This document shows, in pieces, positions 1-64,000 of a stretch of DNA of 64,000 nucleotides (positions are counted from its first letter, which is position 1; each line of letters opens with the position of its first letter). Below the pieces are notes generated by a model that worked only from the letters and a program-made list of their open reading frames with translations, was not told where the DNA came from and did not search any database. The translations under genes and the position numbers were made by a program. The DNA is taken from assembly GCA_028683385.1 (NCBI GenBank), contig JAQUIJ010000023.1, forward strand, positions 1 through 64,000, read 5' to 3'. The stretch is from Prolixibacteraceae bacterium (GTDB lineage Bacteria; Bacteroidota; Bacteroidia; Bacteroidales; Prolixibacteraceae).

Positions 1-190
1 TGTAAATGCATTAATCTTATTGCTGGCAGGTTGGTCTCCACCAGAGCCTGATTCCACTTAGATTAACAATGGGGAGTTTACAAATTATTTTCCTAAAAAT
101 CACCAACCATTTTTCAGTACATTACCTGCAAAAAGCTTCCTGAGAAAAAGTACTGCATAGAAAATTCAAAAAACTAAATCATTCAAAATT

Positions 191-3100
191 ATGAAAAAAA
201 AATCAATGCACGTGTGGCGAGGGAACCCGCTTGCGCAAAAAATTCTTTTAATTATGCGACTTACGCTATTCTTAATGGTTCTGAGTGTTTTAAGTGCTTT
301 TTCAAGCAGCTACGCACAAAAGACCAAACTTAATCTGAAAGTTCAAAATAGTCAGGTGAAAGAAGTTTTAAACGAGATCGAAAATCAGAGCGATTTCTTT
401 TTCATGTACGACAATCATCAGGTTGATGTAGAGCGGCGTGTAAATCTTGAAATTAATTCGCTTAACATTGATCAGGCGCTTCAAAAATTATTTGAAGGCA
501 CATCAACTGGTTACAAAGTTGTAAACAGGCAGATTCTCCTTTTCACTGAAAACGAAAATACTGCTTATTCTCAGCAAACCAGTAAGGTTACCGGTAAAGT
601 TACTGATGGGTCGGGTGGTACATTACCTGGCGTTTCTGTTGTAGTAAAAGGAACTACAAATGGAACTATCACCGACATCGACGGTGTATATAACATTGGT
701 AATGTGCCTGTAAATGCAATTTTGCAGTTCTCTTTTGTTGGTATGAAGTCTCAGGATATAGCAGTGGCAGGTAAAACCACTATTAATGTAGTTCTTGAAG
801 AAGAAACCGTTGGTATTGAAGAGGTTATTGCTATTGGTTATGGCGTTCAGAAAAAGAAATTAAATACCGGATCAACTATTCAGGTAACCGGAGAAAATCT
901 GCAAAAGATGAGTACTGTGAGCGCTTTGGGTGCTTTGCAGAGTCAAACCCCCGGAGTTAGTATTACTCAATCTTCGGGTATGCCTGGCGAAGGATTTAAA
1001 GTTACCGTTCGTGGTTTGGGTACTATTGGTAACTCCAATCCATTGTATGTTATCGACGGGATTGCAGGAGGCGACATTAACTCGTTAAACCCTGCAGATA
1101 TTGAATCTGTTGACGTATTGAAAGATGCTGCTTCGGCTGCAATTTATGGTGCACGCGCCGCTAACGGTGTTATTTTGGTTACAACCAAACAAGGTAAGTC
1201 AGGAAAAATGCAGATTACCTACGACGGGTATTACGGCATACAGAATCCATACAAGGAGTCGCCGCTTTTGAATGCAAAAGAATACATGACTATTTTGGAT
1301 GAAATCAATTTTAACGAAGGTTTGGCTGCTTTTGATTGGCAGGGTGTGTTGCCTTCTTTATATTCTAAAGTACAGAGCGGTGAGTGGAATGGAACAAACT
1401 GGCTAAAAGAAATCCGTAATAAAAATGCGGCAACGCAGAACCACGCCATCAACATGTTGGGTGGTAGCGAAACCTCGAAATTCTCATTGGGTTTTTCATA
1501 CAGCGATCAACAAGGTATCTATGGTAGTCCGGTTGAGCCAGGCAACAAACGCTATACAGCTCGTTTGAATTCGGAACATGTTCTTCTGAAAAGCAGTTCA
1601 GGCCGTGATGTAGTGAAATTTTCAGAAAACCTGAATTTTGGCTACGGCGAAAAACAAGGGATTGGTATTGGTAATATCTATTGGAACGATATTCACAATA
1701 TGATGGTTGGTAGCCCCCTGATGCCAGTTTACGGTGCTGATGGAACATATTTCAATAAAAAAGACAAGGTTTTAACAGGGCTTGATCTTTTTAATCCTGA
1801 CATTGCAAACCCTATTGCAAACATGGTCTATAATCGGGGTCAGAATTTGTCGAAAAACTACAATTTAAACGCAAATGCTTCTCTTGAAATTCAGCCCATT
1901 AAAGATTTAACCTTGAAAAGTACATTTGGTTATAAGAACAGCGCCAACAGCTTTCGTCAATATACTCCAAAGTACGAACTTTCAACTTCAAGCATGAATA
2001 CCATCGATAAGGTTAACCAGTCAATGGGATCAGGCTATAGCTGGACATTTGAGAACACGATTTCTTATTCAAAAATGTTTAACGAGCATTCGTTTAACGC
2101 CATTATTGGTCAGTCTCTCGAAAAATGGGGAATGGGTGAAGATATGAATGTTACCAATGGCTACTCACTTTTTACTGATTTTGAACATGCATGGCTCGAT
2201 AATACCAAAGGGTTGACTGCCGGTACTACAACAATCAGTGGTAAACCTTGGGGATCAGGAGGCGTTGAGTCGTTCTTTGGTCGTTTAAGTTACAACTACA
2301 AAGAAACCTATATGGCTACCGTTGTGATGCGTGCCGATGGTTCTTCAAACTTCGCCCGTGGAAATCGTTGGGGTTATTTCCCATCAGTTTCGGCAGGTTG
2401 GGTTATGACGAATGAATCGTTTATGCAAAACACCAAGAGTTGGTTAGATTTCTTTAAATTACGTGGTAGCTGGGGTCAAAACGGTAACGCCGCGATTGAT
2501 AATTTCCAATATCTTGCAACTGTGGCTTTCGATTTAACAGGAGCTTATTCATTTGGCAATACCAAGACTACTCAGTCAACAGGAGGTTATGCCGAAATTC
2601 TTCCGAACAAAGACATTAAATGGGAGACCTCTGAAACTGTTGATTTAGGGTTTGATGCCCGTTTCATACAGTCGCGTTTAGGTTTGGCTTTCGACTGGTA
2701 TAACAAAAAAACCATCGACTGGCTTGTTGACGCACCAATATTGGGATCATATGGAACAAAAGCTCCATACATTAATGGTGGTGATGTGGTGAATAAGGGT
2801 TTTGAACTTGGCGTTAACTGGAAAGATCATATTGATAAAGTAAACTATGGAGTGAACTTCAACATTGCCCATAATAAGAACGAAGTAACTCGTATTGCTA
2901 ATAGTGAAGGAATTATTCATGGTGATGCAAATGTTTTGAGCCAGGGTACTTCTGAAATGTATCGTGCACAGGTAGGATTTCCTATTGGTTATTTCTGGGG
3001 ATACAAAACTGCCGGAGTATTCCAGAATCTGGAAGAAATCGCTGCTACAAAAACATTTTTGCAATCAAAACCTCAGCCCGGAGATTTAATCTTTGTTGAT

Positions 3101-3649
3101 ACCAACGGTGATGGAAAAATTGATACCAAAGATAAAGTTGAAATTGGTGATCCTCATCCCGACTTTACTATCGGTTTCGGTTTTAATGTTGATTACAAAG
3201 GTTTCGATTTGAATGTGGCTGCTACTGGAGCTTTTGGACAACAAATTGCTAAATCGTACCGTTCGTTTGCCGATTCATATGTTCAAAACTACACAACCGA
3301 TATATTTGCCCGCTGGCATGGAGAAGGAACTTCAAATAAATTGCCTCGCCTAACAAGTGGAAGTAATACAAACTGGCAGGAAATTTCTGATATCTATATT
3401 GAAAACGGTGACTATGTAAAAATTCAAAATGTAAGTGTTGGCTACGATTTCAAAAAATTGTTCACTAAATTACCTTTTTCACAGGCTCGTTTATATGTAA
3501 CAGCGCAGAATGTTTACACATTCACCAATTATTCTGGTCAGGATCCTGAAATTGGATATGGCGGCGGTCAAAGCTGGGTATCTGGAGTTGATTTAGGATT
3601 CTATCCAAGTCCACGGACATTTTTGATGGGTGTTAATCTCAAATTTTAA
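191..3649 (+). CDS. SusC/RagA-family TonB-dependent receptor with STN domain
   Basis: Outer-membrane TonB-dependent transporter that would import glycan fragments captured by the SusD partner downstream. The protein has 1152 residues. A long signal region ends near YAQ (about residue 43). A secretin/TonB short N-terminal (STN) domain spans about 45-115, a carboxypeptidase-D-like regulatory domain about 133-210 (VTGKVTDGSGGTLPGVSV), and a plug about 220-335 with the SusC-type phrases LYVIDGI and DAASAAIYGARAANGVILVTT. The rest is a beta-barrel ending in NLKF, with a C-terminal aromatic as usual. Only 12 bases separate it from susD, so the two are cotranscribed. STN domains usually touch a FecR-type anti-sigma factor. 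None is visible here, but only 190 bases of upstream sequence are available. The substrate cannot be read from the sequence. Confidence 0.96.
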   Translation: MKKKSMHVWRGNPLAQKILLIMRLTLFLMVLSVLSAFSSSYAQKTKLNLKVQNSQVKEVLNEIENQSDFFFMYDNHQVDVERRVNLEINSLNIDQALQKLFEGTSTGYKVVNRQILLFTENENTAYSQQTSKVTGKVTDGSGGTLPGVSVVVKGTTNGTITDIDGVYNIGNVPVNAILQFSFVGMKSQDIAVAGKTTINVVLEEETVGIEEVIAIGYGVQKKKLNTGSTIQVTGENLQKMSTVSALGALQSQTPGVSITQSSGMPGEGFKVTVRGLGTIGNSNPLYVIDGIAGGDINSLNPADIESVDVLKDAASAAIYGARAANGVILVTTKQGKSGKMQITYDGYYGIQNPYKESPLLNAKEYMTILDEINFNEGLAAFDWQGVLPSLYSKVQSGEWNGTNWLKEIRNKNAATQNHAINMLGGSETSKFSLGFSYSDQQGIYGSPVEPGNKRYTARLNSEHVLLKSSSGRDVVKFSENLNFGYGEKQGIGIGNIYWNDIHNMMVGSPLMPVYGADGTYFNKKDKVLTGLDLFNPDIANPIANMVYNRGQNLSKNYNLNANASLEIQPIKDLTLKSTFGYKNSANSFRQYTPKYELSTSSMNTIDKVNQSMGSGYSWTFENTISYSKMFNEHSFNAIIGQSLEKWGMGEDMNVTNGYSLFTDFEHAWLDNTKGLTAGTTTISGKPWGSGGVESFFGRLSYNYKETYMATVVMRADGSSNFARGNRWGYFPSVSAGWVMTNESFMQNTKSWLDFFKLRGSWGQNGNAAIDNFQYLATVAFDLTGAYSFGNTKTTQSTGGYAEILPNKDIKWETSETVDLGFDARFIQSRLGLAFDWYNKKTIDWLVDAPILGSYGTKAPYINGGDVVNKGFELGVNWKDHIDKVNYGVNFNIAHNKNEVTRIANSEGIIHGDANVLSQGTSEMYRAQVGFPIGYFWGYKTAGVFQNLEEIAATKTFLQSKPQPGDLIFVDTNGDGKIDTKDKVEIGDPHPDFTIGFGFNVDYKGFDLNVAATGAFGQQIAKSYRSFADSYVQNYTTDIFARWHGEGTSNKLPRLTSGSNTNWQEISDIYIENGDYVKIQNVSVGYDFKKLFTKLPFSQARLYVTAQNVYTFTNYSGQDPEIGYGGGQSWVSGVDLGFYPSPRTFLMGVNLKF

Positions 3650-3661
3650 TTTTTTTCCGCT

Positions 3662-5371
3662 ATGAAGAATTTAATATATATATGTATAGCCGCAACTTCG
3701 CTGCTATTTATGAGTTGTGAAGATTTTTTGGATACAAGTAATCTCACAAAAAAGGATACTTCAAATTATCCTCAAACTTTAACCGATGCACAGCAAATGA
3801 TTACTGGAATTTACTCCAATCTTAACTATGCTGTTGCAAGTCCTGCGAGTTCATCTTATTTCGTGTCAGAGCTTGTTTCCGACGACCGTTTTGGTGGAGG
3901 TGGAGAAAATGATAAAATGGTGCAGGCCTTAGATCTTATGCTTAATTATGGGTCAAGCATGCTTCAGGATTTCTGGAATACCCGCTATAAAGGTATTTTC
4001 CGTGCGAACATGGCTATTGAAACGCTTGACAATTGTTCTGGTTTCGAAAGCGATGATCAAAAAAATCAGATAAAAGGAGAAGCTTATTTCATGCGTGCCT
4101 TTTTCTACTCCGAAATGGCAACTCTTTTTGGTCAGGTGCCTTTGGTTGTTGCTACTGATCCGGTAAACTTGCCTAAAGCTACTCCTGAAGAGCTTTATGC
4201 CCAGATTGCTACCGACCTGAAAACAGCTATTGAGATGATGCCATCGAAACCTTACAATTCGGTTGAAGCCGGACACGCAACCAAATGGGCTGCAGAGGCG
4301 CTTATGGCTCGCGTATATTTGTTTTATACCGGATTTTATACAAAAGATGCACTTCCTCTTGTTGGTGGTGGATCTGTATCTAAAGATCAGGTAGTTGCCT
4401 GGCTTGAAGATTGTATCAAAAATAGTGGTCACACACTTGTGGGTGATTACCGCAACCTTTGGTCGTACACCAACAAATATACGGTTGAAGATTATTCATA
4501 CACCAAAGGTCAAGGGTTGAAATGGGTTGAAGACGATGGCGCTGTAAATCCTGAAACCATGTTTTCAGTTAAATTTTCAAACTTTCCAAGCTGGAGCACA
4601 ACTATTGGCTATGCTAATCAGAATGCTCTTTACTTCGGAATCCGTGGTGGTCAGGATTTAGCTAAAACTTTCCCATTTGGTCAAGGCTGGGGAATGGGTC
4701 CGGTAAATCCAACACTTTGGAATGACTGGAAAGCTGCAGAACCAACAGATATTCGCCGTTCAGCTTCTATTATTGATATTCCTCAGGAACTTCCAAATTA
4801 TACAAAGGGTGGATGGGCTGACTTTGTTCAGGAAACTGACTACTGGCAAAAGAAATATAGTCCGGTATCTGCAAAAAATGCTGATGGTGGCTATGCATCT
4901 TCATACAGTGTATTAATGTATGATACTCCTGAAAACTTTCAGCTCGACAATACAATGGATCAGGTTATTATTCGTTTGGCCGATGTTTACCTGATGCACT
5001 CTGAATTAACACAAACCAATACCTATATGAATAAGGTTCGCGAACGTGCTGGCTTGACAGATAAACCTTACTCATTGGCAAACATTCAGAATGAACGTCG
5101 TTGGGAGCTTGCTTTTGAAGGTACTCGCTGGAATGATATCCGCCGTTGGGGTCTTGCTGCCGATTTACTTGAGAAACAAATTGGAGTTGCGTGCTACTAC
5201 AAGAGCACTGCCGATGTGACCAAATCATTTGGTGGAGGTTACAAGGCACGCTACAATGCGACGAAAGGATTTTTCCCGATTCCTGAAGCTCAAATTGCTC
5301 TTTCACAAGGTGTCTTGGTCCAGAACGAAGGCTGGGGAACTACTGGTGCGGAGTATACCGGATGGAAATAA
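3662..5371 (+). CDS. SusD/RagB-family glycan-binding outer-membrane lipoprotein
   Basis: Surface lipoprotein that lids the SusC channel and binds oligosaccharide. It has 569 residues, normal for the family. A lipoprotein signal ends at LLFMSC (Cys19) followed by EDFLD; acidic residues just after the cysteine fit the Bacteroidota surface-export signal. TPR-like helices follow, with the SusD phrase GEAYFMRAFFYSEMATLFGQVPLV near 140-165. The C-terminal part carries NERRWELAFEGTRWNDIRRWG, the RagB/SusD signature, and ends in the usual FFPIPEAQIALS. It starts 12 bases after susC. Binding specificity is unknown. Confidence 0.96.
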   Translation: MKNLIYICIAATSLLFMSCEDFLDTSNLTKKDTSNYPQTLTDAQQMITGIYSNLNYAVASPASSSYFVSELVSDDRFGGGGENDKMVQALDLMLNYGSSMLQDFWNTRYKGIFRANMAIETLDNCSGFESDDQKNQIKGEAYFMRAFFYSEMATLFGQVPLVVATDPVNLPKATPEELYAQIATDLKTAIEMMPSKPYNSVEAGHATKWAAEALMARVYLFYTGFYTKDALPLVGGGSVSKDQVVAWLEDCIKNSGHTLVGDYRNLWSYTNKYTVEDYSYTKGQGLKWVEDDGAVNPETMFSVKFSNFPSWSTTIGYANQNALYFGIRGGQDLAKTFPFGQGWGMGPVNPTLWNDWKAAEPTDIRRSASIIDIPQELPNYTKGGWADFVQETDYWQKKYSPVSAKNADGGYASSYSVLMYDTPENFQLDNTMDQVIIRLADVYLMHSELTQTNTYMNKVRERAGLTDKPYSLANIQNERRWELAFEGTRWNDIRRWGLAADLLEKQIGVACYYKSTADVTKSFGGGYKARYNATKGFFPIPEAQIALSQGVLVQNEGWGTTGAEYTGWK

Positions 5372-5404
5372 TATAATTGTTTAAAGACTTTTAACTAAGC
5401 GAAT

Positions 5405-6238
5405 ATGAAAAATATAATATATGCTTTGTGCATGTTGGCCATTGTTCTGGTAGCGTGTGACCCTATTGAAAATCGTGATTCAATCGGAGGTGCAATTAGC
5501 GCCGATCAATTGGACGTAACAGTCACTCCGATTGTTGTTAATGGCAAAAAATCGAACAAAGTCGTGTTAACTAATAATAGCCCTGTATTATCATCATGGG
5601 ATTACGGCTTAAAGATTTCTCAGAAGCAATCTGACACGATACTTTTGGTCGTTCCGGGAAATGCTACAATTACATTTACGGGATTAAATCCAGACGGAAG
5701 TAAAATAACCAAAGATCTTCAGGTAACTGTTGACGATCTTACTTATCCTGTTGCGCCACAATGGGGATACCTTTGCGGATCGGGCCAGAAGACATGGGTA
5801 TGGGACGAAACTGCCAGTTCATGTTTTGGTAACGGAGGATATTTGGGCAATAATTCACCAGGTTGGTGGGCGCTTAAAATCGGTGAGCTCGATGGCCAGG
5901 CTGCTGGCGAAGGCGAAGGCGCTTCAATGATTTTCTCTACTGCTGGTGGTACTCTTACCAAAAACTACACCAATGGCACTGCTGCCAAGGTCGGTAAGTT
6001 TGATTTTGATATGTCGAAAACAACAGCCGATGGAAATGGAGCAACTTGGGCTCAAGGTGTGTTAACTACATCAAACGTGACCGTACTTTGTGGTATTTCA
6101 ATCAATGAGGGGAAGAAGAATGTGAATTCATACGACATTCTCTCGTTGGATAATGATAAAATGACACTTTCTTATCATGCACCAGGAACTGGTGGTTGGG
6201 GAGAGGCTTGGTTTTGGCTGTTTAGAAAAGCTGATTAA
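5405..6238 (+). CDS. Putative surface glycan-binding lipoprotein of the SusCD operon
   Basis: Third gene of the SusCD operon, 33 bases after susD and before a strong terminator. It has 277 residues, with a type II signal ending at LVAC (Cys18) followed by DPIEN, again acidic at the start of the mature protein. About 45-110 looks like an immunoglobulin/PKD-like beta domain (strands around VVLTNNSPVLSSW and ITFTGLNPDG). About 115-277 is a tryptophan-rich beta domain (WVWDE, GWWALKIGEL, FWLFRKAD) that could form a carbohydrate-binding sandwich. The position matches SusE/SusF-type proteins, but I recognise no named family. Glycan binding is inferred from position and aromatic content. Confidence 0.7.
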   Translation: MKNIIYALCMLAIVLVACDPIENRDSIGGAISADQLDVTVTPIVVNGKKSNKVVLTNNSPVLSSWDYGLKISQKQSDTILLVVPGNATITFTGLNPDGSKITKDLQVTVDDLTYPVAPQWGYLCGSGQKTWVWDETASSCFGNGGYLGNNSPGWWALKIGELDGQAAGEGEGASMIFSTAGGTLTKNYTNGTAAKVGKFDFDMSKTTADGNGATWAQGVLTTSNVTVLCGISINEGKKNVNSYDILSLDNDKMTLSYHAPGTGGWGEAWFWLFRKAD

Positions 6239-6264
6239 TTAGTATTTGCGGCTAAATATATTCA

Positions 6265-6296
6265 GAGAGGGCGAGCTCATGGCTCGTCCTCTTTTT
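6265..6296 (+). terminator. Rho-independent terminator after the SusCD operon
   Basis: GAGGGCGAGC, loop TCAT, GGCTCGTCCTC, then CTTTTT. It starts 27 bases after the stop of the third PUL gene and separates the SusCD transcript from the DUF4369/DUF6057 block. Confidence 0.85.
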
Positions 6297-6344
6297 GCAT
6301 ATAGAAATTTTGGCTGATTTTTTATGTAAGGTTATTCTGATTTT

Positions 6345-6938
6345 ATGAAAAATTCTGTTTTTGTTTTGTTCTTGTTTCTTATTTCCTGCCAATCCAGAAA
6401 TAATTATACCATTGTTGGTCAATTGTCCGACAAAACCTACGATGGTGAACTCATTTACCTGGTACCGATGGAGAATGCTTCAAAGGAAAGAGTAGATTCA
6501 ACAGTCATAAAGGACGGATCTTTTCAATTTGAGGGATTTGCAAAAATTCCGGAGATGTATGTTATTCGGGCGAAGCCAGTATTGAGATATAACCTTGAAG
6601 AGCTTTTAGTGGTTCGTGAGGCTGGTAAATTGAACGTAAAAATAGATAAAAGCAGCTCTGTTCATGGCACAGCACTCAACGACTCACTTCAGTATTGGAA
6701 AGCGCAAAAAATGAAGTTCGATCTTATGAACGCCGAATTGATAAAACAATACCGCGATGCCAGCGATAGTGTGAAACAAGATTTAAAACAACGGGCTGAT
6801 TTGTTGAACATTGATGCTACAAACTTTCACTTTAATTTTGTATTGAATAACAAAGAAAATGCTGTTGGTCAGTTTGTTCAAAAAATGATGAGTCGCTCTT
6901 TTAGTGAGGAGCAAAAACAGAAACTGAATGTAAAATGA
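6345..6938 (+). CDS. DUF4369-domain lipoprotein
   Basis: Small lipoprotein of 197 residues with a signal peptide ending in LISC (Cys15) and QSRNN after it. Residues about 20-115 match the DUF4369 pattern often found at the N-terminus of Bacteroidota thiol:disulfide oxidoreductases: YTIVGQL, LVPMENASKERVDSTVIKDGSF.FEG, then a beta-rich stretch. The rest is helical and charged (about 120-197). The thioredoxin domain that normally follows is missing, so this is a stand-alone version. The next gene starts 9 bases downstream, so it probably leads the DUF6057/CxxCH operon. DUF4369 has no settled biochemical function. Confidence 0.75.
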   Translation: MKNSVFVLFLFLISCQSRNNYTIVGQLSDKTYDGELIYLVPMENASKERVDSTVIKDGSFQFEGFAKIPEMYVIRAKPVLRYNLEELLVVREAGKLNVKIDKSSSVHGTALNDSLQYWKAQKMKFDLMNAELIKQYRDASDSVKQDLKQRADLLNIDATNFHFNFVLNNKENAVGQFVQKMMSRSFSEEQKQKLNVK

Positions 6939-6947
6939 CCTGATTGA

Positions 6948-8684
6948 ATGAAGGGGTATTTCAAAAAATATAATTGGATTTTTCCTGTTGGGCTTGCGGG
7001 GTTGAGTTTTGTGTTTTTTCAATTCTTTTACCCTTACCATTTGTTTTTTAAAGAGCAGATCCAATTGTTTTTGTACACTCCTGATTATTTTCTATCCTAC
7101 TTTAAAAAGCCGGCATGGCTCTCCGCTTATTTGGGCGATTTTCTGACACAGTTTTTTTATCTGCGGGGTGGTGGCGCTGCGATATTGGCTTCCCTTTTTT
7201 GTGTCGAATGGGTGCTGACTGTGAGAGTACTTAAACGAATTACTTCAAGCACAAAAGCGGGGCTGTGGGCTTTGCTCCCGGCTTCTGCCGACTGGGTTCT
7301 CCATTGCAACACTTTACACGGCGTTTCGGTTTCCGTCGGTTTTATCCTCGTTTTGTGTATGTTTTTAATCTATGCTGCTCTTTCCGGAGCGTGGATTTCA
7401 TACGCTATTCTGATCCTATTTTCCTTGACTGGTTATTGGCTTCTGGGTAGCTCATTTCTCATTTTCCCATTTCTGATTTTAGCTTACGATTTTAACAATC
7501 AGCGTGTTCACTGGATGAAATGGATCATTGTTCTGGTCGTTACATTCGCTATCCCGCCAGTTTTAAGGCACCATTATTTGCTTACTCCAATCCAGTCCTT
7601 TATTTTTCCTGCCTTCAGTAAGCAAAGTTTACTTTTACAAGGAGCGCTCTTGCTTTCGGTTATAAGCTCCTTTTTCCTGAAAAAGATTGAAGCAACTTAC
7701 TCTCAATTGATCAGTTTTGGAATCGTTACTGTATTGGCATTTGTACTTTCCTTAGGAATAATAAACAAAGCCGATTTTAACCTCGAAAAGGTTCTTTCAC
7801 TCGATGGTGAAACCTATTTCGGAAACCCTGATCGAGTCATCGAACTCTCAAAAAAATACGATTTAAAAAATAAGCAGGCGGCCTATTTTACTAACATGGC
7901 CCTGACTCAGAAAAGTCTTTTGGCCGAAAACCTACTCGATTTTTATCAGCCATTTTCGCTGGGGCTAATTCCTCCGGTGACACCTGAAGAAAACTGGCAA
8001 TCGATATTTGTCAGTAACGAAGTTTTTTTCCTGATCGGCGACATAAACATGGCCCAGCATTCGGCTATGCTTGGAAATACCTTCTCGCCATACCAGCGAA
8101 GTTCGCGAATGATCCGACGTTTGGCCGAAATCAACATGGTGACCGGCGATTCTGCGGCGGCTATGAAATACCTGCGGATTCTTTCGAAAACTCTTTTTCA
8201 CCGAAAATGGGCTGAAAGCCAGGTGAAGATGGTTCAATCTTCAGAAACAAATAAATGGCTTGCCGGCAAACGAAGTCAGGTTTCTGATGCTGATCTGTTG
8301 CGAAAATCGAACGATTATCTGTCATCGCTTCAATTCCTTGTTGTGCAACATCCTGACAATCTTGTAGCTGTTGATTACCTGCTTTGTTACCTGTTGCTCA
8401 ATAAAGAGGTTAAGCTATTTCGCGAAAACTACGATCGCTATTACCTGAAACTGAATCGCGCGGTTCCAAAAGTATATGCCGAAGCTTTACTTATTCAGTT
8501 GGTTACCGACAAAGCCTCGCAGCAAGAGGCACAATCGTATTCGATCCATCCTGAAATTGTTACGAGGTTTACCGAATATACCCGTATTTTCGAGCAAACT
8601 TCAGGAGATATGAGCGCGCTGAATAAGCAATTCTCGAAATCGTACTGGTTTTATTATCACTTTGCCACAATTCAGAAGAAATGA
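6948..8684 (+). CDS. DUF6057-like polytopic membrane protein with TPR-like C-terminal half (copy 1)
   Basis: 578 residues. The first half holds about nine hydrophobic segments (about residues 12-30, 60-85, 100-160, 165-230, 245-275). The second half (about 285-578) is soluble and helical, resembling TPR repeats, with phrases such as QRSSRMIRRLAEINMVTGD. It belongs with Bacteroidota membrane proteins I know as DUF6057; I am fairly but not fully sure of the number. A paralogue lies at 10288-12045 with the same order of parts. Its stop overlaps the next start in ATGA, so it is translationally coupled to the CxxCH lipoprotein. The pair probably forms one membrane assembly. Function unknown. Confidence 0.75.
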   Translation: MKGYFKKYNWIFPVGLAGLSFVFFQFFYPYHLFFKEQIQLFLYTPDYFLSYFKKPAWLSAYLGDFLTQFFYLRGGGAAILASLFCVEWVLTVRVLKRITSSTKAGLWALLPASADWVLHCNTLHGVSVSVGFILVLCMFLIYAALSGAWISYAILILFSLTGYWLLGSSFLIFPFLILAYDFNNQRVHWMKWIIVLVVTFAIPPVLRHHYLLTPIQSFIFPAFSKQSLLLQGALLLSVISSFFLKKIEATYSQLISFGIVTVLAFVLSLGIINKADFNLEKVLSLDGETYFGNPDRVIELSKKYDLKNKQAAYFTNMALTQKSLLAENLLDFYQPFSLGLIPPVTPEENWQSIFVSNEVFFLIGDINMAQHSAMLGNTFSPYQRSSRMIRRLAEINMVTGDSAAAMKYLRILSKTLFHRKWAESQVKMVQSSETNKWLAGKRSQVSDADLLRKSNDYLSSLQFLVVQHPDNLVAVDYLLCYLLLNKEVKLFRENYDRYYLKLNRAVPKVYAEALLIQLVTDKASQQEAQSYSIHPEIVTRFTEYTRIFEQTSGDMSALNKQFSKSYWFYYHFATIQKK

Positions 8685-10126
8685 GAGCATATTTGATTGG
8701 ATATCTGATAACAGTTGTTCTTTTTTCGTGCAATGGTCCCGAAAATGTAACGGTCAGCAAGGGTTTTCCTCCGGTTTATCCTGATTATATTGATGTTACT
8801 ATTCCTCAGAATATAGCTCCTCTCAATTTTCTATTACGGAATAAACCTGAAAAACTAGTTGTAACGATCAAGGGGAAATCAGATTCAATAACAGTAAAAG
8901 GCGAACAGAAAATTGAAATACCAATCGATCATTGGAAGAATCTGCTCGCATCTAACCTGAATGACAGCTTGCTTGTCAGAGTTTTGGCTCGCCTGAACGG
9001 AGAGTGGGTTCAATACAAACCGTTTAAATGGTATGTGAAAAAGGATAAAATTGATTCGTACATGAGCTACCGGCTTATTGAACCCGGTTATGAAGTCTGG
9101 AATAAATTGCAGATTGTGGAACGCAATATTGAAAGTTTTGATGAGCGTGTGTTGGCCGACAACAACCTAACCCAAGGCAGTTGTATGAATTGCCACATTC
9201 ACGGGAGTCAGAGTGGAAAGCTTTCGATGTTTCACCTTCGCGGCGAAAAGGGAGGAACAATCCTGAATAAAGATGGCAAGTTGCGAAAAATAAATACTCG
9301 TGCCAATGGCATGATTTCGAATGCGGTTTATGGCGATTTTCATCCCGATGGACGATACGCTGTCTTCTCCACCAACATCATTATTCCTGAATTACACGCC
9401 AATCGAACTGACCGACTCGAAGTTTATGACACTGCTTCCGATTTGGTTGTGATTGATTTGGATTCGGATAAGGCAATTACCCAGCCGTTTCTTTCGGATA
9501 CCACGGCTTTCGAAACATTCCCGGTGTTTTCGGCTGACGGAAAGTGGATCTATTTCTGCTCTGCACCCAAAGTTATTTTGCCCGATAGCATCAAATCGCT
9601 GAAATACAACATTTGCAGAGTAGGATTCGATGCTGTAAAAGGCGAAATTGGAACGAAAGTCGATACTTTGTGGAATGCAAAGAAAATAAGTGGTTCGGTT
9701 TGTCATTTGAAAGCTTCACCCGACGGTAAGTTTTTGCTCTATACTGTTGCCGATTATGGAACTTTCCCGATTTGGCACCGGGAGGCCGATTTGCAGATGA
9801 TGAACCTTCAAACTGGTGAAATCGAAAAACTGGAGAAAGTAAATGGGCCAAATTCCGATTCATACCACAGTTGGTCATCGAATAGTCGTTGGTTTGTTTT
9901 TGCCAGTAAACGCGACGACGGTATTTACGGTAAACCTTATTTTTGCTATATTGATGCTTCAGGAAAAGCTTACAAACCGTTTGTTTTACCGCAACGCGAT
10001 CCTGAAATTTATGATTACATGTTGAAATCGTTTAATATTCCTGATTTGTCTGATTCTCCGGTACCTTTTGATGCGGCTGATGTCGAAAAGGTTTATATGG
10101 AGCAGGAGGCTGAACAGGTAAAGTAA
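8681..10126 (+). CDS. CxxCH-containing TolB-like beta-propeller lipoprotein (copy 1)
   Basis: 481 residues. The signal ends at VVLFSC (Cys17). A beta-rich N-terminal domain (about 25-135, VYPDYIDVTIPQNIAPLNF) leads to a haem c attachment motif Cys168-Met-Asn-Cys171-His172. Propeller-like repeats follow with DFHPDGRYAVFSTN, PVFSADGKWIYFCSA, KASPDGKFLLYTVADYG and SWSSNSRWFVFASKR. The combination predicts an exported lipid-anchored single-haem propeller. TolB-like propellers usually mediate protein contacts. The paralogue at 12052-13638 keeps the same CxxCH, so the motif is probably functional. The start is set by the 4-base overlap with the DUF6057-like gene. Electron transfer, sensing and structural haem all remain possible. 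Confidence 0.8.
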   Translation: MRAYLIGYLITVVLFSCNGPENVTVSKGFPPVYPDYIDVTIPQNIAPLNFLLRNKPEKLVVTIKGKSDSITVKGEQKIEIPIDHWKNLLASNLNDSLLVRVLARLNGEWVQYKPFKWYVKKDKIDSYMSYRLIEPGYEVWNKLQIVERNIESFDERVLADNNLTQGSCMNCHIHGSQSGKLSMFHLRGEKGGTILNKDGKLRKINTRANGMISNAVYGDFHPDGRYAVFSTNIIIPELHANRTDRLEVYDTASDLVVIDLDSDKAITQPFLSDTTAFETFPVFSADGKWIYFCSAPKVILPDSIKSLKYNICRVGFDAVKGEIGTKVDTLWNAKKISGSVCHLKASPDGKFLLYTVADYGTFPIWHREADLQMMNLQTGEIEKLEKVNGPNSDSYHSWSSNSRWFVFASKRDDGIYGKPYFCYIDASGKAYKPFVLPQRDPEIYDYMLKSFNIPDLSDSPVPFDAADVEKVYMEQEAEQVK

Positions 10127-10127
10127 A

Positions 10128-10260
10128 AGCCTCCCCCAAACCCCCTCCAAAAGAGGGGGCTTAAAGATGTGGGATTGTTAAGTCATCTGCTTTGAAAAGA
10201 ACGTGTTGCGAATATACTCTGCCCAAAGTCTCCCCTTTCGGGGGAGATTTAGAGGGGGCT
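10128..10260. repeat. Two-hairpin palindromic repeat, copy A (REPIN-like)
   Basis: 133 bases starting one base after the preceding stop. Left arm: AGCCTCCCCCAAACCCCCTC with its own hairpin (CCCCCTC/GAGGGGG, 10141-10159). Right arm: hairpin CTCCCC-TTTC-GGGGGAG (about 10230-10246) then ATTTAGAGGGGGCT. The arms are roughly inverted repeats of each other, and the core of about 65 bases matches neither other copy. It lies inside the operon and may affect mRNA stability or readthrough. Confidence 0.85.
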
Positions 10261-10287
10261 GATATTTTAAATAATTAATTTTTGAAA

Positions 10288-12045
10288 ATGAAATACTTTT
10301 CTCTTGATAAACTACTTTCACTGGCCTTTGGACTTGTTGTCTTTTGGTTTTTTGCCTTTTTGTACCCGTTTCATCTGAATTATCAGGAACAATACCAAAT
10401 GTTTTTGTTTTCATCCGATTACTTCCTGAATTTCTTTGCCAAACCCGGTGGAATCAGCGATTACATTGGTAATTTCTTCACCCAGTTCTATTTTTATTCG
10501 TGGGTTGGAGCTCTGATTCTTGCTGTATTGTTAGTTGTTCTTCAGCGTGCCGTTTGGTTTATTTCAAGGCAACTTGGTGCAAAGCCGGTTTTCGTTCCGA
10601 TTACTTTTATTCCTTCATTGCTTTATTGGAGCTTGTTTTGCGACGAAAACTACCTGTTGGGAGGTTTAATCGTTATGTTGATTGTGTCGGGATTTATTTC
10701 GGCTTTTCTACTGATAAAGCCTGTAAATATTCGGATGGGCTTTGTATTCGTTTCGATTCCGGTTTTATTCTGGATGGCTGGAGGCGCTTTTGTGTTGCTT
10801 CCTTTATTCGCCGTGGTTTTTGAAGTAGTGAACCGGAATCTGAAAGTAGTTCATTTGTCAATTTTCGCATTGGTATCAACTGTGTTTTCATATGTAATTC
10901 CAACACTTTGCAAGTCATTATTTCTGCAATATCCGCTTCGTCAGGTGTGGATTGGCGCCAATTATTTCCGATTCCCGGTTAATGTTCCGGTTTCGGTTGG
11001 TATTGTTGCTCTTTTGCTGGTCGTCATTCCATTTGCTCTTTATTACTTTTCAAAAATTATAAAACGAGATAATTCGAAGATATTACTTGTAGGTCAGTTG
11101 ATTGTGCTGGTTTTCGGAGCTTCTTTTTTGATCACTCATTCCGTTGATATGGGAAAGGAAGAGGTTATGGCTTACGATTTCAATTGCCGGATGCGAAAAT
11201 GGGATCGGGTAATTGCTATGGCCGAGAAAAAGGCGCCAACCACACCGCTTTCAGTTACCTGCCTGAATTTGGCTCTGGCAAAAGAAGACTTGCTCGGCGA
11301 ACGCATGTTCAGCTATTTCCAGAATGGTATTGGCGGACTGATGCCCGATTTCGTTCGCGACTATACCATCCCGATGATTGCCGGCGAAGTGTATTATCAT
11401 TTGGGCTTTGTAAATACGGCTCAGCGTTTTGCTTTCGAGGCTATGGAGGCTTTGCCCGATTACCAGAAAAGTTCGCGTGCCGTTATGCGTCTGGCCGAAA
11501 CCAACATCATAAACGGCAATTATGAAGTTGCCGGAAAATATCTGAGGTTGTTGCAGAAAACTTTTTATTACAAGGGCTGGGCGACAAAGGCTTTGGCAAC
11601 AATGAAAGATGAAAAACTGATTGCACAGCATCCGGAGTGGGGCTGGCTGCGCAAATGCCGAACTCAGGAAGACTTCCTTTTCAGCGAGGGTGAAAAAGAC
11701 ATGATGTTGGGAGTTCTATTCAGACAAAATCCTGAAAACCGCATGGCTTTTGAGTATTTAATGGCTTATACGTTATTAAACAAGGATCTGAAACATTTTC
11801 TTCAATATTTCCCGCTGAGCGAATCGCTGAAGTATCGTGCTATTCCTAAAAGTTATCAGGAGGCGCTGTATTATGCCTGGACCCAAACGAATAATGATCC
11901 AACTAAAGATATTCCTTACCCGATAAGTAATGTGATCAAGCAACGGTTTCAGGCATTTCAGAAAATGCCGGGACAACCGAATTCAGGTTCGGGCAAAAAC
12001 GAGTTTTCAGATACGTACTGGTATTATCTTTATTTCGTAAAATAA
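10288..12045 (+). CDS. DUF6057-like polytopic membrane protein with TPR-like C-terminal half (copy 2)
   Basis: Paralogue of the gene at 6948. I start it at the ATG at 10288 (MKYFSLDKLL), not the in-frame TTG two codons earlier, giving 585 residues. Hydrophobic segments fill about 8-280. A soluble helical part follows with shared phrases: FNCRMRKWDRVIAMAEKK matches the NPDRVIELSKKY part of copy 1, and YQKSSRAVMRLAETNIINGNYEVAGKYLRLLQKT matches the same repeat region. It sits 27 bases after repeat A and 6 bases before the second CxxCH lipoprotein, so gene order equals that of the first pair. Clear sequence divergence shows the duplication is old. Confidence 0.75.
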   Translation: MKYFSLDKLLSLAFGLVVFWFFAFLYPFHLNYQEQYQMFLFSSDYFLNFFAKPGGISDYIGNFFTQFYFYSWVGALILAVLLVVLQRAVWFISRQLGAKPVFVPITFIPSLLYWSLFCDENYLLGGLIVMLIVSGFISAFLLIKPVNIRMGFVFVSIPVLFWMAGGAFVLLPLFAVVFEVVNRNLKVVHLSIFALVSTVFSYVIPTLCKSLFLQYPLRQVWIGANYFRFPVNVPVSVGIVALLLVVIPFALYYFSKIIKRDNSKILLVGQLIVLVFGASFLITHSVDMGKEEVMAYDFNCRMRKWDRVIAMAEKKAPTTPLSVTCLNLALAKEDLLGERMFSYFQNGIGGLMPDFVRDYTIPMIAGEVYYHLGFVNTAQRFAFEAMEALPDYQKSSRAVMRLAETNIINGNYEVAGKYLRLLQKTFYYKGWATKALATMKDEKLIAQHPEWGWLRKCRTQEDFLFSEGEKDMMLGVLFRQNPENRMAFEYLMAYTLLNKDLKHFLQYFPLSESLKYRAIPKSYQEALYYAWTQTNNDPTKDIPYPISNVIKQRFQAFQKMPGQPNSGSGKNEFSDTYWYYLYFVK

Positions 12046-12051
12046 TCGGCT

Positions 12052-13638
12052 ATGAGTGAAATACAATTCAAAAGATATCTGTTGGTATCCCATACCCCCA
12101 ACCTCCTAAAGGGGGCTAAATCATTCGCGGTATGCCAAGTTCCCTTTAGGGAATTTAGGGGTAATTTATACGGGATTTTAGCCTTTCTTCTTTTGTCGCT
12201 TACCCTTGTTTTATCAGGATGCGGAGGGAAAGTAAATCCAGATGCGGTTCTCAAAGAAAAACCAAATCTTTTTCCCGACTATGTGGATGTGACCATTCCT
12301 GCCACGATTGCCCCTTTAAATTTTAAAGTTCAGGAGGAATATACGGCTATAAATGCAGTTTTCGAGGGGAAGAATAACCAGGTTATTCATGTTCAGGATA
12401 GCAAGGAAATTTGTATTCCGGCTGGCGATTGGGGTAAAATGTTGGAAACCACCAAAGGCGATAGCCTGAAAGTAACTGTTTCGGTAAAGCAACACGACCG
12501 CTGGAAGCAGTTTGCTCCTTTTCGTTTGCACGTGAGCGAAACGCCTATTGATTATGGTTTGGTGTACCGCCTGATTGCTCCCGGATATGAAGTTTACAGC
12601 AAAATGGGCATTTACCAGCGCAACCTTTCAAATTTCGACCAAAGTCCGATTGTTGAAAATACGCTGGTTCCCGGAAGTTGTGTGAATTGCCATTCGTTTC
12701 GCCAGTCCGATCCAAAAAATATGAGTTTGCATATCAGAGGCCAAAAAGGAGGTACGATTTTGCTTGCCGATGGGAAAATGAATGTTTTGAACACGAAGAC
12801 CGACAAAACCATTTCAAATTTTGTTTATCCGTTCTGGCATCCATCGGGTAATTATATCGCCTATTCGGTTAACAACACCCATCAGGTTTTTCACGAAGAA
12901 AAGGGCTCCCGGGTTGAAGTTGGCGATGCCGCTTCGGATATTGTTGTTTACGACATCAAAAACAATCAGGCCATAAGTTGTAATTTGCTAATGCAGGACA
13001 GTATTTTCGAGACATTTCCGTCGTTTTCTGCTGATGGCCGTACACTTTATTTTTGCCGGGCAACTCATAAAAAAATGCCTGCTGAATACAAAGAGGTGAA
13101 ATATAACCTTTGCAGTATTGCTTTTAATCCTGAAAATGGCACGTTTGGCGACCGGATTGATACTTTATTCAATGCAACTGCGCAGAGCAAAAGCGTTACT
13201 TTTCCGCGTCCTTCGCCCGATGGAAAATACATCATGTTTACCTTGGCGGATTACGGAAATTTTTCGATTTGGCACAAGGAAGCCGATTTGTATTTGCTTG
13301 ATTTGAAAACCGGACAGACCCGTCGCCTCGACGAAGTGAACAGCGACAACACCGAGAGTTATCATTCGTGGTCGTCGAATTCGCGCTGGTTTGTGTTCAG
13401 TAGTCGCCGGATGGATGGATTATACACGCGTCCTTTTATCGCTTACCTCGATGAAAATGGTAAGGCCAGGAAGCCATTCCTGTTGCCGCAACCGGATACT
13501 GAATTTTACGACCGGCTGCTTTATTCATTCAATATTCCTGAATTTGTCAGCGGAAAAGTGGAGGTTGATCCGAACATCATCGAAAAGTTGGTTTCAGGTG
13601 AAAAGCGGGTTCAGGTAGAATCGCTAAAATTGCAATAA
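12052..13638 (+). CDS. CxxCH-containing TolB-like beta-propeller lipoprotein (copy 2), N-terminus carrying a repeat
   Basis: Second haem-motif propeller lipoprotein, 528 residues. The mature part aligns with copy 1: FPDYVDVTIPATIAPLNF, RLIAPGYEVY, Cys210-Val-Asn-Cys213-His214, then propeller phrases PFWHPSGNYIAYSV, PSFSADGRTLYFC, SPDGKYIMFTLADYG and SWSSNSRWFVFSSRR. The signal peptide is odd. The hydrophobic core (GILAFLLLSLTLVLSGC, Cys57) lies about 40 residues from the only ATG, because a 69-base palindromic repeat (12094-12162) supplies 23 in-frame codons. No other ATG lies between. The in-frame TTG at 12082 is upstream of the repeat; the next lies inside the hydrophobic core. The product either has a very long n-region or is poorly exported. 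Confidence 0.8.
   Translation: MSEIQFKRYLLVSHTPNLLKGAKSFAVCQVPFREFRGNLYGILAFLLLSLTLVLSGCGGKVNPDAVLKEKPNLFPDYVDVTIPATIAPLNFKVQEEYTAINAVFEGKNNQVIHVQDSKEICIPAGDWGKMLETTKGDSLKVTVSVKQHDRWKQFAPFRLHVSETPIDYGLVYRLIAPGYEVYSKMGIYQRNLSNFDQSPIVENTLVPGSCVNCHSFRQSDPKNMSLHIRGQKGGTILLADGKMNVLNTKTDKTISNFVYPFWHPSGNYIAYSVNNTHQVFHEEKGSRVEVGDAASDIVVYDIKNNQAISCNLLMQDSIFETFPSFSADGRTLYFCRATHKKMPAEYKEVKYNLCSIAFNPENGTFGDRIDTLFNATAQSKSVTFPRPSPDGKYIMFTLADYGNFSIWHKEADLYLLDLKTGQTRRLDEVNSDNTESYHSWSSNSRWFVFSSRRMDGLYTRPFIAYLDENGKARKPFLLPQPDTEFYDRLLYSFNIPEFVSGKVEVDPNIIEKLVSGEKRVQVESLKLQ
12094..12162. repeat. Two-hairpin palindromic repeat, copy B, inside a coding sequence
   Basis: 69 bases from ACCCCCAACCTCC to TTTAGGGGT. 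Left arm CCTCCTAAAGGGGGCT, right arm AGTTCCCTTTAGGGAATTTAGGGG. The core of about 20 bases is unrelated to copies A and C. It has exactly 23 codons without a stop in the frame of the host gene. Confidence 0.85.
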
Positions 13639-13723
13639 AATCATTTGCAGAAATTAAAAATACAAGTAGGTTTAAATCAATTTTGTGATGAGAGAAGGAA
13701 AAATAAAAGTTACACAGGGAATA

Positions 13724-14881
13724 ATGATAAAGCCTAAATATCAGATTTTTATGCCTGGATGTGCCGGGACTTTTGAAGAACAGTGGTCCGATTGCTTCAA
13801 CGAGTTTCAGCTTTTCCTGAATACGTATCCGAATCAAAAAGCGTTTATTGCCCGGGTTTTTGTTGGAGCCAATAGCCCGGATGAGTATTTCAGTTATTCA
13901 AAACAGATCGGAAATCGTTTAAATGCGACTGGTATTCCTTTCAGCGTGTTGGCCGAATCGCCTGAATCTCCTGTGTTGGTGATGATTGAAGCCGGATTTG
14001 TAAATTCTGCCGATATTCAGATTGAGTATGGGATGGCCGGAACAGTCAGATACAGTAAGATCAATTCTCCGGGATACAATGAATACTGGTTTGCCGGTGC
14101 CAGTAGCGGAATAGAAGGAGAATCGACCAGTGAAAAATCGGCCAATGCTTTTGCCTCACTTCTGGATGCCTTTCTAAAATTGGGAATTGGGTTCAATTCG
14201 GTTTTCAGACAGTGGAATTACGTTGAGCAAATTTTTGATTTTGATCAGGTAGAGAATCGGCAAAGGCAGAATTACCAGCTTTTTAACGAAATTCGCAATG
14301 AGTATTATTCGAAATACCTTACTGGCCCCGGATTTCCGGCTGCAACGGGTATTGGTACCAACCTCAATGGAGTAACTATTGAGTGCATGGCGGTAACCAG
14401 CGATAGTGAAGTTACTACAGTTGCAATCAGTAATCCGAAACAGCTTAATTCATATAAATATGGCCAGGATGTGCTGAAAGGCGACCCACAAACGAGCTGC
14501 AAGCAAAATCAACCACCACAGTTCGAACGGGCCCGCCTGATGACAAACGGCAACGGTGCTCGATTATTTATTTCCGGAACTGCATCCATTGTTGGGCAAG
14601 AAACTATCGGTTTGAATGATGTCGAAAAGCAAACCTATGTTACCATTGAGAATATTGGACAGTTGGTAAGCGAAAAAAATCTGAGAGCGCATTGTCCGGA
14701 GCTAGCTGTTTCCCCGGATAAGTATGCTTATGTGCGTGTATATGTGAAGAACGAAGAAGATATTCCAACGGTCAAAGTCATTTGCGAGAACCATTTTGGA
14801 GCCGTGCCTATGACTTTTGTAAAAGCTGATATTTGTCGCGCCGATTTGCTGGTTGAAATAGAAGCCGAGATGATTAGCTAA
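13724..14881 (+). CDS. FkbO/Hyg5-family chorismatase-like protein (RidA-like fold)
   Basis: Likely a chorismate-hydrolase relative: FkbO, Hyg5 and XanB2 convert chorismate to dihydroxycyclohexadiene or hydroxybenzoate products. From the ATG at 13724, which has AGGGA upstream, it has 385 residues; GTG and ATG at 13685/13688 are in frame but less convincing. Family phrases appear in order: RQWNY (Trp164), a helix with RQNYQLFNEIR, GFPAATGIGTNL (Phe204 in FPAATGIG), AISNPKQLNSYKY, PPQFERARLM, LFISGTASIVGQETIG, and the RidA-like end YVRVYV...LLVEIEAEM. No signal peptide is seen, so it is cytoplasmic. It lies between the CxxCH lipoprotein and the GH2 gene, an unexpected place. Whether it accepts chorismate or another enol-ether acid is unknown. 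Confidence 0.72.
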   Translation: MIKPKYQIFMPGCAGTFEEQWSDCFNEFQLFLNTYPNQKAFIARVFVGANSPDEYFSYSKQIGNRLNATGIPFSVLAESPESPVLVMIEAGFVNSADIQIEYGMAGTVRYSKINSPGYNEYWFAGASSGIEGESTSEKSANAFASLLDAFLKLGIGFNSVFRQWNYVEQIFDFDQVENRQRQNYQLFNEIRNEYYSKYLTGPGFPAATGIGTNLNGVTIECMAVTSDSEVTTVAISNPKQLNSYKYGQDVLKGDPQTSCKQNQPPQFERARLMTNGNGARLFISGTASIVGQETIGLNDVEKQTYVTIENIGQLVSEKNLRAHCPELAVSPDKYAYVRVYVKNEEDIPTVKVICENHFGAVPMTFVKADICRADLLVEIEAEMIS

Positions 14882-14928
14882 ATGCACAACACGATTTTTT
14901 CTTGAAAATAACCTAAACCTATATCACC

Positions 14929-17373
14929 ATGAACCTAAAACCCTTTACCTTACAAATTGCTGTCGTTCTGCTCGTTTTTTCTTTTCTGACATCCACCGGA
15001 CAATCCAGAGAGTTGACCACGTTGCAAACTGGATGGAAATTTTCGAAAGGAAATTTCGATAAAGCCACTCAGCCGAAATTCGACGATTCAAAATGGCAGG
15101 ACGTTACCATTCCACACGATTGGGCTATTGCCGAACCTACGGTCGTCGATGGCGATGGAAATACCGGCAAACTTCCATGGAAAGGCGAAGGCTGGTATCG
15201 CAAAAGTCTTGAAATTCCGGCAGCATATTCCGGTAAAAACATTATCCTGATTTTCGACGGAATAATGTCGAAGCCTGAAGTTTACCTAAATGGACAGTTG
15301 GCCGGCAAATGGGATTACGGATACAATTCGTTTTACCTCGATGTTACCAAACTGGTTAATTTCAGTGGTAAAAATCAATTGGCAATTCATGCCGATACCC
15401 GAGATCACGATAGTCGCTGGTATCCCGGAGCCGGTATTTACCGGAAAATTCAGATGATGGTGGTTGATCCCATTCACGTTGGCGTTTGGGGAACACAGAT
15501 AACTACTCCAATTGTAAAATCAAACTTTGCCGAAGTTCGGATCATGAATACCGTGATTAATAATTCGGGAAATGCGGAAGATAAAATCAAAGTTGAGAAT
15601 ATCATTCTGAACCAGAAAGGCGCCGAAATTGCCCGAAAAGATGTTACAGCTAAAATAGCTTCAGGAGCAAGCAAGGAAGTTGAAACCAGCATCGGCTTGA
15701 CTGATCCGCAACGCTGGGACATTACCAGTCCGGTGATGTATCAGGTGAAAACCAACATTTACAAAGGCGACAAATTGGTTGATTCATCGGTTAATTCGTT
15801 CGGAGTGCGCACCATCCGGATCACACCCAACAATGGTTTATACCTGAACGATAAACGGGTTCAGCTAAAAGGAGTGAACCTTCATCACGATCAGGGATTG
15901 CTTGGTGGTTCTTTTTATCCGCGGGCGATGGAACGCCAGATTGAAATTATGAAATCGATGGGCTGTAATGCCATCCGCACTAGCCATAACATGCCAGCCC
16001 CCGAATTATTGGAATTGTGCGATAAAATGGGAATTCTGGTGTTCGATGAAGCCTTCGATAAATACGACAAAAAAGCTGACATTACTGAAACGACCGATTT
16101 CGAGGATTTTGCTCACCGTAACATTCAGAATTTTGTTGAACGCGACCGGAACCATCCTTGTATATTTATATGGAGTTTTGGAAACGAAATGGCCGATGTT
16201 CAATATAACCAAAACAATGGTTTCCATCGGATGCAAACCATGATCAATTATATTCACAAATTCGATCCAACTCGTCCGGTTACTATGGCGTGCGATAATA
16301 CCAACAGCGCATTATTGCGCCATTTCGATTTTTACGATGTCCACAGTTGGAATTACGGTCGTCGTTACAGTCTCGCCCGCCAGATGGAACCCAACAAAGC
16401 CGTCATTGTTAGTGAGTCAGGTTCAACGGTGAGTACACGAGGATTTTACGAATTGCCGCTTCCTGAAAAAAGAAGTGAATTCACCAAATCGCTTCAGGTG
16501 AGTTCTTACGATTTGAATGTTCCGGCTTGGGCCGACTTGCCCGATGAAGATTTTATGTGGCAACAGGATGAAGAATACATTGCCGGCGAATTTGTCTGGA
16601 CAGGCTTCGATTATTTGGGAGAACCAACGCCTTACGGAAACGATTACGCTAAAGGCCATGGGTTGACCGATAAAGAAGCTTCGCGCAGTTCGTACTTTGG
16701 AATCGTCGATTTGTGCGGCATCCCAAAAGATCGTTATTTCCTGTACAAAAGCTACTGGAAACCTGAAGAAACTACCGTCCACATTCTTCCTCACTGGAAC
16801 TGGGATGGTAGCAAAGTCGATAAAATTCCGGTATTTGTGTACACGAATGGAGACTGTGCCGAACTTTTCCTGAATGGAAAGTCGTTGGGCGAAAAATGCA
16901 AAAATCCAACTTCATTGAAATCAATAGAGCGTTTCCGCCTGATGTGGAACGATGTGACTTACCAGCCTGGCGAACTTAAAGCGGTTGCTTACAAGGAAGG
17001 TGTGGTCATTGGCGAAGAGACCTTGAAAACTGCCGGTGAGCCTTATCAAATCCGACTGACACCTGACCGATCAAAGATTCATGCCGATGGAATGGATTTG
17101 TCGTATGTGTTGGTTGAAGCTGTTGACAAAGATGGAAACGTTTGTCCGTTGGCGAACAACAAAATCGAACTGTCAATCAGTGGGCCAGGCAGAATTGCCG
17201 GTGTTGGTAATGGCAATCCTCAGTCGTTCGATTCTTTTCAGGCCAACTATGTCAATCTTTTCTATGGAAAGGCAATGCTCATTGTAGGCTCTGGCTTTGA
17301 AAAAGGCGACATCAGCATAACCGCAACAGGCGACGGTTTGGTAAAAGACTTAAAGCTGATCAAATCAGAATAA
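14929..17373 (+). CDS. GH2 family glycoside hydrolase (beta-galactosidase-like)
   Basis: Exported 814-residue glycosidase, signal peptide ending near TGQ (about 25). Order: sugar-binding jelly-roll (about 30-190, with FDDSKWQDVTIPHDWAI and GEGWYRK), Ig-like sandwich (about 200-300), TIM barrel (about 305-600), then DUF4982-like and C-terminal Ig-like domains (about 630-810). The acid/base is Glu420 in SFGNEMAD and the nucleophile Glu496 in VIVSESGS; both are present. KGVNLHHDQGLLG is the usual barrel entry. GH2 members of this layout cut beta-galactosides, beta-mannosides or beta-glucuronides, and the sequence alone does not decide. It is 47 bases after the chorismatase-like gene and 53 bases before the GH3 gene. 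Confidence 0.93.
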   Translation: MNLKPFTLQIAVVLLVFSFLTSTGQSRELTTLQTGWKFSKGNFDKATQPKFDDSKWQDVTIPHDWAIAEPTVVDGDGNTGKLPWKGEGWYRKSLEIPAAYSGKNIILIFDGIMSKPEVYLNGQLAGKWDYGYNSFYLDVTKLVNFSGKNQLAIHADTRDHDSRWYPGAGIYRKIQMMVVDPIHVGVWGTQITTPIVKSNFAEVRIMNTVINNSGNAEDKIKVENIILNQKGAEIARKDVTAKIASGASKEVETSIGLTDPQRWDITSPVMYQVKTNIYKGDKLVDSSVNSFGVRTIRITPNNGLYLNDKRVQLKGVNLHHDQGLLGGSFYPRAMERQIEIMKSMGCNAIRTSHNMPAPELLELCDKMGILVFDEAFDKYDKKADITETTDFEDFAHRNIQNFVERDRNHPCIFIWSFGNEMADVQYNQNNGFHRMQTMINYIHKFDPTRPVTMACDNTNSALLRHFDFYDVHSWNYGRRYSLARQMEPNKAVIVSESGSTVSTRGFYELPLPEKRSEFTKSLQVSSYDLNVPAWADLPDEDFMWQQDEEYIAGEFVWTGFDYLGEPTPYGNDYAKGHGLTDKEASRSSYFGIVDLCGIPKDRYFLYKSYWKPEETTVHILPHWNWDGSKVDKIPVFVYTNGDCAELFLNGKSLGEKCKNPTSLKSIERFRLMWNDVTYQPGELKAVAYKEGVVIGEETLKTAGEPYQIRLTPDRSKIHADGMDLSYVLVEAVDKDGNVCPLANNKIELSISGPGRIAGVGNGNPQSFDSFQANYVNLFYGKAMLIVGSGFEKGDISITATGDGLVKDLKLIKSE

Positions 17374-17426
17374 GGTATTCATTGAACTGAAAACTTCAAG
17401 ATATAAATCTGAAAAATAGAATTAGT

Positions 17427-19631
17427 ATGATACGAAATCTTTTTATGCTAGTAGTCCTTTTTAGGACTACGCTTATCCTATCGGCACAAAACCCTGTTCC
17501 GGTCTATCTCGATCCAGCAAAATTAGTTGAAGAACGGGTTGAGAATGCTTTGTCGCTGATGACTACTGAAGAAAAAGTAGCTCTTTGTCACGCGCAGTCG
17601 AAATTTAGCAGCAAAGGCGTTGCACGTTTGGGAATTCCTGAAATATGGATGAGCGATGGACCACACGGTGTTCGTGCCGAAATTGAATGGGACAGCTGGG
17701 GCTATGCCAATTTTACAAACGACTCGTGCCTGGCTTTTCCGGCGCTGACTTGTTTGGCATCGACTTTTAACCCTGAACTGGCTTCACGCTACGGACAAGC
17801 CATTGGCGAAGAAGCCCGCTACCGCAAAAAGGAAATAATTCTCGGTCCCGGAGTAAACATTTACCGCTCGCCTTTGAATGGGCGCAACTTCGAATACATG
17901 GGAGAAGATCCTTATCTGGCTTCGAAAATGGTAGTTCCTTATGTTCAGGGCGTACAAAAAAGTGGAGTAGCTGCTTGCGTGAAGCATTTTGCCCTGAATA
18001 ATCAGGAAAACTGGAGAGGACACATTGACGTTGAGGTGAGCGATCGTGCACTTTACGAAATTTATCTACCAGCATTTAAGGCTGCTGTAATGGAAGGGAA
18101 AGCATGGTCGATTATGGGTTCGTATAATAAATTTCGTGGTGAGCATTGCTGTCACAACGATTTGTTGCTGAATAAAATCCTGAAAACCGACTGGAAATTT
18201 GATGGCGCCGTAATTACCGACTGGGGTGGTGCGCACGATGATCGTCAGGCAGCTATGAACGGACTAGACATTGAAATGGGTACCGGAACCGATGGATTGA
18301 CAACATCAGTTAAAAATGCCTACGATTATTATCATTTGGCAAATCCGCTCCTGAAAGCTGTAAAAAATGGCGATGTTCCGATGGAAGTTTTGAACGACAA
18401 AGCCCGTCGGGTGCTCCGCCTGATTTTCCGTACCAGCATGAGCCCGAATCGCCCATGGGGCAGTTTTGTGACTCCCGAACATTCGAAAGTGGCCAACAAT
18501 GTGGCTAAGGAGGGAATTATTTTGCTGAAAAATGATCAAAATATTTTACCGGTTAACCCCAAGTTGTACAAGAAAATCTTGGTAGTTGGCGAAAATGCAA
18601 CGCGTAAAATGACCATTGGCGGCGGAAGTTCGGAATTGAAAACCCAATACGAAATTTCACCGCTTCAGGGATTCAAAAATGCTTTTGGTTCGCAATGCGA
18701 AGTAAAATATGCCATGGGTTATGCTTCGGGTCCATCGGCTTACGGGCGTGAAATTCCATCGAAACTGAATGCCGATACACTTCTGAATGAGGCTGTACGA
18801 ATGGCTAATGATGCTGACCTGATTCTTTATGTCGGTGGATTAAATAAGAACCATTTTCAGGATTGTGAAGGCGGAGATCGCAAAACGTATGAATTGCCTT
18901 TCGGACAGAATAAACTGATTGGCGAACTGATTAGAACCAATAAAAAAGTGGTGGTGGTTCTTGTCAGTGGAAATGCGGTATCCATGCCGTGGGTGAATCA
19001 GGTTCCGGCAGTTGTGCAGGCCTGGTATCTGGGGTCCGAATCGGGAAATGCCATTGCCTCGGTTCTTTCAGGCGAAACCAATCCTTCAGGTAAATTGCCA
19101 TTTACTTTTGGTGTGAAACTGAACGATTACGGTGCTCATTCGTTCGACAAGCTTTGCTTTCCGGGCGACAGCATTAAAGAGGTTTACAAGGAAGATATTC
19201 TGGTTGGCTACCGTTGGTTCGACACCAAAAATATTGTACCGCAATTCCCGTTTGGGTACGGACTTTCTTACACCACTTTCCAGGTTGGAAAAGCGTCGGT
19301 TGACAAGCTAAAATATAGAAAGAATGATGTAGTAAAATTGTCGGCTACCATAACAAACTCCGGAAAGTCGGATGGTGCTGAAGTGATTCAGGCATATATT
19401 CAGGATAAAGTTTCGTCGGTTCCACGTCCAACAAAAGAGTTGAAAGGCTTCAATAAGGTTAACCTGAAAGCGGGCGAAAGCAAAGTGGTGAGTTTGGAAT
19501 TACCGGTCAGCGAATGGGGATTTTACGACGAAACCACCAAACAATTTAAGATAGAGCCCGGCCAGTTCGTGATTAATCTCGGAACTTCGTCGCGCGACAT
19601 CAAACAACAGATTCCGGTAACGGTAGAATAA
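17427..19631 (+). CDS. GH3 family beta-glycosidase
   Basis: Exported 734-residue GH3 enzyme removing terminal beta-linked sugars, signal cleaved near LSAQ (about 20). The N-terminal (alpha/beta)8 domain (about 25-330) has MSDGPHGVR, KHFALNNQE and the nucleophile Asp265 in VITDWGGAHD. The alpha/beta sandwich (about 375-590) has EGIILLKND and GGGSSELKTQ. The C-terminal fibronectin-III-like domain (about 620-730) has the standard entry FPFGYGLSYTTF. It is the last gene of the PUL-like block, before a strong hairpin. Beta-glucosidase or beta-xylosidase activity are both possible. Confidence 0.94.
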   Translation: MIRNLFMLVVLFRTTLILSAQNPVPVYLDPAKLVEERVENALSLMTTEEKVALCHAQSKFSSKGVARLGIPEIWMSDGPHGVRAEIEWDSWGYANFTNDSCLAFPALTCLASTFNPELASRYGQAIGEEARYRKKEIILGPGVNIYRSPLNGRNFEYMGEDPYLASKMVVPYVQGVQKSGVAACVKHFALNNQENWRGHIDVEVSDRALYEIYLPAFKAAVMEGKAWSIMGSYNKFRGEHCCHNDLLLNKILKTDWKFDGAVITDWGGAHDDRQAAMNGLDIEMGTGTDGLTTSVKNAYDYYHLANPLLKAVKNGDVPMEVLNDKARRVLRLIFRTSMSPNRPWGSFVTPEHSKVANNVAKEGIILLKNDQNILPVNPKLYKKILVVGENATRKMTIGGGSSELKTQYEISPLQGFKNAFGSQCEVKYAMGYASGPSAYGREIPSKLNADTLLNEAVRMANDADLILYVGGLNKNHFQDCEGGDRKTYELPFGQNKLIGELIRTNKKVVVVLVSGNAVSMPWVNQVPAVVQAWYLGSESGNAIASVLSGETNPSGKLPFTFGVKLNDYGAHSFDKLCFPGDSIKEVYKEDILVGYRWFDTKNIVPQFPFGYGLSYTTFQVGKASVDKLKYRKNDVVKLSATITNSGKSDGAEVIQAYIQDKVSSVPRPTKELKGFNKVNLKAGESKVVSLELPVSEWGFYDETTKQFKIEPGQFVINLGTSSRDIKQQIPVTVE

Positions 19632-19679
19632 ATTTCGGAAAATATATCTGTATTGAAAAGGTATCGGGTTAATGTATAA

Positions 19680-19716
19680 ATGGCTTTAAGTGAGAAAAGA
19701 TATCACTTAAAGCCAT
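19680..19716. terminator. Bidirectional terminator between the GH3 gene and the DoxX-fusion gene
   Basis: Perfect 14-base stem ATGGCTTTAAGTGA / TCACTTAAAGCCAT around a 9-base loop, followed by TTTGTTATT. It lies between two convergent genes, 49 bases after the GH3 stop. Confidence 0.85.
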
Positions 19717-19744
19717 TTGTTATTAATTAGTTTTAGAAGTAATA

Positions 19745-21301
19745 TTATCTGTGCCAAGGACGTGTTCGATTCGTGGTTTTCAGGCAGTCGATGGCGATGT
19801 TTACATTGCTCACTAGCTGAAAATCGAACATTCCCACGCAAATAAAGTCGGCACCATTGTCGAAAGCCCATTTGAACCCGTCTTTCGGTTCAATGGCTCC
19901 GGCTGCCAAAACCTTGAATCCCATGATCGGTACTGTGGCTTTGCTCACAAATTCAACAGTTCGTTCAGGAAATAAACAGAACATGTTGTTGTGAAAACGA
20001 TTGTGATCGAGGTAATTTTTCCCGTCAACCTCAAACGGGAAACGGTATTCGCGCGGGTGGGCAGACCAATATTGATCGTGGTGCATGGTTTTCATGTAAT
20101 AATCCGGAATAATTCCCTGATCGGCACAGGTAATCAACGATTCTATCGAATGTGAAGCCAATCCTGCTGTGTAGCCTTGCTGACGGATGTGTTCCATCAT
20201 TTCATGAATCACTTCAATCTTATTGTCGCGCACCAGCCAGTCGCACCAGTTGCCCTGAATTTGAATGATGTCAACCCCAAAATCGATGGCTTTGTCGATG
20301 TTCTCGAAATACAGTTTTTTGTTTGTATTCAACCCCACTTCAGCCAACTTCTGATTGTCCAGGTTTGGACCTACTTGCGAGATCACCTTGATTTTACTAC
20401 CAGTTATCTTTTTGTATTTAACCAGCAAGGGATTCGATGGAAATCCGATATTGATGGTGTTGATACCGGCTTTTTCGGCCAGCATCAGCGTTTCGTAAAC
20501 TTTTTGTTCGGTATTGTAAGCTTTAAAAAGTGTGTCAGTGTATATCAGGTCACGGGCATGCGACCAGCCACCAATCAGGTTTCCCCCGGCAATTAACCGG
20601 CTGATCTCATGTTTCCCAATTTTGCCCTTTGGAAGTTCGCCTTTCAGTTCGTTCAGCGCGGTTTGTTTCACCTGAATGGTGGCGCCCGACATCACATCAA
20701 CGCCAAAAGTTTTAAAGTTATTTACAGCTCCAAAACCCATAGCACCCAATACAGGAATGGTCGCCAGATTTTTCAGAACCTCGCGGCGCGAAGAAATTCC
20801 TTCAGTTTCAGGAACAGTAGTTTTTCCGCGTTTTCGGAATATCTCAATTAACGTATCAATACTGTAGCCTTTCTCCTGATAGAAGAAAAGAAACAACAAT
20901 GCAGCCGCTTCAATGAATAATTTATCGACAACGAACAAATGTCCGTCGGATACGCTGATTAGCGGATTGCCAAACGGCGGATAGGCAAAATAGTACAGAA
21001 TGAGCAGCAAGGAACCGGCCAGTGAGGCAAAGCGGCTGAAAAGTCCGATAAACAACGCCAGACCGATGAAGAAAAGGCCATACATATTCAGGATGTCGGT
21101 GACTTTCAAAATGGCTGGCGAGCTAGCTAAAGCGTGGTAGAATCCGGAAAGAAATCCGGAAGTATTCAGCAAATAGCTTGAAGCGGTCCAGTTGCCCTGA
21201 AGAATTTTGGATAGTCCTTCGTAAATAAAATGCCATCCGATAGCCACACGTAGAATGGTAACAAATAAATGGGAATAGAATTTAGGTTTTGCGGTATTCA
21301 T
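19745..21301 (-). CDS. DoxX-like membrane domain fused through a Tat-like segment to a TIM-barrel domain
   Basis: 518 residues in three parts. Residues 1-145 form a DoxX-like four-helix membrane domain (LRVAIGWHFIYEGLSKI, YGLFFIGLALFIGLFSR). At 171-177 lies SRREVLK, close to the twin-arginine consensus, followed by a hydrophobic run to about 193 (LATIPVLGAMGFGAV), so this resembles an internal Tat signal. Residues about 203-518 look like an aldo/keto-reductase or aldolase-like TIM barrel (ISRLIAGGNLIGGW, AEKAGINTINIG, DIIQIQGNWCDW, GADFICVGMF). The barrel would face the periplasm, next to a membrane domain that in relatives works with quinone or thiosulfate oxidation. Substrate unknown. It is transcribed toward the GH3 gene. 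Confidence 0.75.
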   Translation of the reverse strand: MNTAKPKFYSHLFVTILRVAIGWHFIYEGLSKILQGNWTASSYLLNTSGFLSGFYHALASSPAILKVTDILNMYGLFFIGLALFIGLFSRFASLAGSLLLILYYFAYPPFGNPLISVSDGHLFVVDKLFIEAAALLFLFFYQEKGYSIDTLIEIFRKRGKTTVPETEGISSRREVLKNLATIPVLGAMGFGAVNNFKTFGVDVMSGATIQVKQTALNELKGELPKGKIGKHEISRLIAGGNLIGGWSHARDLIYTDTLFKAYNTEQKVYETLMLAEKAGINTINIGFPSNPLLVKYKKITGSKIKVISQVGPNLDNQKLAEVGLNTNKKLYFENIDKAIDFGVDIIQIQGNWCDWLVRDNKIEVIHEMMEHIRQQGYTAGLASHSIESLITCADQGIIPDYYMKTMHHDQYWSAHPREYRFPFEVDGKNYLDHNRFHNNMFCLFPERTVEFVSKATVPIMGFKVLAAGAIEPKDGFKWAFDNGADFICVGMFDFQLVSNVNIAIDCLKTTNRTRPWHR

Positions 21302-21401
21302 AAATTGATCTGGTTAGGTTGATTCGAAATCGACTGTTAATTTCAGAATCTTTTTTGAAAAATACACGGAAATGTCTGCCAATCTGAAATTTATGTTTTA
21401 T

Positions 21402-21436
21402 TTTGATCATATTGTTGAGTTAATTCTTTATTTTTG
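21402..21436 (+). promoter_or_regulatory. Candidate promoter of the toxin-antitoxin-chaperone operon
   Basis: TTTG (21402-21405), 23 bases, TATTTTTG (21429-21436), matching the Bacteroidota -33/-7 pattern. Predicted start of transcription is about 65 bases before the first gene. The spacing is at the long end of the accepted range. Confidence 0.45.
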
Positions 21437-21507
21437 ATACGAAAAAAATTACTAATAATGGAAGATGTTGAAAAAAATGTTAACAAATAAACCTATAAGT
21501 TGATTTA

Positions 21508-22068
21508 ATGAAGATTGTTCGTATATTTGATCCCGAAGATTGTCTACTTTCTGTTCGCTTTGAACAAGAATTATATGATGAATTTGCCAGACTATTTGAG
21601 GAATGGGCCGATATCGAATATCTTGAAGAATTTTTTACATTGAATGAAGCTGATTTGAAAAGACCCTTTTGGAAGGGAGTAAGTATTGAAGAAGCAATTT
21701 TAAAAACCGTTGAAGAAGCATCAAAGCTCAGGCAGCATTTCATTAAACTTTCAGAAAATAAGAATGATGACAGGATTGAAGCCTTTAGAAAATTGTTTCG
21801 ACCACTGAACAAAACCCCCGACCGCATTTTTTACCTTGAAAAGAAAAAAGCTTATGGTTTAAAGGAAAGAGGTTGGCTAAGGATTTATGCATTAAAAGTT
21901 GATGATGATATGTACTTGATAACCGGTGGTGCTATTAAACTCACTGATAATATGGAAGAACGCGATCATACCAGAAAAGAGCTGCAAAAAATTGAAACCG
22001 TCAGACTATTTCTGAAAAATCAGGGTATTATTGATGAAGATGGTATGGTTGAACTATTCGAACTTTGA
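21508..22068 (+). CDS. Putative toxin of a toxin-antitoxin-chaperone cassette
   Basis: 186 residues, no signal peptide. The first part (about 1-100) is acidic and helical. The part about 105-170 has RIFYLEKKKAYG, GWLRIYALKVDDDMYLITG, GAIKLTDNMEERDHTRKEL and KIETVRLFL. That mix of beta-strands, basic residues and a final helix resembles RelE/HigB-type mRNA interferases, though the protein is longer than classical HigB (about 100 residues). The main reason for calling it a toxin is position: an XRE antitoxin-like gene starts 19 bases downstream, then a SecB-like gene. I cannot point to confirmed catalytic residues. It could instead be a non-toxic partner of the regulator. Confidence 0.5.
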   Translation: MKIVRIFDPEDCLLSVRFEQELYDEFARLFEEWADIEYLEEFFTLNEADLKRPFWKGVSIEEAILKTVEEASKLRQHFIKLSENKNDDRIEAFRKLFRPLNKTPDRIFYLEKKKAYGLKERGWLRIYALKVDDDMYLITGGAIKLTDNMEERDHTRKELQKIETVRLFLKNQGIIDEDGMVELFEL

Positions 22069-22087
22069 ATTTGGAACAAATCAAAAA

Positions 22088-22534
22088 ATGAACGAAAGAC
22101 TTAAAAATTTAATCACTAAAGAGCCTTCTGCATGGCTTGAAAAAGCAAAATGGAATCAGGAGAACCGCGATTGGCTCGAAAAATCAGCAAAAATCGCCAT
22201 TAAAATTCTGCGTGAGATTCGAGCACAAAAAGAAAAGAATGGAATGTCGCAAAAGAAACTGGCCGAAATACTTTTTGTTTCGCCACAGTACATCAACAAA
22301 ATTGTAAAAGGGCAAGAAAACCTTTCGCTGGAGACCATCTGCAAAATTGAGAAAGTATTAGGAATCTCTCTCATTGAAATTCCTTCATTTCAGGTGAGTC
22401 AGGAGTTTGATGTTGATCTGCAGTATACAGGATCTGGGTTAAGTAGAAATAAAGCTCAAAAAATTGCCTCGCATGTGGGTGATTATTCTGTATATGCTTC
22501 TTTTGAATATCAAGAATTAGATAAAAGAGCCTGA
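22088..22534 (+). CDS. XRE-family antitoxin-like DNA-binding protein with C-terminal extension
   Basis: 148 residues from the ATG at 22088 (MNERLKNLIT). A further upstream in-frame start overlaps the toxin and reads as out-of-frame toxin sequence, so I reject it. The XRE helix-turn-helix spans about 43-97 (GMSQKKLAEILFVSPQYINKI...NLSLETICKIEKVLGI). About 98-148 is a short extension (FDVDLQYTGSGLSRNKAQKI) placed where HigA-type antitoxins of chaperone-controlled systems carry a chaperone addiction (ChAD) segment. Its stop overlaps the next start (TGATG), so the chaperone is translationally coupled. Expected role: neutralise the toxin and repress the operon. Confidence 0.72.
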   Translation: MNERLKNLITKEPSAWLEKAKWNQENRDWLEKSAKIAIKILREIRAQKEKNGMSQKKLAEILFVSPQYINKIVKGQENLSLETICKIEKVLGISLIEIPSFQVSQEFDVDLQYTGSGLSRNKAQKIASHVGDYSVYASFEYQELDKRA

Positions 22535-22977
22535 TGGAAACCAAACCAACAAACATTAGCTTTTCCCTTCAAAAAGTGACCACAGAGCAATTCGCCATCA
22601 TTGAAGAAGGATTTGAAGAGAAAGGAAATATTCGTGTTGGGATCAACCTGCGTTTTGCAGCTGACGATGCGAAAAATATGATCGCTGTGTTTACAGCATT
22701 TAACTTCGATTCTAATCAGAAACCTTTTATTATTATAGAAGCTGGCTGCCATTTCATGATTGAAAAAGAAGCCTGGGATCAAATGTTTAAGGCTGAAACC
22801 AATGCTCTGAATGTTCCCAAAGGTTTTTTAAGTCACATGACCATGATAACAGTCGGGACCGCACGTGGAATATTGCATGCTAAAACCGAAAATACTTGTT
22901 TCAATAAATATGTTCTGCCTACCGTTAATGTGTCCGAAATGATAAAAGAAGATGTCTCATTCAGCTTTGATCATTGA
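22534..22977 (+). CDS. SecB-like chaperone of the toxin-antitoxin cassette
   Basis: 147 residues. The pattern resembles SecB: an N-terminal strand (ISFSLQKV), alternating beta-strands with NIRVGINLRFAADD and FIIIEAGCHFMIEKEAW, then a helix (LSHMTMITVGTARGILHAKT) and a short LPTVNVSEMI segment. The latter matches the SecB region where a helix precedes LP-x-(I/V)-N. Classical SecB is about 150 residues, the same size. In known toxin-antitoxin-chaperone systems a SecB-like protein binds the antitoxin C-terminus and protects it; the gene order here fits. The alternative is an unrelated small beta-protein. The assignment was made by eye and needs a profile search. Confidence 0.58.
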   Translation: METKPTNISFSLQKVTTEQFAIIEEGFEEKGNIRVGINLRFAADDAKNMIAVFTAFNFDSNQKPFIIIEAGCHFMIEKEAWDQMFKAETNALNVPKGFLSHMTMITVGTARGILHAKTENTCFNKYVLPTVNVSEMIKEDVSFSFDH

Positions 22978-23038
22978 TTAGGGAAATAAGTAATTTGAAG
23001 AGCTTTATTCGATCTTTTTTTTGTTTCCATGACTTCAA

Positions 23039-23099
23039 CTAGCTACGTTTCGCTTCCGAATGTTTAAAAATAAACCAAAATTCGAAATAGCTGTAATCA
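23039..23099 (-). pseudogene. Vestigial copy of the Pif1-like helicase 3' end
   Basis: 23048-23099 aligns without gaps to 24737-24788, the last codons of the helicase gene on the same strand, with 41 of 52 bases identical by my count. Translated on the minus strand it gives DYSYFEFWFIFKHSEAKRS-stop against DYSYSEIKFVFKHLEANR-stop of the helicase. Similarity ends abruptly upstream. With the real 3' end it brackets the CE15 gene as a direct repeat. Confidence 0.7.
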
Positions 23100-23150
23100 A
23101 GTAAAACGTTTTGACGTGTTGATGTATATATAGAATCAAAATCCAGACCT

Positions 23151-24698
23151 ATGAAATCGTTGCTATTTTTTTTATTGATAATCAATTTTGCTGTTGCTGC
23201 AATGGCACAGGAGGCGAAAATCGATAGTAGCAAATATCAACGCATGGTAACGTTTACTGCACAGCAGGATCATGACAACATGATGCAGCAGTTGGGAATT
23301 AAAGCGCTTAGGCCAGGTCCGAGCGGCAATGAATCGGATGCAAACCACGCCAATTACGACGAATCATTGGCTAATCCTTGTCCTCAGCTTCCGGATTTAC
23401 TTACTACAAAAAATGGCAAGAAGGTGACAACTGCTGACGTATGGTGGAAACAGCGCCGTCCGGAAATTGCAGAGGATATGGAACGGGAAGTTTATGGACG
23501 ACTTCCAAAAAATATTCCAACTGTAAAATGGACTGTAGAAATTACTGACAGGGAGTATGTTGGTTTTACTCCGGTAATTGCCAAACAATTGATCGGACAT
23601 GTGGATAACAGCGAGTATCCATTGATTCATGTAGATATTAAAATGATGTTGGTGGTTCCCACAAACGTAAAGGGACCAGTACCGGTTTTGATGATGTTTG
23701 GTTGGCCGGCATTTCCTTCGCCCGCGCAACCTTCACCGGATGACATGGAAAAGTTGAATGCTGCCTTTAAGGAAATGATGATAAAGAACGACCCGAATAT
23801 GAAGGCCATCTTTGATCGGTATCCTGCTTATATGCCGGTCACCAGATTAGCCGGTCCAAATTTCTTCGCGCCTAAACCAGAAAGTGAGTTTTCTCCAACG
23901 GAGCAATTGCTGGCTGCAGGCTGGGGCTATGTTACTATTGATCCTAATAGCATTCAGGCCGACAATGGTGCAGGGATTACAAGAGGAATCATTGGATTGG
24001 TAAATAAAGGTCAACCACGGAAGCCGGATGATTGGGGAGCTCTTCGGGCTTGGGCATGGGGTGCAGCCCGTGGATTGGATTATTTGGAAACAGACTCGTT
24101 AGTCGATGCTAAAAAAGTTGGAATTGAAGGTGTTTCGCGATATGGGAAAGCTGCTTTAGTTACCCTTGCTTTTGAGCCTCGTTTTTCTGTAGGATTGATT
24201 GGTTCTTCAGGAAAAGGAGGAGCTACGTTACACCGTCGCGTATTTGGTGAAGCTGTAGAAAGCCTCACGGGCGGCGAATATTACTGGATGGCCGGAAACT
24301 ACATGAAGTATGGCGCTTCGGCGGCAAGTTTTGGCAGTATAACCGGGTGCGATTTGCCGGTTGATTCGCACGAATTGATTGCCCTTTGCGCTCCACGTTT
24401 TACATTCATTAGCTATGGTATTCCTGAAAAAGGCGATGCCAAATGGCTTGATCAGCAAGGCAGTTACATGGCTACAATTGCAGCAGGTTCTGTGTTTAAA
24501 TTGTTGGGCAAAAAAGATTTGGGTGTTTCGAATGATTACCTGACCGAAAAAATGCCTCCGGTTAATTCTGGATTGCTCGATGGCGAATTGGCCTGGCGTC
24601 AACATGATGGCGGCCACACCGATGCTCCGAATTTTAAATATTTTATACCTTGGGCCAGTAAGTTCTTGAAGTATGAGAAAACTCCCATCCGGAGATAA
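23151..24698 (+). CDS. CE15-like glucuronoyl esterase / alpha-beta hydrolase
   Basis: Exported 515-residue esterase, signal ending near AMAQ (about 20). CE15 enzymes cut the ester between glucuronoxylan 4-O-methyl-glucuronate and lignin. The nucleophile is Ser329 in GIEGVSRYGKAAL, the typical G-x-S-R-x-G-K. Further family phrases are GSSGKGGATLHRRVFGE and VDSHELIALCAPRFTF. The histidine is in WRQHDGGHTD (His485 or His489). The gene is alone on its strand between the helicase remnant and the convergent helicase gene; the 32-base gap to the helicase stop holds no clear hairpin. Its placement between two copies of the helicase end suggests insertion. Confidence 0.85.
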   Translation: MKSLLFFLLIINFAVAAMAQEAKIDSSKYQRMVTFTAQQDHDNMMQQLGIKALRPGPSGNESDANHANYDESLANPCPQLPDLLTTKNGKKVTTADVWWKQRRPEIAEDMEREVYGRLPKNIPTVKWTVEITDREYVGFTPVIAKQLIGHVDNSEYPLIHVDIKMMLVVPTNVKGPVPVLMMFGWPAFPSPAQPSPDDMEKLNAAFKEMMIKNDPNMKAIFDRYPAYMPVTRLAGPNFFAPKPESEFSPTEQLLAAGWGYVTIDPNSIQADNGAGITRGIIGLVNKGQPRKPDDWGALRAWAWGAARGLDYLETDSLVDAKKVGIEGVSRYGKAALVTLAFEPRFSVGLIGSSGKGGATLHRRVFGEAVESLTGGEYYWMAGNYMKYGASAASFGSITGCDLPVDSHELIALCAPRFTFISYGIPEKGDAKWLDQQGSYMATIAAGSVFKLLGKKDLGVSNDYLTEKMPPVNSGLLDGELAWRQHDGGHTDAPNFKYFIPWASKFLKYEKTPIRR

Positions 24699-24730
24699 AG
24701 TTGATCTGCAATCTGGAACGTTATTGCCAG

Positions 24731-27199
24731 TTATCGGTTCGCTTCCAGATGCTTAAATACAAACTTGATTTCGGAATAGCTGTAATCATTTCCTAGCGCA
24801 GCGCGGATTTCGCTTGATCCTTGTACTTTGTGTTTTTCAATGTATTCCTGAATAGCTTTTGCTTTTTTCGGATCAATCAGCCGATCCAGTCCAAGTTCAC
24901 CTGTTCCGACAAAATGCGCCAGATGCCCTTCGATGGTTGAAATGGCCATGCCTCGTTCTTTGGCAATTTCAGCAATGGATTGCCCGTTTTTGAACATCTC
25001 GAAACTGGTTTCCTGAGAATTTAAACCAGCTTTCTCAACTTCTTTTTCAGCGCCAATGGGCAGATCCAGATCTTTCTGTTTGCGGTAAGCAATCACCATT
25101 TCCAAAATTTCTTTCCCGAATTGTTGCATCCGGGTGCCGCCCATTCCTTTCACGGCTTTTAACTCATTTTTCGATGCCGGCAAAGTTTGTACAATATCGT
25201 GCAAGGTTTTCTGCGGAATGATTCGCCGGATTTCGACATTCAGCAAATCCGCTTTTTCGTCGCGCCATTTTTTTAGTTGAGCGTAGAATTCGGGATGCAT
25301 TGTGAAGGTAGATGCACTGGAAGAGGTCGATCCTTTGTGTTTGGTTTCAGGAATCTCGATAGCTGATTTCGACTTGGTTTCGAGATAGGTTTTCAGGTTA
25401 AAGCCATTTTTACACAAAGCGAGACACACTTTTTTGGTGTGTATTTCCTTCCGGAGTTTGTCGGCTGCCTCGTTGAAGCTTTTTCGTACAACTTTATTGT
25501 CGGTATCAAACGTAGCTGCTGAAAAAGGCTCTTCCACGATGCTGGTAAGCTTTCCGGAGAAATAATCAGCGGCTTTTTTCACCCGTTCCTGAAGTTGCTC
25601 GTTTTCTTCGGCATTGGGCGATATGGCTATCAGTTGCCTGATTTGATTCTCGAATTTTTCAGCAACACCAATCAGTTCGATTTGCAACGGAGCTGTAATT
25701 GTCCTTAACTGAGATTGCAATGTTCCGAGCAATTGCGACGAATGCTCTTCCCATAATTTTTGCAGGTATTGTATCTGGCGCATCATGGGTTTAAAATCGA
25801 ACAATTCGCCGAGCAATTGTTTCACATATTCCTTTCTCGATTGTTCCAATTCTGCCGGACCTGGTTGGTTTCGCTCCACATCGTCGGAAAATTGGATAAC
25901 GGTTGAATCATTTTTTACACTAAATTCGGCAATTGGCGAACTCAATACCAGTCCTTCGAGTGTTTTGCAACGACTCAGTGCTACGTAAACTTGCCCGTGA
26001 GCAAACGAAGCCCGGGCATCAATGATGGCCTTTTCAAACGTCAATCCCTGGCTTTTATGAATGGTAATGGCCCAGGCCAGTTTAAGCGGAAACTGAGTGA
26101 AAGTGCCGATCACATCTTCGTCGATTTCCTGCGTGGTTTCGTTCAACGTATATTTTGCATTTTGCCATTCGGCCTTCTCAACATCAACAGGCAAGTAATC
26201 ACCCGGGCATTGCACTTCAATGGTTTCGTCATTGATATTCATGATTTTCCCGATTTTCCCGTTATAAAAGCGTTTTTCTGTATCATTCTTGACGAACATC
26301 ACCTGTGCGCCAACTTTCAGCTCCAATTCGGGGTCGGTGGGGTAGGAGTACTCCGGAAATTCGCCCTGTACTTCAGCTTTAAAACGGTACGATTTGGTAT
26401 TCAGCTTGTCCAGTTTCGAATCGTTGATTTGCTGCGACTGGTAATTGTGTGTGGTGAGTGTAATGTAGCCTTCCTTTTCTTCAGGGTTAAAACCCGGGAT
26501 GTGCCGTTGGTTTAATTCCTGAAGGGTGGCTGCGTCCATGCGGTTTTCGCGCACTTTATTCAGCAGGTCGATGAATTTCTGATCGCTTTGTCGGAAAATA
26601 TGAGTGAGCTCAATGCCAATGAATTTTGAGCGTTTTAGGGCATGGCTACTGAAGAAGAAACAGGTGTCGTAATACGGTTTCAGGATGGACCAATCGTCGT
26701 CTTTCACTACCGGCGCCAATTGTTGCAAGTCTCCAATCATGAGCAGTTGAACGCCTCCAAACGGTTTGTAGCGGTTTTTGTAGCGGCGCAACACTTCGTC
26801 GATTCCATCCAGAATATCAGCACGAACCATCGAAATTTCGTCGATTACCAACAAATCGAGGCTTCGCATAATGTTGATTTTTTCGCGACTAAACCGTTTG
26901 ATTCCTGCGGCCACATTGCCATCGGCAGGAACTGCAACCTGTCGTTGTTGATCAGGTGCAACGGGTATTTGCGGGCCAAACGACATCTGGAAAAACGAAT
27001 GAATGGTAACCCCACCTGCATTAATGGCTGCCACGCCTGTTGGCGCCACGACCACCATTCGCTTGGGCGATTGTTTCTTCAGGTTACGCAAAAAAGTGGT
27101 CTTTCCCGTGCCTGCTTTGCCTGTCAGGAAAATATTTTGGTTGGTGTATTGAAGAAAATTAAAGGCAAGCTCTAATTGCGGGTTCGACTCATATTCCAT
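24731..27199 (-). CDS. Pif1-like superfamily 1 helicase with HRDC and C-terminal HTH
   Basis: 822-residue DNA helicase. Walker A is LTGKAGTGKTT (Lys33), Walker B LLVIDEISMV, then QLLMIGDLQQLAP and a RecD/Pif1-type end with LAWAITIHKSQGLTF and GQVYVALSRCKTLEGLVLSS. A middle helical region (about 465-630) precedes an HRDC domain (about 650-725, LKKWRDEKADLLNVEIRRII). A helix-turn-helix part follows (about 745-822, SIAEIAKERGMAISTIEGHL), as seen in RecQ C-termini. Pif1 helicases unwind forked DNA and G-quadruplexes; the HRDC/HTH tail suggests recombination or repair substrates. The plus strand shows CAAAGGTA at 27248-27255, which is a -7-like TACCTTTG for this gene. Confidence 0.92.
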   Translation of the reverse strand: MEYESNPQLELAFNFLQYTNQNIFLTGKAGTGKTTFLRNLKKQSPKRMVVVAPTGVAAINAGGVTIHSFFQMSFGPQIPVAPDQQRQVAVPADGNVAAGIKRFSREKINIMRSLDLLVIDEISMVRADILDGIDEVLRRYKNRYKPFGGVQLLMIGDLQQLAPVVKDDDWSILKPYYDTCFFFSSHALKRSKFIGIELTHIFRQSDQKFIDLLNKVRENRMDAATLQELNQRHIPGFNPEEKEGYITLTTHNYQSQQINDSKLDKLNTKSYRFKAEVQGEFPEYSYPTDPELELKVGAQVMFVKNDTEKRFYNGKIGKIMNINDETIEVQCPGDYLPVDVEKAEWQNAKYTLNETTQEIDEDVIGTFTQFPLKLAWAITIHKSQGLTFEKAIIDARASFAHGQVYVALSRCKTLEGLVLSSPIAEFSVKNDSTVIQFSDDVERNQPGPAELEQSRKEYVKQLLGELFDFKPMMRQIQYLQKLWEEHSSQLLGTLQSQLRTITAPLQIELIGVAEKFENQIRQLIAISPNAEENEQLQERVKKAADYFSGKLTSIVEEPFSAATFDTDNKVVRKSFNEAADKLRKEIHTKKVCLALCKNGFNLKTYLETKSKSAIEIPETKHKGSTSSSASTFTMHPEFYAQLKKWRDEKADLLNVEIRRIIPQKTLHDIVQTLPASKNELKAVKGMGGTRMQQFGKEILEMVIAYRKQKDLDLPIGAEKEVEKAGLNSQETSFEMFKNGQSIAEIAKERGMAISTIEGHLAHFVGTGELGLDRLIDPKKAKAIQEYIEKHKVQGSSEIRAALGNDYSYSEIKFVFKHLEANR

Positions 27200-27409
27200 T
27201 GTAGTAACTATTTATAGGAGTGGCGGCTGATTTATGTCGTTCTCCTGCAAAGGTATTAAAAAGCGACTTGTTTGGGAAAAATATTTGCTGAAGGATATGT
27301 TTGAATTGTGCCTTCCCCTTGATAACAATTGGTCGTTAAATCAAAGAGAATAAATCTCTTTTAACAACTTTTGAGAAGTGCTTCTGGAATGAAAGCAAAT
27401 AAAAATAGA

Positions 27410-27433
27410 AATAAAGACAAAAAAGTCTTTATT
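27410..27433. repeat. Perfect 9-base inverted repeat
   Basis: AATAAAGAC-AAAAAA-GTCTTTATT in the spacer upstream of both divergent genes. It lacks a T-run on either side of the kind expected of a terminator, so an operator is the likelier role. Confidence 0.6.
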
Positions 27434-27561
27434 TTCAAACATATCTGAATTGGTTACGTATAGAATTCTGTATTAAGAATTTAATGATTTATAGATTTGA
27501 TTCTCATAAGTAGTTTATTCCGGTAATGTGTTGATTTATAAATTCCAGATACCCTGATGAG

Positions 27562-27593
27562 GGGTTATTCAAAATAACAGTTGGGTTATTCAA
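27562..27593 (+). promoter_or_regulatory. Candidate operator: 11-base direct repeat with 21-base period
   Basis: GGGTTATTCAA at 27562-27572 and again at 27583-27593. A 21-base start-to-start distance puts both copies on the same face of the helix, as expected for an activator dimer. The next gene starts 105 bases downstream. Confidence 0.5.
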
Positions 27594-27697
27594 CTGGCAT
27601 CTAATAGCGCAAAATTATCGTTGATCGTTTACCGAATTGAATCCCGAATGTGGGATTTCTGAACTATCACAAATTATGAACAATTAAAATCAAATCT

Positions 27698-28486
27698 ATG
27701 AAAAGACTTTTAACCTTATGTGTGGTCGTTTTAATGACCTTAAGTTTGAACGCACAAAACAATCCTCCACAGTTGTATTTATTGTTTGAGTTTATGCAGG
27801 TAAAAGGTGAAAACGGATCCGATTATCAGCAAGTAGAAGAATTTTGGTCGGGTATTCACAAGCAACGTGTCGCCGACAAATCAATACTCGGATGGGACCT
27901 TTGGTCGTTAACCCCATCAGGTACCAAGCAAGGATCTCAATATCTGACAGTCACTTTGTTTGCCAATCTTGAAAATATGCTGAAAGCTATTAATTCATTG
28001 GATGTTTACGGATATGCAAAAAAGGCTTATCCAACCAAAACAGACAAGGACATGAATGTCATGTTTGATAAGACTGGAAAATCCAGGGATATGGCTAATC
28101 AGGTTCTGTTTAAAATGGTTGATCAGGTAACGAGTGACTTCGACATGAAAGTTGGTACTCTCGCTACCTTGGACATCATGAAACAGTTGGACGACAGCTA
28201 TGAGAAAGTTGAATCGGAAATATTTAAACCCTGGCATAAGCAAATGGTCGATCAGGGTAAAAAAGGAAACTGGGGATTGCTTCGCGCCATCTTACCTGCC
28301 GGAAGTGAGGCTTATGGCACGCACATTACCTTCAGCATGTATAAAGATGAGGCGCAGTTGGCTGCATTTATGGAAGATTCGGGCGGAACGATGGATTTAA
28401 TGACCCAGCTTGCAGTAAAAGATGGATTAAAAACTAGGGAGTGGAAAGAAGTAAAACTCGCCAAATTGATCATGACAGTGAAATGA
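27698..28486 (+). CDS. Secreted protein with two repeats resembling dimeric alpha-beta barrel domains
   Basis: 262 residues with a signal peptide ending at LNAQ (about 20). The mature part has two related halves: FWSGIHKQRVADKSILGWDLW...YLTVTLFANLENM and IFKPWHKQMVDQGKKGNWGLL...HITFSMYKDEAQL. Each has a helix with HKQ, a strand with Trp, then a T-x-T/F strand, like ferredoxin-fold (ABM-like) domains. I do not recognise a named family. It lies alone between a 498-base regulatory spacer and a bidirectional terminator, so it is probably a single-gene unit under its own control. No catalytic motif was identified. Confidence 0.65.
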   Translation: MKRLLTLCVVVLMTLSLNAQNNPPQLYLLFEFMQVKGENGSDYQQVEEFWSGIHKQRVADKSILGWDLWSLTPSGTKQGSQYLTVTLFANLENMLKAINSLDVYGYAKKAYPTKTDKDMNVMFDKTGKSRDMANQVLFKMVDQVTSDFDMKVGTLATLDIMKQLDDSYEKVESEIFKPWHKQMVDQGKKGNWGLLRAILPAGSEAYGTHITFSMYKDEAQLAAFMEDSGGTMDLMTQLAVKDGLKTREWKEVKLAKLIMTVK

Positions 28487-28502
28487 TTTAGTCGATCGAG
28501 TA

Positions 28503-28555
28503 AAATGTAAAAAGGCGGCTTGTAATCATTTACAAGTCGCCTTTTTACATTTTAT
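28503..28555. terminator. Bidirectional terminator
   Basis: Long stem AAAATGTAAAAAGGCGGCTTGTAA against TTTACAAGTCGCCTTTTTACATTTT with one unpaired base. It sits between the convergent genes ending at 28486 (+) and 28574 (-). A-rich and T-rich flanks serve both strands. Confidence 0.9.
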
Positions 28556-28573
28556 ACGAAGCAATAAATCCGG

Positions 28574-29284
28574 TTATCTGGCACTTCTTACTTTTCCCGA
28601 GCCCGCGATCGATTGATCAATCATTGGTCTGCCTTTATAGGTTACGTTTCCGGAGCCAGCCAGACGAACGAACAAATTTTTATTGGCTTCAATGTCCACA
28701 TTTCCTGAACCTGCAACTTTTATCGAAACATCATCAGCACTAAAATTCATTCCTTTGAAGTTACCACTGCCCGAGATAGCAACACTTAAATCCTGTGCGG
28801 CTTCTTTCCCGGCTAAAACAATGTCGCCCGAACCCGAGATTGATGATTTTACACGCTCAGCCGAAAGCTCAGACAATCTGATGTTTCCGCTACCACTCAC
28901 ACCAAGGTCAAGGATTTTGGTTTTAATCTCATTTTCAGCAATAATATCGCCCGATCCGGAAATGCCCAACCCATTAATTTCAGGAGTAGTGATGTAAATA
29001 GTTATTTCGCCGGGCTGAAATGTTTTCCAGAAATAATCTTTGTTGGGGAAACGAATAATCAGTTTCCCGTCTTTTACTTCGGTAATAATCTCGTCGAGTG
29101 TTGACGATTTGGCGACAATTTCGAGGTTTTGTTTTGTGCCTTGTTCCAGATGTACTTTTGCGCCAATCCGCAAAGAAATTTCCGAAAACGGATCGACTTT
29201 TCGGGTTTGTTCTTCGGCCTGAACTTGTATTCCGATCAGGATAAAAGCGAATAAAATGAACGCTGTTGCTAATTTTGTTTTCAT
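28574..29284 (-). CDS. DUF2807 (GIN-domain) exported protein
   Basis: 236 residues with a signal peptide ending near VQA (about 23). The mature protein is a repetitive right-handed beta-structure. The motif (S/A)GSG(D/N/K) recurs seven times, about every 20 residues (GISGSGDI, GVSGSGNI, SISGSGDI, AISGSGNF, KVAGSGNV, RLAGSGNV, SIAGSGKV). DUF2807 proteins are described as putative autotransporter-adhesin head domains in Bacteroidota, but their role is not established. The gene ends 88 bases from the convergent gene at 27698 and shares its terminator. I saw no promoter motif in the 210 bases upstream. Confidence 0.88.
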   Translation of the reverse strand: MKTKLATAFILFAFILIGIQVQAEEQTRKVDPFSEISLRIGAKVHLEQGTKQNLEIVAKSSTLDEIITEVKDGKLIIRFPNKDYFWKTFQPGEITIYITTPEINGLGISGSGDIIAENEIKTKILDLGVSGSGNIRLSELSAERVKSSISGSGDIVLAGKEAAQDLSVAISGSGNFKGMNFSADDVSIKVAGSGNVDIEANKNLFVRLAGSGNVTYKGRPMIDQSIAGSGKVRSAR

Positions 29285-29494
29285 GGGATTACTGTTTATT
29301 TGATAAATTGTTTTCTCTGAATTAACGCTATTATAGACGCCAAATTATTCGGGAAGTTGCATTGGGGCAGAAAAAAGTGTTTCGTGTTCAGTCTCAGTGT
29401 TCAGAAATACAGTTTCTGGAACTGGTTTCTCATTTATTGCCAACTTTGCTTTAACCCGGGTTCCGCAAATCGTAACGTTTTTGGAAACTTAGGT
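29285..29494. other. Spacer between the DUF2807 gene and rimM
   Basis: 210 bases with no gene. It includes GTGTTCAG twice, at 29384-29391 and 29397-29404 (13-base period), of the iterated-word kind seen in other spacers here. No terminator was recognised behind rimM. Confidence 0.5.
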
Positions 29495-30034
29495 TTATTC
29501 ATCGTCCAGATCAAACAAACCTTCAGGAATCTGCAATTCGATCTCGCGCAGATCTTCATTCAACCGGACGATTAAATCTTCGTTTAGCGGAACCATTGCT
29601 TCTTTTCCCTGGTAAACGACCGAAAGCAATAGGTTTCCGGAGAAGTCGTTTACTTCGGTAATTTCGCCAATTAATCCAAGTGTTTCGTCGAATAACTGAT
29701 AACCCACAAGTTCATTTGTATTCAATTCATCTTCGAACTCAATTATATCGTCCTGACTAACGAAAACAGATAATCCACAGATGGCTTTGGCTTTTTTATC
29801 CGTATCAATCCATTCGAGGTTCGTAATTACAGCTTCTCCCGATTTAAATCGCAATCCTTCTTCAGAAATGAAAAAGGGAACCAGTAGATTATCGATTTCA
29901 AGAAAAAGAGTCGGACATTCTTCGAGGGTTTCGTAATACTGCTCTTCAAACCGGATAACCAGTTCGCCGTGTATTCCGTGGGGCTTCTGAACAAAGCCAA
30001 CTTTTATGCAATCGCTTTTGGGTATTGTTTCCAT
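29495..30034 (-). CDS. rimM: Ribosome maturation factor RimM
   Basis: 179 residues, normal length. RimM binds S19 and helps mature the 3' domain of 16S rRNA. The N-terminal beta-barrel carries KVGFVQKPHGIHGELVIRF, the family's entry phrase. The C-terminal PRC-type barrel contains LVGYQLFDETLGLIGEITEV and ends with MVPLNEDLIVRLNEDLREIELQIPEGLFDL. It follows rpsP on the same strand, the conserved rpsP-rimM order, with an attenuator-like hairpin between them. Confidence 0.96.
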   Translation of the reverse strand: METIPKSDCIKVGFVQKPHGIHGELVIRFEEQYYETLEECPTLFLEIDNLLVPFFISEEGLRFKSGEAVITNLEWIDTDKKAKAICGLSVFVSQDDIIEFEDELNTNELVGYQLFDETLGLIGEITEVNDFSGNLLLSVVYQGKEAMVPLNEDLIVRLNEDLREIELQIPEGLFDLDDE

Positions 30035-30047
30035 AGTTGTAAAAATA

Positions 30048-30074
30048 GAAAAAAGCGACAGATTTCTCTATCGC
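30048..30074 (-). terminator. Hairpin between rpsP and rimM (terminator or attenuator)
   Basis: On the minus strand GCGATAGA-GAAA-TCTGTCGC followed by TTTTTTC. The stem has one A-C mismatch. It lies between rpsP and rimM and could set the ratio of their transcripts. Confidence 0.6.
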
Positions 30075-30127
30075 TTTTATAAGTTGTCTGTTTTATCCCG
30101 AAGTTTAAAACAGGATTCGACTAGTTG

Positions 30128-30676
30128 TTATCCTTCAGTTTCTTCAGGAGCAGCTTCTTCAGCTACTTCTTCAACAACTGGTGCAGGTTCAGAAGCGGCT
30201 TTGGCAGCAGCAGCAGCTTCGGCATTGCGTTTAGCAATAGCGTTTGCTCTTTCTGCGCTCTTTTTAGCTTCCATTTCAAGCTGAGTCTTGCGTGAAGCCT
30301 CAACACTGCTAACTAATCCATCTTTCTTAGCCTGAACTTTATTCGCTTTCTCGGCTACCCAAGCTTCGAATTTAGTTTCAGCTTCTTCAGCAGTGAAAGC
30401 GCCTTTGGCTACACCACCTAAAAGATGTTTTTTGTACATTACTCCTTTGTAAGATAAAATAGCTCTTACTGTTTCGGTTGGTTGAGCACCATTGGCAAGC
30501 CATGTTAAAGCTTTGTCAAAATCGAGTTCAATAGTAGCAGGATTAGTGTTTGGATTATAAGATCCAATCCTTTCAATGTTACTACCATCCCGTGGCGCCC
30601 TGCTATCAGCTATCACAATGTGATAGTAAGCATACCGTTTACGACCATGTCGTTGCAATCTGATTTTTGCTGGCAT
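30128..30676 (-). CDS. rpsP: 30S ribosomal protein S16
   Basis: Start ATG at 30676 gives 182 residues beginning [20 protein letters not shown], the S16 start. The frame is open to 30751, but the extra codons overlap the promoter. The core (about 1-85) contains [19 protein letters not shown] and [14 protein letters not shown]. About 90-182 is an extension, first Lys/Ala-rich and then Ala/Glu-rich ([19 protein letters not shown]), as is common in Bacteroidota. S16 is a primary assembly protein of the 30S body. Confidence 0.96.
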
Positions 30677-30722
30677 TTTGCTTAAGTTTAAATGATAAAC
30701 AGTTATTAAAAAATTTGTGGCG

Positions 30723-30753
30723 CAAAGATAAAACTTTAATCCTGAATTCAAAA
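30723..30753 (-). promoter_or_regulatory. Promoter of rpsP
   Basis: Read on the minus strand: TTTTG (30753-30749), 18 bases, TATCTTTG (30730-30723). Both boxes match the Bacteroidota consensus. The leader to the rpsP ATG would be about 40 bases. Confidence 0.65.
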
Positions 30754-30830
30754 TCGGTTTTAAAAGTTTCTGATTCCGTGGTTTATCTATTTATCGATAC
30801 CACAGGACAATAAAACTCCTATCCCGGAAG

Positions 30831-30859
30831 TTCGATTAACAACCAAATAAATATCTTTG
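30831..30859 (+). promoter_or_regulatory. Candidate promoter of the lipoprotein gene at 30937
   Basis: TTCG (30831-30834), 17 bases, TATCTTTG (30852-30859). The -7 box is perfect and the -33 box weak. The leader would be about 70 bases. Confidence 0.5.
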
Positions 30860-30936
30860 TACCGACACAACCTTGAAACCTGTATTGGCATCTTAGATTT
30901 TATTAATTGTTTATTTTTCAATAGAAGTATAAAAAC

Positions 30937-31638
30937 ATGAAACTATTTAATTTTTTCGTTCTTGTTTCAATCGCCGTACTTATAGCTTCGTGCAACAAGA
31001 GTAAGGATGAAGGTTCTGGTACCGGTGATGCAATTATTGTGGCCAAAAAATCAGGAACAAATACGGTTTACGGAGTTTCCCTGTATGCTTATTCGTTTAG
31101 TCCATTCCAAAGTGTAAAAGCTACCAGCTCGGCTGATGCTACAAAAACCTATACGCTAAAGGAGAATCAAGGGTATAAGACAAATTTTGCCTACGAAGCT
31201 CCTGATGCTGAATTTACTACCACAAAACCAGTTGCTTCTACCTATAACTTCTCTGCCGTTTTTGAAAATGGGGTAACTGACGAGTTTACAGATGAATTGA
31301 CTGCAAGCGTTTTAGCTGTTCCAGTCCTCGATGTCCCTAAATATGATGCAACCACCACTGAGCTTACAGCAACATGGGCATCGGTGACTGATGCTGATAG
31401 TTATGCCATCAATATTATGGATGGTTCAACAATGGTCTTTGGAAGCCTTGAACTTGCCAATACGATCAAATCATATACACTAAGTTCCACTTCAAGCGGT
31501 TGGATTACTGGTGTTAAGCCTGTTGTTGGGAAAACATATACGCTCAGGCTTAATGCCTATTTGTACGAGCCCAACGGTAATACCTATAATATGCAGGCAG
31601 TTTCTATGGCCGAACAACAGATCACTTGGGGAAAGTAA
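30937..31638 (+). CDS. Lipoprotein with fibronectin-III-like domain
   Basis: 233 residues. The signal peptide ends at LIASC (Cys19) followed by NKSKDEG, consistent with a lipid anchor. About 30-125 is a beta-rich domain (VYGVSLYAYSFSPF, YNFSAVFENG). About 128-233 resembles a fibronectin-III domain: PKYDATTTELTATWASVTDADSYAINI and TYTLRLNAYLY. No enzyme motif. It is a single-gene unit with its own promoter candidate and a strong terminator. Function unknown; surface contact or binding is a reasonable guess. Confidence 0.75.
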   Translation: MKLFNFFVLVSIAVLIASCNKSKDEGSGTGDAIIVAKKSGTNTVYGVSLYAYSFSPFQSVKATSSADATKTYTLKENQGYKTNFAYEAPDAEFTTTKPVASTYNFSAVFENGVTDEFTDELTASVLAVPVLDVPKYDATTTELTATWASVTDADSYAINIMDGSTMVFGSLELANTIKSYTLSSTSSGWITGVKPVVGKTYTLRLNAYLYEPNGNTYNMQAVSMAEQQITWGK

Positions 31639-31664
31639 GTAGAAAAAATAAGATTCGATCAAAC

Positions 31665-31718
31665 CGGTCGATTCGGCTTAATTAAAATCAATTGAGCTGA
31701 ATCGACCGATTTTTTTTG
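31665..31718 (+). terminator. Rho-independent terminator after the FN3-like lipoprotein gene
   Basis: CGGTCGATTCGGCT against AGCTGAATCGACCG with one mismatch, then a T-run at 31710-31717. Confidence 0.9.
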
Positions 31719-31767
31719 TTTGGATAACAAATGTTTAATGTGACCTTCCGATTCACGTTTCATTTTC

Positions 31768-31775
31768 TACTTTTG
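31768..31775 (+). promoter_or_regulatory. -7 box upstream of prfB
   Basis: TACTTTTG matches TAnnTTTG. No TTG lies at the expected -33 distance. The leader before the prfB ATG would be only about 20 bases. Confidence 0.4.
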
Positions 31776-31801
31776 TTTATAGTAACTTTTAAAAGAAAAA
31801 A

Positions 31802-32897
31802 ATGATTTTCAAAGAACAGGTAAAAGGTCTCAATGATCGCCGGGATGCGTTAAGGAGGCATCTTTGACTACGATCAGAAAGTGATCCAACTACAGGAAGA
31901 GGAACTGAAAACTCAGGATCCTGCTTTCTGGAATAATCCAAAAGAAGCTGAGGCTCAGATGAAAGTGGTTCGTTCAATTAAAGTATGGACTGACGGATTC
32001 AAGCAGGTTGATCAAGCCATGGAAGATTTGCTGGTCTTGTTTGACTTTTTCGAGATGGACGAGGCAACAGAGGACGATGTTGAACAACAATTCAATGTGA
32101 CTCTTGAGGCTATAGAAACTCTCGAAACCAAAAATATGCTCCGAAAAGAGGAGGATAAGTTAGGGGCAATTTTGCGTATCAATGCGGGAGCTGGTGGTAC
32201 CGAAAGCAACGACTGGGCCGAAATGCTGATGCGTATGTATATGCGTTATGGCGAGAAACAGGGCTATAAGGTGAAAACTATTGAATATCACGAGGGCGAC
32301 GAAGCTGGAGTGAAAAGCTGCACCATTGAATTTGAAGGCGAATACGCTTACGGCTACCTGAAAAGTGAAAATGGAGTGCATCGGTTGGTACGTCTATCTC
32401 CTTTCAATGCCCAGAGTAAACGCATGACTTCTTTTGCTTCAGTTTTTGTTGCGCCAGCTATTGACGACACCATCGAAGTTGAAATCAATCCAGCCGATAT
32501 TACCTGGGATACTTTCCGATCGGGTGGAGCAGGCGGACAGAATGTGAATAAGGTTGAAACCGGAGTTCGTCTCCGTCACGCACCAACGGGCATTATCATA
32601 GAAAATACCGAAAGCCGCTCGCAATTTGGGAACAAAGACAATGCTCTTCGTTTACTGAAATCTCAGTTATACGAACTGGAGCTTCGGAAACGGCAGGAAG
32701 CTGAGCAGCAAATCAACGCAACAAAGAAAAAGATTGAATGGGGATCTCAAATCAGGTCGTACACACTTCAGCCATACAAGCTGGTAAAAGATGTGCGTAC
32801 AGGTTTTGAGTCTGGAAATGTGAATGCCGTGCTCGATGGAGGAATTGACGGTTTTATTAAAGCATTTTTGATGGAGTTCAGTGATGATGTGAATTAA
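31802..32897 (+). CDS. prfB: Peptide chain release factor 2 (programmed +1 frameshift)
   Basis: RF2 ends translation at UGA and UAA. A 21-codon first frame ([21 protein letters not shown]) meets TGA at 31865. A +1 shift there joins [10 protein letters not shown] and the rest, for a total of 364 residues, the normal RF2 length. The stop-recognition tripeptide is in [11 protein letters not shown] (SPF, the RF2 form). The catalytic GGQ is in [16 protein letters not shown]. Starting at the GTG at 31881 would remove the N-terminal region, so the frameshifted reading is preferred. It begins a run of + strand genes to 36200. Confidence 0.95.
31853..31868 (+). promoter_or_regulatory. RF2 autoregulatory frameshift site
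   Basis: AGGAGG (31853-31858), three bases, CTT (31862-31864), TGA (31865-31867), C. This is the classical arrangement: an internal Shine-Dalgarno-like stretch, slippery CUU, then UGA-C. Low RF2 gives slow termination, frameshifting and more RF2. Confidence 0.95.
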
Positions 32898-32935
32898 TAA
32901 AGTAGAAATAGTTAACATTTAAAATTGATGTTCAA

Positions 32936-33121
32936 ATGAAAAAAAGAGCAATTTCTGTTGTAGCGGTTCTTTTTATAATTTCCATAGGAAACTATTTCAG
33001 GATTATCTCTGACGGGAGCGTCAGGACTGTTGAGTTTATCTCAATTTTTGCTATTGGAGCATTATCCGGAATATTATTAACTCAAATTATAACAACAGTA
33101 AGGGATAAAAATAATGATTGA
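32936..33121 (+). CDS. Small two-helix membrane protein
   Basis: 61 residues with two hydrophobic segments (about 6-22, ISVVAVLFIISIGNYF, and 33-52, FISIFAIGALSGILLTQII) joined by a short polar loop and ending in a charged tail (RDKNND). The frame is open, the size is small, and the gene fits between prfB and the acetyltransferase on the same strand with short gaps (38 and 35 bases). I do not recognise a family. A real gene is likely, but the evidence is hydropathy and position only. Confidence 0.55.
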   Translation: MKKRAISVVAVLFIISIGNYFRIISDGSVRTVEFISIFAIGALSGILLTQIITTVRDKNND

Positions 33122-33156
33122 CAAAATAAATTCATAACTCATAATCAACAATTGAA

Positions 33157-33753
33157 ATGAATCCAATTATACGGTTAGTAGAGAAACGCGATGTTGCAGG
33201 AATTCTGGAAATATATGCTCCTTTTATCCTTGAAACATCCGTCACTTTTGAAGAAATTGTTCCTGATGAAGTTTCGTTTTGGGAACGAATTCAGGGAATA
33301 ATGGCTGAACTGCCTTACCTCGTTTGTGAAATCGATGGGCGGATTGCCGGATATGCCTACGCAACCGGTTACCGTAGTCGTGCCTCATATCGGTGGTCGA
33401 AAGAAGTTACGGTTTATATACATCCCGATTTTCATCGCAGAGGCGTGGCAGATGCTCTTTATACCAGTTTGCATGAAATGGCGAAATACCAGGGTGTTGC
33501 CAATATGTTGGCTATCATTACCATGCCAAATACATCCAGCGTAGGTTTTCATGAGCATTTTGGATACCGGAAATGTGGTGAGTTTACCAACGTTGGCTAC
33601 AAACAGAACCAATGGCAAAATGTGGGTTGGTTCGAATTGTTTCTTCAGGATGAAAATGAAGCCCCCAAAGACAGGATAATTCCTCTAAATGAGATTGTCG
33701 GACTTCCGGTATTTCATGAAGCCATTCAGAATGGGATGAATAAACTTAAATAG
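33157..33753 (+). CDS. GNAT N-acetyltransferase, phosphinothricin acetyltransferase-like
   Basis: 198 residues of GNAT fold. It begins IRLVEKRDVAGILEIYAPFI and has SVTFEEIVPDEVSFWERI, the acceptor-side phrase of PAT/Bar-type enzymes. GYAYATGYRSRASYRW and VYIHPDFHRRGVADALY (acetyl-CoA pyrophosphate loop R-R-G-V-A) follow, then FHEHFGYRKCGEF and KQNQWQNVGWFEL. Most chromosomal relatives acetylate amino groups of amino-acid-like compounds, often methionine analogues; the true substrate is not known. No signal peptide, so cytosolic. Confidence 0.85.
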   Translation: MNPIIRLVEKRDVAGILEIYAPFILETSVTFEEIVPDEVSFWERIQGIMAELPYLVCEIDGRIAGYAYATGYRSRASYRWSKEVTVYIHPDFHRRGVADALYTSLHEMAKYQGVANMLAIITMPNTSSVGFHEHFGYRKCGEFTNVGYKQNQWQNVGWFELFLQDENEAPKDRIIPLNEIVGLPVFHEAIQNGMNKLK

Positions 33754-33797
33754 TAAGGGACTGTTTATTTGTTGTTTTGATTATTAAAACTCAGAAG

Positions 33798-36200
33798 ATG
33801 AACAAGACGAGTAAATACAATAACCGCGAGATTAGCTGGCTTTCGTTTAATGCCCGGGTGCTTCAGGAAGCCGAGGACCCCACGGTGCCATTGTTTGAGC
33901 GAGTCAGGTTTCTGGGAATTTTTTCAAACAACCTCGACGAATTTTTCAGAGTGAGGGTTGCTGCAGTTCGCCGAATGCTCGAATATGGAAAAGATGACGA
34001 AACTCTTTTGGGTAATTACACTGCCGATGAATTGTACGATAAGATTCAGGAAACAGTAGTTCAGCAGCAGCAAAAGGCTCAGGAAATTTACAGGAAAATT
34101 TGGGCTGAAATGGCCAATGAGAATATTTTCATGCTCGATGAAAAGCAATTGACACACGAGCAGGGCGTATATGTCCGGAAATATTTTAACACCAAAGTAC
34201 TGCCAAACATCATCCCGATCATGCTGGGAAAATCCATGAAATTCCCGTATTTGCGCGATAAATCTGTTTACCTGGCTGTCAAGTTATCTGAACTAAATTC
34301 GCCCGAAAAGTTTGCTTATGCCTTGATTCGTGTTCCTACCCGGTCTGTTTCCAGGTTTTTGGTTTTGCCTGAACAGGGAAATAAAAAGTACATCATCCTG
34401 GTTGATGACATCATTCGGTTTTGCCTGAATGATGTGTTCCCTATTTTTAGTTTCGACCATTTCGAAGCATATACCATCAAAGTTACGCGTGATGCTGAGT
34501 TGGATATCGATGACGATATTTCAAAAAGTTTCATGGAAAAGATGGAGCTCAGCCTTAAAAAGCGCAAAGTTGGTATTCCGGTAAGGCTTATTTACGACCG
34601 TGAAATGCCCGGTGATTTGCTCGAATTCATCATGAAAAAGATGAAACTCGATGGCGCTGAAAAAACCGTTGCAGGTGGAAGGTACCACAACCATAAAGAC
34701 TTTATGAATTTTCCGGAAATCGGGAAATCACGACATTATTATCAAAGTCTTCCGCCGGTTCCTCACAAAGATTTGCCTCCGCACCAAAGTATATTGAAAA
34801 AACTACGGCAGAAGGATGTCTTGCTTCATTATCCTTACCAGAGTTTCTCGCATTTTATCGATTTATTGAGAGAGGCTGCCATCGATCCTAAAGTTCGCGA
34901 AATTGGCATAACCATTTATCGGGTTTCAGATACTTCAAAAGTTGTAAATGCTTTACTGAATGCCATTCGGAATGGCAAAAAAGTGACTGTCGTCATCGAG
35001 TTGCAGGCCAGGTTTGACGAAGAAGCCAACATCTTTTGGTCCAATAAGCTTCAGGAAGAAGGTGCTCATGTAATCAATGGTATTCCGGGATTAAAAGTGC
35101 ATTGCAAACTGGCGTGGATTCAACGAAAAGAGAAAAATGGGCTTCGCAACTACGCTTACATTGGTACCGGAAATTTCCACGAGGGAACAGCTCGTGTTTA
35201 TGCCGATAAAGGTTTGATGACTGCTGATCATGAGATTGCTGACGACGTGGCTCACATGTTCGAATTTTTCAAGCACACGTATAATCATTTTAACTATAAC
35301 CAGATCATCATCAGTCCGTTCTCGATGCGTAATTTCTTTATCCATAAAATTGATCAGGAAATTGCTAATGCGAAAAAAGGGAAAACGGCCTATATGATTC
35401 TGAAAATGAATAGCCTGATTGATCCCCGCATGATTGATAAACTTTACGAGGCAAGTAAGGCAGGTGTGAAAATTCAACTGATTATCCGTGGAATATTTGG
35501 TTTGAAAACCGGCGATCCCATATTGAGTAAAAACATTGAAGCCATCAGTATTGTCGATAAATTTCTGGAGCATACCCGCGTTTTTCTTTTTGCCAACGGT
35601 GGGAAAGAAGATATATACATTTCATCGGCCGACTGGATGCCCCGAAACCTTGACCGGCGAATCGAAGTGGCCTGTCCAATCTATTCTCCTGAAATCAGAA
35701 ACGAACTGAAAGAATTGCTCCGGATACAGCTTCGGGACAATACCAAAGCCCGTGTTTTAGATAGTGCGCTGAGCAATCGGTATAACAATCAAACGAATGG
35801 TCAACGTTATCGTGCCCAGGAAGATTATCATATTTACATCAAAAAAAGACATCAGAATCTCATGAAAATTTACCACAACCCACGTTGCTCAAAAAGCCGT
35901 GAAGGGCTTAAATATTTGGAAGAAAAAGGTTTTGAGATTGAAGTAATCGACTACATGAAGAACGGAATTACCCCGAAAGAAATCAAGGAATTCCTAAGTA
36001 AATCAGGTCTTTTGGTTACCGATATAATCAGAACCAACGAAGAACTTTACAAATTAAATTATAAGGGGAAAGAATTTAGCGATGATGAATGGATTCAGAT
36101 TCTGGTTGAAAATCCCAGACTGATTCAACGTCCATTGGTTATCAAAGGAACGCATGCCGTTTTGGCTCGTCCGGTCGAAGAAATCCAGAAGTTAATTTGA
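33798..36200 (+). CDS. Polyphosphate kinase 1 fused to an ArsC/Spx-family domain
   Basis: 800 residues from the ATG at 33798 (MNKTSKYNNREISWLSFN, the PPK1 entry); the frame reaches an upstream TTG. PPK1 makes polyphosphate from ATP. Domains N, H, C1 and C2 fill about 1-685. The phospho-acceptor histidine region is YIGTGNFHEGTARVYAD (His461), with a second conserved His in IVDKFLEHTR (His592) and SSADWMPRNLDRRIEV. Straight after, without a stop, MKIYHNPRCSKSREGL begins a complete 112-residue ArsC-like domain (Cys697) ending VLARPVEEIQKLI. Relatives are separate proteins. The ATG at 35862 could also start a free ArsC. The product's stop abuts the stop of the next, convergent gene. Confidence 0.9.
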   Translation: MNKTSKYNNREISWLSFNARVLQEAEDPTVPLFERVRFLGIFSNNLDEFFRVRVAAVRRMLEYGKDDETLLGNYTADELYDKIQETVVQQQQKAQEIYRKIWAEMANENIFMLDEKQLTHEQGVYVRKYFNTKVLPNIIPIMLGKSMKFPYLRDKSVYLAVKLSELNSPEKFAYALIRVPTRSVSRFLVLPEQGNKKYIILVDDIIRFCLNDVFPIFSFDHFEAYTIKVTRDAELDIDDDISKSFMEKMELSLKKRKVGIPVRLIYDREMPGDLLEFIMKKMKLDGAEKTVAGGRYHNHKDFMNFPEIGKSRHYYQSLPPVPHKDLPPHQSILKKLRQKDVLLHYPYQSFSHFIDLLREAAIDPKVREIGITIYRVSDTSKVVNALLNAIRNGKKVTVVIELQARFDEEANIFWSNKLQEEGAHVINGIPGLKVHCKLAWIQRKEKNGLRNYAYIGTGNFHEGTARVYADKGLMTADHEIADDVAHMFEFFKHTYNHFNYNQIIISPFSMRNFFIHKIDQEIANAKKGKTAYMILKMNSLIDPRMIDKLYEASKAGVKIQLIIRGIFGLKTGDPILSKNIEAISIVDKFLEHTRVFLFANGGKEDIYISSADWMPRNLDRRIEVACPIYSPEIRNELKELLRIQLRDNTKARVLDSALSNRYNNQTNGQRYRAQEDYHIYIKKRHQNLMKIYHNPRCSKSREGLKYLEEKGFEIEVIDYMKNGITPKEIKEFLSKSGLLVTDIIRTNEELYKLNYKGKEFSDDEWIQILVENPRLIQRPLVIKGTHAVLARPVEEIQKLI

Positions 36201-36989
36201 TTAGTTCAATTTCGTCTGAAGCTCTTTGATTTCTTTTTGGAGTTCGGTTTTCATTTTCAGAGCATTTGATAAGTCGAGGGCATCTTTTATTGCCTGTTTA
36301 TCAAATGCTTCAAGAACGATGAAAAACTGGCGTTTCCCCAGGAAAACAGCCTTGAGGTTTCGGTCGGAATTATCGGCAATAAACTGGATAACTCCGTTGT
36401 CTTTGCCATTCATGTAACTCACTTTTTCCCAATGCGTGTTCATGAACTCGCTGTGGTGGTTGTTCGGATCATCCAATGAAACGGTGTCTGTTTTCGCCTG
36501 AAAAATGCCGTCGTAAACTCTTATTCCGATATGATTCAACCACTCAGCTCCATAATAATTACTTGATATATACAATTCGCCTCTTTCGTCAAGGTGAAGC
36601 TGAATAAACGACTGATCCCACCGGCGTTCAAATTTTTGCGATTTATGAATGTATTGGGTGAACCGGTCAAACTCTGTTTTTTCCTTGTCAAATAATTTCT
36701 CCAGTTCAATGATGCTGCTACTAACTTTGTCGAATTGATCCTGCTTTCGGGACAATATTTCAGAATTTATTTTGTGGCTCATTTCCTTCGCTTTCGCTAT
36801 CGATTCAACAGCTTCAGGAAACAAACTACTGACTGAGTCTAATTGCTGCAAAGCGGTAATCGTATCTCCTTTCTCATAAATATTTACGGCCAAATTAAAT
36901 CTTTCGGCAGCTCTTTCTTTGTTGGACTTTCCGCACGAGAAAAGCACCGCAAAGATTAAGATCATACCAACTATTTTAATGTTTTTCAT
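36201..36989 (-). CDS. Lipoprotein with coiled-coil segments, function unknown
   Basis: 262 residues from the ATG at 36989, in preference to a TTG three codons earlier. The signal ends at VLFSC (Cys19). A TPR-like helical stretch (AAERFNLAVNIYEKGDTITALQQLDSV) leads to a coiled coil (about 65-110). A beta-rich domain with YISSNYYGAEWLNHIGIRVYDG follows, then a C-terminal Lys/Glu coiled coil (LKMKTELQKEIKELQTKLN). Its stop codon abuts that of the convergent ppk-arsC gene with no gap. I know no family name. Confidence 0.65.
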   Translation of the reverse strand: MKNIKIVGMILIFAVLFSCGKSNKERAAERFNLAVNIYEKGDTITALQQLDSVSSLFPEAVESIAKAKEMSHKINSEILSRKQDQFDKVSSSIIELEKLFDKEKTEFDRFTQYIHKSQKFERRWDQSFIQLHLDERGELYISSNYYGAEWLNHIGIRVYDGIFQAKTDTVSLDDPNNHHSEFMNTHWEKVSYMNGKDNGVIQFIADNSDRNLKAVFLGKRQFFIVLEAFDKQAIKDALDLSNALKMKTELQKEIKELQTKLN

Positions 36990-37048
36990 TGTTTTCAATC
37001 TAAAAAATCAGTCATTTGTACCTCAAAGAAAAAGATATTCCGCGAACG

Positions 37049-37567
37049 ATGGAAACAAATTCAATAGTTTTTTTCAACCACCACAGATATACTGAACTCT
37101 CGTGTAAGCCTGTAATTGCTGCCTGGCAAATCATTAATCCTGAAAATATAGGGAATATGATCAGGCTGGCCGATAATGTTGGGGCCGAAGATGTTTTTAT
37201 TCTGGGTAGTGATTTTCAGCTTAAAATGTCGTCGATAAAAAAGACGGCCGGGCTCAGTTTTAACAACGTTCGGCTTAACTTTATTTCTCCGGAAGATTTT
37301 TTTGATCAACTAGGTGCTGATGCCCAATTAGTAGCTATTGAGACCAGTGAAGATTCAACCAACATTTTCACCACCGAACTTCCTGAAAAGATTATCATTC
37401 TGCTCGGGAATGAGAGAAATGGACTTCCGGCTGAAATCCTTCAGAAATGTTCGCTAAAAGTGCATATCCCCATGACTGGTAAATGCAAATCGATGAACGT
37501 TTCTCATGCCCTTTCAGTTGCTTTGTTTGAGTGGCAAAGGCAGATGCTTTTCCAACGAAGTAGTTAA
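37049..37567 (+). CDS. SpoU/TrmH-family RNA 2'-O-methyltransferase
   Basis: 172 residues from the ATG at 37049, in preference to the upstream TTG at 37016. SPOUT fold with trefoil knot: motif 1 NIGNMIRLADNVGAEDVFILG, motif 2 IIILLGNERNGLPAEIL, motif 3 IPMTGKCKSMNVSHALSVALFEW. These enzymes use S-adenosylmethionine to methylate ribose in tRNA or rRNA. No extra N-terminal RNA-binding domain is present, which suits TrmH/TrmL-like tRNA enzymes. Target base not determinable. oxyR starts 64 bases downstream. Confidence 0.88.
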   Translation: METNSIVFFNHHRYTELSCKPVIAAWQIINPENIGNMIRLADNVGAEDVFILGSDFQLKMSSIKKTAGLSFNNVRLNFISPEDFFDQLGADAQLVAIETSEDSTNIFTTELPEKIIILLGNERNGLPAEILQKCSLKVHIPMTGKCKSMNVSHALSVALFEWQRQMLFQRSS

Positions 37568-37587
37568 ATCATTCTAACATTAATTGA

Positions 37588-37607
37588 ATAACTGACTTTT
37601 TAGTTAT
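37588..37607. repeat. Dyad upstream of oxyR
   Basis: ATAACT-GACTTTTT-AGTTAT, 6-base arms, 25 bases before the oxyR start. It could be an operator or a weak terminator of the methylase gene. Confidence 0.35.
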
Positions 37608-37631
37608 ATTTAGCAGATAAATTCAAAACCA

Positions 37632-38573
37632 ATGATCACCTTAACCCAACTCGAATATATCGTTGCTGTTGATACTTTTCGTCATTTTGGCAAGGCTGCC
37701 GAAAACTGCTTCATCACCCAGCCAACACTGAGTATGCAGATTAAAAAACTGGAAGAAGATCTGGAAGTCATTATTTTTGACCGCAGTAAACAACCGCTTA
37801 TCCCGACAGATGTTGGCCGCCGTATTATCGATCAGGCCAGAATTGCCCTGCAGGAATCACAGAAGATAAATACCATTATCAAAGATCATAAAAACCTGAT
37901 TTCCGGAGAACTTAAGATTGGCATTATACCAACGTTGGCGCCCTATCTTTTGCCTTTGTTTATCGGGAATTATAAGCGGGAATACCCCAACATTAACATC
38001 AAGGTCGAAGAGTTGACTACCGCCAACATTATCGATCGTTTAAACCGCGACTTAATCGACGTTGGAATTTTGGTCACACCGCTTCATGAAGAACGCATCA
38101 ACGAAAAACCGCTGTTTTATGAGGGAATGTTGCTGTATCTTCACGATGATCATCCGCTTGCCAATCAGTCGAACATCAAGCTTAAAGACATTGCTACTCC
38201 TGAAATCTGGCTTCTGAGCGACGGGCATTGCTTCCGTGATCAGGTGATTAATCTTTGTTCGTTCAAAGGAGCAGTTAATTCAGCTTTGCCCTTCCATTTC
38301 GAAGCAGGATCGCTTGAAACCATTATGAATATTATCGATAAGGAGGGCGGAATGACCATTATTCCTGAATTAGCGACACTCGGAATGAGTGAAGCTCGTT
38401 TTGATCATGTCCGGACTTTCGTTGACGCTAATCCGCTAAGGGAAGTCAGTCTGGTTTTTTCGAGGCATTTTGCAAAATACAAACTGGTGGAACTGCTTTG
38501 GAAAGAGATCGTTGCCTCGATGCCCGAAAAGCTTCTGCAAAAGAACCGTGGAACTATTGTTGAATGGCGGTAA
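37632..38573 (+). CDS. oxyR: Hydrogen-peroxide-sensing LysR-type regulator OxyR
   Basis: 313 residues. The LysR-type helix-turn-helix is at about 1-60 (LEYIVAVDTFRHFGKAAENCFITQPTLSMQIKKLE). The effector domain contains SDGHCFRDQVINLCSF, with Cys200 and Cys209. In E. coli OxyR the redox pair C199/C208 sits in the same phrase with the same spacing, which distinguishes OxyR from other LysR proteins. Oxidation to a disulfide activates antioxidant genes. A dyad lies 25 bases upstream. No catalase or peroxiredoxin gene is adjacent. Confidence 0.92.
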   Translation: MITLTQLEYIVAVDTFRHFGKAAENCFITQPTLSMQIKKLEEDLEVIIFDRSKQPLIPTDVGRRIIDQARIALQESQKINTIIKDHKNLISGELKIGIIPTLAPYLLPLFIGNYKREYPNINIKVEELTTANIIDRLNRDLIDVGILVTPLHEERINEKPLFYEGMLLYLHDDHPLANQSNIKLKDIATPEIWLLSDGHCFRDQVINLCSFKGAVNSALPFHFEAGSLETIMNIIDKEGGMTIIPELATLGMSEARFDHVRTFVDANPLREVSLVFSRHFAKYKLVELLWKEIVASMPEKLLQKNRGTIVEWR

Positions 38574-38692
38574 ATTTTTTTTGCCGATTCGCTTGTTGTT
38601 TCAAAAAACTTAATTTCCTTTGCATCGCTAAAATAAAAAACGCCTATGGCTAAACGAAGTCAAAGGATTTTTAGCAAAAAACTCTGAAAAAA

Positions 38693-38723
38693 TTTGGCGA
38701 CTAAAAAAAATAGTCTATTTTTG
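38693..38723 (+). promoter_or_regulatory. Promoter of tRNA-Glu and rpsT
   Basis: TTTG (38693-38696), 19 bases, TATTTTTG (38716-38723), a near-ideal Bacteroidota promoter 29 bases before the tRNA. Confidence 0.75.
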
Positions 38724-38751
38724 CAGTCCCAAATCAGGGAATAAACAAGTT

Positions 38752-38823
38752 GGCCCGTTCGTCTAGGGGTTAGGACGCCAGGTTTTCATCCTGGTAGCAG
38801 GGGTTCGAATCCCCTACGGGCTA
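38752..38823 (+). tRNA. tRNA-Glu (anticodon TTC)
   Basis: 72 bases. Acceptor stem GGCCCGT/ACGGGCT (one G-T pair). The anticodon stem CCAGG/CCTGG encloses the loop TTTTCAT, giving anticodon TTC (38785-38787). The T arm GGGG-TTCGAAT-CCCC is perfect. The discriminator is A and the CCA end is not encoded. Confidence 0.97.
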
Positions 38824-38855
38824 CAAATAAATTTAACAATTTAGGAAACAAAAAG

Positions 38856-39107
38856 ATGGCACATCATAAATCGGCAAAAAAGAGAATCAAACAAGACGAA
38901 GTAAAAACTTTGCAGAATAAATACTACGCTAAAACTATGCGTAATGCTGTTAAAAAATTACGTCTTGAGACTAGCAAAGAAGTTGTTGCTGAAGCTTTAC
39001 CAAAAGTTGTTTCAATGATTGACAAACTTGCTAAGAAGAATGTGATTCATAAAAACAAGGCTGCCAATTTGAAATCTGCATTGGTTTTACACCTGAATAA
39101 GATCTAA
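38856..39107 (+). CDS. rpsT: 30S ribosomal protein S20
   Basis: 83 residues, very basic and helical, beginning MAHHKSAKKRIKQDEVKTLQN, the S20 start, and ending with the conserved KNKAANLKSALVLHLNKI. S20 binds 16S rRNA helices and is a primary assembly protein. It starts 32 bases after the tRNA-Glu with no terminator between, so it is probably read from the tRNA promoter and its mRNA is released by tRNA 3' processing. A strong terminator follows. Confidence 0.96.
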   Translation: MAHHKSAKKRIKQDEVKTLQNKYYAKTMRNAVKKLRLETSKEVVAEALPKVVSMIDKLAKKNVIHKNKAANLKSALVLHLNKI

Positions 39108-39132
39108 GAAAATCATTTTCAAGATATACAGA

Positions 39133-39162
39133 AACCGTCTTAGTTTTAAGACGGTTTTTTTT
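39133..39162 (+). terminator. Rho-independent terminator of rpsT
   Basis: AACCGTCTT-AGTTTT-AAGACGGTT followed by a T-run, 25 bases after the stop. Confidence 0.93.
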
Positions 39163-39193
39163 GCATGTAATAAACCCATCTCTTCGAAATATC

Positions 39194-39226
39194 AAAAAAA
39201 AGCCTCACAGTTTCCTGCAAGGCTTT
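39194..39226 (-). terminator. Rho-independent terminator of the suf operon
   Basis: On the minus strand AAAGCCTTGCAG-GAAA-CTGTGAGGCTTT, then T's to 39194. Located 22 bases past the sufD stop. Confidence 0.88.
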
Positions 39227-39247
39227 CAATTCAAAGTATAAAATATT

Positions 39248-40618
39248 TTAGCAATTACACTGATAGTTACAGTCGTGGCAGCGACTGATTTCTCCGTTCA
39301 GGCGCTTCTCAATCAGTTCGTCAATCCGCTCACGCAGAGGTTCAATCGAAATCTTTAGGATTACTTCGTGGGCAAAAGCATTCATCAGCATCATACGAGC
39401 GTCATTCTCGCCAATTCCACGTGCACGAAGGAAGAATAAAGCTTCTTCATCAATCTGGCCAACAGTTGCACCATGGCTGCATTTCACGTCATCAGCGTCG
39501 ATGATCAACTGAGGCTTGGTTTGCATTTTTGCTTTATCCGACAGCAATACGTTGTTGTTTCGCTGGAAAGCCACCGTTTGCTGTGCATCGCGTGCCACAT
39601 GAATACGGCCTGCAAAAGCTCCGGTTGATTCGTCGTCGAGTATGTTTTTATAAACCTGATTGCTCAGACAATTAGGCGAAGAATGCTCGATCACTGTAAA
39701 ATTATCGACGTGCTGCTTTTTGTCGGTAAACGAAATGCCATTTACATTCGCTTCAGCATGTTCACCATTAAAAGTTACTTTCAGGTTGTTCCTGATTAAT
39801 CCGCCATGCAGGCTGACCGTTCCGGTAACCAGGTTCGAATTGCGCTCTTGCTTGTAAAAAGCTGAATTTATAGAGGTCGACTGATTGTGATGATTTTGGA
39901 TGGTATAAACATCAACCAAGGCATCTTCACCAACAAAAAATTCAGAAACTGTATTGAACAGGAATGATGCTGAGGTCAACGTATGGTCGCAAATCAATAA
40001 TTTCACCTGACTGGCGGCTTCTGCAATAACCAGATTGCGTTGCGTTGCCATCAAATTTTCGTCAGAACTCAGCAAATTGATGATCTGAATCGGTTTTTCT
40101 ATAACAACTCCTTTCGGAACAAAAAGAAAGAACCCATCTTTTACGAAGGCTGTGTTCAGTGCCACAAAAGGATCATTTGACAATCCAGCCTGACGGTTCA
40201 GGTAATTTTGAAGCAACTCAGGCTTATCGTTGGCAATTTGTTCCAGACCTCCAAGTACAACTCCATTCGGGAGTTCAGCTCCTGGATTGTTGCCGCTGTA
40301 AAACCAGCCATTCACCAGAAAAACCAAATGCGTATCCAGTTGTGGAATATTGCATTTGAAGACTTCATTCAGGTTAATTAAACCTGATTCACGCAACAAT
40401 TCCTGACGATATGATTTTTCAAAAGCAGGTTTCAGATTGGTGTATTTATAGTCTTCGTTCTTGAAATCCGGTATTCCGGCTTGGGCAAAACGCTTAAACG
40501 ACACCTCGCGCATCCGGTTAAGGATGGGTGAAGAGCCCTGATTCAGTTTTTCCCTGCTTTGTTCGAACAGAGAAGCCAACTGATCCGTTTGCGATATTTT
40601 TTCAGAAATAATACTCAT
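39248..40618 (-). CDS. sufD: Fe-S cluster assembly protein SufD
   Basis: 456 residues. SufD pairs with SufB and SufC to form the SUFBCD scaffold that builds Fe-S clusters in the cytosol. The SufB/SufD beta-helix core is about 150-400, with FLFVPKGVVIEKPIQIINLL, HVDNFTVIEHSSPNCLSNQVYKNILDDES and the family end KCSHGATVGQIDEEALFFLRARG. The last ten residues carry four cysteines (CHDCNYQCNC), an addition I do not expect in SufD; it may bind metal. It is the last gene of sufB-sufC-sufD, separated from sufC by a palindromic repeat. No sufS or sufE follows. Confidence 0.95.
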   Translation of the reverse strand: MSIISEKISQTDQLASLFEQSREKLNQGSSPILNRMREVSFKRFAQAGIPDFKNEDYKYTNLKPAFEKSYRQELLRESGLINLNEVFKCNIPQLDTHLVFLVNGWFYSGNNPGAELPNGVVLGGLEQIANDKPELLQNYLNRQAGLSNDPFVALNTAFVKDGFFLFVPKGVVIEKPIQIINLLSSDENLMATQRNLVIAEAASQVKLLICDHTLTSASFLFNTVSEFFVGEDALVDVYTIQNHHNQSTSINSAFYKQERNSNLVTGTVSLHGGLIRNNLKVTFNGEHAEANVNGISFTDKKQHVDNFTVIEHSSPNCLSNQVYKNILDDESTGAFAGRIHVARDAQQTVAFQRNNNVLLSDKAKMQTKPQLIIDADDVKCSHGATVGQIDEEALFFLRARGIGENDARMMLMNAFAHEVILKISIEPLRERIDELIEKRLNGEISRCHDCNYQCNC

Positions 40619-40645
40619 TTTCAGAAATATTTGTTTTTCGGTTTT

Positions 40646-40730
40646 ACCCCCAACCCCCTAAAGGGGGCTATAACATTTGAACTGTCCACAAATGGCGCTC
40701 TTTAAAGTCCCCTTTAGGGGATTTAGGGGT
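40646..40730. repeat. Two-hairpin palindromic repeat, copy C (between sufC and sufD)
   Basis: 85 bases. Left arm CCCCCTAAAGGGGG then CT, right arm AGTCCCCTTTAGGGGATTTAGGGG, ends ACCCCCAA...TTTAGGGGT. The core of about 36 bases matches neither other copy. It fills almost all of the sufC-sufD gap. Confidence 0.88.
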
Positions 40731-40744
40731 TAATAAACGAAGTT

Positions 40745-41494
40745 TTAGTTTTCACCGTTCTTAATCCAGTCGTAACCTTTTTCTTCCAGTTCGAAAGCTA
40801 ATTCTTTTCCACCCGATTTTACAATTCGGCCTTTGTACAAAACATGCACAAAATCAGGTACGATGTAATCGAGTAACCGCTGGTAGTGTGTTACAACAAT
40901 AGTTGCATTTTCAGTTGTTTTCAGGGCATTTACTCCTTCAGCCACAACGCGAAGTGCATCGATGTCCAATCCTGAATCAGTCTCGTCCAAAATGGCGAGT
41001 TTAGGTTCAAGCATGGCCATCTGGAATATTTCGTTTTTCTTTTTTTCTCCTCCTGAAAAACCTTCGTTCACCGAGCGATTCGTCAGTTCAGTATCCAGAT
41101 GAAGCATATCTTTTTTGGCACGCATCAGTTTCAGAAATTCACCGGCCGTCAGTGGATCAAGACCTTTGAATTTGCGGTGTTCATTAACTGAAGCTTTCAG
41201 AAAATTAACCATTGGTACCCCCGGAATTTCAACGGGATACTGAAAACTCAGGAATAATCCACTGCGCGAACGAATTTCTGGAGAAAGTTCGAGTAAATTC
41301 TGTCCCAAAAAAGTGACTTCACCTTCGAGAACTTCGTAATCTGATTTTCCGGCCAAAATATTAGCCAACGTACTTTTACCTGAACCATTTGGTCCCATAA
41401 TGGCATGTACTTCGCCAGCTTTTATTTCCAGATTGATCCCTTTCAGGATTTCCTTGCCTTCAACTGAGGCGCGTAAGTTTTTTATTGATAGCAT
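40745..41494 (-). CDS. sufC: Fe-S cluster assembly ATPase SufC
   Basis: 249-residue ABC-type ATPase of the SUFBCD complex; not a transporter. Walker A GPNGSGKST (34-42). The signature region is NEGFSGGEKKKNEIFQMAML. Walker B is LAILDETDSGLDID, the SufC form with D-S-G-L-D. The switch histidine is in IVVTHYQRLLDYI. SufC hydrolysis changes SufB-SufD shape to allow cluster assembly. It lies between sufB (109-base spacer of iterated words) and sufD (palindromic repeat). Confidence 0.97.
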   Translation of the reverse strand: MLSIKNLRASVEGKEILKGINLEIKAGEVHAIMGPNGSGKSTLANILAGKSDYEVLEGEVTFLGQNLLELSPEIRSRSGLFLSFQYPVEIPGVPMVNFLKASVNEHRKFKGLDPLTAGEFLKLMRAKKDMLHLDTELTNRSVNEGFSGGEKKKNEIFQMAMLEPKLAILDETDSGLDIDALRVVAEGVNALKTTENATIVVTHYQRLLDYIVPDFVHVLYKGRIVKSGGKELAFELEEKGYDWIKNGEN

Positions 41495-41603
41495 TATATA
41501 ATAGTTTCAAATTTTAAATTCCAAATTTCAAGTCTTGAGTGGCGAATCTTAAATCTCGAGTAAAAAACACTCATCATTCGAGACTCTAATCTTCTAATAT
41601 TCC
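41495..41603. other. Spacer of iterated short words between sufB and sufC
   Basis: 109 bases composed of near-repeats: AAATTTTAAATTCCAAATTTCAAG, then AATCTCGAGT, ACACTCATCATTCGAGACTCTAATC. The words CTCGAGT and ATTCGAGACT are imperfect mutual inverses. No gene. Confidence 0.5.
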
Positions 41604-43055
41604 TCACCCAACACTGCCTTCCAAGCTAATGGCCAGCAATTTTTGGGCTTCAACGGCAAATTCCATCGGAAGTTTATTCAGTACCTCGCGGGCATAACCG
41701 TTAACAATCATTCCAATGGCATCTTCGGTAGAAATACCACGCTGATTGCAATAAAATATCTGGTCTTCACCAATTTTTGAGGTGGTTGCTTCGTGTTCAA
41801 CAATCGACGATTTATTCCCTACTTCGATGTATGGGAAAGTATGTGCACCGCAGGTTGAACCCAGCAAAAGCGAGTCGCACTGCGAATAGTTGCGTGCATT
41901 AATTGCTCCGGGCATCACTTTGACCAGACCGCGATACGAGTTGTCGCTTTGACCGGCAGATATACCTTTCGAAACGATGGTACTTTTGGTGTTTTTGCCG
42001 ATGTGAATCATCTTTGTTCCGGTGTCGGCTTGCTGATGGTGATTGGTCAATGCTACCGAGTTAAATTCGCCTACTGAATTGTCGCCAATTAGCACGCAAC
42101 TTGGATATTTCCACGTAATTGCAGATCCGGTTTCGACCTGAGTCCAACTAATTTTTGATGATTCGCCACGGCAAATTCCACGTTTGGTCACGAAGTTGTA
42201 TATTCCGCCAACGCCGTTTTTATCGCCCGGATACCAGTTCTGAACCGTCGAGTATTTCACCTCGGCACGATCCATTGCAATAATTTCAACAACTGCAGCA
42301 TGCAGCTGATTTTCGTCGCGCATCGGAGCAGTACAACCTTCCAAATAGCTAACATAGCTGTCGTCTTCAGCAATAATTAACGTCCGCTCAAACTGTCCGG
42401 TTCCAGCGGTATTTATTCTGAAATAGGTTGAAAGTTCCATTGGGCAGCGAACGCCTTTCGGAATGTAGCAAAACGATCCGTCGGAAAATACAGCAGAATT
42501 TAGCGCTGCAAAGAAATTGTCCGTAATTGGAACTGACATTCCCAGATATTTTTTGATCAAATCCGGATGCTCAATCAGGGCCTCGCTGAACGAACAAAAA
42601 ATGATGCCTTTTTCGGCCAGTACTTTTTTGAAGGTTGTTGTCACCGAAACACTGTCCATCACAACATCCACTGCAACTCCTGCCAAATGTTTTTGTTCCT
42701 CGATTGGGATTCCGAGTTTTTTGAAAGTTTCAAGCAATTCCGGATCAACTTCGTCCAGACTTTCATATTTAGGACTCGTTCGCGGAGCTGCATAATAGAT
42801 CGTTTCCTGAAAATCAATCGGTGGAATCTTTAGGTGAGCCCATTCCGGAGCTTTCATCTTCAGCCATGCTTTGTAAGCTTTCAATCTGAATTCAAGCATA
42901 AATTCAGGTTCTTTTTTCTTAGCCGAAATCAGCCTGACCACATCTTCACTCAACCCTTTGGGAATAACATCTGTATCAATATCGGTTACAAAACCGTATT
43001 CGTATTCCTTGGTCGTTATATCGTTTAATAATTTATCCTGATTTTCCATGTCCAA
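41604..43055 (-). CDS. sufB: Fe-S cluster assembly scaffold SufB
   Basis: 483 residues, typical SufB length. First gene of the suf operon; the in-frame ATG at 43049 two codons later is an equally plausible start. The beta-helix core has [46 protein letters not shown] and [21 protein letters not shown]. Near the end are [23 protein letters not shown] and [23 protein letters not shown], which hold the conserved cysteine and glutamate region used for cluster building. A divergent promoter shared with thiL lies upstream. Confidence 0.97.
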
Positions 43056-43120
43056 CAGTTTTCTTTCTCTTCTGATTATAGCCTTACTAACAATCTTTTG
43101 ACCTGACTGTTTAAATATAA

Positions 43121-43151
43121 TTGCAAAGATAAGGAAGTAAAGCTATTTTTG
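43121..43151 (+). promoter_or_regulatory. Promoter of thiL
   Basis: TTG (43121-43123), 20 bases, TATTTTTG (43144-43151). It overlaps the minus-strand -7 box of sufB. Confidence 0.65.
43124..43131 (-). promoter_or_regulatory. -7 box of the suf operon
   Basis: Minus strand reads TATCTTTG. No clear TTG at the -33 distance. It lies directly next to the thiL -33 box, so the two promoters should interfere. Confidence 0.5.
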
Positions 43152-43196
43152 CCGAATCTTCGAAGGCAATAAATACCTTCAGGTCTTAATTTTAAC

Positions 43197-44237
43197 ATGA
43201 AAGAAACAATGAAGCAGACACCACTTTCTGAACTTGGAGAGTTTGGATTAATTACCCGCCTAACCGAAAAAATACAAATAAAAAATACAAGTACACTGAC
43301 CGGAGTTGGCGACGACGCCGCAGTTCTAAGTTTTCCGGACAAAAAAATAGTAGTGACCACTGACCTTTTAACCGAAGGAATTCATTTTAACCTGATGTAT
43401 GTTCCGCTAAAGCACTTGGGCTACAAAGCTGTGGTGGTGAATCTTTCGGATGTGTTTGCTATGAATGCAATCCCACGCCAAATTACGGTTTCGATAGCCA
43501 TCTCGTCAAAATTTTCGTTGGAGGCTGTAGAAGAATTGTATTCAGGAATTCATCTGGCCTGCGAAAAATATGGCGTGGACCTGATTGGTGGCGATACCTC
43601 CAGTTCGCTTACCGGGTTAACCATCAGCGTAACTGCCATTGGCGAGGCGAATGAAGATGAAATCGTTTACCGAAGCGGTGCGAAATCGGGCGACTTGGTC
43701 TGCGTGACTGGCGATTTGGGCGGCGCGTACATGGGACTTCAATTGTTGGAACGCGAAAATGAAGTGTTCAAAGTGAACCCGAACCAAAAGCCACAATTCG
43801 AAGGTTACGATTATATTCTGGAACGTCAATTGAAACCAGAAGCTCGTGGTGACATCAAAGAATTACTGAAAACATTGGATGTCAAACCGACTTCGATGAT
43901 TGATATTTCGGACGGGCTTTCGTCGGAAGTACTTCATTTGTGCAAAGCCTCGAAAGTGGGTTGCAATATTTATGAAGAGAAAATACCACTCGATAAGCAG
44001 ACCAAAGATTTTGCTGAAGAATTAAGCATTAATCCACTGGTGGCGGCTCTTAATGGAGGTGAAGATTACGAACTGCTTTTCACTGTCCCGCTCGGAAGTT
44101 ACGACCTTGTCAAAAAAGAATTTGATATTACCATCATCGGTCACATTACTGCTGAAAGCGAAGGAGCCAATCTGGTTACAACCGGAGGTTCCATTATTCC
44201 GCTTCAGGCGCAGGGCTGGAACCCGCTGAAGGATTAG
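43197..44237 (+). CDS. thiL: Thiamine-monophosphate kinase
   Basis: 346 residues of the PurM/ThiL fold. It phosphorylates thiamine monophosphate to the active diphosphate. Motifs: LSELGEFGLITRL, LTGVGDDAAVLSF (metal/ATP loop), TTDLLTEGIHFNL, YKAVVVNLSDVFAMNA, GDTSSSLTGLTISVTAIG and GGEDYELLFTV near the end. All expected metal-binding aspartates are visible. No other thiamine gene is nearby. It diverges from sufB, and a hairpin separates it from the convergent MFS gene. Confidence 0.95.
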   Translation: MKETMKQTPLSELGEFGLITRLTEKIQIKNTSTLTGVGDDAAVLSFPDKKIVVTTDLLTEGIHFNLMYVPLKHLGYKAVVVNLSDVFAMNAIPRQITVSIAISSKFSLEAVEELYSGIHLACEKYGVDLIGGDTSSSLTGLTISVTAIGEANEDEIVYRSGAKSGDLVCVTGDLGGAYMGLQLLERENEVFKVNPNQKPQFEGYDYILERQLKPEARGDIKELLKTLDVKPTSMIDISDGLSSEVLHLCKASKVGCNIYEEKIPLDKQTKDFAEELSINPLVAALNGGEDYELLFTVPLGSYDLVKKEFDITIIGHITAESEGANLVTTGGSIIPLQAQGWNPLKD

Positions 44238-44243
44238 GAAACA

Positions 44244-44294
44244 GTCATTAGTCACTAGAAAATTTGGCCTGCCTTTTTTCTAATGACTAATGAC
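44244..44294. terminator. Bidirectional terminator containing the GTCATTAGTCA word
   Basis: 19-base stem GTCATTAGTCACTAGAAAA against TTTTCTAATGACTAATGAC (one mismatch) with a 13-base loop. It lies 7 bases after thiL and 11 bases before the convergent MFS stop. Confidence 0.8.
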
Positions 44295-44305
44295 CATTTT
44301 CATTA

Positions 44306-45514
44306 TTAAGTTCTGGTTTTTGGCGCTTTGAGTAAACTTACCAAAATAGTTGCCAGAATAAGGAATACGCCTGCAACAAGGTATCCGTTATTGTACGAAC
44401 CGGTTTTGTCGGCTACCATTCCGCCAAGCATCGGACCAACCACGCCGGCAATACCCCAACCTGTAAAGATCATTCCATAGTTGACTCCCAGATTTTTCAT
44501 TCCGAAATATTCGGCAGTGGTGGTTGGAAACAAAGAAAATACGGCTCCGTATGAAATTCCTGCAATTGCAGAACCAACAACCAGCATCGGAATTGAAGTG
44601 TAGAAAGCGAACAGGAACATATTTACTGCCTGAATTAAAAATACGATCATCATTGCGCGTGTCCTGCCAACCTTGTCAGACAAAGCGCCTGCTCCCAAAC
44701 GTCCGAGTGCGTTGAAAATAGAAAGAATAACTACCAACATGAATCCGGCAGTCTTCCAGTCGGCCTGAACTACTGCAATGCTTGGCAAGTGGGCAATCAA
44801 CATCAGTCCGGCTGTTGCAGCAAGCAGGTACATCACCCATAACAAATAAAACTGAGGAGTTTTAGCCACTTCGCTCCAGGTATAATCATTCCCCTTTGGC
44901 GTTGATGCTGTTTGTTTGGCTGAAGTTTTTGGAGCCTGTTCTTCAGTTGGGTCAGCCAAAAACATAGATAATACAGAGACAACTGCAATGGCAAATACAC
45001 CAAGAATAATAAAGGTGTTGCTGATTCCGTAAGCTTTTAAAAGAGCAGATGTAATAGGTGTCATATAAACTGGAGAAAGACCAACGCCCGAAACCACAAT
45101 TCCGGCAATTAAACCTTTTTTCGATGAGTCGAACCATTTCATGGCGCATGGTGTCGCTGCCGAATATCCGAGACCAATTCCGATGGATCCGATTACTCCG
45201 AACGTAAAAACCATAGCCATTAAACTGGTGGCAAAACCTGAAAGAATGAGTCCGCCTCCCAACATGATACCACCAAAGATGGTGACGAGTTTGGGTCCAA
45301 ATTTATCCTGAGCCCTTCCGGCAAAAATCATAGTAAATGCAAAAACGGCTGCTGAAACGGTGAAGGGAAGTGCAGCGTCGGTGTTGGTCCAGTGCCAGTC
45401 GCTTACGAGAGCTTTTTTAATGACTCCCCACGAATACAGAGTTCCCATGATCAAGTTTATGCCCAAGGCGGCAAAGGTGATGATCCACCCGCGGTTGTTA
45501 GTTGTTTTGTTCAT
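44306..45514 (-). CDS. OFA-type major facilitator (oxalate/formate antiporter-like)
   Basis: 402 residues, about 12 transmembrane segments. It starts GWIITFAALGINLIMGTLYSWGV, the OFA-family opening, has FAGRAQDKFGPKLV between helices 2 and 3 and GALSDKVGRTRAMM between helices 8 and 9. A charged hydrophilic loop lies near the middle (about 192-210). OFA members exchange small mono- or dicarboxylates; oxalate/formate is only one case, and no oxalate-degrading gene is nearby, so the substrate is open. It converges on thiL. Confidence 0.88.
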   Translation of the reverse strand: MNKTTNNRGWIITFAALGINLIMGTLYSWGVIKKALVSDWHWTNTDAALPFTVSAAVFAFTMIFAGRAQDKFGPKLVTIFGGIMLGGGLILSGFATSLMAMVFTFGVIGSIGIGLGYSAATPCAMKWFDSSKKGLIAGIVVSGVGLSPVYMTPITSALLKAYGISNTFIILGVFAIAVVSVLSMFLADPTEEQAPKTSAKQTASTPKGNDYTWSEVAKTPQFYLLWVMYLLAATAGLMLIAHLPSIAVVQADWKTAGFMLVVILSIFNALGRLGAGALSDKVGRTRAMMIVFLIQAVNMFLFAFYTSIPMLVVGSAIAGISYGAVFSLFPTTTAEYFGMKNLGVNYGMIFTGWGIAGVVGPMLGGMVADKTGSYNNGYLVAGVFLILATILVSLLKAPKTRT

Positions 45515-45844
45515 TTTTTTTGAGAGGTTTTTGGGTTCTTAAAATAATGGATAATAATTTGGATTTACTAATTGACGATGCAGAAAAGTTAAATCTGAAA
45601 TTAAAATAGCACTATTGATTATCATTCGGTGGTAAAAGTCTATTTCTGCTTTAAATCTGGTTTGTTGTTTAATCTGGCAATTCTATCGAAGTTTAATTTT
45701 GTGCAGTGGTTTTGTATTATCAATACTGAAGAACATGTAAATTTTTGATCGCATTACCCCATTTATTACCCCTCGTTTTATACGTACAATGCTTTCTTTG
45801 TTGTAACTTAATCAAGTCAAACGCATTCAACTAAATCATATGAT
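45515..45844. other. 330-base divergent spacer with one promoter-like site
   Basis: AT-rich. The only promoter-like match is TAATTTTG at 45694-45701 on the plus strand, without a TTG at good distance. It would give a leader of about 137 bases for the oxidoreductase gene. No RNA gene, hairpin of note or small frame was recognised. Confidence 0.45.
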
Positions 45845-47113
45845 ATGACAGAAAAAACAAACAATCGCCGCGATTTCCTGAAGAAATCGTTGGTAGCGGC
45901 TGCCGCGATTACAATTATTCCGCGGCATGTCTTGGGCGGAAATGGCTTTCTTGCTCCAAGTGATCAGTTAACCAAAGCCATCATTGGAGTTGGCGGAATG
46001 GGGCAGGGGCATATCGTTTACGAAGGCACCAGACTTTTGGCCATTTGCGATGTGGATAAAAACCATTTAAGCAGTACTCTTCAAAAAGTCGGTTCTGAAG
46101 TGAAAGGGTATTCCGATTTTCGTGAATTATTGCTTCGTCCGGATATTGATATTGTACACATCGCCACGCCTCCTCACTGGCACGGAATTATGTCGGTAAT
46201 GGCTGCTGAAGCCGGGAAAGACGTTTGGTGCGAAAAACCGATGACCCGAACAATCGGCGAAGGAAAGCGGGTGATGGAAGCTATCAACGCGACGGGTAAA
46301 ATGTTCAGGCTAAATACCTGGTTCAGGTTTAAAGACAATTTCTACGGATTGAACACTCCGGTGAAACCACTGAAAAAAGTAGTTGAAAGCGGAGTTTTAG
46401 GTTGGCCTTTGAAAGTAACAATCAGTGGAGTGACCGGTTTCGACTGGAAATTCTACTGGGTTGGAAAAACAAATCTGTCACCACAGCCCGTTCCCGAAGT
46501 ACTCGATTACAACATGTGGCTGGGGCCAGCTCCCGAAAAACCATACAATGTACACCGCACTCACCAGACATTCCGCGGATATTGGGATTACGATGGTGGC
46601 GGATTGGGTGATATGGGTCAGCATTACATCGATCCGGTTCAGTACTTTTTAGGAAAAGACAATACCAGCCCGGTAAAAGTGGAAGTGGATGCACCTCAAC
46701 AGCATTACGATGCCATTGGTACCTGGCGCAAAATAACTTATACTTATGCCGATGGTTGCCAGATTATTCTGGACGGCGAAAATAAAGACCAGAATGCTGC
46801 CTACATTGAAGGACCAAACGGGAAAATATTCAAAGGCTTCAAGTCGGATATTCCGAATTTGAATGCATTGATCGATACGCTTCCTGAGCCTGCTCCACAG
46901 ATTAGCACCTTCAGCGAATCGGTTCGTACCCGACATAAATTTGCCTTGAACGAAGAAAACGGGTTCCGCTCTGCTACCATTGTAAATTTGGGAGTCATCG
47001 CATTGCGCTTGGGTCGCACACTCAACTTCGATCCGGAAACGCTGACCTTTGTCAACGATGATGAAGCGAACAGGTTAATTAATCAACCAATGCGCGGAGA
47101 ATGGAGGATATAA
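45845..47113 (+). CDS. Tat-exported Gfo/Idh/MocA-family oxidoreductase
   Basis: 422 residues. Twin-arginine signal NNRRDFLKKSLVAAAAITIIP (about 6-26). A Rossmann domain follows, with KAIIGVGGMGQGHIVY for the nucleotide and DIVHIATPPHWHGIMSVMAAEAGKDVWCEKP, the family's catalytic-lysine phrase (EKP). The C-terminal substrate domain contains GGGLGDMGQHYIDPVQYFLG. Exported members keep NAD(P) tightly bound and oxidise or reduce sugars outside the cytosol. The next gene encodes two DUF1080 domains, so a 3-keto-glycoside route (oxidise, then cleave) is suggested. It starts a two-gene unit. Confidence 0.9.
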   Translation: MTEKTNNRRDFLKKSLVAAAAITIIPRHVLGGNGFLAPSDQLTKAIIGVGGMGQGHIVYEGTRLLAICDVDKNHLSSTLQKVGSEVKGYSDFRELLLRPDIDIVHIATPPHWHGIMSVMAAEAGKDVWCEKPMTRTIGEGKRVMEAINATGKMFRLNTWFRFKDNFYGLNTPVKPLKKVVESGVLGWPLKVTISGVTGFDWKFYWVGKTNLSPQPVPEVLDYNMWLGPAPEKPYNVHRTHQTFRGYWDYDGGGLGDMGQHYIDPVQYFLGKDNTSPVKVEVDAPQQHYDAIGTWRKITYTYADGCQIILDGENKDQNAAYIEGPNGKIFKGFKSDIPNLNALIDTLPEPAPQISTFSESVRTRHKFALNEENGFRSATIVNLGVIALRLGRTLNFDPETLTFVNDDEANRLINQPMRGEWRI

Positions 47114-47211
47114 GAGTTCCGGGTTCCGTGTTTCGGGTTATGTGATTTTACCCGTATCTCGTAACTCGCAACCCGCAACGTTTTTCAATAAAATTCAATA
47201 AACCAAGACAC
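47114..47211. other. Spacer with iterated words between the oxidoreductase and DUF1080 genes
   Basis: Contains GTTCCGGGTTCCGTGTTTCGGGTT and CGTAACTCGCAACCCGCAACG. The reverse complement of the latter, CGGGTTGCGAGTTACG, recurs after the DUF1080 gene (50633-50648) with one base changed. Confidence 0.5.
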
Positions 47212-50200
47212 ATGATAAAAATATCAACAAAAATATTAATTGTTTTTCTGGCTCTTTTCCTGACGGCTCCAACGTTTGCTCAGGATAACCGTCGCCTTGA
47301 AACCAAAGTTGCCGATGTTCTGGCACAGTTTCCGGCACAAAACGGAGAGCATTCGGCAAAATTAATGCTTCAGATTATCGAAACCGGAGCTCCCGGAATC
47401 TCTAAATTTTGCGACATGATCGTTCCTCCTGGAACAGGCAACGACACTCAGGCTCGTTTTGCTTTGGAAAGCCTTGCCCAGTATGCCGGAGCGCAAAATC
47501 GCGAAGCCGACCGGAAGCTGGTGGAAGGTTCAATTCTTGAAGCATTGCAAAAAGCAACCGACAAGGAGGTGAAAGCCTTTTTCATACGTCGCCTGCAATA
47601 TTGTGGAGGCGCTGAAACTGTTGCTGCAATGGAAACTTACCTGAATTCGACTGATTTGTACGAACCAGCCTTGGCTGCATTGTTTAGCATTGGTAGCGCC
47701 GATGCCGGAAAAGTAATTCTGAAAAATGCACAGAGTAAAAAAGACCAGCAATTACTTTCGATGGTAAAGGTGTTGGGGCAGTTAAAGTATCAGCCTGCCG
47801 AAAGTTTCCTGATCGACCTGACCAAGACGGTCAAAGTTGCTTTGCTTAAACATGTTTATGCGTCACTTGCTGAAATTGGAGGGAAAGCTTCGCTTCCGAC
47901 TTTCGAAGCTGCTGCAAAAGCCGCCAGGTACCAATACGATTATGCTGAAACGATGGTCGCTTATCTTCAATATGCCAATCGTTTGGCCCAACAGGGAGAA
48001 ACAAAACTCAGCATCCAGTTAGGTGAAACTGTACTGAAAAACTGTACGTCCGACAATCAGTTGGTTTACCGTTCATCGGCACTGGACATTCCCGGGTTTG
48101 GCTCGAATGCCTTGTTCCTGAAAGAGATTCAGAATAAAAATAAAGCGTACCGCAATGCCGTTTTAACCAATGCTGCCAAACAATTGAAAAGTGAAAACGT
48201 TGGATCATGGATTGCCGCGATGAAAAAAGCGCCAGCCGAAACTCAGGCAGAAATCATTCATTTTTTAGCCAATCGTCCGGAACCTGAAGTTTTGCAAAAA
48301 GCGATTCTTCCAGCTTTGTCATCAGAAAATGAGGCAATCCGGGTTGAAGCAATTAGCTCATCGGCTACCAATCAAAAAGCCAAAGCAGTACCGGTTTTGC
48401 TCGAACAACTGAAGAAAGCTAAAAGCGCCAATGAGTTTACCGAGATTGAAAAAGCCTTGCTAAATACTTGTTCTGTCAAAGAAACAGGATTGCTTTCTGC
48501 ACAACTTAATAGCGCGGGCAACGAAAGTAAAGTGGTACTGATTCATGTTTTGGGCGCTCGCCGCGCAACCGAAACTTTTGAAGCCATGATGAAACTTTGT
48601 CAATCAGAAAATGCCGATGTCAAAGATGCCGCTTTTGCTGCCTTGGCAAATGTTTCGAAAGTTGAGAATGCTGCTGAATTGATCGCTTTGCTGAAAAAAA
48701 CGACTGATAAAAAATCGGTTGAAAACATACAGGCTGCTTTAATTGCTATTTATTCAGGAACAGCAAAACCTGATACTAAACTGGTGCTGGATGAGATACA
48801 GAAAGGAGAACAAACCGAAAAGTTCATTCCGGTATTGTCGTCGCTTAACGATCCGAAAGCACTGAAAACGGTTGCAGGATTGCTGAAAACAGGTAGCTCG
48901 GCTGAGCGCGAAGCCGCGTTTACATCGCTTTCAAACTGGACTGACCCTAAAGCAGCACCATATTTATTTGCAGTATTTACCAATCCTGAAATGAAATCGT
49001 TCAGGAGCAAAGCTCTAAAATCGTATCTGCGTATTACCCTTGAATCCAGTTTACCCGCCGACGAAAAACTGTTGATGATTGAAAAACTGATGCCCGAATG
49101 CACCACCACTCCTGAAAAAGAATCGGTTATTCAGGCAACCCGAAATGTGAAAACATTCCTGTCGCTGGTTTTCGTTTCATCTTATCTGGATGATCCGGAA
49201 CTGAGTGATGTGGCAGCATCAACAGCTAAAGCGCTTGCATTGCCATCTTCAGGAAAGAAAAATGGACTTACCGGTGAATTTGTCACCGATGTTTTGAAAA
49301 AAGTAATGGGTAAAATGGTCGGTCCAGACAGCCAATACGATGTGATCGACTTACGTGAATACCTCGAAAAAATGCCCAAAGAGAAAGGTTTTGTGAGCAT
49401 TTTCAACGGAAAGGATTTAAGTGGCTGGCATGGTCTGGTGAAAAATCCGGTTCTGCGCGCTAAAATGAAACCTGAAGAACTGGCTAAAGAACAAGTCGCA
49501 GCCGATGCCAAAATGTTAACCAATTGGTCGGTTAAAGATGGCTGTATTGTGTTTAACGGCGAAGGCGATAATTTGTGCACCACCAAAATGTACGGCGATT
49601 TTGAAATGATCGTCGATTGGAGAATCAGTAAAAATGGCGATAGCGGAATTTATCTGCGAGGTGCTCCTCAGGTTCAGATTTGGGATACTGCACGTGTTGA
49701 TGTGGGTGCTCAGGTTGGTTCAGGCGGATTGTACAACAATCAGAAAAACCCAAGTAAACCGCTTGTTTTGGCCGACAATGCCATTGGCGACTGGAATACT
49801 TTCAGGATTAAAATGGTTGGAGAGCGCGTAACTGTTTACCTGAACGGCATTTTGGTTGTCGACAATGTTGTGATGGAAAACTACTGGGACCGCAGCATAC
49901 CGATTTTCGCGAAAGATGCCATCGAATTACAGGCTCACGGAACCGATCTGGCCTTCCGGAATATTTTTGTGAAAGAACTTAACACCGAAGAAGCTCAGTT
50001 GAGCGATCAGGAAAAAGCCGAAGGATTTAATTTGTTGTTTAACGGTAAAAACCTCGACAACTGGCAGGGCGACAAAATTGATTACACTGCTGAAGATGGA
50101 ATGATCGTTGTTAGCCCGAAAGAAGGCGGACACGGAAACATATACACCGATAAGGAATATTCTGACTTCATTTTCAGGATGGAATTTCAGTTGACTCCCG

Positions 50201-50595
50201 GTGCCAACAATGGTCTTGGCATTCATGCGCCGCTCGAAGGCGATGCAGCCTACGTAGGCAAAGAATTGCAGATTCTGGATAATACCGCCGAGATTTACAA
50301 AGACCTTCAACCCTATCAATATCACGGATCGGTTTATGGAGTTATTCCGGCCAAACGGGAATTCCTGAAACCCATTGGCGATTGGAATTACGAAGAAGTG
50401 ATTGTGAAAGGCGACGACATTAAAATTACACTGAATGGTACTGTAATCGTTGATGGGAACATGAAAGAAGCCAGCAAGAACGGCACGGCTGATCACAAAG
50501 ATCACCCCGGATTGCTTCGCCATAAAGGTTATATCGGATTCCTCGGCCATGGTTCTGATCTGAAATTCAGGAATATCCGGATTAAAGAACTTTAG
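47212..50595 (+). CDS. HEAT-repeat protein with two DUF1080 (3-keto-disaccharide hydrolase-type) domains
   Basis: 1127 residues with a signal peptide ending near TFAQ (about 24). About 30-690 is a helical-repeat solenoid (HEAT-like: ALAALFSIGSADAGKVIL, AAFAALANVSKVENAAELI, SLNDPKALKTVAGLL). The first DUF1080 is about 724-925 (FVSIFNGKDLSGWHGLV; WRISKNGDSGIYLRG) and the second about 936-1127 (FNLLFNGKNLDNWQGDK; FQLTPGANNGLGIHAP; GFLGHGSDLKFRNIRIKEL). DUF1080 jelly-rolls cleave 3-keto-glycosides in characterised Bacteroidota and planctomycete relatives. Two such domains plus a scaffold in one exported protein is less usual. The partner upstream is a sugar-oxidoreductase, 98 bases away. Confidence 0.9.
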   Translation: MIKISTKILIVFLALFLTAPTFAQDNRRLETKVADVLAQFPAQNGEHSAKLMLQIIETGAPGISKFCDMIVPPGTGNDTQARFALESLAQYAGAQNREADRKLVEGSILEALQKATDKEVKAFFIRRLQYCGGAETVAAMETYLNSTDLYEPALAALFSIGSADAGKVILKNAQSKKDQQLLSMVKVLGQLKYQPAESFLIDLTKTVKVALLKHVYASLAEIGGKASLPTFEAAAKAARYQYDYAETMVAYLQYANRLAQQGETKLSIQLGETVLKNCTSDNQLVYRSSALDIPGFGSNALFLKEIQNKNKAYRNAVLTNAAKQLKSENVGSWIAAMKKAPAETQAEIIHFLANRPEPEVLQKAILPALSSENEAIRVEAISSSATNQKAKAVPVLLEQLKKAKSANEFTEIEKALLNTCSVKETGLLSAQLNSAGNESKVVLIHVLGARRATETFEAMMKLCQSENADVKDAAFAALANVSKVENAAELIALLKKTTDKKSVENIQAALIAIYSGTAKPDTKLVLDEIQKGEQTEKFIPVLSSLNDPKALKTVAGLLKTGSSAEREAAFTSLSNWTDPKAAPYLFAVFTNPEMKSFRSKALKSYLRITLESSLPADEKLLMIEKLMPECTTTPEKESVIQATRNVKTFLSLVFVSSYLDDPELSDVAASTAKALALPSSGKKNGLTGEFVTDVLKKVMGKMVGPDSQYDVIDLREYLEKMPKEKGFVSIFNGKDLSGWHGLVKNPVLRAKMKPEELAKEQVAADAKMLTNWSVKDGCIVFNGEGDNLCTTKMYGDFEMIVDWRISKNGDSGIYLRGAPQVQIWDTARVDVGAQVGSGGLYNNQKNPSKPLVLADNAIGDWNTFRIKMVGERVTVYLNGILVVDNVVMENYWDRSIPIFAKDAIELQAHGTDLAFRNIFVKELNTEEAQLSDQEKAEGFNLLFNGKNLDNWQGDKIDYTAEDGMIVVSPKEGGHGNIYTDKEYSDFIFRMEFQLTPGANNGLGIHAPLEGDAAYVGKELQILDNTAEIYKDLQPYQYHGSVYGVIPAKREFLKPIGDWNYEEVIVKGDDIKITLNGTVIVDGNMKEASKNGTADHKDHPGLLRHKGYIGFLGHGSDLKFRNIRIKEL

Positions 50596-50736
50596 AAAGT
50601 GGTCATTAGAATACAAATTTTACGGGATGCGAGTTACGTGAGACCACAAAACCTGAAAAAACTTCGGTCTTCGGTCTCCTGACTTCCAGCTCCCGACTTT
50701 AAATTGAAACCCAAACTAAGTAGATTTATAAGCCCG
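50596..50736. other. Spacer of iterated words after the DUF1080 gene
   Basis: Includes GGTCATTAGA (50601-50610), CGGGATGCGAGTTACG (50633-50648) and CTTCGGTCTTCGGTCTCCTG with CTTCCAGCTCCCGACTT, all of the same slippage-like kind seen in other spacers. No gene. Confidence 0.5.
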
Positions 50737-50772
50737 CGCCTTCTGTTTGCAAAAGCAGGAGGCGTTTTTTTT
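50737..50772 (+). terminator. Rho-independent terminator of the oxidoreductase-DUF1080 unit
   Basis: CGCCTTCTG-loop-CAGGAGGCG followed by TTTTTTTT, about 140 bases after the stop. Confidence 0.88.
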
Positions 50773-50857
50773 ATATCCGGGATTGACTTTGTATTATGAA
50801 AAGCTTATCTTGCTGACAGTCTTGAATACTCTAATTGTTAGATAAAAAAGTAAAGTG

Positions 50858-51406
50858 ATGAAAATACGATTGACAATGTGTCTTTTGGGTCTTATGTTGG
50901 TAGGGGTTGCTCAGGAAAATCCTGATTATTTGTTGTGGAGCTCGACGAAGAAGTTGAACTTAGCCGATTTCGGAATAAAGAAAAATAGTGCAAACTCAGG
51001 TGCAAGTTTCGCTCAGTTTACATTGGATTACAGTGTCAATGGATTCGATTTTCTGACAAAAAACTTCAATAAGAAAGTCAGGAATAGTATGATTATTTCA
51101 GCTTCGTGGATTGATACTACAGCTAATGTTGATGCATCAATTAAATATCAACAGACCTTATTCGATTTGGCAGAAATATATGCCCGTAAATTCAGAAAAG
51201 AATTAAAGGAGAATAGGAAACTAATTGCCAAAGGGACTCAGTTTGTTGAAGGAATTAATTCCAGAGTTTCAACAGAGTTTTCGAAGCGAAGATTGAAATA
51301 TGATGAGGAAACGAAATATGGAATGGATTCGACAAAGCAGCAGATTTGGGAGGAACAGATCTTGAAAGAGTTAGCTGAATTAGCCGACTTTCAATTTGAA
51401 AAGTAA
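50858..51406 (+). CDS. DUF922-like exported protein lacking the metal-binding motif
   Basis: 182 residues from the ATG at 50858 (a GTG one codon before is in frame). The signal peptide ends near GVAQ (about 19). The fold pattern follows DUF922, a family of predicted secreted zinc-dependent proteases: LLWSSTKKLNLADFG, then strands, then a long helix. Family members carry a phrase like LKHEQGHFDIAEIYARK at the helix. Here it reads IKYQQTLFDLAEIYARKFRKEL, so the helix is kept but both histidines and the glutamate are gone. The protein is probably non-catalytic, a binding or decoy relative. It stands alone after a terminator. Confidence 0.6.
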   Translation: MKIRLTMCLLGLMLVGVAQENPDYLLWSSTKKLNLADFGIKKNSANSGASFAQFTLDYSVNGFDFLTKNFNKKVRNSMIISASWIDTTANVDASIKYQQTLFDLAEIYARKFRKELKENRKLIAKGTQFVEGINSRVSTEFSKRRLKYDEETKYGMDSTKQQIWEEQILKELAELADFQFEK

Positions 51407-51492
51407 TATAGATTTTAATATAGCATATTATTGATATTTCGATACGTGGTTTTTTCGATATATCTTAGCTTGAAATTCAAAAACAAAATCCC

Positions 51493-51744
51493 ATGGCACA
51501 GCGAAATTTTAAACCACAGCATTCGGTGGCGGGCAAAAAATACAGCAAAACATCAGTGATAATGAGCAATGTGCTGCTTGCAGCCGGTTCGTTGATGATT
51601 GTTTTTTTGCTCGGTTATTTATTCTTCAACCTCGATAAATCCGATTTGCTGGTAAATTCTCTGATGCCTTTCTTTTTTGCAGGAATAGGCCTTATCCTAC
51701 TTAGCCAGTTGATTTGTCCGTTTCAGTTTAAGTCGCGTCGATAA
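51493..51744 (+). CDS. Small two-helix membrane protein
   Basis: 83 residues. A basic N-terminus (QRNFKPQHSVAGKKYSKTS) is followed by two hydrophobic helices (VLLAAGSLMIVFLLGYLFF and PFFFAGIGLILLSQLI) and a basic tail FKSRR. The gene lies 33 bases before the serine hydrolase gene on the same strand. I recognise no family; basic ends and hydrophobic helices suggest an inner-membrane protein. Real coding is likely because the frame and residue pattern are coherent. Confidence 0.6.
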   Translation: MAQRNFKPQHSVAGKKYSKTSVIMSNVLLAAGSLMIVFLLGYLFFNLDKSDLLVNSLMPFFFAGIGLILLSQLICPFQFKSRR

Positions 51745-51777
51745 TTAAATTCAGTTCAACTCCTATTCGAAATATAA

Positions 51778-53340
51778 ATGAAAAAATTATTACTGATTCT
51801 GGTAGTCCTGATTTTCCAAACTTTCCCGGGATTTTCGCAGCCTCTTTCTACTCCGGAAATCGATCAACTGGTTGAGCGGACGATGAAAACTTTTCACGTA
51901 CCTGGAATGGCTGTTGCTGTGATCAAAGATGGCAAAGTGGTTCACTCTAAAGGTTATGGGGTGAGTTCGATCAATACAGGTAAAAGAGTGGACGAGAATA
52001 CCTTGTTTGGAATTGCATCAAATAGCAAAGCCTTTGCCGCCGCCACTTTGGCTATTTTAGTCGATGAGAAAAAAATCACGTGGAACGATAAAGTCATTCA
52101 ATATATTCCTGAATTCAGGATGTATAATTCGTATGTTACCGAAGATTTTACGATTAAAGATTTGCTTACCCATCGCAGCGGACTGGGGCTCGGCGCTGGC
52201 GACCTGATGATTTGGCCCGATTCGACCGACTTCACCATCAAAGATATCATTTACAACCTTCGGTTTCTGAAACAGACTTCCCCTTTCCGGACGAAATACG
52301 ACTACGACAATCTGCTTTACATGGTTGCCGGAGAAGTGGTAACACGCGTTTCAGGAATGAGTTGGGAGCAATTTGTGGAGGATAAGATCATGAAGCCGTT
52401 GGAAATGAACCGGTCGGCAGCTTCGTTCAATCGACTGAAAGACAAAAGCAATGTCATCGATGGCCATTCGCTGGTCGATAAAAAGCTTCGTGTAACTCCG
52501 CGCGAAAGCATTAAACCGGGACAATGCTCTGCGGCAGGAATCTATTCGAGCATCTCCGACATGAGTAAATGGATGACTTGTCAACTCAATAATGGCAAAT
52601 ACGGTGCAAATCTGGATAAGCAATTGTTCAGCGTTTCCACTCAAAACGAAATGTGGAGTCCGCAAACCATTGTGCCTTTCAAAAAAGACAAATACAACGG
52701 CCATTTTAGCGCTTACGGTTTAGGCTGGAGATTAACGGATGTGAAAGGAACGCAGCAGGTTTCTCATACCGGTGGGTTGGAGGGAATGGTCACTCAGGTC
52801 ACTCTTTTGCCTGAACTGAAACTTGGAATCGTTGTCCTGACCAACCAGGAGTCGGGAGCTGCATTTATAGCGGTAACAAATGCGATTAAAGACAGTTATT
52901 TGGGCATTGTTCCTGAAGATTGGGTGCTTCGCTTCGATACATTGAACGCTAAATCGGAAAAGGAAGATGAGGAACTTTCGGCGAAAATTCAGGCAGAAAT
53001 TGATAAAGCACTTTTGGAGGCCGGGAAACAACCCGATGCCAATTTATTTGTTGGGGAATACACCGACAATTGGCTTGGCAAAGTGACGATCTCGGAGCGG
53101 AATGGAAAACTTTGGTTTCAATCATCGCGCTCACCCCAATTGCGCGGGGCGATGAGTTTTTACAAGGGAAATACATTTGCAGTGAAATGGGTTAACCGAA
53201 TTATGAAAGCGGATGCCTTTGTGCTGTTTAACCTCGATCAGGAAGGAAAACCAGCAGGATTTCGCATGAAAGCAATTTCGCCACTTACCGATTTTAGTTA
53301 CGATTTTCAGGATTTGGATTTCCATAGGTTAGCCAATTGA
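51778..53340 (+). CDS. Serine hydrolase of the beta-lactamase/penicillin-binding-like family
   Basis: 520 residues, signal peptide ending near GFSQ (about 21). Class C beta-lactamase-like fold about 25-375: nucleophile Ser81 in SNSK (SxxK), Tyr176-Asp-Asn178 (YxN), and His330-Thr-Gly-Gly in place of KTG. A DUF3471-like or lipocalin-like C-terminal domain follows (about 410-515; LFVGEYTDNWLGKVTI). Members are usually esterases, peptidases or D-aminopeptidases rather than antibiotic-resistance enzymes. Exported to the periplasm. The following gene overlaps nothing and starts 13 bases later. Confidence 0.88.
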   Translation: MKKLLLILVVLIFQTFPGFSQPLSTPEIDQLVERTMKTFHVPGMAVAVIKDGKVVHSKGYGVSSINTGKRVDENTLFGIASNSKAFAAATLAILVDEKKITWNDKVIQYIPEFRMYNSYVTEDFTIKDLLTHRSGLGLGAGDLMIWPDSTDFTIKDIIYNLRFLKQTSPFRTKYDYDNLLYMVAGEVVTRVSGMSWEQFVEDKIMKPLEMNRSAASFNRLKDKSNVIDGHSLVDKKLRVTPRESIKPGQCSAAGIYSSISDMSKWMTCQLNNGKYGANLDKQLFSVSTQNEMWSPQTIVPFKKDKYNGHFSAYGLGWRLTDVKGTQQVSHTGGLEGMVTQVTLLPELKLGIVVLTNQESGAAFIAVTNAIKDSYLGIVPEDWVLRFDTLNAKSEKEDEELSAKIQAEIDKALLEAGKQPDANLFVGEYTDNWLGKVTISERNGKLWFQSSRSPQLRGAMSFYKGNTFAVKWVNRIMKADAFVLFNLDQEGKPAGFRMKAISPLTDFSYDFQDLDFHRLAN

Positions 53341-53353
53341 TTTTGGATTGATA

Positions 53354-53914
53354 ATGAAAACGCTACTCTTTTTCGAGACGCCTGCCGATTTCAGGAAATG
53401 GCTGGAAGAAAACCATCGGACAGAAACCGAGTTATTGGTTGGTTATTACAAGGTTGCCACAAAGAAACCAACCATGAATTGGTCGGAATCGGTTGACGAA
53501 GCACTCTGTTTTGGTTGGATTGACGGTGTACGCAGGTCGATTGACAACGACAGCTACTGCATCCGGTTTACTCCGCGTAATCCGAAAAGTAACTGGAGCG
53601 CGGTAAACATCAAAAAAGTGGAAGAGATGATTCGGTTGGACAAAATGACTCCGGCAGGCTTGGCGGCTTTTGAAAAACGAAAGGAAGATCGGTCGGTTAT
53701 TTACAGCTATGAGAATCCGCCTGAGAAATTAAATTCCGAAATGGAAGCTCATTTCAGGAACAATAAAGCAGCCTGGGATTTTTTCGAAAAACAACCGCCT
53801 TCGTATCGAAAACCCAGATTGTTATGGGTGATGAGCGCCAAACAAGCAGCAACGCAATTTACGCGACTCGACAAGCTGATTGCTGCCTGTGCCGAAGGGA
53901 AACGGTTGTTTTAA
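53354..53914 (+). CDS. YdeI/OmpD-associated family protein
   Basis: 186 residues from the ATG at 53354; an in-frame TTG lies two codons earlier. Family phrases: FRKWLEENHRTETELLVGYYK, VDEALCFGWIDGVRRSIDND, RFTPRNPKSNWSAVNIKKVEEM and GLAAFEKRKEDR, and an arm near LNSEMEAHFRNNKAAWDFFE. Members are linked to bacteriocin or antimicrobial-peptide protection in some genomes, but the role here is not shown. Cytoplasmic, no signal. It ends 16 bases before the sulfatase-maturase gene. Confidence 0.85.
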   Translation: MKTLLFFETPADFRKWLEENHRTETELLVGYYKVATKKPTMNWSESVDEALCFGWIDGVRRSIDNDSYCIRFTPRNPKSNWSAVNIKKVEEMIRLDKMTPAGLAAFEKRKEDRSVIYSYENPPEKLNSEMEAHFRNNKAAWDFFEKQPPSYRKPRLLWVMSAKQAATQFTRLDKLIAACAEGKRLF

Positions 53915-53930
53915 ATCAAAGGAATCAGAG

Positions 53931-55061
53931 ATGGACGATTTTCAGGTATTTGTGAAACCGGTTGGAGCTAGTTGTAATCTGGCTTGCAGCTATTGCTATT
54001 ACCTTGAAAAATCGGAATTATTCAAAGAATCTGGAATAAACAGAATGTCCGAAGATGTACTTGAATTGTATATCAGGCAGCATATTCAGGCATCGTCAGA
54101 ACAGACCATTTTCTTTTCGTGGCACGGCGGAGAACCTACTTTGTCAGGATTGGATTATTTTCGCCGAATTGTTGAACTTCAAAAAAAACACCTCCCTGAA
54201 AATAGATCTATTCTGAATGGCATACAAACCAATGGAACTTTATTGAATGACGCATGGTGTCGGTTTCTGAAAACAGAGAATTTCATTGTCGGGATTAGCC
54301 TCGATGGTTCAGAACGTTTTCACTCTGTTAATAGATTCAGGAAAGATGGAAAATCAAGCTTCAATGAGGCTTTGCGAGGTTTTCAATTACTGAGATTTTA
54401 CGAAATTCCATGTGAAATACTTTGTGTAGTAAATGCTCAAAATGTTGCATATCCGTTGGAAGTTTACCGATTTTTCAAAAGTCTGAAAGCGGATTTTGTA
54501 ACTTTTATTCCATTGGTTGACCAACTTTCACCTGGAAGCAATCAAGTATCGGAACGTTCAGTTCCGGCTAAAGCTTTTGGCGAATTCTTGTGTGTTATTT
54601 TCGAAGAGTGGAAAACTGAAGATATTGTAACCGTCAAAATCCAAATTTTTGAGGAAGCGCTGCGCACAGCTTTTGGCCTCGATCATTCGCTTTGTATTTT
54701 TAAAGCGGTTTGTGGTCGTGTTCCGGTGGTTGAGTATAATGGCGACTTTTATTCATGCGATCATTTTGTAGATTCAGCATACTTGATCGGAAATATTCTC
54801 GAAAAATCACTGGCTGAAATACTCAAAGATCCTCAACAAAAAGCTTTTGGGCAGGCTAAACTAGATACTCTTCCGGAGTATTGCCTGAAATGTGAAGTCC
54901 TTTTGATGTGCAACGGAGCGTGCCCCAAAGACCGGTTTATCGAAACTCCAGATGGCGATCCCGGCCTAAATTATTTATGTGAAGGTTACAAGCTGTTTTT
55001 CAATCACTCCAAGCCGTTTGTTGATGAAGTGTACGAGGCTTGGAAGATGCAGGAAAAGTAA
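53931..55061 (+). CDS. Anaerobic sulfatase-maturating enzyme (radical SAM)
   Basis: 376 residues from the ATG at 53931; the upstream open frame overlaps the previous gene. Radical SAM cysteines Cys15, Cys19, Cys22 are in ASCNLACSYCYY. FFSWHGGEPTLSG and NGIQTNGTLLNDAWCRF follow, the anSME phrases. The C-terminal SPASM part holds CGRVPVVEYNGDFYSCDHFV, YCLKCEVLLMCNGACPKDR and a final LCEGY, which bind two further Fe-S clusters. It converts a Cys or Ser of type I sulfatases to formylglycine. No sulfatase gene lies in this window, so its client is elsewhere. Confidence 0.93.
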   Translation: MDDFQVFVKPVGASCNLACSYCYYLEKSELFKESGINRMSEDVLELYIRQHIQASSEQTIFFSWHGGEPTLSGLDYFRRIVELQKKHLPENRSILNGIQTNGTLLNDAWCRFLKTENFIVGISLDGSERFHSVNRFRKDGKSSFNEALRGFQLLRFYEIPCEILCVVNAQNVAYPLEVYRFFKSLKADFVTFIPLVDQLSPGSNQVSERSVPAKAFGEFLCVIFEEWKTEDIVTVKIQIFEEALRTAFGLDHSLCIFKAVCGRVPVVEYNGDFYSCDHFVDSAYLIGNILEKSLAEILKDPQQKAFGQAKLDTLPEYCLKCEVLLMCNGACPKDRFIETPDGDPGLNYLCEGYKLFFNHSKPFVDEVYEAWKMQEK

Positions 55062-55127
55062 TTCGGAATCAGGTTATTTAGATTTGCTGAAAAGATTGTA
55101 CTTTTAAAGACCTGTAAATATCACTCA

Positions 55128-56171
55128 ATGGCGAATCCGATCACCAGAAAATACATCGTTTTAAGTTTGTGGCTTTCGCTGGCCATAAGTATTCTGGTGC
55201 ATTTCAGTAGTTTATTCGATGAGTTTGTTTCCAGCACATTTACACAGCAAATGGCTGTTCGTTTTTTTATAAACGCTTTGTTAGAGCTTTCCATTACTTT
55301 CACAATAAGCTTTATTCTTTTTTGGATTAACTTTTACATTTTAAAACCACTGCAATCCAATAAGAAAATCAACTGGATTAACTTTATTTTGGCATTTGCG
55401 GTTTCATTTGGCGCTGTTCTTCTTTTGAGTCATTATCTGTTTGCCCTGAAAAAAAGTTTTCTCCCCAAAGTGGATATACCCAGAAGTGGAAATCTTTTCA
55501 TCACTAAAGATTTTTTTCTTGCGTTGGTCGTCATCATTTGTATTTACGTGATCCGGCTCATTTTTCAAAACCAGAAAGATAAACTCGAAATACAAAGTCT
55601 GAAAATAGAAAACCTTCAAAGACAATTTGATGCGTTGAAAAATCAGGTGAGCCCTCATTTTTTGTTTAATTCGCTGAGTTCACTAAAAACCCTAATCAAT
55701 GAATCTCCCGCAGTTGCTCAGGAATATTTGAATCATCTTTCGTCGGTATTACGCTATACGCTTCAGGCCAACGAAAACAGACTCGTAAGTTTGAGCGATG
55801 AACTGCAATTTGTAGAATCGTACTTTTTCCTGATCAAATTGCGTTTTACAAAAAACATCAATTTGGTGCAATCCATCAGCAATGAGCTGCTTGCGTATAA
55901 AGTTCCACCGCTGGCTTTGCAAATTTTGTTGGAGAACGCTATCCGACACAACGAAATAAGTAAACGGAACTCATTGGAAATCTCAATAACCACCACTTCA
56001 TCGCAAACATTAATTGTGAGCAATACGATTAATAAAAAGATGACTGCGGAACCTGGCGCTGGCGTAGGTTTGGCCAATTTGTCGAACCAATATCGGATTT
56101 TGGGTGATCGGGATATTGCCATTAGAAAAGAAGATCAAAAGTTTATTGTTGAAATACCATTGCTGGCATGA
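55128..56171 (+). CDS. LytS-family sensor histidine kinase
   Basis: 347 residues. Four transmembrane helices (about 10-30, 45-68, 82-105, 125-145) lead to a cytoplasmic His-kinase domain. The phospho-acceptor His lies in LKNQVSPHFLFNSLSSLKTL and the N-box is LLENAIRHNE. The ATP lid has a short AGVGLANLSNQYRIL phrase. Its stop overlaps the regulator start (ATGA). TAGATTTG at 55079-55086 is a possible -7 box. The signal it senses is unknown. An outer-membrane receptor gene follows the regulator. Confidence 0.93.
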   Translation: MANPITRKYIVLSLWLSLAISILVHFSSLFDEFVSSTFTQQMAVRFFINALLELSITFTISFILFWINFYILKPLQSNKKINWINFILAFAVSFGAVLLLSHYLFALKKSFLPKVDIPRSGNLFITKDFFLALVVIICIYVIRLIFQNQKDKLEIQSLKIENLQRQFDALKNQVSPHFLFNSLSSLKTLINESPAVAQEYLNHLSSVLRYTLQANENRLVSLSDELQFVESYFFLIKLRFTKNINLVQSISNELLAYKVPPLALQILLENAIRHNEISKRNSLEISITTTSSQTLIVSNTINKKMTAEPGAGVGLANLSNQYRILGDRDIAIRKEDQKFIVEIPLLA

Positions 56172-56923
56172 TGAATGCGCTGATCATAGAAGATGAAGAA
56201 ATGGCCGCCAGGAATTTAACAAATATCCTGAAGGAGATCGGGAATATAAATACGATTGCCATTTTGGAAAGTATTGCCGACACTGTTGAATGGTTTGATG
56301 TGAATGATTTGCCCGATTTGGTCTTTATGGACATTCATTTAGCAGATGGTTCAGCTTTCGAAATTTTCAAAATGATTCGGATCGATTGCCCGATTATTTT
56401 TACCACTGCATACGATGAATATGCCTTGCAGGCTTTCAAAGTAAACAGCATCGCCTATCTGCTTAAACCTATCACACTTGCAGATGTGAAAAAGGCTCTT
56501 GACAAACAGAAAATTGTATCCGGGAATCATACTAAATCAGCCGATTTGAGTAGGTTATTGGCTATGATCAAACCCGCGGTGGAATATAAAACTCATTTTT
56601 TGGTCAGTCAAAAAGGCGATAAACTCGTTCCCTTGAAAACCAGTGAAATTGCCTATATCTCGATTGAAACCAGCATTGTAAAGGCAATCGATTACAAAGG
56701 GAAAGCCTTTGTAATGGAAAATACACTCGATGAATTGACTGCCATGCTTGATCCAAAGGCGTTTTTTAGGGCAAATCGCCAGTTCATTATTGCCCGAAAT
56801 GCGATTAAGGACATCGATCTATGGTTCAATGGCCGACTGTCAGTCAACCTGATTGTATCAACTCCCGAAAAAGTGCTAATAAGCAAAGTCCGGATTCCGG
56901 TATTCAAAGATTGGTTCGCTTAG
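56168..56923 (+). CDS. LytTR-type response regulator
   Basis: 251 residues. The receiver domain (1-120) has acidic ALIIEDEEMAARN, phospho-acceptor Asp55 in LVFMDIHLADG, and Lys in AYLLKPITLADV. The LytTR DNA-binding domain (about 140-245) has HFLVSQKGDKLVPLKTSEIAY and FFRANRQFIIARNAIKDI. It is coupled to the LytS gene by a 4-base overlap. Targets may include the neighbouring receptor gene at 57059, which starts 136 bases downstream, but no LytTR site was identified. Confidence 0.93.
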   Translation: MMNALIIEDEEMAARNLTNILKEIGNINTIAILESIADTVEWFDVNDLPDLVFMDIHLADGSAFEIFKMIRIDCPIIFTTAYDEYALQAFKVNSIAYLLKPITLADVKKALDKQKIVSGNHTKSADLSRLLAMIKPAVEYKTHFLVSQKGDKLVPLKTSEIAYISIETSIVKAIDYKGKAFVMENTLDELTAMLDPKAFFRANRQFIIARNAIKDIDLWFNGRLSVNLIVSTPEKVLISKVRIPVFKDWFA

Positions 56924-57058
56924 ATTATTAATTCATCGGATAATTTCACCTTCCGCTCCGGAAAGTTCATCCTTCATTTTTTCAGCCTCACTCTGTTTCT
57001 TTCCCAATCGGTGGCATTGTGGCTCTATTTTAGCTTCAGATTTTAAAACTAAAAAGTC

Positions 57059-59473
57059 ATGAAAACACTGAAGCTTATTATCCTGGGAATTATTCTTGTT
57101 AATCAATGTCAAACGATATATTCCCAACAAAATTTTGTTGCTGAACCCAAAGGCATATTGAAAGGTGTATTGGTTGATGCCGACGATGCAAGCCCGCTGG
57201 AGTTCGCCAATGTGGTGCTTTACGCTCCAAATGGTTCGACTATGGTAACCTGGTCGATTTCAAAAAGTGATGGTGCATTTGAATTATCGAAGATTGCTGT
57301 GGGCGAATACAATCTGGCCATTTCGTTTATGGGTTATGAGGAACTGAAACTGCAAAATATTGTTTTTGACAAACAGGGACTTACTGTTGATTTGGGGAAA
57401 GTAAATTTGAACAAAACCACAACAGCCATTGACGAAGTTTCGGTTGTTGGAATACAAAAGACTTATCAAACCAAAATTGACAAAAAGGTAATTAATGTTT
57501 CAAAAGACATCAACTCAACCGGTGGAACGGCAATTGATCTGATCAAAAATGTTCCCGGACTTGCTGTTGATGCTGATGGGGTTGTCAATTTACGTGGTAA
57601 TTCCGGCGTCAGCATCCTTATTGACGGCCGGCCAACTTCGATAGATGCGACTAAACTTGACCAGATTCCGGCCGGCGATATTGAAAGCCTTGAAATCATT
57701 ACCAATCCATCGGCAAAATATAATCCGGAAGGCAAAAGTGGAATTATCAACATCAAGCTGAAACAGTCGAAAACAGTGGGCTTAAGTGGAAATGCCATAG
57801 TTACCGCCGGAACTGGCGATAAATACAACGAGTCAGTAAATTTGAATTACAATCTGGGCAAAGTCAATCTTTTTGCTTCGTACAATGGTATGAAAAGGAT
57901 GGCCGAAGCGTCGCGCTATTTGCTGAGAGAATCTTACAATTCTGAAGAAGTTCATTTTTTACAGCAGGATGCGAAGACGAATATCGACATTACTAAAAGC
58001 ACTTTCACACTGGGTTCAAACTTCAATTTCAATTCGCAAAATAAGCTGACGCTAAGTTATACCTACAATCCTTCCAAAACGATTGATGCAGACAACACGC
58101 TTTCGCAATATTTCGACCGATCGATGAATAAAACAGGAAGTGTTTTTGTGATCAATTCGGAGAACGGAAAAGAAACAGCGAACGATTACCTGGTTGCTTA
58201 CCGTAAATTATTCGACAAAAAAGGAGAAGAACTGACGGTTGATTATACTTTATCCAGTTCATCGGGTTCCGCTATCCAACCACAAACTTACCAGTATGCA
58301 ACTACAACAGAAACCTCCGAAATAAACACCAATTCTGATATTTTCAATTCTAATCTTCAATTGAATTGGGTATTGCCATTCGGTAATGGTTCGAAACTGG
58401 AAACCGGTGTTCATAGCATTGTCAGAGGAAACGACAGTGAATATTATTTTTTCAATTCTTCCGGCGGATCAAAAGTTGAAGATCTGTCCCAGCGGAACTT
58501 GTTTACCTACAATGAACAAATTCATGCGGGATATGGTCTTTGGTCAGGCAATTTTGGCGGAACCTCAGTTCAGGCAGGTCTCCGGATTGAAAAAACCTTC
58601 ATCGATGGGAAGCAAGGCGCTAGCAACGATAAAATCAGCCAGAACTATTTCAATTTTTATCCTTCACTTAGTTTTAGTCATCCAATTAACGAGAATAATC
58701 AGCTTCAGCTTAGTTATAGCCGCACAATTAAAAGGCCTTCAGCCCGAATGATTAACCCGTTTGTCGACCGGTCGAATCTTGAAGTTTTCAGAAGTGGAAA
58801 TCCGGATTTAAAACCCGAATATGTTAATTCAATTGAATTAGGATTTAATGGCAATTATGATAAAACTATTTTAGGATTTACCGCTTTCTATAAGCATATT
58901 GCCAACCCGATTAATTCGGTTACGCTACTCGACGATGCCGGGATATCGCATATGGCGCCACAAAATATGTTGTCGAGCCTGAATTATGGTCTTGAATTTA
59001 CATTTGAGCAAGCCATTAATAAATGGTGGAAAATAAATGGAAATACAAGCTTCTTTAAGAACGAAATTACAGGAAATGTTGATGGAACTTCTGCCAGTAA
59101 TTATTCTTATCTGGGGCGTATCAATTCGAGCTGGACGCCCTCAAAGAGTCTTTCTTTTCAGCTTATTGCGAATTATTTGGGGCCGGTAGTGGGCGTATAT
59201 TCGAGAATGGAACCACAATATTCAATTGATTGTGCTGTAAAAAAAGATCTTCTGAAAAATAAATTATCGCTGACACTTCGTGCTTCGGATGTATTCAACT
59301 CACTTAAAAACAGCTATACTTCATGGGGTTCGAATTTCACTGCTGACAATTGGCGCAAAACCGAAACCCGTGTGCTTTACTTCAGCATTTCTTATTCTTT
59401 TGGGTCAAATGGTAATTCTAAGAGTTCCAAATCAATCATCCAAAATGAAAGTAAACCAAGTACTGAAATGTAA
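57059..59473 (+). CDS. Outer-membrane TonB-dependent receptor-like protein with beta-barrel 3 type domain
   Basis: 804 residues. Signal peptide ending near IYSQ (about 23). A carboxypeptidase-regulatory-like domain (about 33-110; GVLVDADDASPLEFANVVLY), a plug (about 120-230; GTAIDLIKNVPGLAVDADG, VNLRGNSGVSILIDGRP) and a large barrel (about 240-790) follow. Members of this type are common in Bacteroidota and are not paired with SusD; many are of unknown cargo. There is no STN domain. Neighbour to the LytS/LytR pair, so regulation by it is possible. Confidence 0.92.
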   Translation: MKTLKLIILGIILVNQCQTIYSQQNFVAEPKGILKGVLVDADDASPLEFANVVLYAPNGSTMVTWSISKSDGAFELSKIAVGEYNLAISFMGYEELKLQNIVFDKQGLTVDLGKVNLNKTTTAIDEVSVVGIQKTYQTKIDKKVINVSKDINSTGGTAIDLIKNVPGLAVDADGVVNLRGNSGVSILIDGRPTSIDATKLDQIPAGDIESLEIITNPSAKYNPEGKSGIINIKLKQSKTVGLSGNAIVTAGTGDKYNESVNLNYNLGKVNLFASYNGMKRMAEASRYLLRESYNSEEVHFLQQDAKTNIDITKSTFTLGSNFNFNSQNKLTLSYTYNPSKTIDADNTLSQYFDRSMNKTGSVFVINSENGKETANDYLVAYRKLFDKKGEELTVDYTLSSSSGSAIQPQTYQYATTTETSEINTNSDIFNSNLQLNWVLPFGNGSKLETGVHSIVRGNDSEYYFFNSSGGSKVEDLSQRNLFTYNEQIHAGYGLWSGNFGGTSVQAGLRIEKTFIDGKQGASNDKISQNYFNFYPSLSFSHPINENNQLQLSYSRTIKRPSARMINPFVDRSNLEVFRSGNPDLKPEYVNSIELGFNGNYDKTILGFTAFYKHIANPINSVTLLDDAGISHMAPQNMLSSLNYGLEFTFEQAINKWWKINGNTSFFKNEITGNVDGTSASNYSYLGRINSSWTPSKSLSFQLIANYLGPVVGVYSRMEPQYSIDCAVKKDLLKNKLSLTLRASDVFNSLKNSYTSWGSNFTADNWRKTETRVLYFSISYSFGSNGNSKSSKSIIQNESKPSTEM

Positions 59474-59500
59474 GTAAACTTCAGATACTTTTATAAAAAG

Positions 59501-59541
59501 ATCAATCCCGAATTGCTGTATTCAGGCCTTTCGGGATTGAT
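59501..59541. terminator. Bidirectional terminator
   Basis: ATCAATCCCGAA / TTCGGGATTGAT, 12-base perfect stem with a 17-base loop, T-rich afterwards. It sits between the receptor gene (+) and the dienelactone hydrolase gene (-). Confidence 0.85.
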
Positions 59542-59564
59542 TTATTTAGCTGATCGAATGATTG

Positions 59565-60404
59565 CTATTTCAGCTTTTCCTTGAAAAATGCAACAGTTCT
59601 GCCCCACGCTAAATCGGCAGCTTCTTTGTTGTACCGTTCGGGATTCGAATCATTGTTGAAGGCATGTTGTGCCCCTTCATACATGTAAATCTGGTAGTCA
59701 ACGTTGGCCTTTTTCAATGCGGCTTCAAAATCCGGGATTCCTTTGTCGATACGTTCATCGTTTCCGGCGTAATGCAGGAGCATTGGCGCTTTTATCCTCT
59801 CAACATCTTCGGCTTTAGGTTGTCCACCATAATACGGAACAGCAGCATCCAAATCGGGTGAGAGAACTGCAACATTGTTTGTCATGGCGCCACCCCAGCA
59901 AAAACCGGTACATCCAACTTTTCCCGTCGTCTGAGGATTTGTTTTCAGGTAGGCAACAGCTGCCGAAAAATCTTGTTTCGTTTTTTCGTAATCCAGTTTC
60001 TGGAACATCGGAATGGCATCCTCCTGTCTTTCAGGAGTTCCACCCAAAGGAGACAGCGCATCAGGAGCCATTGCTACAAATCCTTCGAGTGCAAAGCGGC
60101 GGGTCACATCTTTAATGTGTGGCTGAAGTCCGCGATTTTCGTGAATAACAATAATGGCTGGATGTTTCTTTTTCCCTTTTGGACCTGCCATATATGCAAT
60201 CACTTGTCCACTTGCTCCGTTATACTTAATGGTTTCAGTAATAAGTCTTGGATCATCGGACCTGGTTATTTCAGCAATTAGATTGGAAGGAAAAGTACTC
60301 AGAAGAAGTGATCCACCAGTAACGAAGACGGTTTTCTTTAAAAACCCGCGACGATCGGTTTTGAAGTCTGATTCATCGTTCAATTTTTTTTGTTTGGGTT
60401 CCAT
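59565..60404 (-). CDS. Tat-exported dienelactone hydrolase family protein
   Basis: 279 residues from the ATG at 60404 (MEPKQKKLND). A longer in-frame reading to 60677 overlaps the divergent gene and precedes the Tat signal, so I reject it. Twin-arginine signal DRRGFLKKTVFVTGGSLLLS (about 17-36). The alpha/beta-hydrolase nucleophile Cys is in VGCTGFCWGGAMT. The acid is in YAGNDERID and His in GAQHAFNND. Members hydrolyse dienelactones or related cyclic esters; an exported one probably acts on extracytoplasmic lactones or esters, not on chlorocatechol products. It shares a 172-base spacer with the OB-fold lipoprotein gene. Confidence 0.88.
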   Translation of the reverse strand: MEPKQKKLNDESDFKTDRRGFLKKTVFVTGGSLLLSTFPSNLIAEITRSDDPRLITETIKYNGASGQVIAYMAGPKGKKKHPAIIVIHENRGLQPHIKDVTRRFALEGFVAMAPDALSPLGGTPERQEDAIPMFQKLDYEKTKQDFSAAVAYLKTNPQTTGKVGCTGFCWGGAMTNNVAVLSPDLDAAVPYYGGQPKAEDVERIKAPMLLHYAGNDERIDKGIPDFEAALKKANVDYQIYMYEGAQHAFNNDSNPERYNKEAADLAWGRTVAFFKEKLK

Positions 60405-60576
60405 CTGGTTTTTTTTATTAGTTTTAAATTGATTTATGTCATTCATTGGAGAAGAGAATGAAAAATCAACTAAAATTACAACTAATTGTTTTGAAATTTG
60501 TTTGAAGGCTAAAGTTTTTGAATTCAACGATTTCACACAAGAATTAAAAGTCGAAAAAATATAAAATTTATAAGTT

Positions 60577-61317
60577 ATGAGATCATTGTTTATTATTCTA
60601 GTCGTTTTGATTGGATTTTCAGGTTGTGTTAGGAAGAATAAAGTGCCAACTGCCCAGAATGCTGCCAATCCTGCCATGCACGAAGTAAAAGTTGCAGAAG
60701 TTATTCAGACTTCAAATTATACTTATCTGAAAGTCAGTGATAACGGTGCTGAAAACTGGATCGCAGTTACCCGTCAGGAAGCTGCTGCCGGCGAAGTTTA
60801 TTATTACGACCAGGCTTTGGAAATGAAAAATTTCAATAGTAAGGAGCTTAACCGCACGTTCGAAACCATCTATTTTGTACAAGGATTAAGTAAAGAACCA
60901 ATTGCGGCTTCTGCTGCGCCTGCCGGAATGGGTGGAATGAGCGGAATGACCGGTGATATGGCTGCCAAACACACCGGCAAAATTGTTTTGGAGAAAAAGG
61001 CCGGAATTAATATTGCTCCTGCTGAAGGAAGTATTTCGATCGCTCAATTGTGGGCCGACAAAGACAAGTATAGCGGGAAAGTAATCAAAGTAAAAGGACA
61101 GGTTGTTAAGATTAACGAAGAGGTGATGGGTAAAAACTGGATTCATATTCAGGATGGATCGGGCGATTCAGGTAATTTCGATTTGGCAGTTACCACGCTC
61201 GACGGAATGAAAATGGACGATGTGGTTACTTTTGAAGGTACGATTACGTTAAACAAAGATTTTGGCGCCGGATATTTCTATGAATTGATCATGGAAGATG
61301 CCAAACTGGTGAAATAG
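60577..61317 (+). CDS. Lipoprotein with OB-fold domain
   Basis: 246 residues. The signal peptide ends at GFSGC (Cys14) followed by VRKNKV. About 35-105 is a beta domain (HEVKVAEVIQTSNYTYLKV, NWIAVTRQEAAAGEVYYYD). A Gly/Met-rich linker follows (GMGGMSGMTGD), then an OB-fold (about 145-246; GKVIKVKGQVVKINEEVMGKNWIHIQDG). OB-folds here may bind metals, small ligands or nucleic acid; none is shown. It diverges from the Tat-hydrolase gene. A strong terminator follows. Confidence 0.75.
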   Translation: MRSLFIILVVLIGFSGCVRKNKVPTAQNAANPAMHEVKVAEVIQTSNYTYLKVSDNGAENWIAVTRQEAAAGEVYYYDQALEMKNFNSKELNRTFETIYFVQGLSKEPIAASAAPAGMGGMSGMTGDMAAKHTGKIVLEKKAGINIAPAEGSISIAQLWADKDKYSGKVIKVKGQVVKINEEVMGKNWIHIQDGSGDSGNFDLAVTTLDGMKMDDVVTFEGTITLNKDFGAGYFYELIMEDAKLVK

Positions 61318-61346
61318 GCATTAAGAAAAAGTCATTAGTCAATAGA

Positions 61347-61385
61347 AATACCCTGTAGGAATGATCCATTCTTGCAGGGTATTTT
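61347..61385 (+). terminator. Rho-independent terminator after the OB-fold lipoprotein gene
   Basis: AATACCCTGTAGGAATG-loop-CATTCTTGCAGGGTATT then TTT; two pairs are G-T. Directly upstream sits the word GTCATTAGTCAATAGAAA (61331-61348). Confidence 0.9.
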
Positions 61386-61404
61386 TCGTTTTGAAGGAGT
61401 CTTG

Positions 61405-62043
61405 TCATTCCAAAAACAAGAGCTTGATGTATTGTAACAGCACTAGCCCCAGTCCGTAAGTGCAGATAACGATTAGCAAGGATTTGATGAATGTGATTTT
61501 GGAATTAGCAGCGATCTGCCAAGATGTAAAAAATATAAAGGCAAGGTGATAGATGTTAATGGTCGCTAATGCTTTCATTTTTACCTCACTCATGTTGGAA
61601 GTTTCAATGAAGGGAACAATTGATCCCGGGAAAAAATGAGTAACGTCATCGGGTGTATATCCACTTTTAAATAGGATGAGCCCAACAGATTTAACCCAAT
61701 TAGGAAGGAAAATGATAATGGAGCCAAGAAAAATTATTTTGAACAACAAAGATGTATTGAATTCAACTTGTGTAATTGCCAAACCTAATTTAATAACGAT
61801 CCAGACGATAGCTGAAATCCCAATTACCCAAACAGGAGATATCACGTAAAGTAACATATCCATCCTTCGCCAGTTTGAAAGAGACGTTTCAAAGTCGGTT
61901 CCTTTAAAATCGGCCATGTAAGTATTGGCATCCCAAACAAACTGAGAGAACAGAATTAAGCCAATCAGGTAGAATAACCAGGAAATCAGGAAAAGCATCC
62001 ATGCGGGTCTTTTCAGCAGGTCGGAGACAAAGTTTTGTTGCAT
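61405..62043 (-). CDS. Five-helix membrane protein, function unknown
   Basis: 212 residues. About five hydrophobic helices (about 15-35, 65-90, 98-125, 160-180, 188-210). The layout recalls Yip1-type membrane proteins, but similarity is weak and I do not name it. Its start is one base after the stop of the gene at 62045, so the two are in one operon, and the pair probably works at the cell envelope. A terminator at 61347-61385 separates it from the convergent gene. Confidence 0.6.
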   Translation of the reverse strand: MQQNFVSDLLKRPAWMLFLISWLFYLIGLILFSQFVWDANTYMADFKGTDFETSLSNWRRMDMLLYVISPVWVIGISAIVWIVIKLGLAITQVEFNTSLLFKIIFLGSIIIFLPNWVKSVGLILFKSGYTPDDVTHFFPGSIVPFIETSNMSEVKMKALATINIYHLAFIFFTSWQIAANSKITFIKSLLIVICTYGLGLVLLQYIKLLFLE

Positions 62044-62044
62044 G

Positions 62045-63397
62045 TTATTTCGGGGTTGTTGAGTTTTTCACTCCGGCATCGATAAACTGGTCGTAAAGCG
62101 GAACTTCTTTCTCCAAATCTCTTTGCACCGTAGGATCCAGAGGTTTATCGATTAGGATGTTGTAGTTTTTCCAGAACGATGGATCGTAAACATATTTCAT
62201 ATCCCAGAGGGGTGTTTCTTTCTCAAGTAAGTCCCTGTGTTTGATCCGGTCAAAATCTTTCTTGTCGGTAATCACTTTGTTGATCAGTAATTCAGTTTCA
62301 TGCTCATAAAGGGTCTTCCCCATTTCGTTCGCACTTGGTTGATCAAATATTCCACCACGAAAACTGGCATATTTCAAATAATAATTTTTATCAATTTTTT
62401 CGTATTGCTTAATTGCAAAACCTGAAATGGAGTCATTCAAAAATGTTTTTTTTTTGTCAGATAACATTTCTTTTGGGGGAGTTTCTATCCAGTAAAATTC
62501 TGATTTTAATAAGGCAAAACTTTCAGTATCAATATATAGCCGGATAAGTTTGTGGGCATAGATGCATTTGGCTCGTAACATCAAGTAAGCAACGTACTCC
62601 TCTTTTATGTCAATAATTTGAACAGGTTTACCATCGTAAATAGTCATGCCCGAGAAATTAATGCTGTACAAATCATTCTTTACCAATTTGCGTAAGGTCG
62701 CCAGATCGGTATAATCTCGATTTTGGAGAATTACATATGCCGGATTATTTTTCGAATAACCATAAAATGCCTGCGCAAGTTTTTCCTTCCACAAACTTCC
62801 TAAATTTGAATAATTGTAACTGTTCCTGATTTCGAATATCTTAACCCGGTCGGCTGTATTTTCTCCGCCAAATTCTTTTTTAACGATTTCAATTGCAGAT
62901 TCTGTTAATCGTACATTCTTGTTGTCATAGAGATTAAATACTTTATCCCGAAGAAACCCTTCCATATAGTACGGACTTCGTTGGTAATTTTTATGCATAT
63001 TCCGGATGATAAGCTTGACAATATCGGTTGCTGTGGGCTGATTGGGACCTATATTTACCTCAGGAATCTCGTACAGTTCGGGCTCAATGTAGATCTGCGC
63101 AATTTCTTCACTTTTGAATGAGTCGATCTTTATGGAATTGGTTTTATATCCGATGCATTTAATTGTCAGCTCTCCGTTCTTTAAGCTATCCGGATAATGA
63201 AAAATGAATTCGCCCCGACTGTTCGAGCAGGTTCCTATTGAAGCATCTTTTAATGAGATCGTGCTGAAGGGAACAACTTCATGCGTTTCCTTGTCGAGTA
63301 TTTTCCCGCGAATTTCGGTGTGTTGGCTCCACGAATAGACAGGTATCAAGCTTAGGCAAGACAGAAGGAGTGGAAGGATAATCGTTTTTCTCATAAT
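62045..63397 (-). CDS. Carboxypeptidase-regulatory-like domain protein, probably cell envelope
   Basis: 450 residues from the ATG at 63397 (MRKTIILPLLLSCLSLI); ATGs at 63406 and 63424 are also in frame. Signal peptide ending near SWSQ. A CarboxypepD_reg-like beta sandwich lies about 25-110 (HTEIRGKILDKETHEVVPFSTISL). About 115-450 is a long beta-rich domain with no named family known to me (ATDIVKLIIRNMHKNYQRSPYYMEGFLRD; GMTIYDGKPVQIIDI). This arrangement is common in Bacteroidota, where the domain precedes outer-membrane or periplasmic proteins. The downstream five-helix protein is cotranscribed. Confidence 0.7.
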   Translation of the reverse strand: MMRKTIILPLLLSCLSLIPVYSWSQHTEIRGKILDKETHEVVPFSTISLKDASIGTCSNSRGEFIFHYPDSLKNGELTIKCIGYKTNSIKIDSFKSEEIAQIYIEPELYEIPEVNIGPNQPTATDIVKLIIRNMHKNYQRSPYYMEGFLRDKVFNLYDNKNVRLTESAIEIVKKEFGGENTADRVKIFEIRNSYNYSNLGSLWKEKLAQAFYGYSKNNPAYVILQNRDYTDLATLRKLVKNDLYSINFSGMTIYDGKPVQIIDIKEEYVAYLMLRAKCIYAHKLIRLYIDTESFALLKSEFYWIETPPKEMLSDKKKTFLNDSISGFAIKQYEKIDKNYYLKYASFRGGIFDQPSANEMGKTLYEHETELLINKVITDKKDFDRIKHRDLLEKETPLWDMKYVYDPSFWKNYNILIDKPLDPTVQRDLEKEVPLYDQFIDAGVKNSTTPK

Positions 63398-63561
63398 GGT
63401 TCTCATTATTAGATGGAAGTGCATTCAATTCAAATACAGCAAATATACTAAATTAGGGAATTGATTATGAATAATAAGAATGTTCTGCAACACATAATGC
63501 GAAGCATATCCCTTTGATTCTTCGGGGATTAAAGGTGAATATGGGCGATGAAGCCGAACCT

Positions 63562-64000
63562 TTAAGCATCATTTCCACCCAATCGTTCCAGCAACTGTTC
63601 TTTATACTGTTCTGAAACGGGTAGTTTGTTTTCTCCGATGCAAACAAGGTTGCCTTCGATGTGATCAATTTTGGAAAAATTTACGATTGCTGTTCGGTGG
63701 ACTTTCAGGAATGACAGACCTTTTAGCTTTTCTTCCCAACTTTTAAGTGTTCCGTGGACCACCAGTTTTTTACCACTACAATGGATAGTGACGTAATCTC
63801 CGCAAGTTTCAATAAAACGGATGTCGTCAATTGCCAACTGGTAAATTCGTTTGTCCGATTTAACGGTTAGTTTGGCTGGTAATGAGGAAGTAATTTGGGA
63901 ATTAAACTTCTCCCGGGCTTTGTTTACTGCTTTGTGAAATCGCTCAAACGAAAAAGGTTTCAGCAAAAAATCAACCGCTTCCAGATCGAATCCGTCAACC
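63562..64000 (-). CDS. LytTR-type response regulator, 5' end beyond the window
   Basis: Partial; 145 residues visible, ending at a TAA (63562-63564) and open to the right edge. The visible part starts at the end of a receiver domain (VDGFDLEAVDFLLKPFSFERF, with the Lys-Pro of the alpha4-beta5 region). It continues through a LytTR DNA-binding domain: RIYQLAIDDIRFIETCGDYVTIH and FLKVHRTAIVNFSKID. The phospho-acceptor Asp lies outside. It would act with a LytS kinase, which may lie further right. Its relation to the pair at 55128-56923 cannot be judged from here. Confidence 0.9.
   Translation of the reverse strand, partial: VDGFDLEAVDFLLKPFSFERFHKAVNKAREKFNSQITSSLPAKLTVKSDKRIYQLAIDDIRFIETCGDYVTIHCSGKKLVVHGTLKSWEEKLKGLSFLKVHRTAIVNFSKIDHIEGNLVCIGENKLPVSEQYKEQLLERLGGNDA

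Follow-up and report, generated by a model that had tools for sequence, protein, structure and literature searches.

The stretch of DNA analyzed here (the window) comprises 64,000 nucleotides of a contig from a Prolixibacteraceae bacterium, and all of the features described below lie on its + strand. A SusC-type TonB-dependent transporter with an N-terminal STN domain (191..3649; Pfam Plug E 2.3e-18, STN E 4e-7), which falls in SusC cluster 6 and is 80% identical by blastp to that of locus L062, is followed by a SusD-type surface lipoprotein (3662..5371; Pfam SusD-like_3 E 1.5e-30, SusD_RagB E 1.9e-26) with a SusD homologue in the PDB (E 1.2e-28). The third gene encodes a PKD-type lipoprotein labelled 'E' (5405..6238; cluster 3), for which phmmer found the 'PKD domain protein' 7kv5 (E 1e-9) and Pfam gave no family above cut-off; it is probably a surface glycan-binding protein. 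These three genes lie directly upstream of a stand-alone DUF4369 lipoprotein gene (6345..6938), in whose product Pfam detected PF14289 alone (E 4.1e-15) and no thioredoxin domain. Two gene pairs come next, each consisting of a DUF6057 gene (PF19529) and a gene for a propeller lipoprotein with PD40 repeats (Pfam). In pair 1, DUF6057 (6948..8684; E 6.5e-146), a membrane domain joined to a C-terminal TPR-like domain, overlaps its propeller partner (8681..10126) by four bases; pair 2 comprises 10288..12045 (E 5.3e-182) and 12052..13638. Both DUF6057 copies match the family profile over its full length and far above the curated cut-off of 29.8 bits (488 and 607.1 bits; profile positions 5-569 and 7-568). 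A chorismatase-like protein of the FkbO/Hyg5 fold (13685..14881; PF21168, FkbO/Hyg5 chorismatase N-domain, E 1.1e-9) ends this series, in which the gaps from the first DUF6057 gene onward are -4, 161, 6, and 46 bases. Two glycosidases lie beyond it as local neighbours, a GH2 enzyme resembling the beta-galactosidase GalB that scores under the curated cut-off (14929..17373) and a GH3 enzyme (17427..19631). All six open reading frames that a preliminary description had listed, from the DUF4369 leader to the chorismatase-like gene after the pairs, were recovered with the same boundaries, and their families agree with Pfam.

That description had also proposed a duplicated module, retained twice, with CxxCH at the same place in both lipoproteins, and this was borne out. 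The pairs share one gene order, and the motifs CMNCH of propeller 1 (9182..9196; C168-H172) and CVNCH of propeller 2 (12679..12693) stand in register as GSCMNCH and GSCVNCH. The two DUF6057 proteins are 29% identical to each other and the two propellers 44%, and a third pair lies elsewhere in the same genome (G000:C41). Among 171 propellers of the propeller-selected set, 163 have DUF6057 directly upstream; of the remaining eight, four reflect over-long ORF starts, three have a chorismatase gene in between (accompanied in L084 by DUF4369), and one (L140) lacks an upstream DUF6057. In 20 regions picked by DUF6057 alone, chosen by us among the search matches and including two contigs (L196 and L198) shared with the named-locus set, the partner was adjacent in every case. 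A mirror-tree comparison of the two proteins gave r 0.956 for 165 pairs, whereas shuffling the partners within loci 200 times never brought r above 0.253. Both protein trees split into the same two classes for 165/165 pairs, although two pairs disagree when three clusters are taken instead and class 2 is partly a remainder that holds distant pairs (L030-L032) far from either class. The window carries one pair of each class (pair 1, class 1; pair 2, class 2). A recent tandem duplication was rejected, given the low identity of the copies and because 53 of 83 loci, with the window taken as a single locus, contain both classes. It is thus strongly supported that the pair is a unit retained twice. 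Against a two-protein unit stand the propeller-first order in 8 of the 20 DUF6057-picked loci, the solitary propeller of L140, and genome G565, in which a strong DUF6057 is matched by a mere propeller fragment (E 3e-5); these last two were the sole exceptions when homologues lacking CxxCH or lacking each other were sought.

The pair is inherited and evolving together in many Bacteroidales, gut species included. Within the family of Segatella copri, 165 of 298 genomes gave a strong DUF6057 match (E below 1e-30), a figure counted by hand from result tables for a set that includes seven genomes already known to carry the module. DUF6057 was over the cut-off in 241 of the 298, often with several matches per genome, 76 of these genomes being weaker than E 1e-30. 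Weak matches across the phylum were left uncounted and take in an FtsW and a PMT_2 protein (L009, L018); the counts 3/296 and 24/61 both include the window's own genome. No mention of DUF6057 by name was found in the literature searched.

Adjacent SusC and SusD genes together with carbohydrate-active enzymes mark a polysaccharide utilization locus in the window, and in having SusC, SusD, and a PKD-type lipoprotein first and GH2 and GH3 enzymes after, this locus resembles SusCD loci with a PKD-type surface glycan-binding protein of the PDB 7kv5 family. It differs from them in that the DUF6057/propeller pairs form the operon core and no glycoside hydrolase recurs throughout with the pairs. The order SusD-PKD-DUF4369-pair recurs across loci, the PKD-type family being present in 39/83 and DUF4369 in 56/83 (with CxxC in 2 of the 56). 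Among 86 neighbour proteins scanned in relatives, out of 102 that qualified, GH2 was found in two and no other glycoside hydrolase family appeared among the best 25 of 159 families by count; proteins under 200 aa and cluster-labelled ones (including one GH3, L197) had been set aside beforehand. An 814-residue gene does occur in genome G307 at the place of the window GH2, and a GH26/GH130/sugar-transporter/epimerase set adjoins the module in a few loci. Glycoside hydrolases were therefore rejected as part of the unit, and a mannan-specific system, an idea drawn from the GH26/GH130 neighbours, was dropped because most loci lack them. Of the link to glycan use suggested earlier, what stands is the connection through SusCD and the PKD-type lipoprotein.

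As judged by sequence profiles, the membrane half of DUF6057 looks like the GT-C glycosyltransferases. When the DUF6057 alignment was compared by hhalign with 30 matches to PMT_2 (PF13231), the profile probability was 79.7% (E 1.5e-5) over 195 columns; the alignment takes in the first six membrane helices and is collinear beginning with the first. The membrane half alone gave 57.5%. FtsW (3.5%), a sugar transporter (0.2%), SusC (0.1%), and reversed sequences (1.5 and 3.7%) served as controls, a small set of two polytopic families, SusC, and reversals, with the FtsW and transporter labels verified on one member each. TMEM260/PMT_2, a known GT-C pair, gave 92%. Glu34 (7053..7055 in pair 1, 10387..10389 in pair 2), conserved along with Gln66 in 74/78 sequences, is the sole acidic residue of the membrane half kept in at least 85%. 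It follows the first membrane helix, probably in the first external loop, and lies opposite an acidic stretch of PMT_2 proteins; it may serve a GT-C-like domain as its catalytic acid. The AlphaFold2 model of the pair 2 protein (pLDDT 94.8, pTM 0.92) has extra helices (27-69) after the first membrane helix and before the second, as in PMT_2, with TPR-like helices following; this C-terminal half and a dedicated propeller lipoprotein set DUF6057 apart from PMT_2. The 50 Foldseek matches listed for the model, out of 703, were weak, mostly to TPR proteins, and included no GT-C enzyme; solved structures did not reach E <= 0.001, and a PDB sequence search gave nothing meaningful (best E 0.032). TMEM260-like proteins (PF11028) also combine a GT-C and a repeat domain, and the family was present in all 26 genomes searched, that of the window included; a test for kinship with DUF6057 by hhalign showed none (1.4%; membrane half 0.2%). 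No lipid-carrier or sugar-nucleotide genes were recognized by eye among recurring neighbour clusters, which, like the structural and TMEM260 results, the small control set, and the single conserved acidic residue, counts against a GT-C enzyme.

Were DUF6057 a mere membrane scaffold, docking the lipoprotein in SusCD-dependent uptake or sensing with no catalysis of its own, its TPR-like half, the tight pairing, and the scarcity of conserved polar residues in its membrane half would all be accounted for; the GT-C profile similarity and a Glu34 at the catalytic place speak for more than a scaffold, and we regard this reading as rather doubtful. The 'membrane-anchored assembly' of the preliminary description overlooks the enzyme-like character of DUF6057. 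The same description took the lipoproteins for haem propellers. Elaborated, this would make the propeller a c-type haem lipoprotein anchored by DUF6057 and the module a conduit for electrons in the envelope. CxxCH is present in 178/178 propellers over 400 aa from the named loci, a count biased because CxNCH was one of the two search patterns and, of 564 confirmed stretches, the 80 ranked highest were retained; in the DUF6057-picked loci, a fairer test, CxNCH occurs in 25/25. The cytochrome c synthase family PF01578 was found in 43 of 44 module genomes, and within the Segatella copri family in 161/165 genomes with strong DUF6057 against 105/133 others (split counted by hand; Fisher p 1.9e-7, in a test that ignores kinship). 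The DUF4369 domain, usually joined to thioredoxin domains, leads the pairs as a protein of its own. In c-type haem sites, however, the motif lies in a helical turn, while the AlphaFold2 model of propeller 2 (pLDDT 90.6, pTM 0.87; ligand-free) has CxNCH in a beta strand by DSSP (residues 210-217; pLDDT 83 to 93 for the block), from whose geometry the two cysteines would be expected to face opposite sides. Asn occupies the third motif position in 177/178, and the likely cross-strand neighbour H227 is replaced by Tyr in 12/70 and by Gln in another two propellers. G624, G389, and G428 gave no PF01578 or PF05140 matches; the first two, which may be incomplete genomes, nevertheless have an intact motif. 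The lipobox pattern used in checking these propellers was a loose one. A haem site also seems somewhat improbable. A non-haem metal site or redox-active disulfide, catalytic or structural, is possible, if on the doubtful side: C210, N212, C213, H214, R229, and H438 are invariant (70/70), Asn is nearly as fixed as the cysteines, and the modelled strand would suit a metal or redox Cys pair better than haem; on the other hand, no close metal enzyme was matched, the similarity to copper thiocyanate dehydrogenase being weak (Foldseek, TM 0.35).

The chorismatase-like enzyme might instead set the pathway: 3-hydroxybenzoate would be made in the cytoplasm, and the pair would attach it to an envelope molecule or exchange it with one. 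No signal peptide was seen by eye in this protein, and the profile of its family matches Hyg5 (5ag3) at E 3.9e-40. In Hyg5 the catalytic residue is Glu-334, while Gly-231/Cys-318 of a Hyg5 relative mark the subfamily (PMC7170507). The corresponding Gly, Cys, and Glu, matched to Hyg5 numbering by our own count on alignments, are kept in all 24 non-redundant members; C384 and E391 of the window protein (14834..14857) face Hyg5 C327 and E334. Its diverged N-terminal half and tie to an envelope operon set it apart from Hyg5/FkbO enzymes, as does a TIGR04444 score of 161.5 (E 2.9e-47), half of the NCBIfam cut-off of 325 for Hyg5-type (CH-II) chorismatases. The gene was found within about 10 kb of the module in only 25 of 83 loci, although two genomes of other classes are among them. 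An AMP-binding gene of the acyl-ligase type lies within 10 kb in 17/83 loci, of which five also contain the chorismatase gene; 20 of the 25 chorismatase loci lack it, and it sits in a block of ordinary genes common to Prevotella-type loci, so local gene order may explain its co-occurrence. A pathway set by this enzyme is quite unlikely.

Pairing, co-evolution, motif conservation, GT-C profile similarity, and SusCD linkage, all established by calculation, are most likely explained, if tentatively, by a unit for glycosyl transfer in the envelope that works with a propeller, is linked to SusCD, and is not tied to glycoside hydrolases. On the catalysis, topology, substrate, cofactor, and reaction direction that we infer, the unit would be a two-protein envelope machine. 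DUF6057 would sit in the inner membrane, with a GT-C-like glycosyltransferase domain dependent on polyprenyl-phosphate sugars as its N-terminal half and a C-terminal TPR half, probably periplasmic, that holds the propeller. The partner would be an outer-membrane or periplasmic lipoprotein in which an N-terminal beta part is joined to a substrate-binding beta-propeller carrying the invariant CxNCH as a cofactor or metal site, each DUF6057 presumably working with its own propeller. Since two pairs, of two old classes, appear to be built into the SusCD glycan-uptake system of the window operon, the likely role would be to transfer a sugar in the periplasm onto an imported glycan or displayed glycoconjugate, or to remodel such a molecule. 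A bolder version, which we hold to be unlikely, is a core envelope machine of gut Bacteroidales in which class-specific pairs of GT-C-type transferase and cofactor propeller, supplied by SusCD and in some cases by a Hyg5-type chorismatase, build or remodel a glycoconjugate, possibly aryl-capped, with a periplasmic redox or metal step. A tightly co-evolving pair in common gut bacteria offers a tractable way into an envelope process: it comes down to two genes with a single candidate catalytic residue and a single cofactor motif, all open to testing in Bacteroides amenable to genetic work.

The gene run of the window lies on the plus strand and opens with SusC (191-3649), followed by SusD (3662-5371), a PKD-type lipoprotein (5405-6238) and a stand-alone DUF4369 lipoprotein (6345-6938). 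Two pairs come next, each composed of a DUF6057 membrane protein and a PD40 propeller lipoprotein (6948-8684 with 8681-10126, and 10288-12045 with 12052-13638), and the run continues with a chorismatase-like protein (13685-14881), GH2 (14929-17373) and GH3 (17427-19631), intergenic gaps ranging from -4 to 161 bases. Identity between the copies is 29% for DUF6057 and 44% for the propellers. A third pair elsewhere in the same genome has sigma factor, FecR, SusC and SusD genes as neighbours. On the minus strand (19745-21301), a 518-residue protein carries a DoxX domain at its N-terminus (Pfam E 1.5e-6), and its long C-terminal part matched no Pfam family; genes of equal length lie 3' of the module at loci L062 and L198.

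In a scan of named genomes (80 loci, the best of 564 confirmed stretches, labeled Bacteroides, Parabacteroides, Phocaeicola, Prevotella, Draconibacterium, and others), DUF6057 was found immediately upstream of 163 of the 171 propellers with room to judge. The other eight comprised four ORF-start artefacts, three cases with a chorismatase gene between the partners and one true exception (L140). CxxCH was present in 178/178 propellers longer than 400 aa and its CxNCH form in 177, a count biased by the use of CxNCH as one of two search patterns. When 20 regions were instead chosen from relatives via DUF6057 (two being contigs also in the named-genome set), the partner genes adjoined in all 20, with the propeller gene first in eight, and CxNCH was retained in 25/25 propellers. 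Genome G565, with strong DUF6057 (E below 1e-30) and no full propeller, is a counter-example.

Trees of the two proteins were compared over 165 adjacent pairs from the named loci, loci L030-L032 and the window. Their distance correlation was 0.956, against a mean of 0.109 and a maximum of 0.253 in 200 shuffles of partners within each locus, a control that preserves genome ancestry. Two-cluster average linkage split both proteins identically (70 and 95 pairs, no mismatches), although class 2 is partly a remainder to which the most distant pairs, far from both classes, were assigned; with three clusters, two pairs disagreed. DUF6057 and the propeller thus form a real unit, and the duplicated module noted in the preliminary description proves sounder and wider than a sequence-only reading could tell. 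Because the two-class split is common to both proteins and 53 of the 83 loci contain both classes, the two pairs of the window, one of each class, are better described as old paralogous modules in which each protein has a partner of its own than as a duplicate. Three consecutive pairs were seen in L064, L089, and L195, and an extra gene separates two pairs in L068.

DUF6057 exceeded the cut-off in 3/296 genomes sampled across the phylum and 24/61 relatives (own genome counted in both), and in 241/298 genomes of the family of Segatella copri, often in several copies; by hand count, 165 of the 298 had strong DUF6057. In 84 genomes of this family, to which G387 belongs, the best matches (E 1e-3 to 1e-30) stood apart from the strong group and may represent a diverged or fragmentary DUF6057 relative. 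Two genomes from other classes carry a single pair together with a chorismatase-like gene. Within the collection of open-access papers searched, none was found for DUF6057 by name, for DUF4369 with polysaccharide utilization, or for 'cytochrome C biosynthesis protein' in combination with SusD and Prevotella.

Neighbor clustering over the 83 loci gave counts that are lower bounds because flanks end at 10 kb: DUF4369 in at least 56, PKD-type lipoprotein in at least 39, SusD in at least 36, chorismatase-like protein in at least 25, and SusC in at least 24. The genes of the window fall into the same clusters, and the order SusD-PKD-DUF4369-pair(s) was found repeatedly. With a median length of 210 aa, the DUF4369 proteins are short, and 54/56 lack CxxC. 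Glycoside hydrolases were ruled out as constant neighbors: GH26, GH130, sugar transporter, and epimerase genes adjoin the module in a few loci, and among 86 other neighbors in relatives no glycoside hydrolase family occurred in more than two (among the 25 most frequent of 159 families). The module is SusCD-linked and not bound to one glycan. The proposed connection to glycan use is indirect, supported through SusCD and the PKD-type lipoprotein. The loci with beta-mannan type GH26, GH130, sugar transporter, and epimerase genes are L079, L080, L086, L090, and L117 (labeled Parabacteroides, Mediterranea, Bacteroides, and Prevotella). In 17/83 loci (L098:2772-4439 and 16 others), the module has an AMP-binding enzyme no more than 10 kb away, encoded in a block of ordinary genes of Prevotella-type genomes and five times alongside the chorismatase-like gene. 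Arylsulfotransferase (ASST) genes at L071:16781-18583 and L078:948-2747 (Pfam E 3e-83 and 8e-104) adjoin SusC/SusD genes next to a DUF6057/propeller pair that stands alone.

A profile of 24 chorismatase-like family members matched Hyg5 (5ag3, E 3.9e-40) and FkbO (4bps, E 2e-31). Whereas FkbO has Ala at the Gly and Cys positions, the family keeps the Hyg5-type Gly (SGTAS) and Cys (C327), and these and the catalytic Glu (E334) are present in 24/24 members. PMC7170507 gives Glu-334 as catalytic and names Gly-231 and Cys-318, numbered as in the enzyme of that paper, as hallmarks of the subfamily that forms 3-hydroxybenzoate; the latter two were matched to Hyg5 by our own residue count. Since the window protein scores under the curated cut-off, chorismatase family membership is not claimed.

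The preliminary description took the propeller for a haem protein. The constancy of CxxCH favors this, as does the co-occurrence of the cytochrome c synthase PF01578, found in 43/44 module genomes and, in the family of Segatella copri, in 161/165 genomes with strong DUF6057 vs 105/133 others. Four genomes are exceptions: G408 carries a fragment of ResB and G565 is the genome without a full propeller; neither synthase part was found in G428 or G624, nor in G389, the single miss of the 44, yet CxNCH is intact in the propellers of G624 and G389. In the propeller model (pLDDT 90.6), a beta part at the N-terminus is joined to strands that repeat in propeller-like fashion, and among the solved structures listed it resembled mostly propeller proteins, with low TM-scores (at most 0.39 by query length). 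C210, N212, C213, H214, R229, and H438 (numbering of the second window copy) are each kept in 70/70 propellers. c-Type haem sites form a helical turn, whereas CxNCH lies in a modeled strand (210-217) followed by another (220-229). That the propeller carries haem is rather unlikely, though the probability is far from negligible. A loose lipobox pattern was present in 142/176 propellers, and the few acidic residues after its Cys suggest a periplasmic rather than a surface-exposed location.

In the AlphaFold2 model of DUF6057 (pLDDT 94.8, pTM 0.92), short helices separate membrane helices 1 and 2 of the membrane half, and the C-terminal half is TPR-like and, judging by eye from charge distribution, probably periplasmic. 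Foldseek returned no solved structure at E <= 0.001, TPR proteins predominating among the matches listed. Compared with a profile built from 30 PMT_2 matches in relatives, DUF6057 reached a profile probability of 79.7% (E 1.5e-5, 195 collinear columns) and its membrane half alone 57.5%. Controls scored 3.5% for FtsW, 0.2% for a sugar transporter, 0.1% for SusC, 1.5% for reversed DUF6057 and 3.7% for reversed PMT_2, while the known GT-C pair TMEM260/PMT_2 reached 92%. Glu34, present in 74/78 DUF6057 proteins, aligns opposite an acidic stretch of PMT_2 proteins. A close tie to the TMEM260 branch is counted against by the score of DUF6057 with TMEM260, 1.4%. These results support a GT-C-like fold for DUF6057, whose GT-C-type activity is putative. 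The module is best read as a GT-C-like transferase that would work together with a propeller lipoprotein dedicated to it, at loci linked to SusCD.
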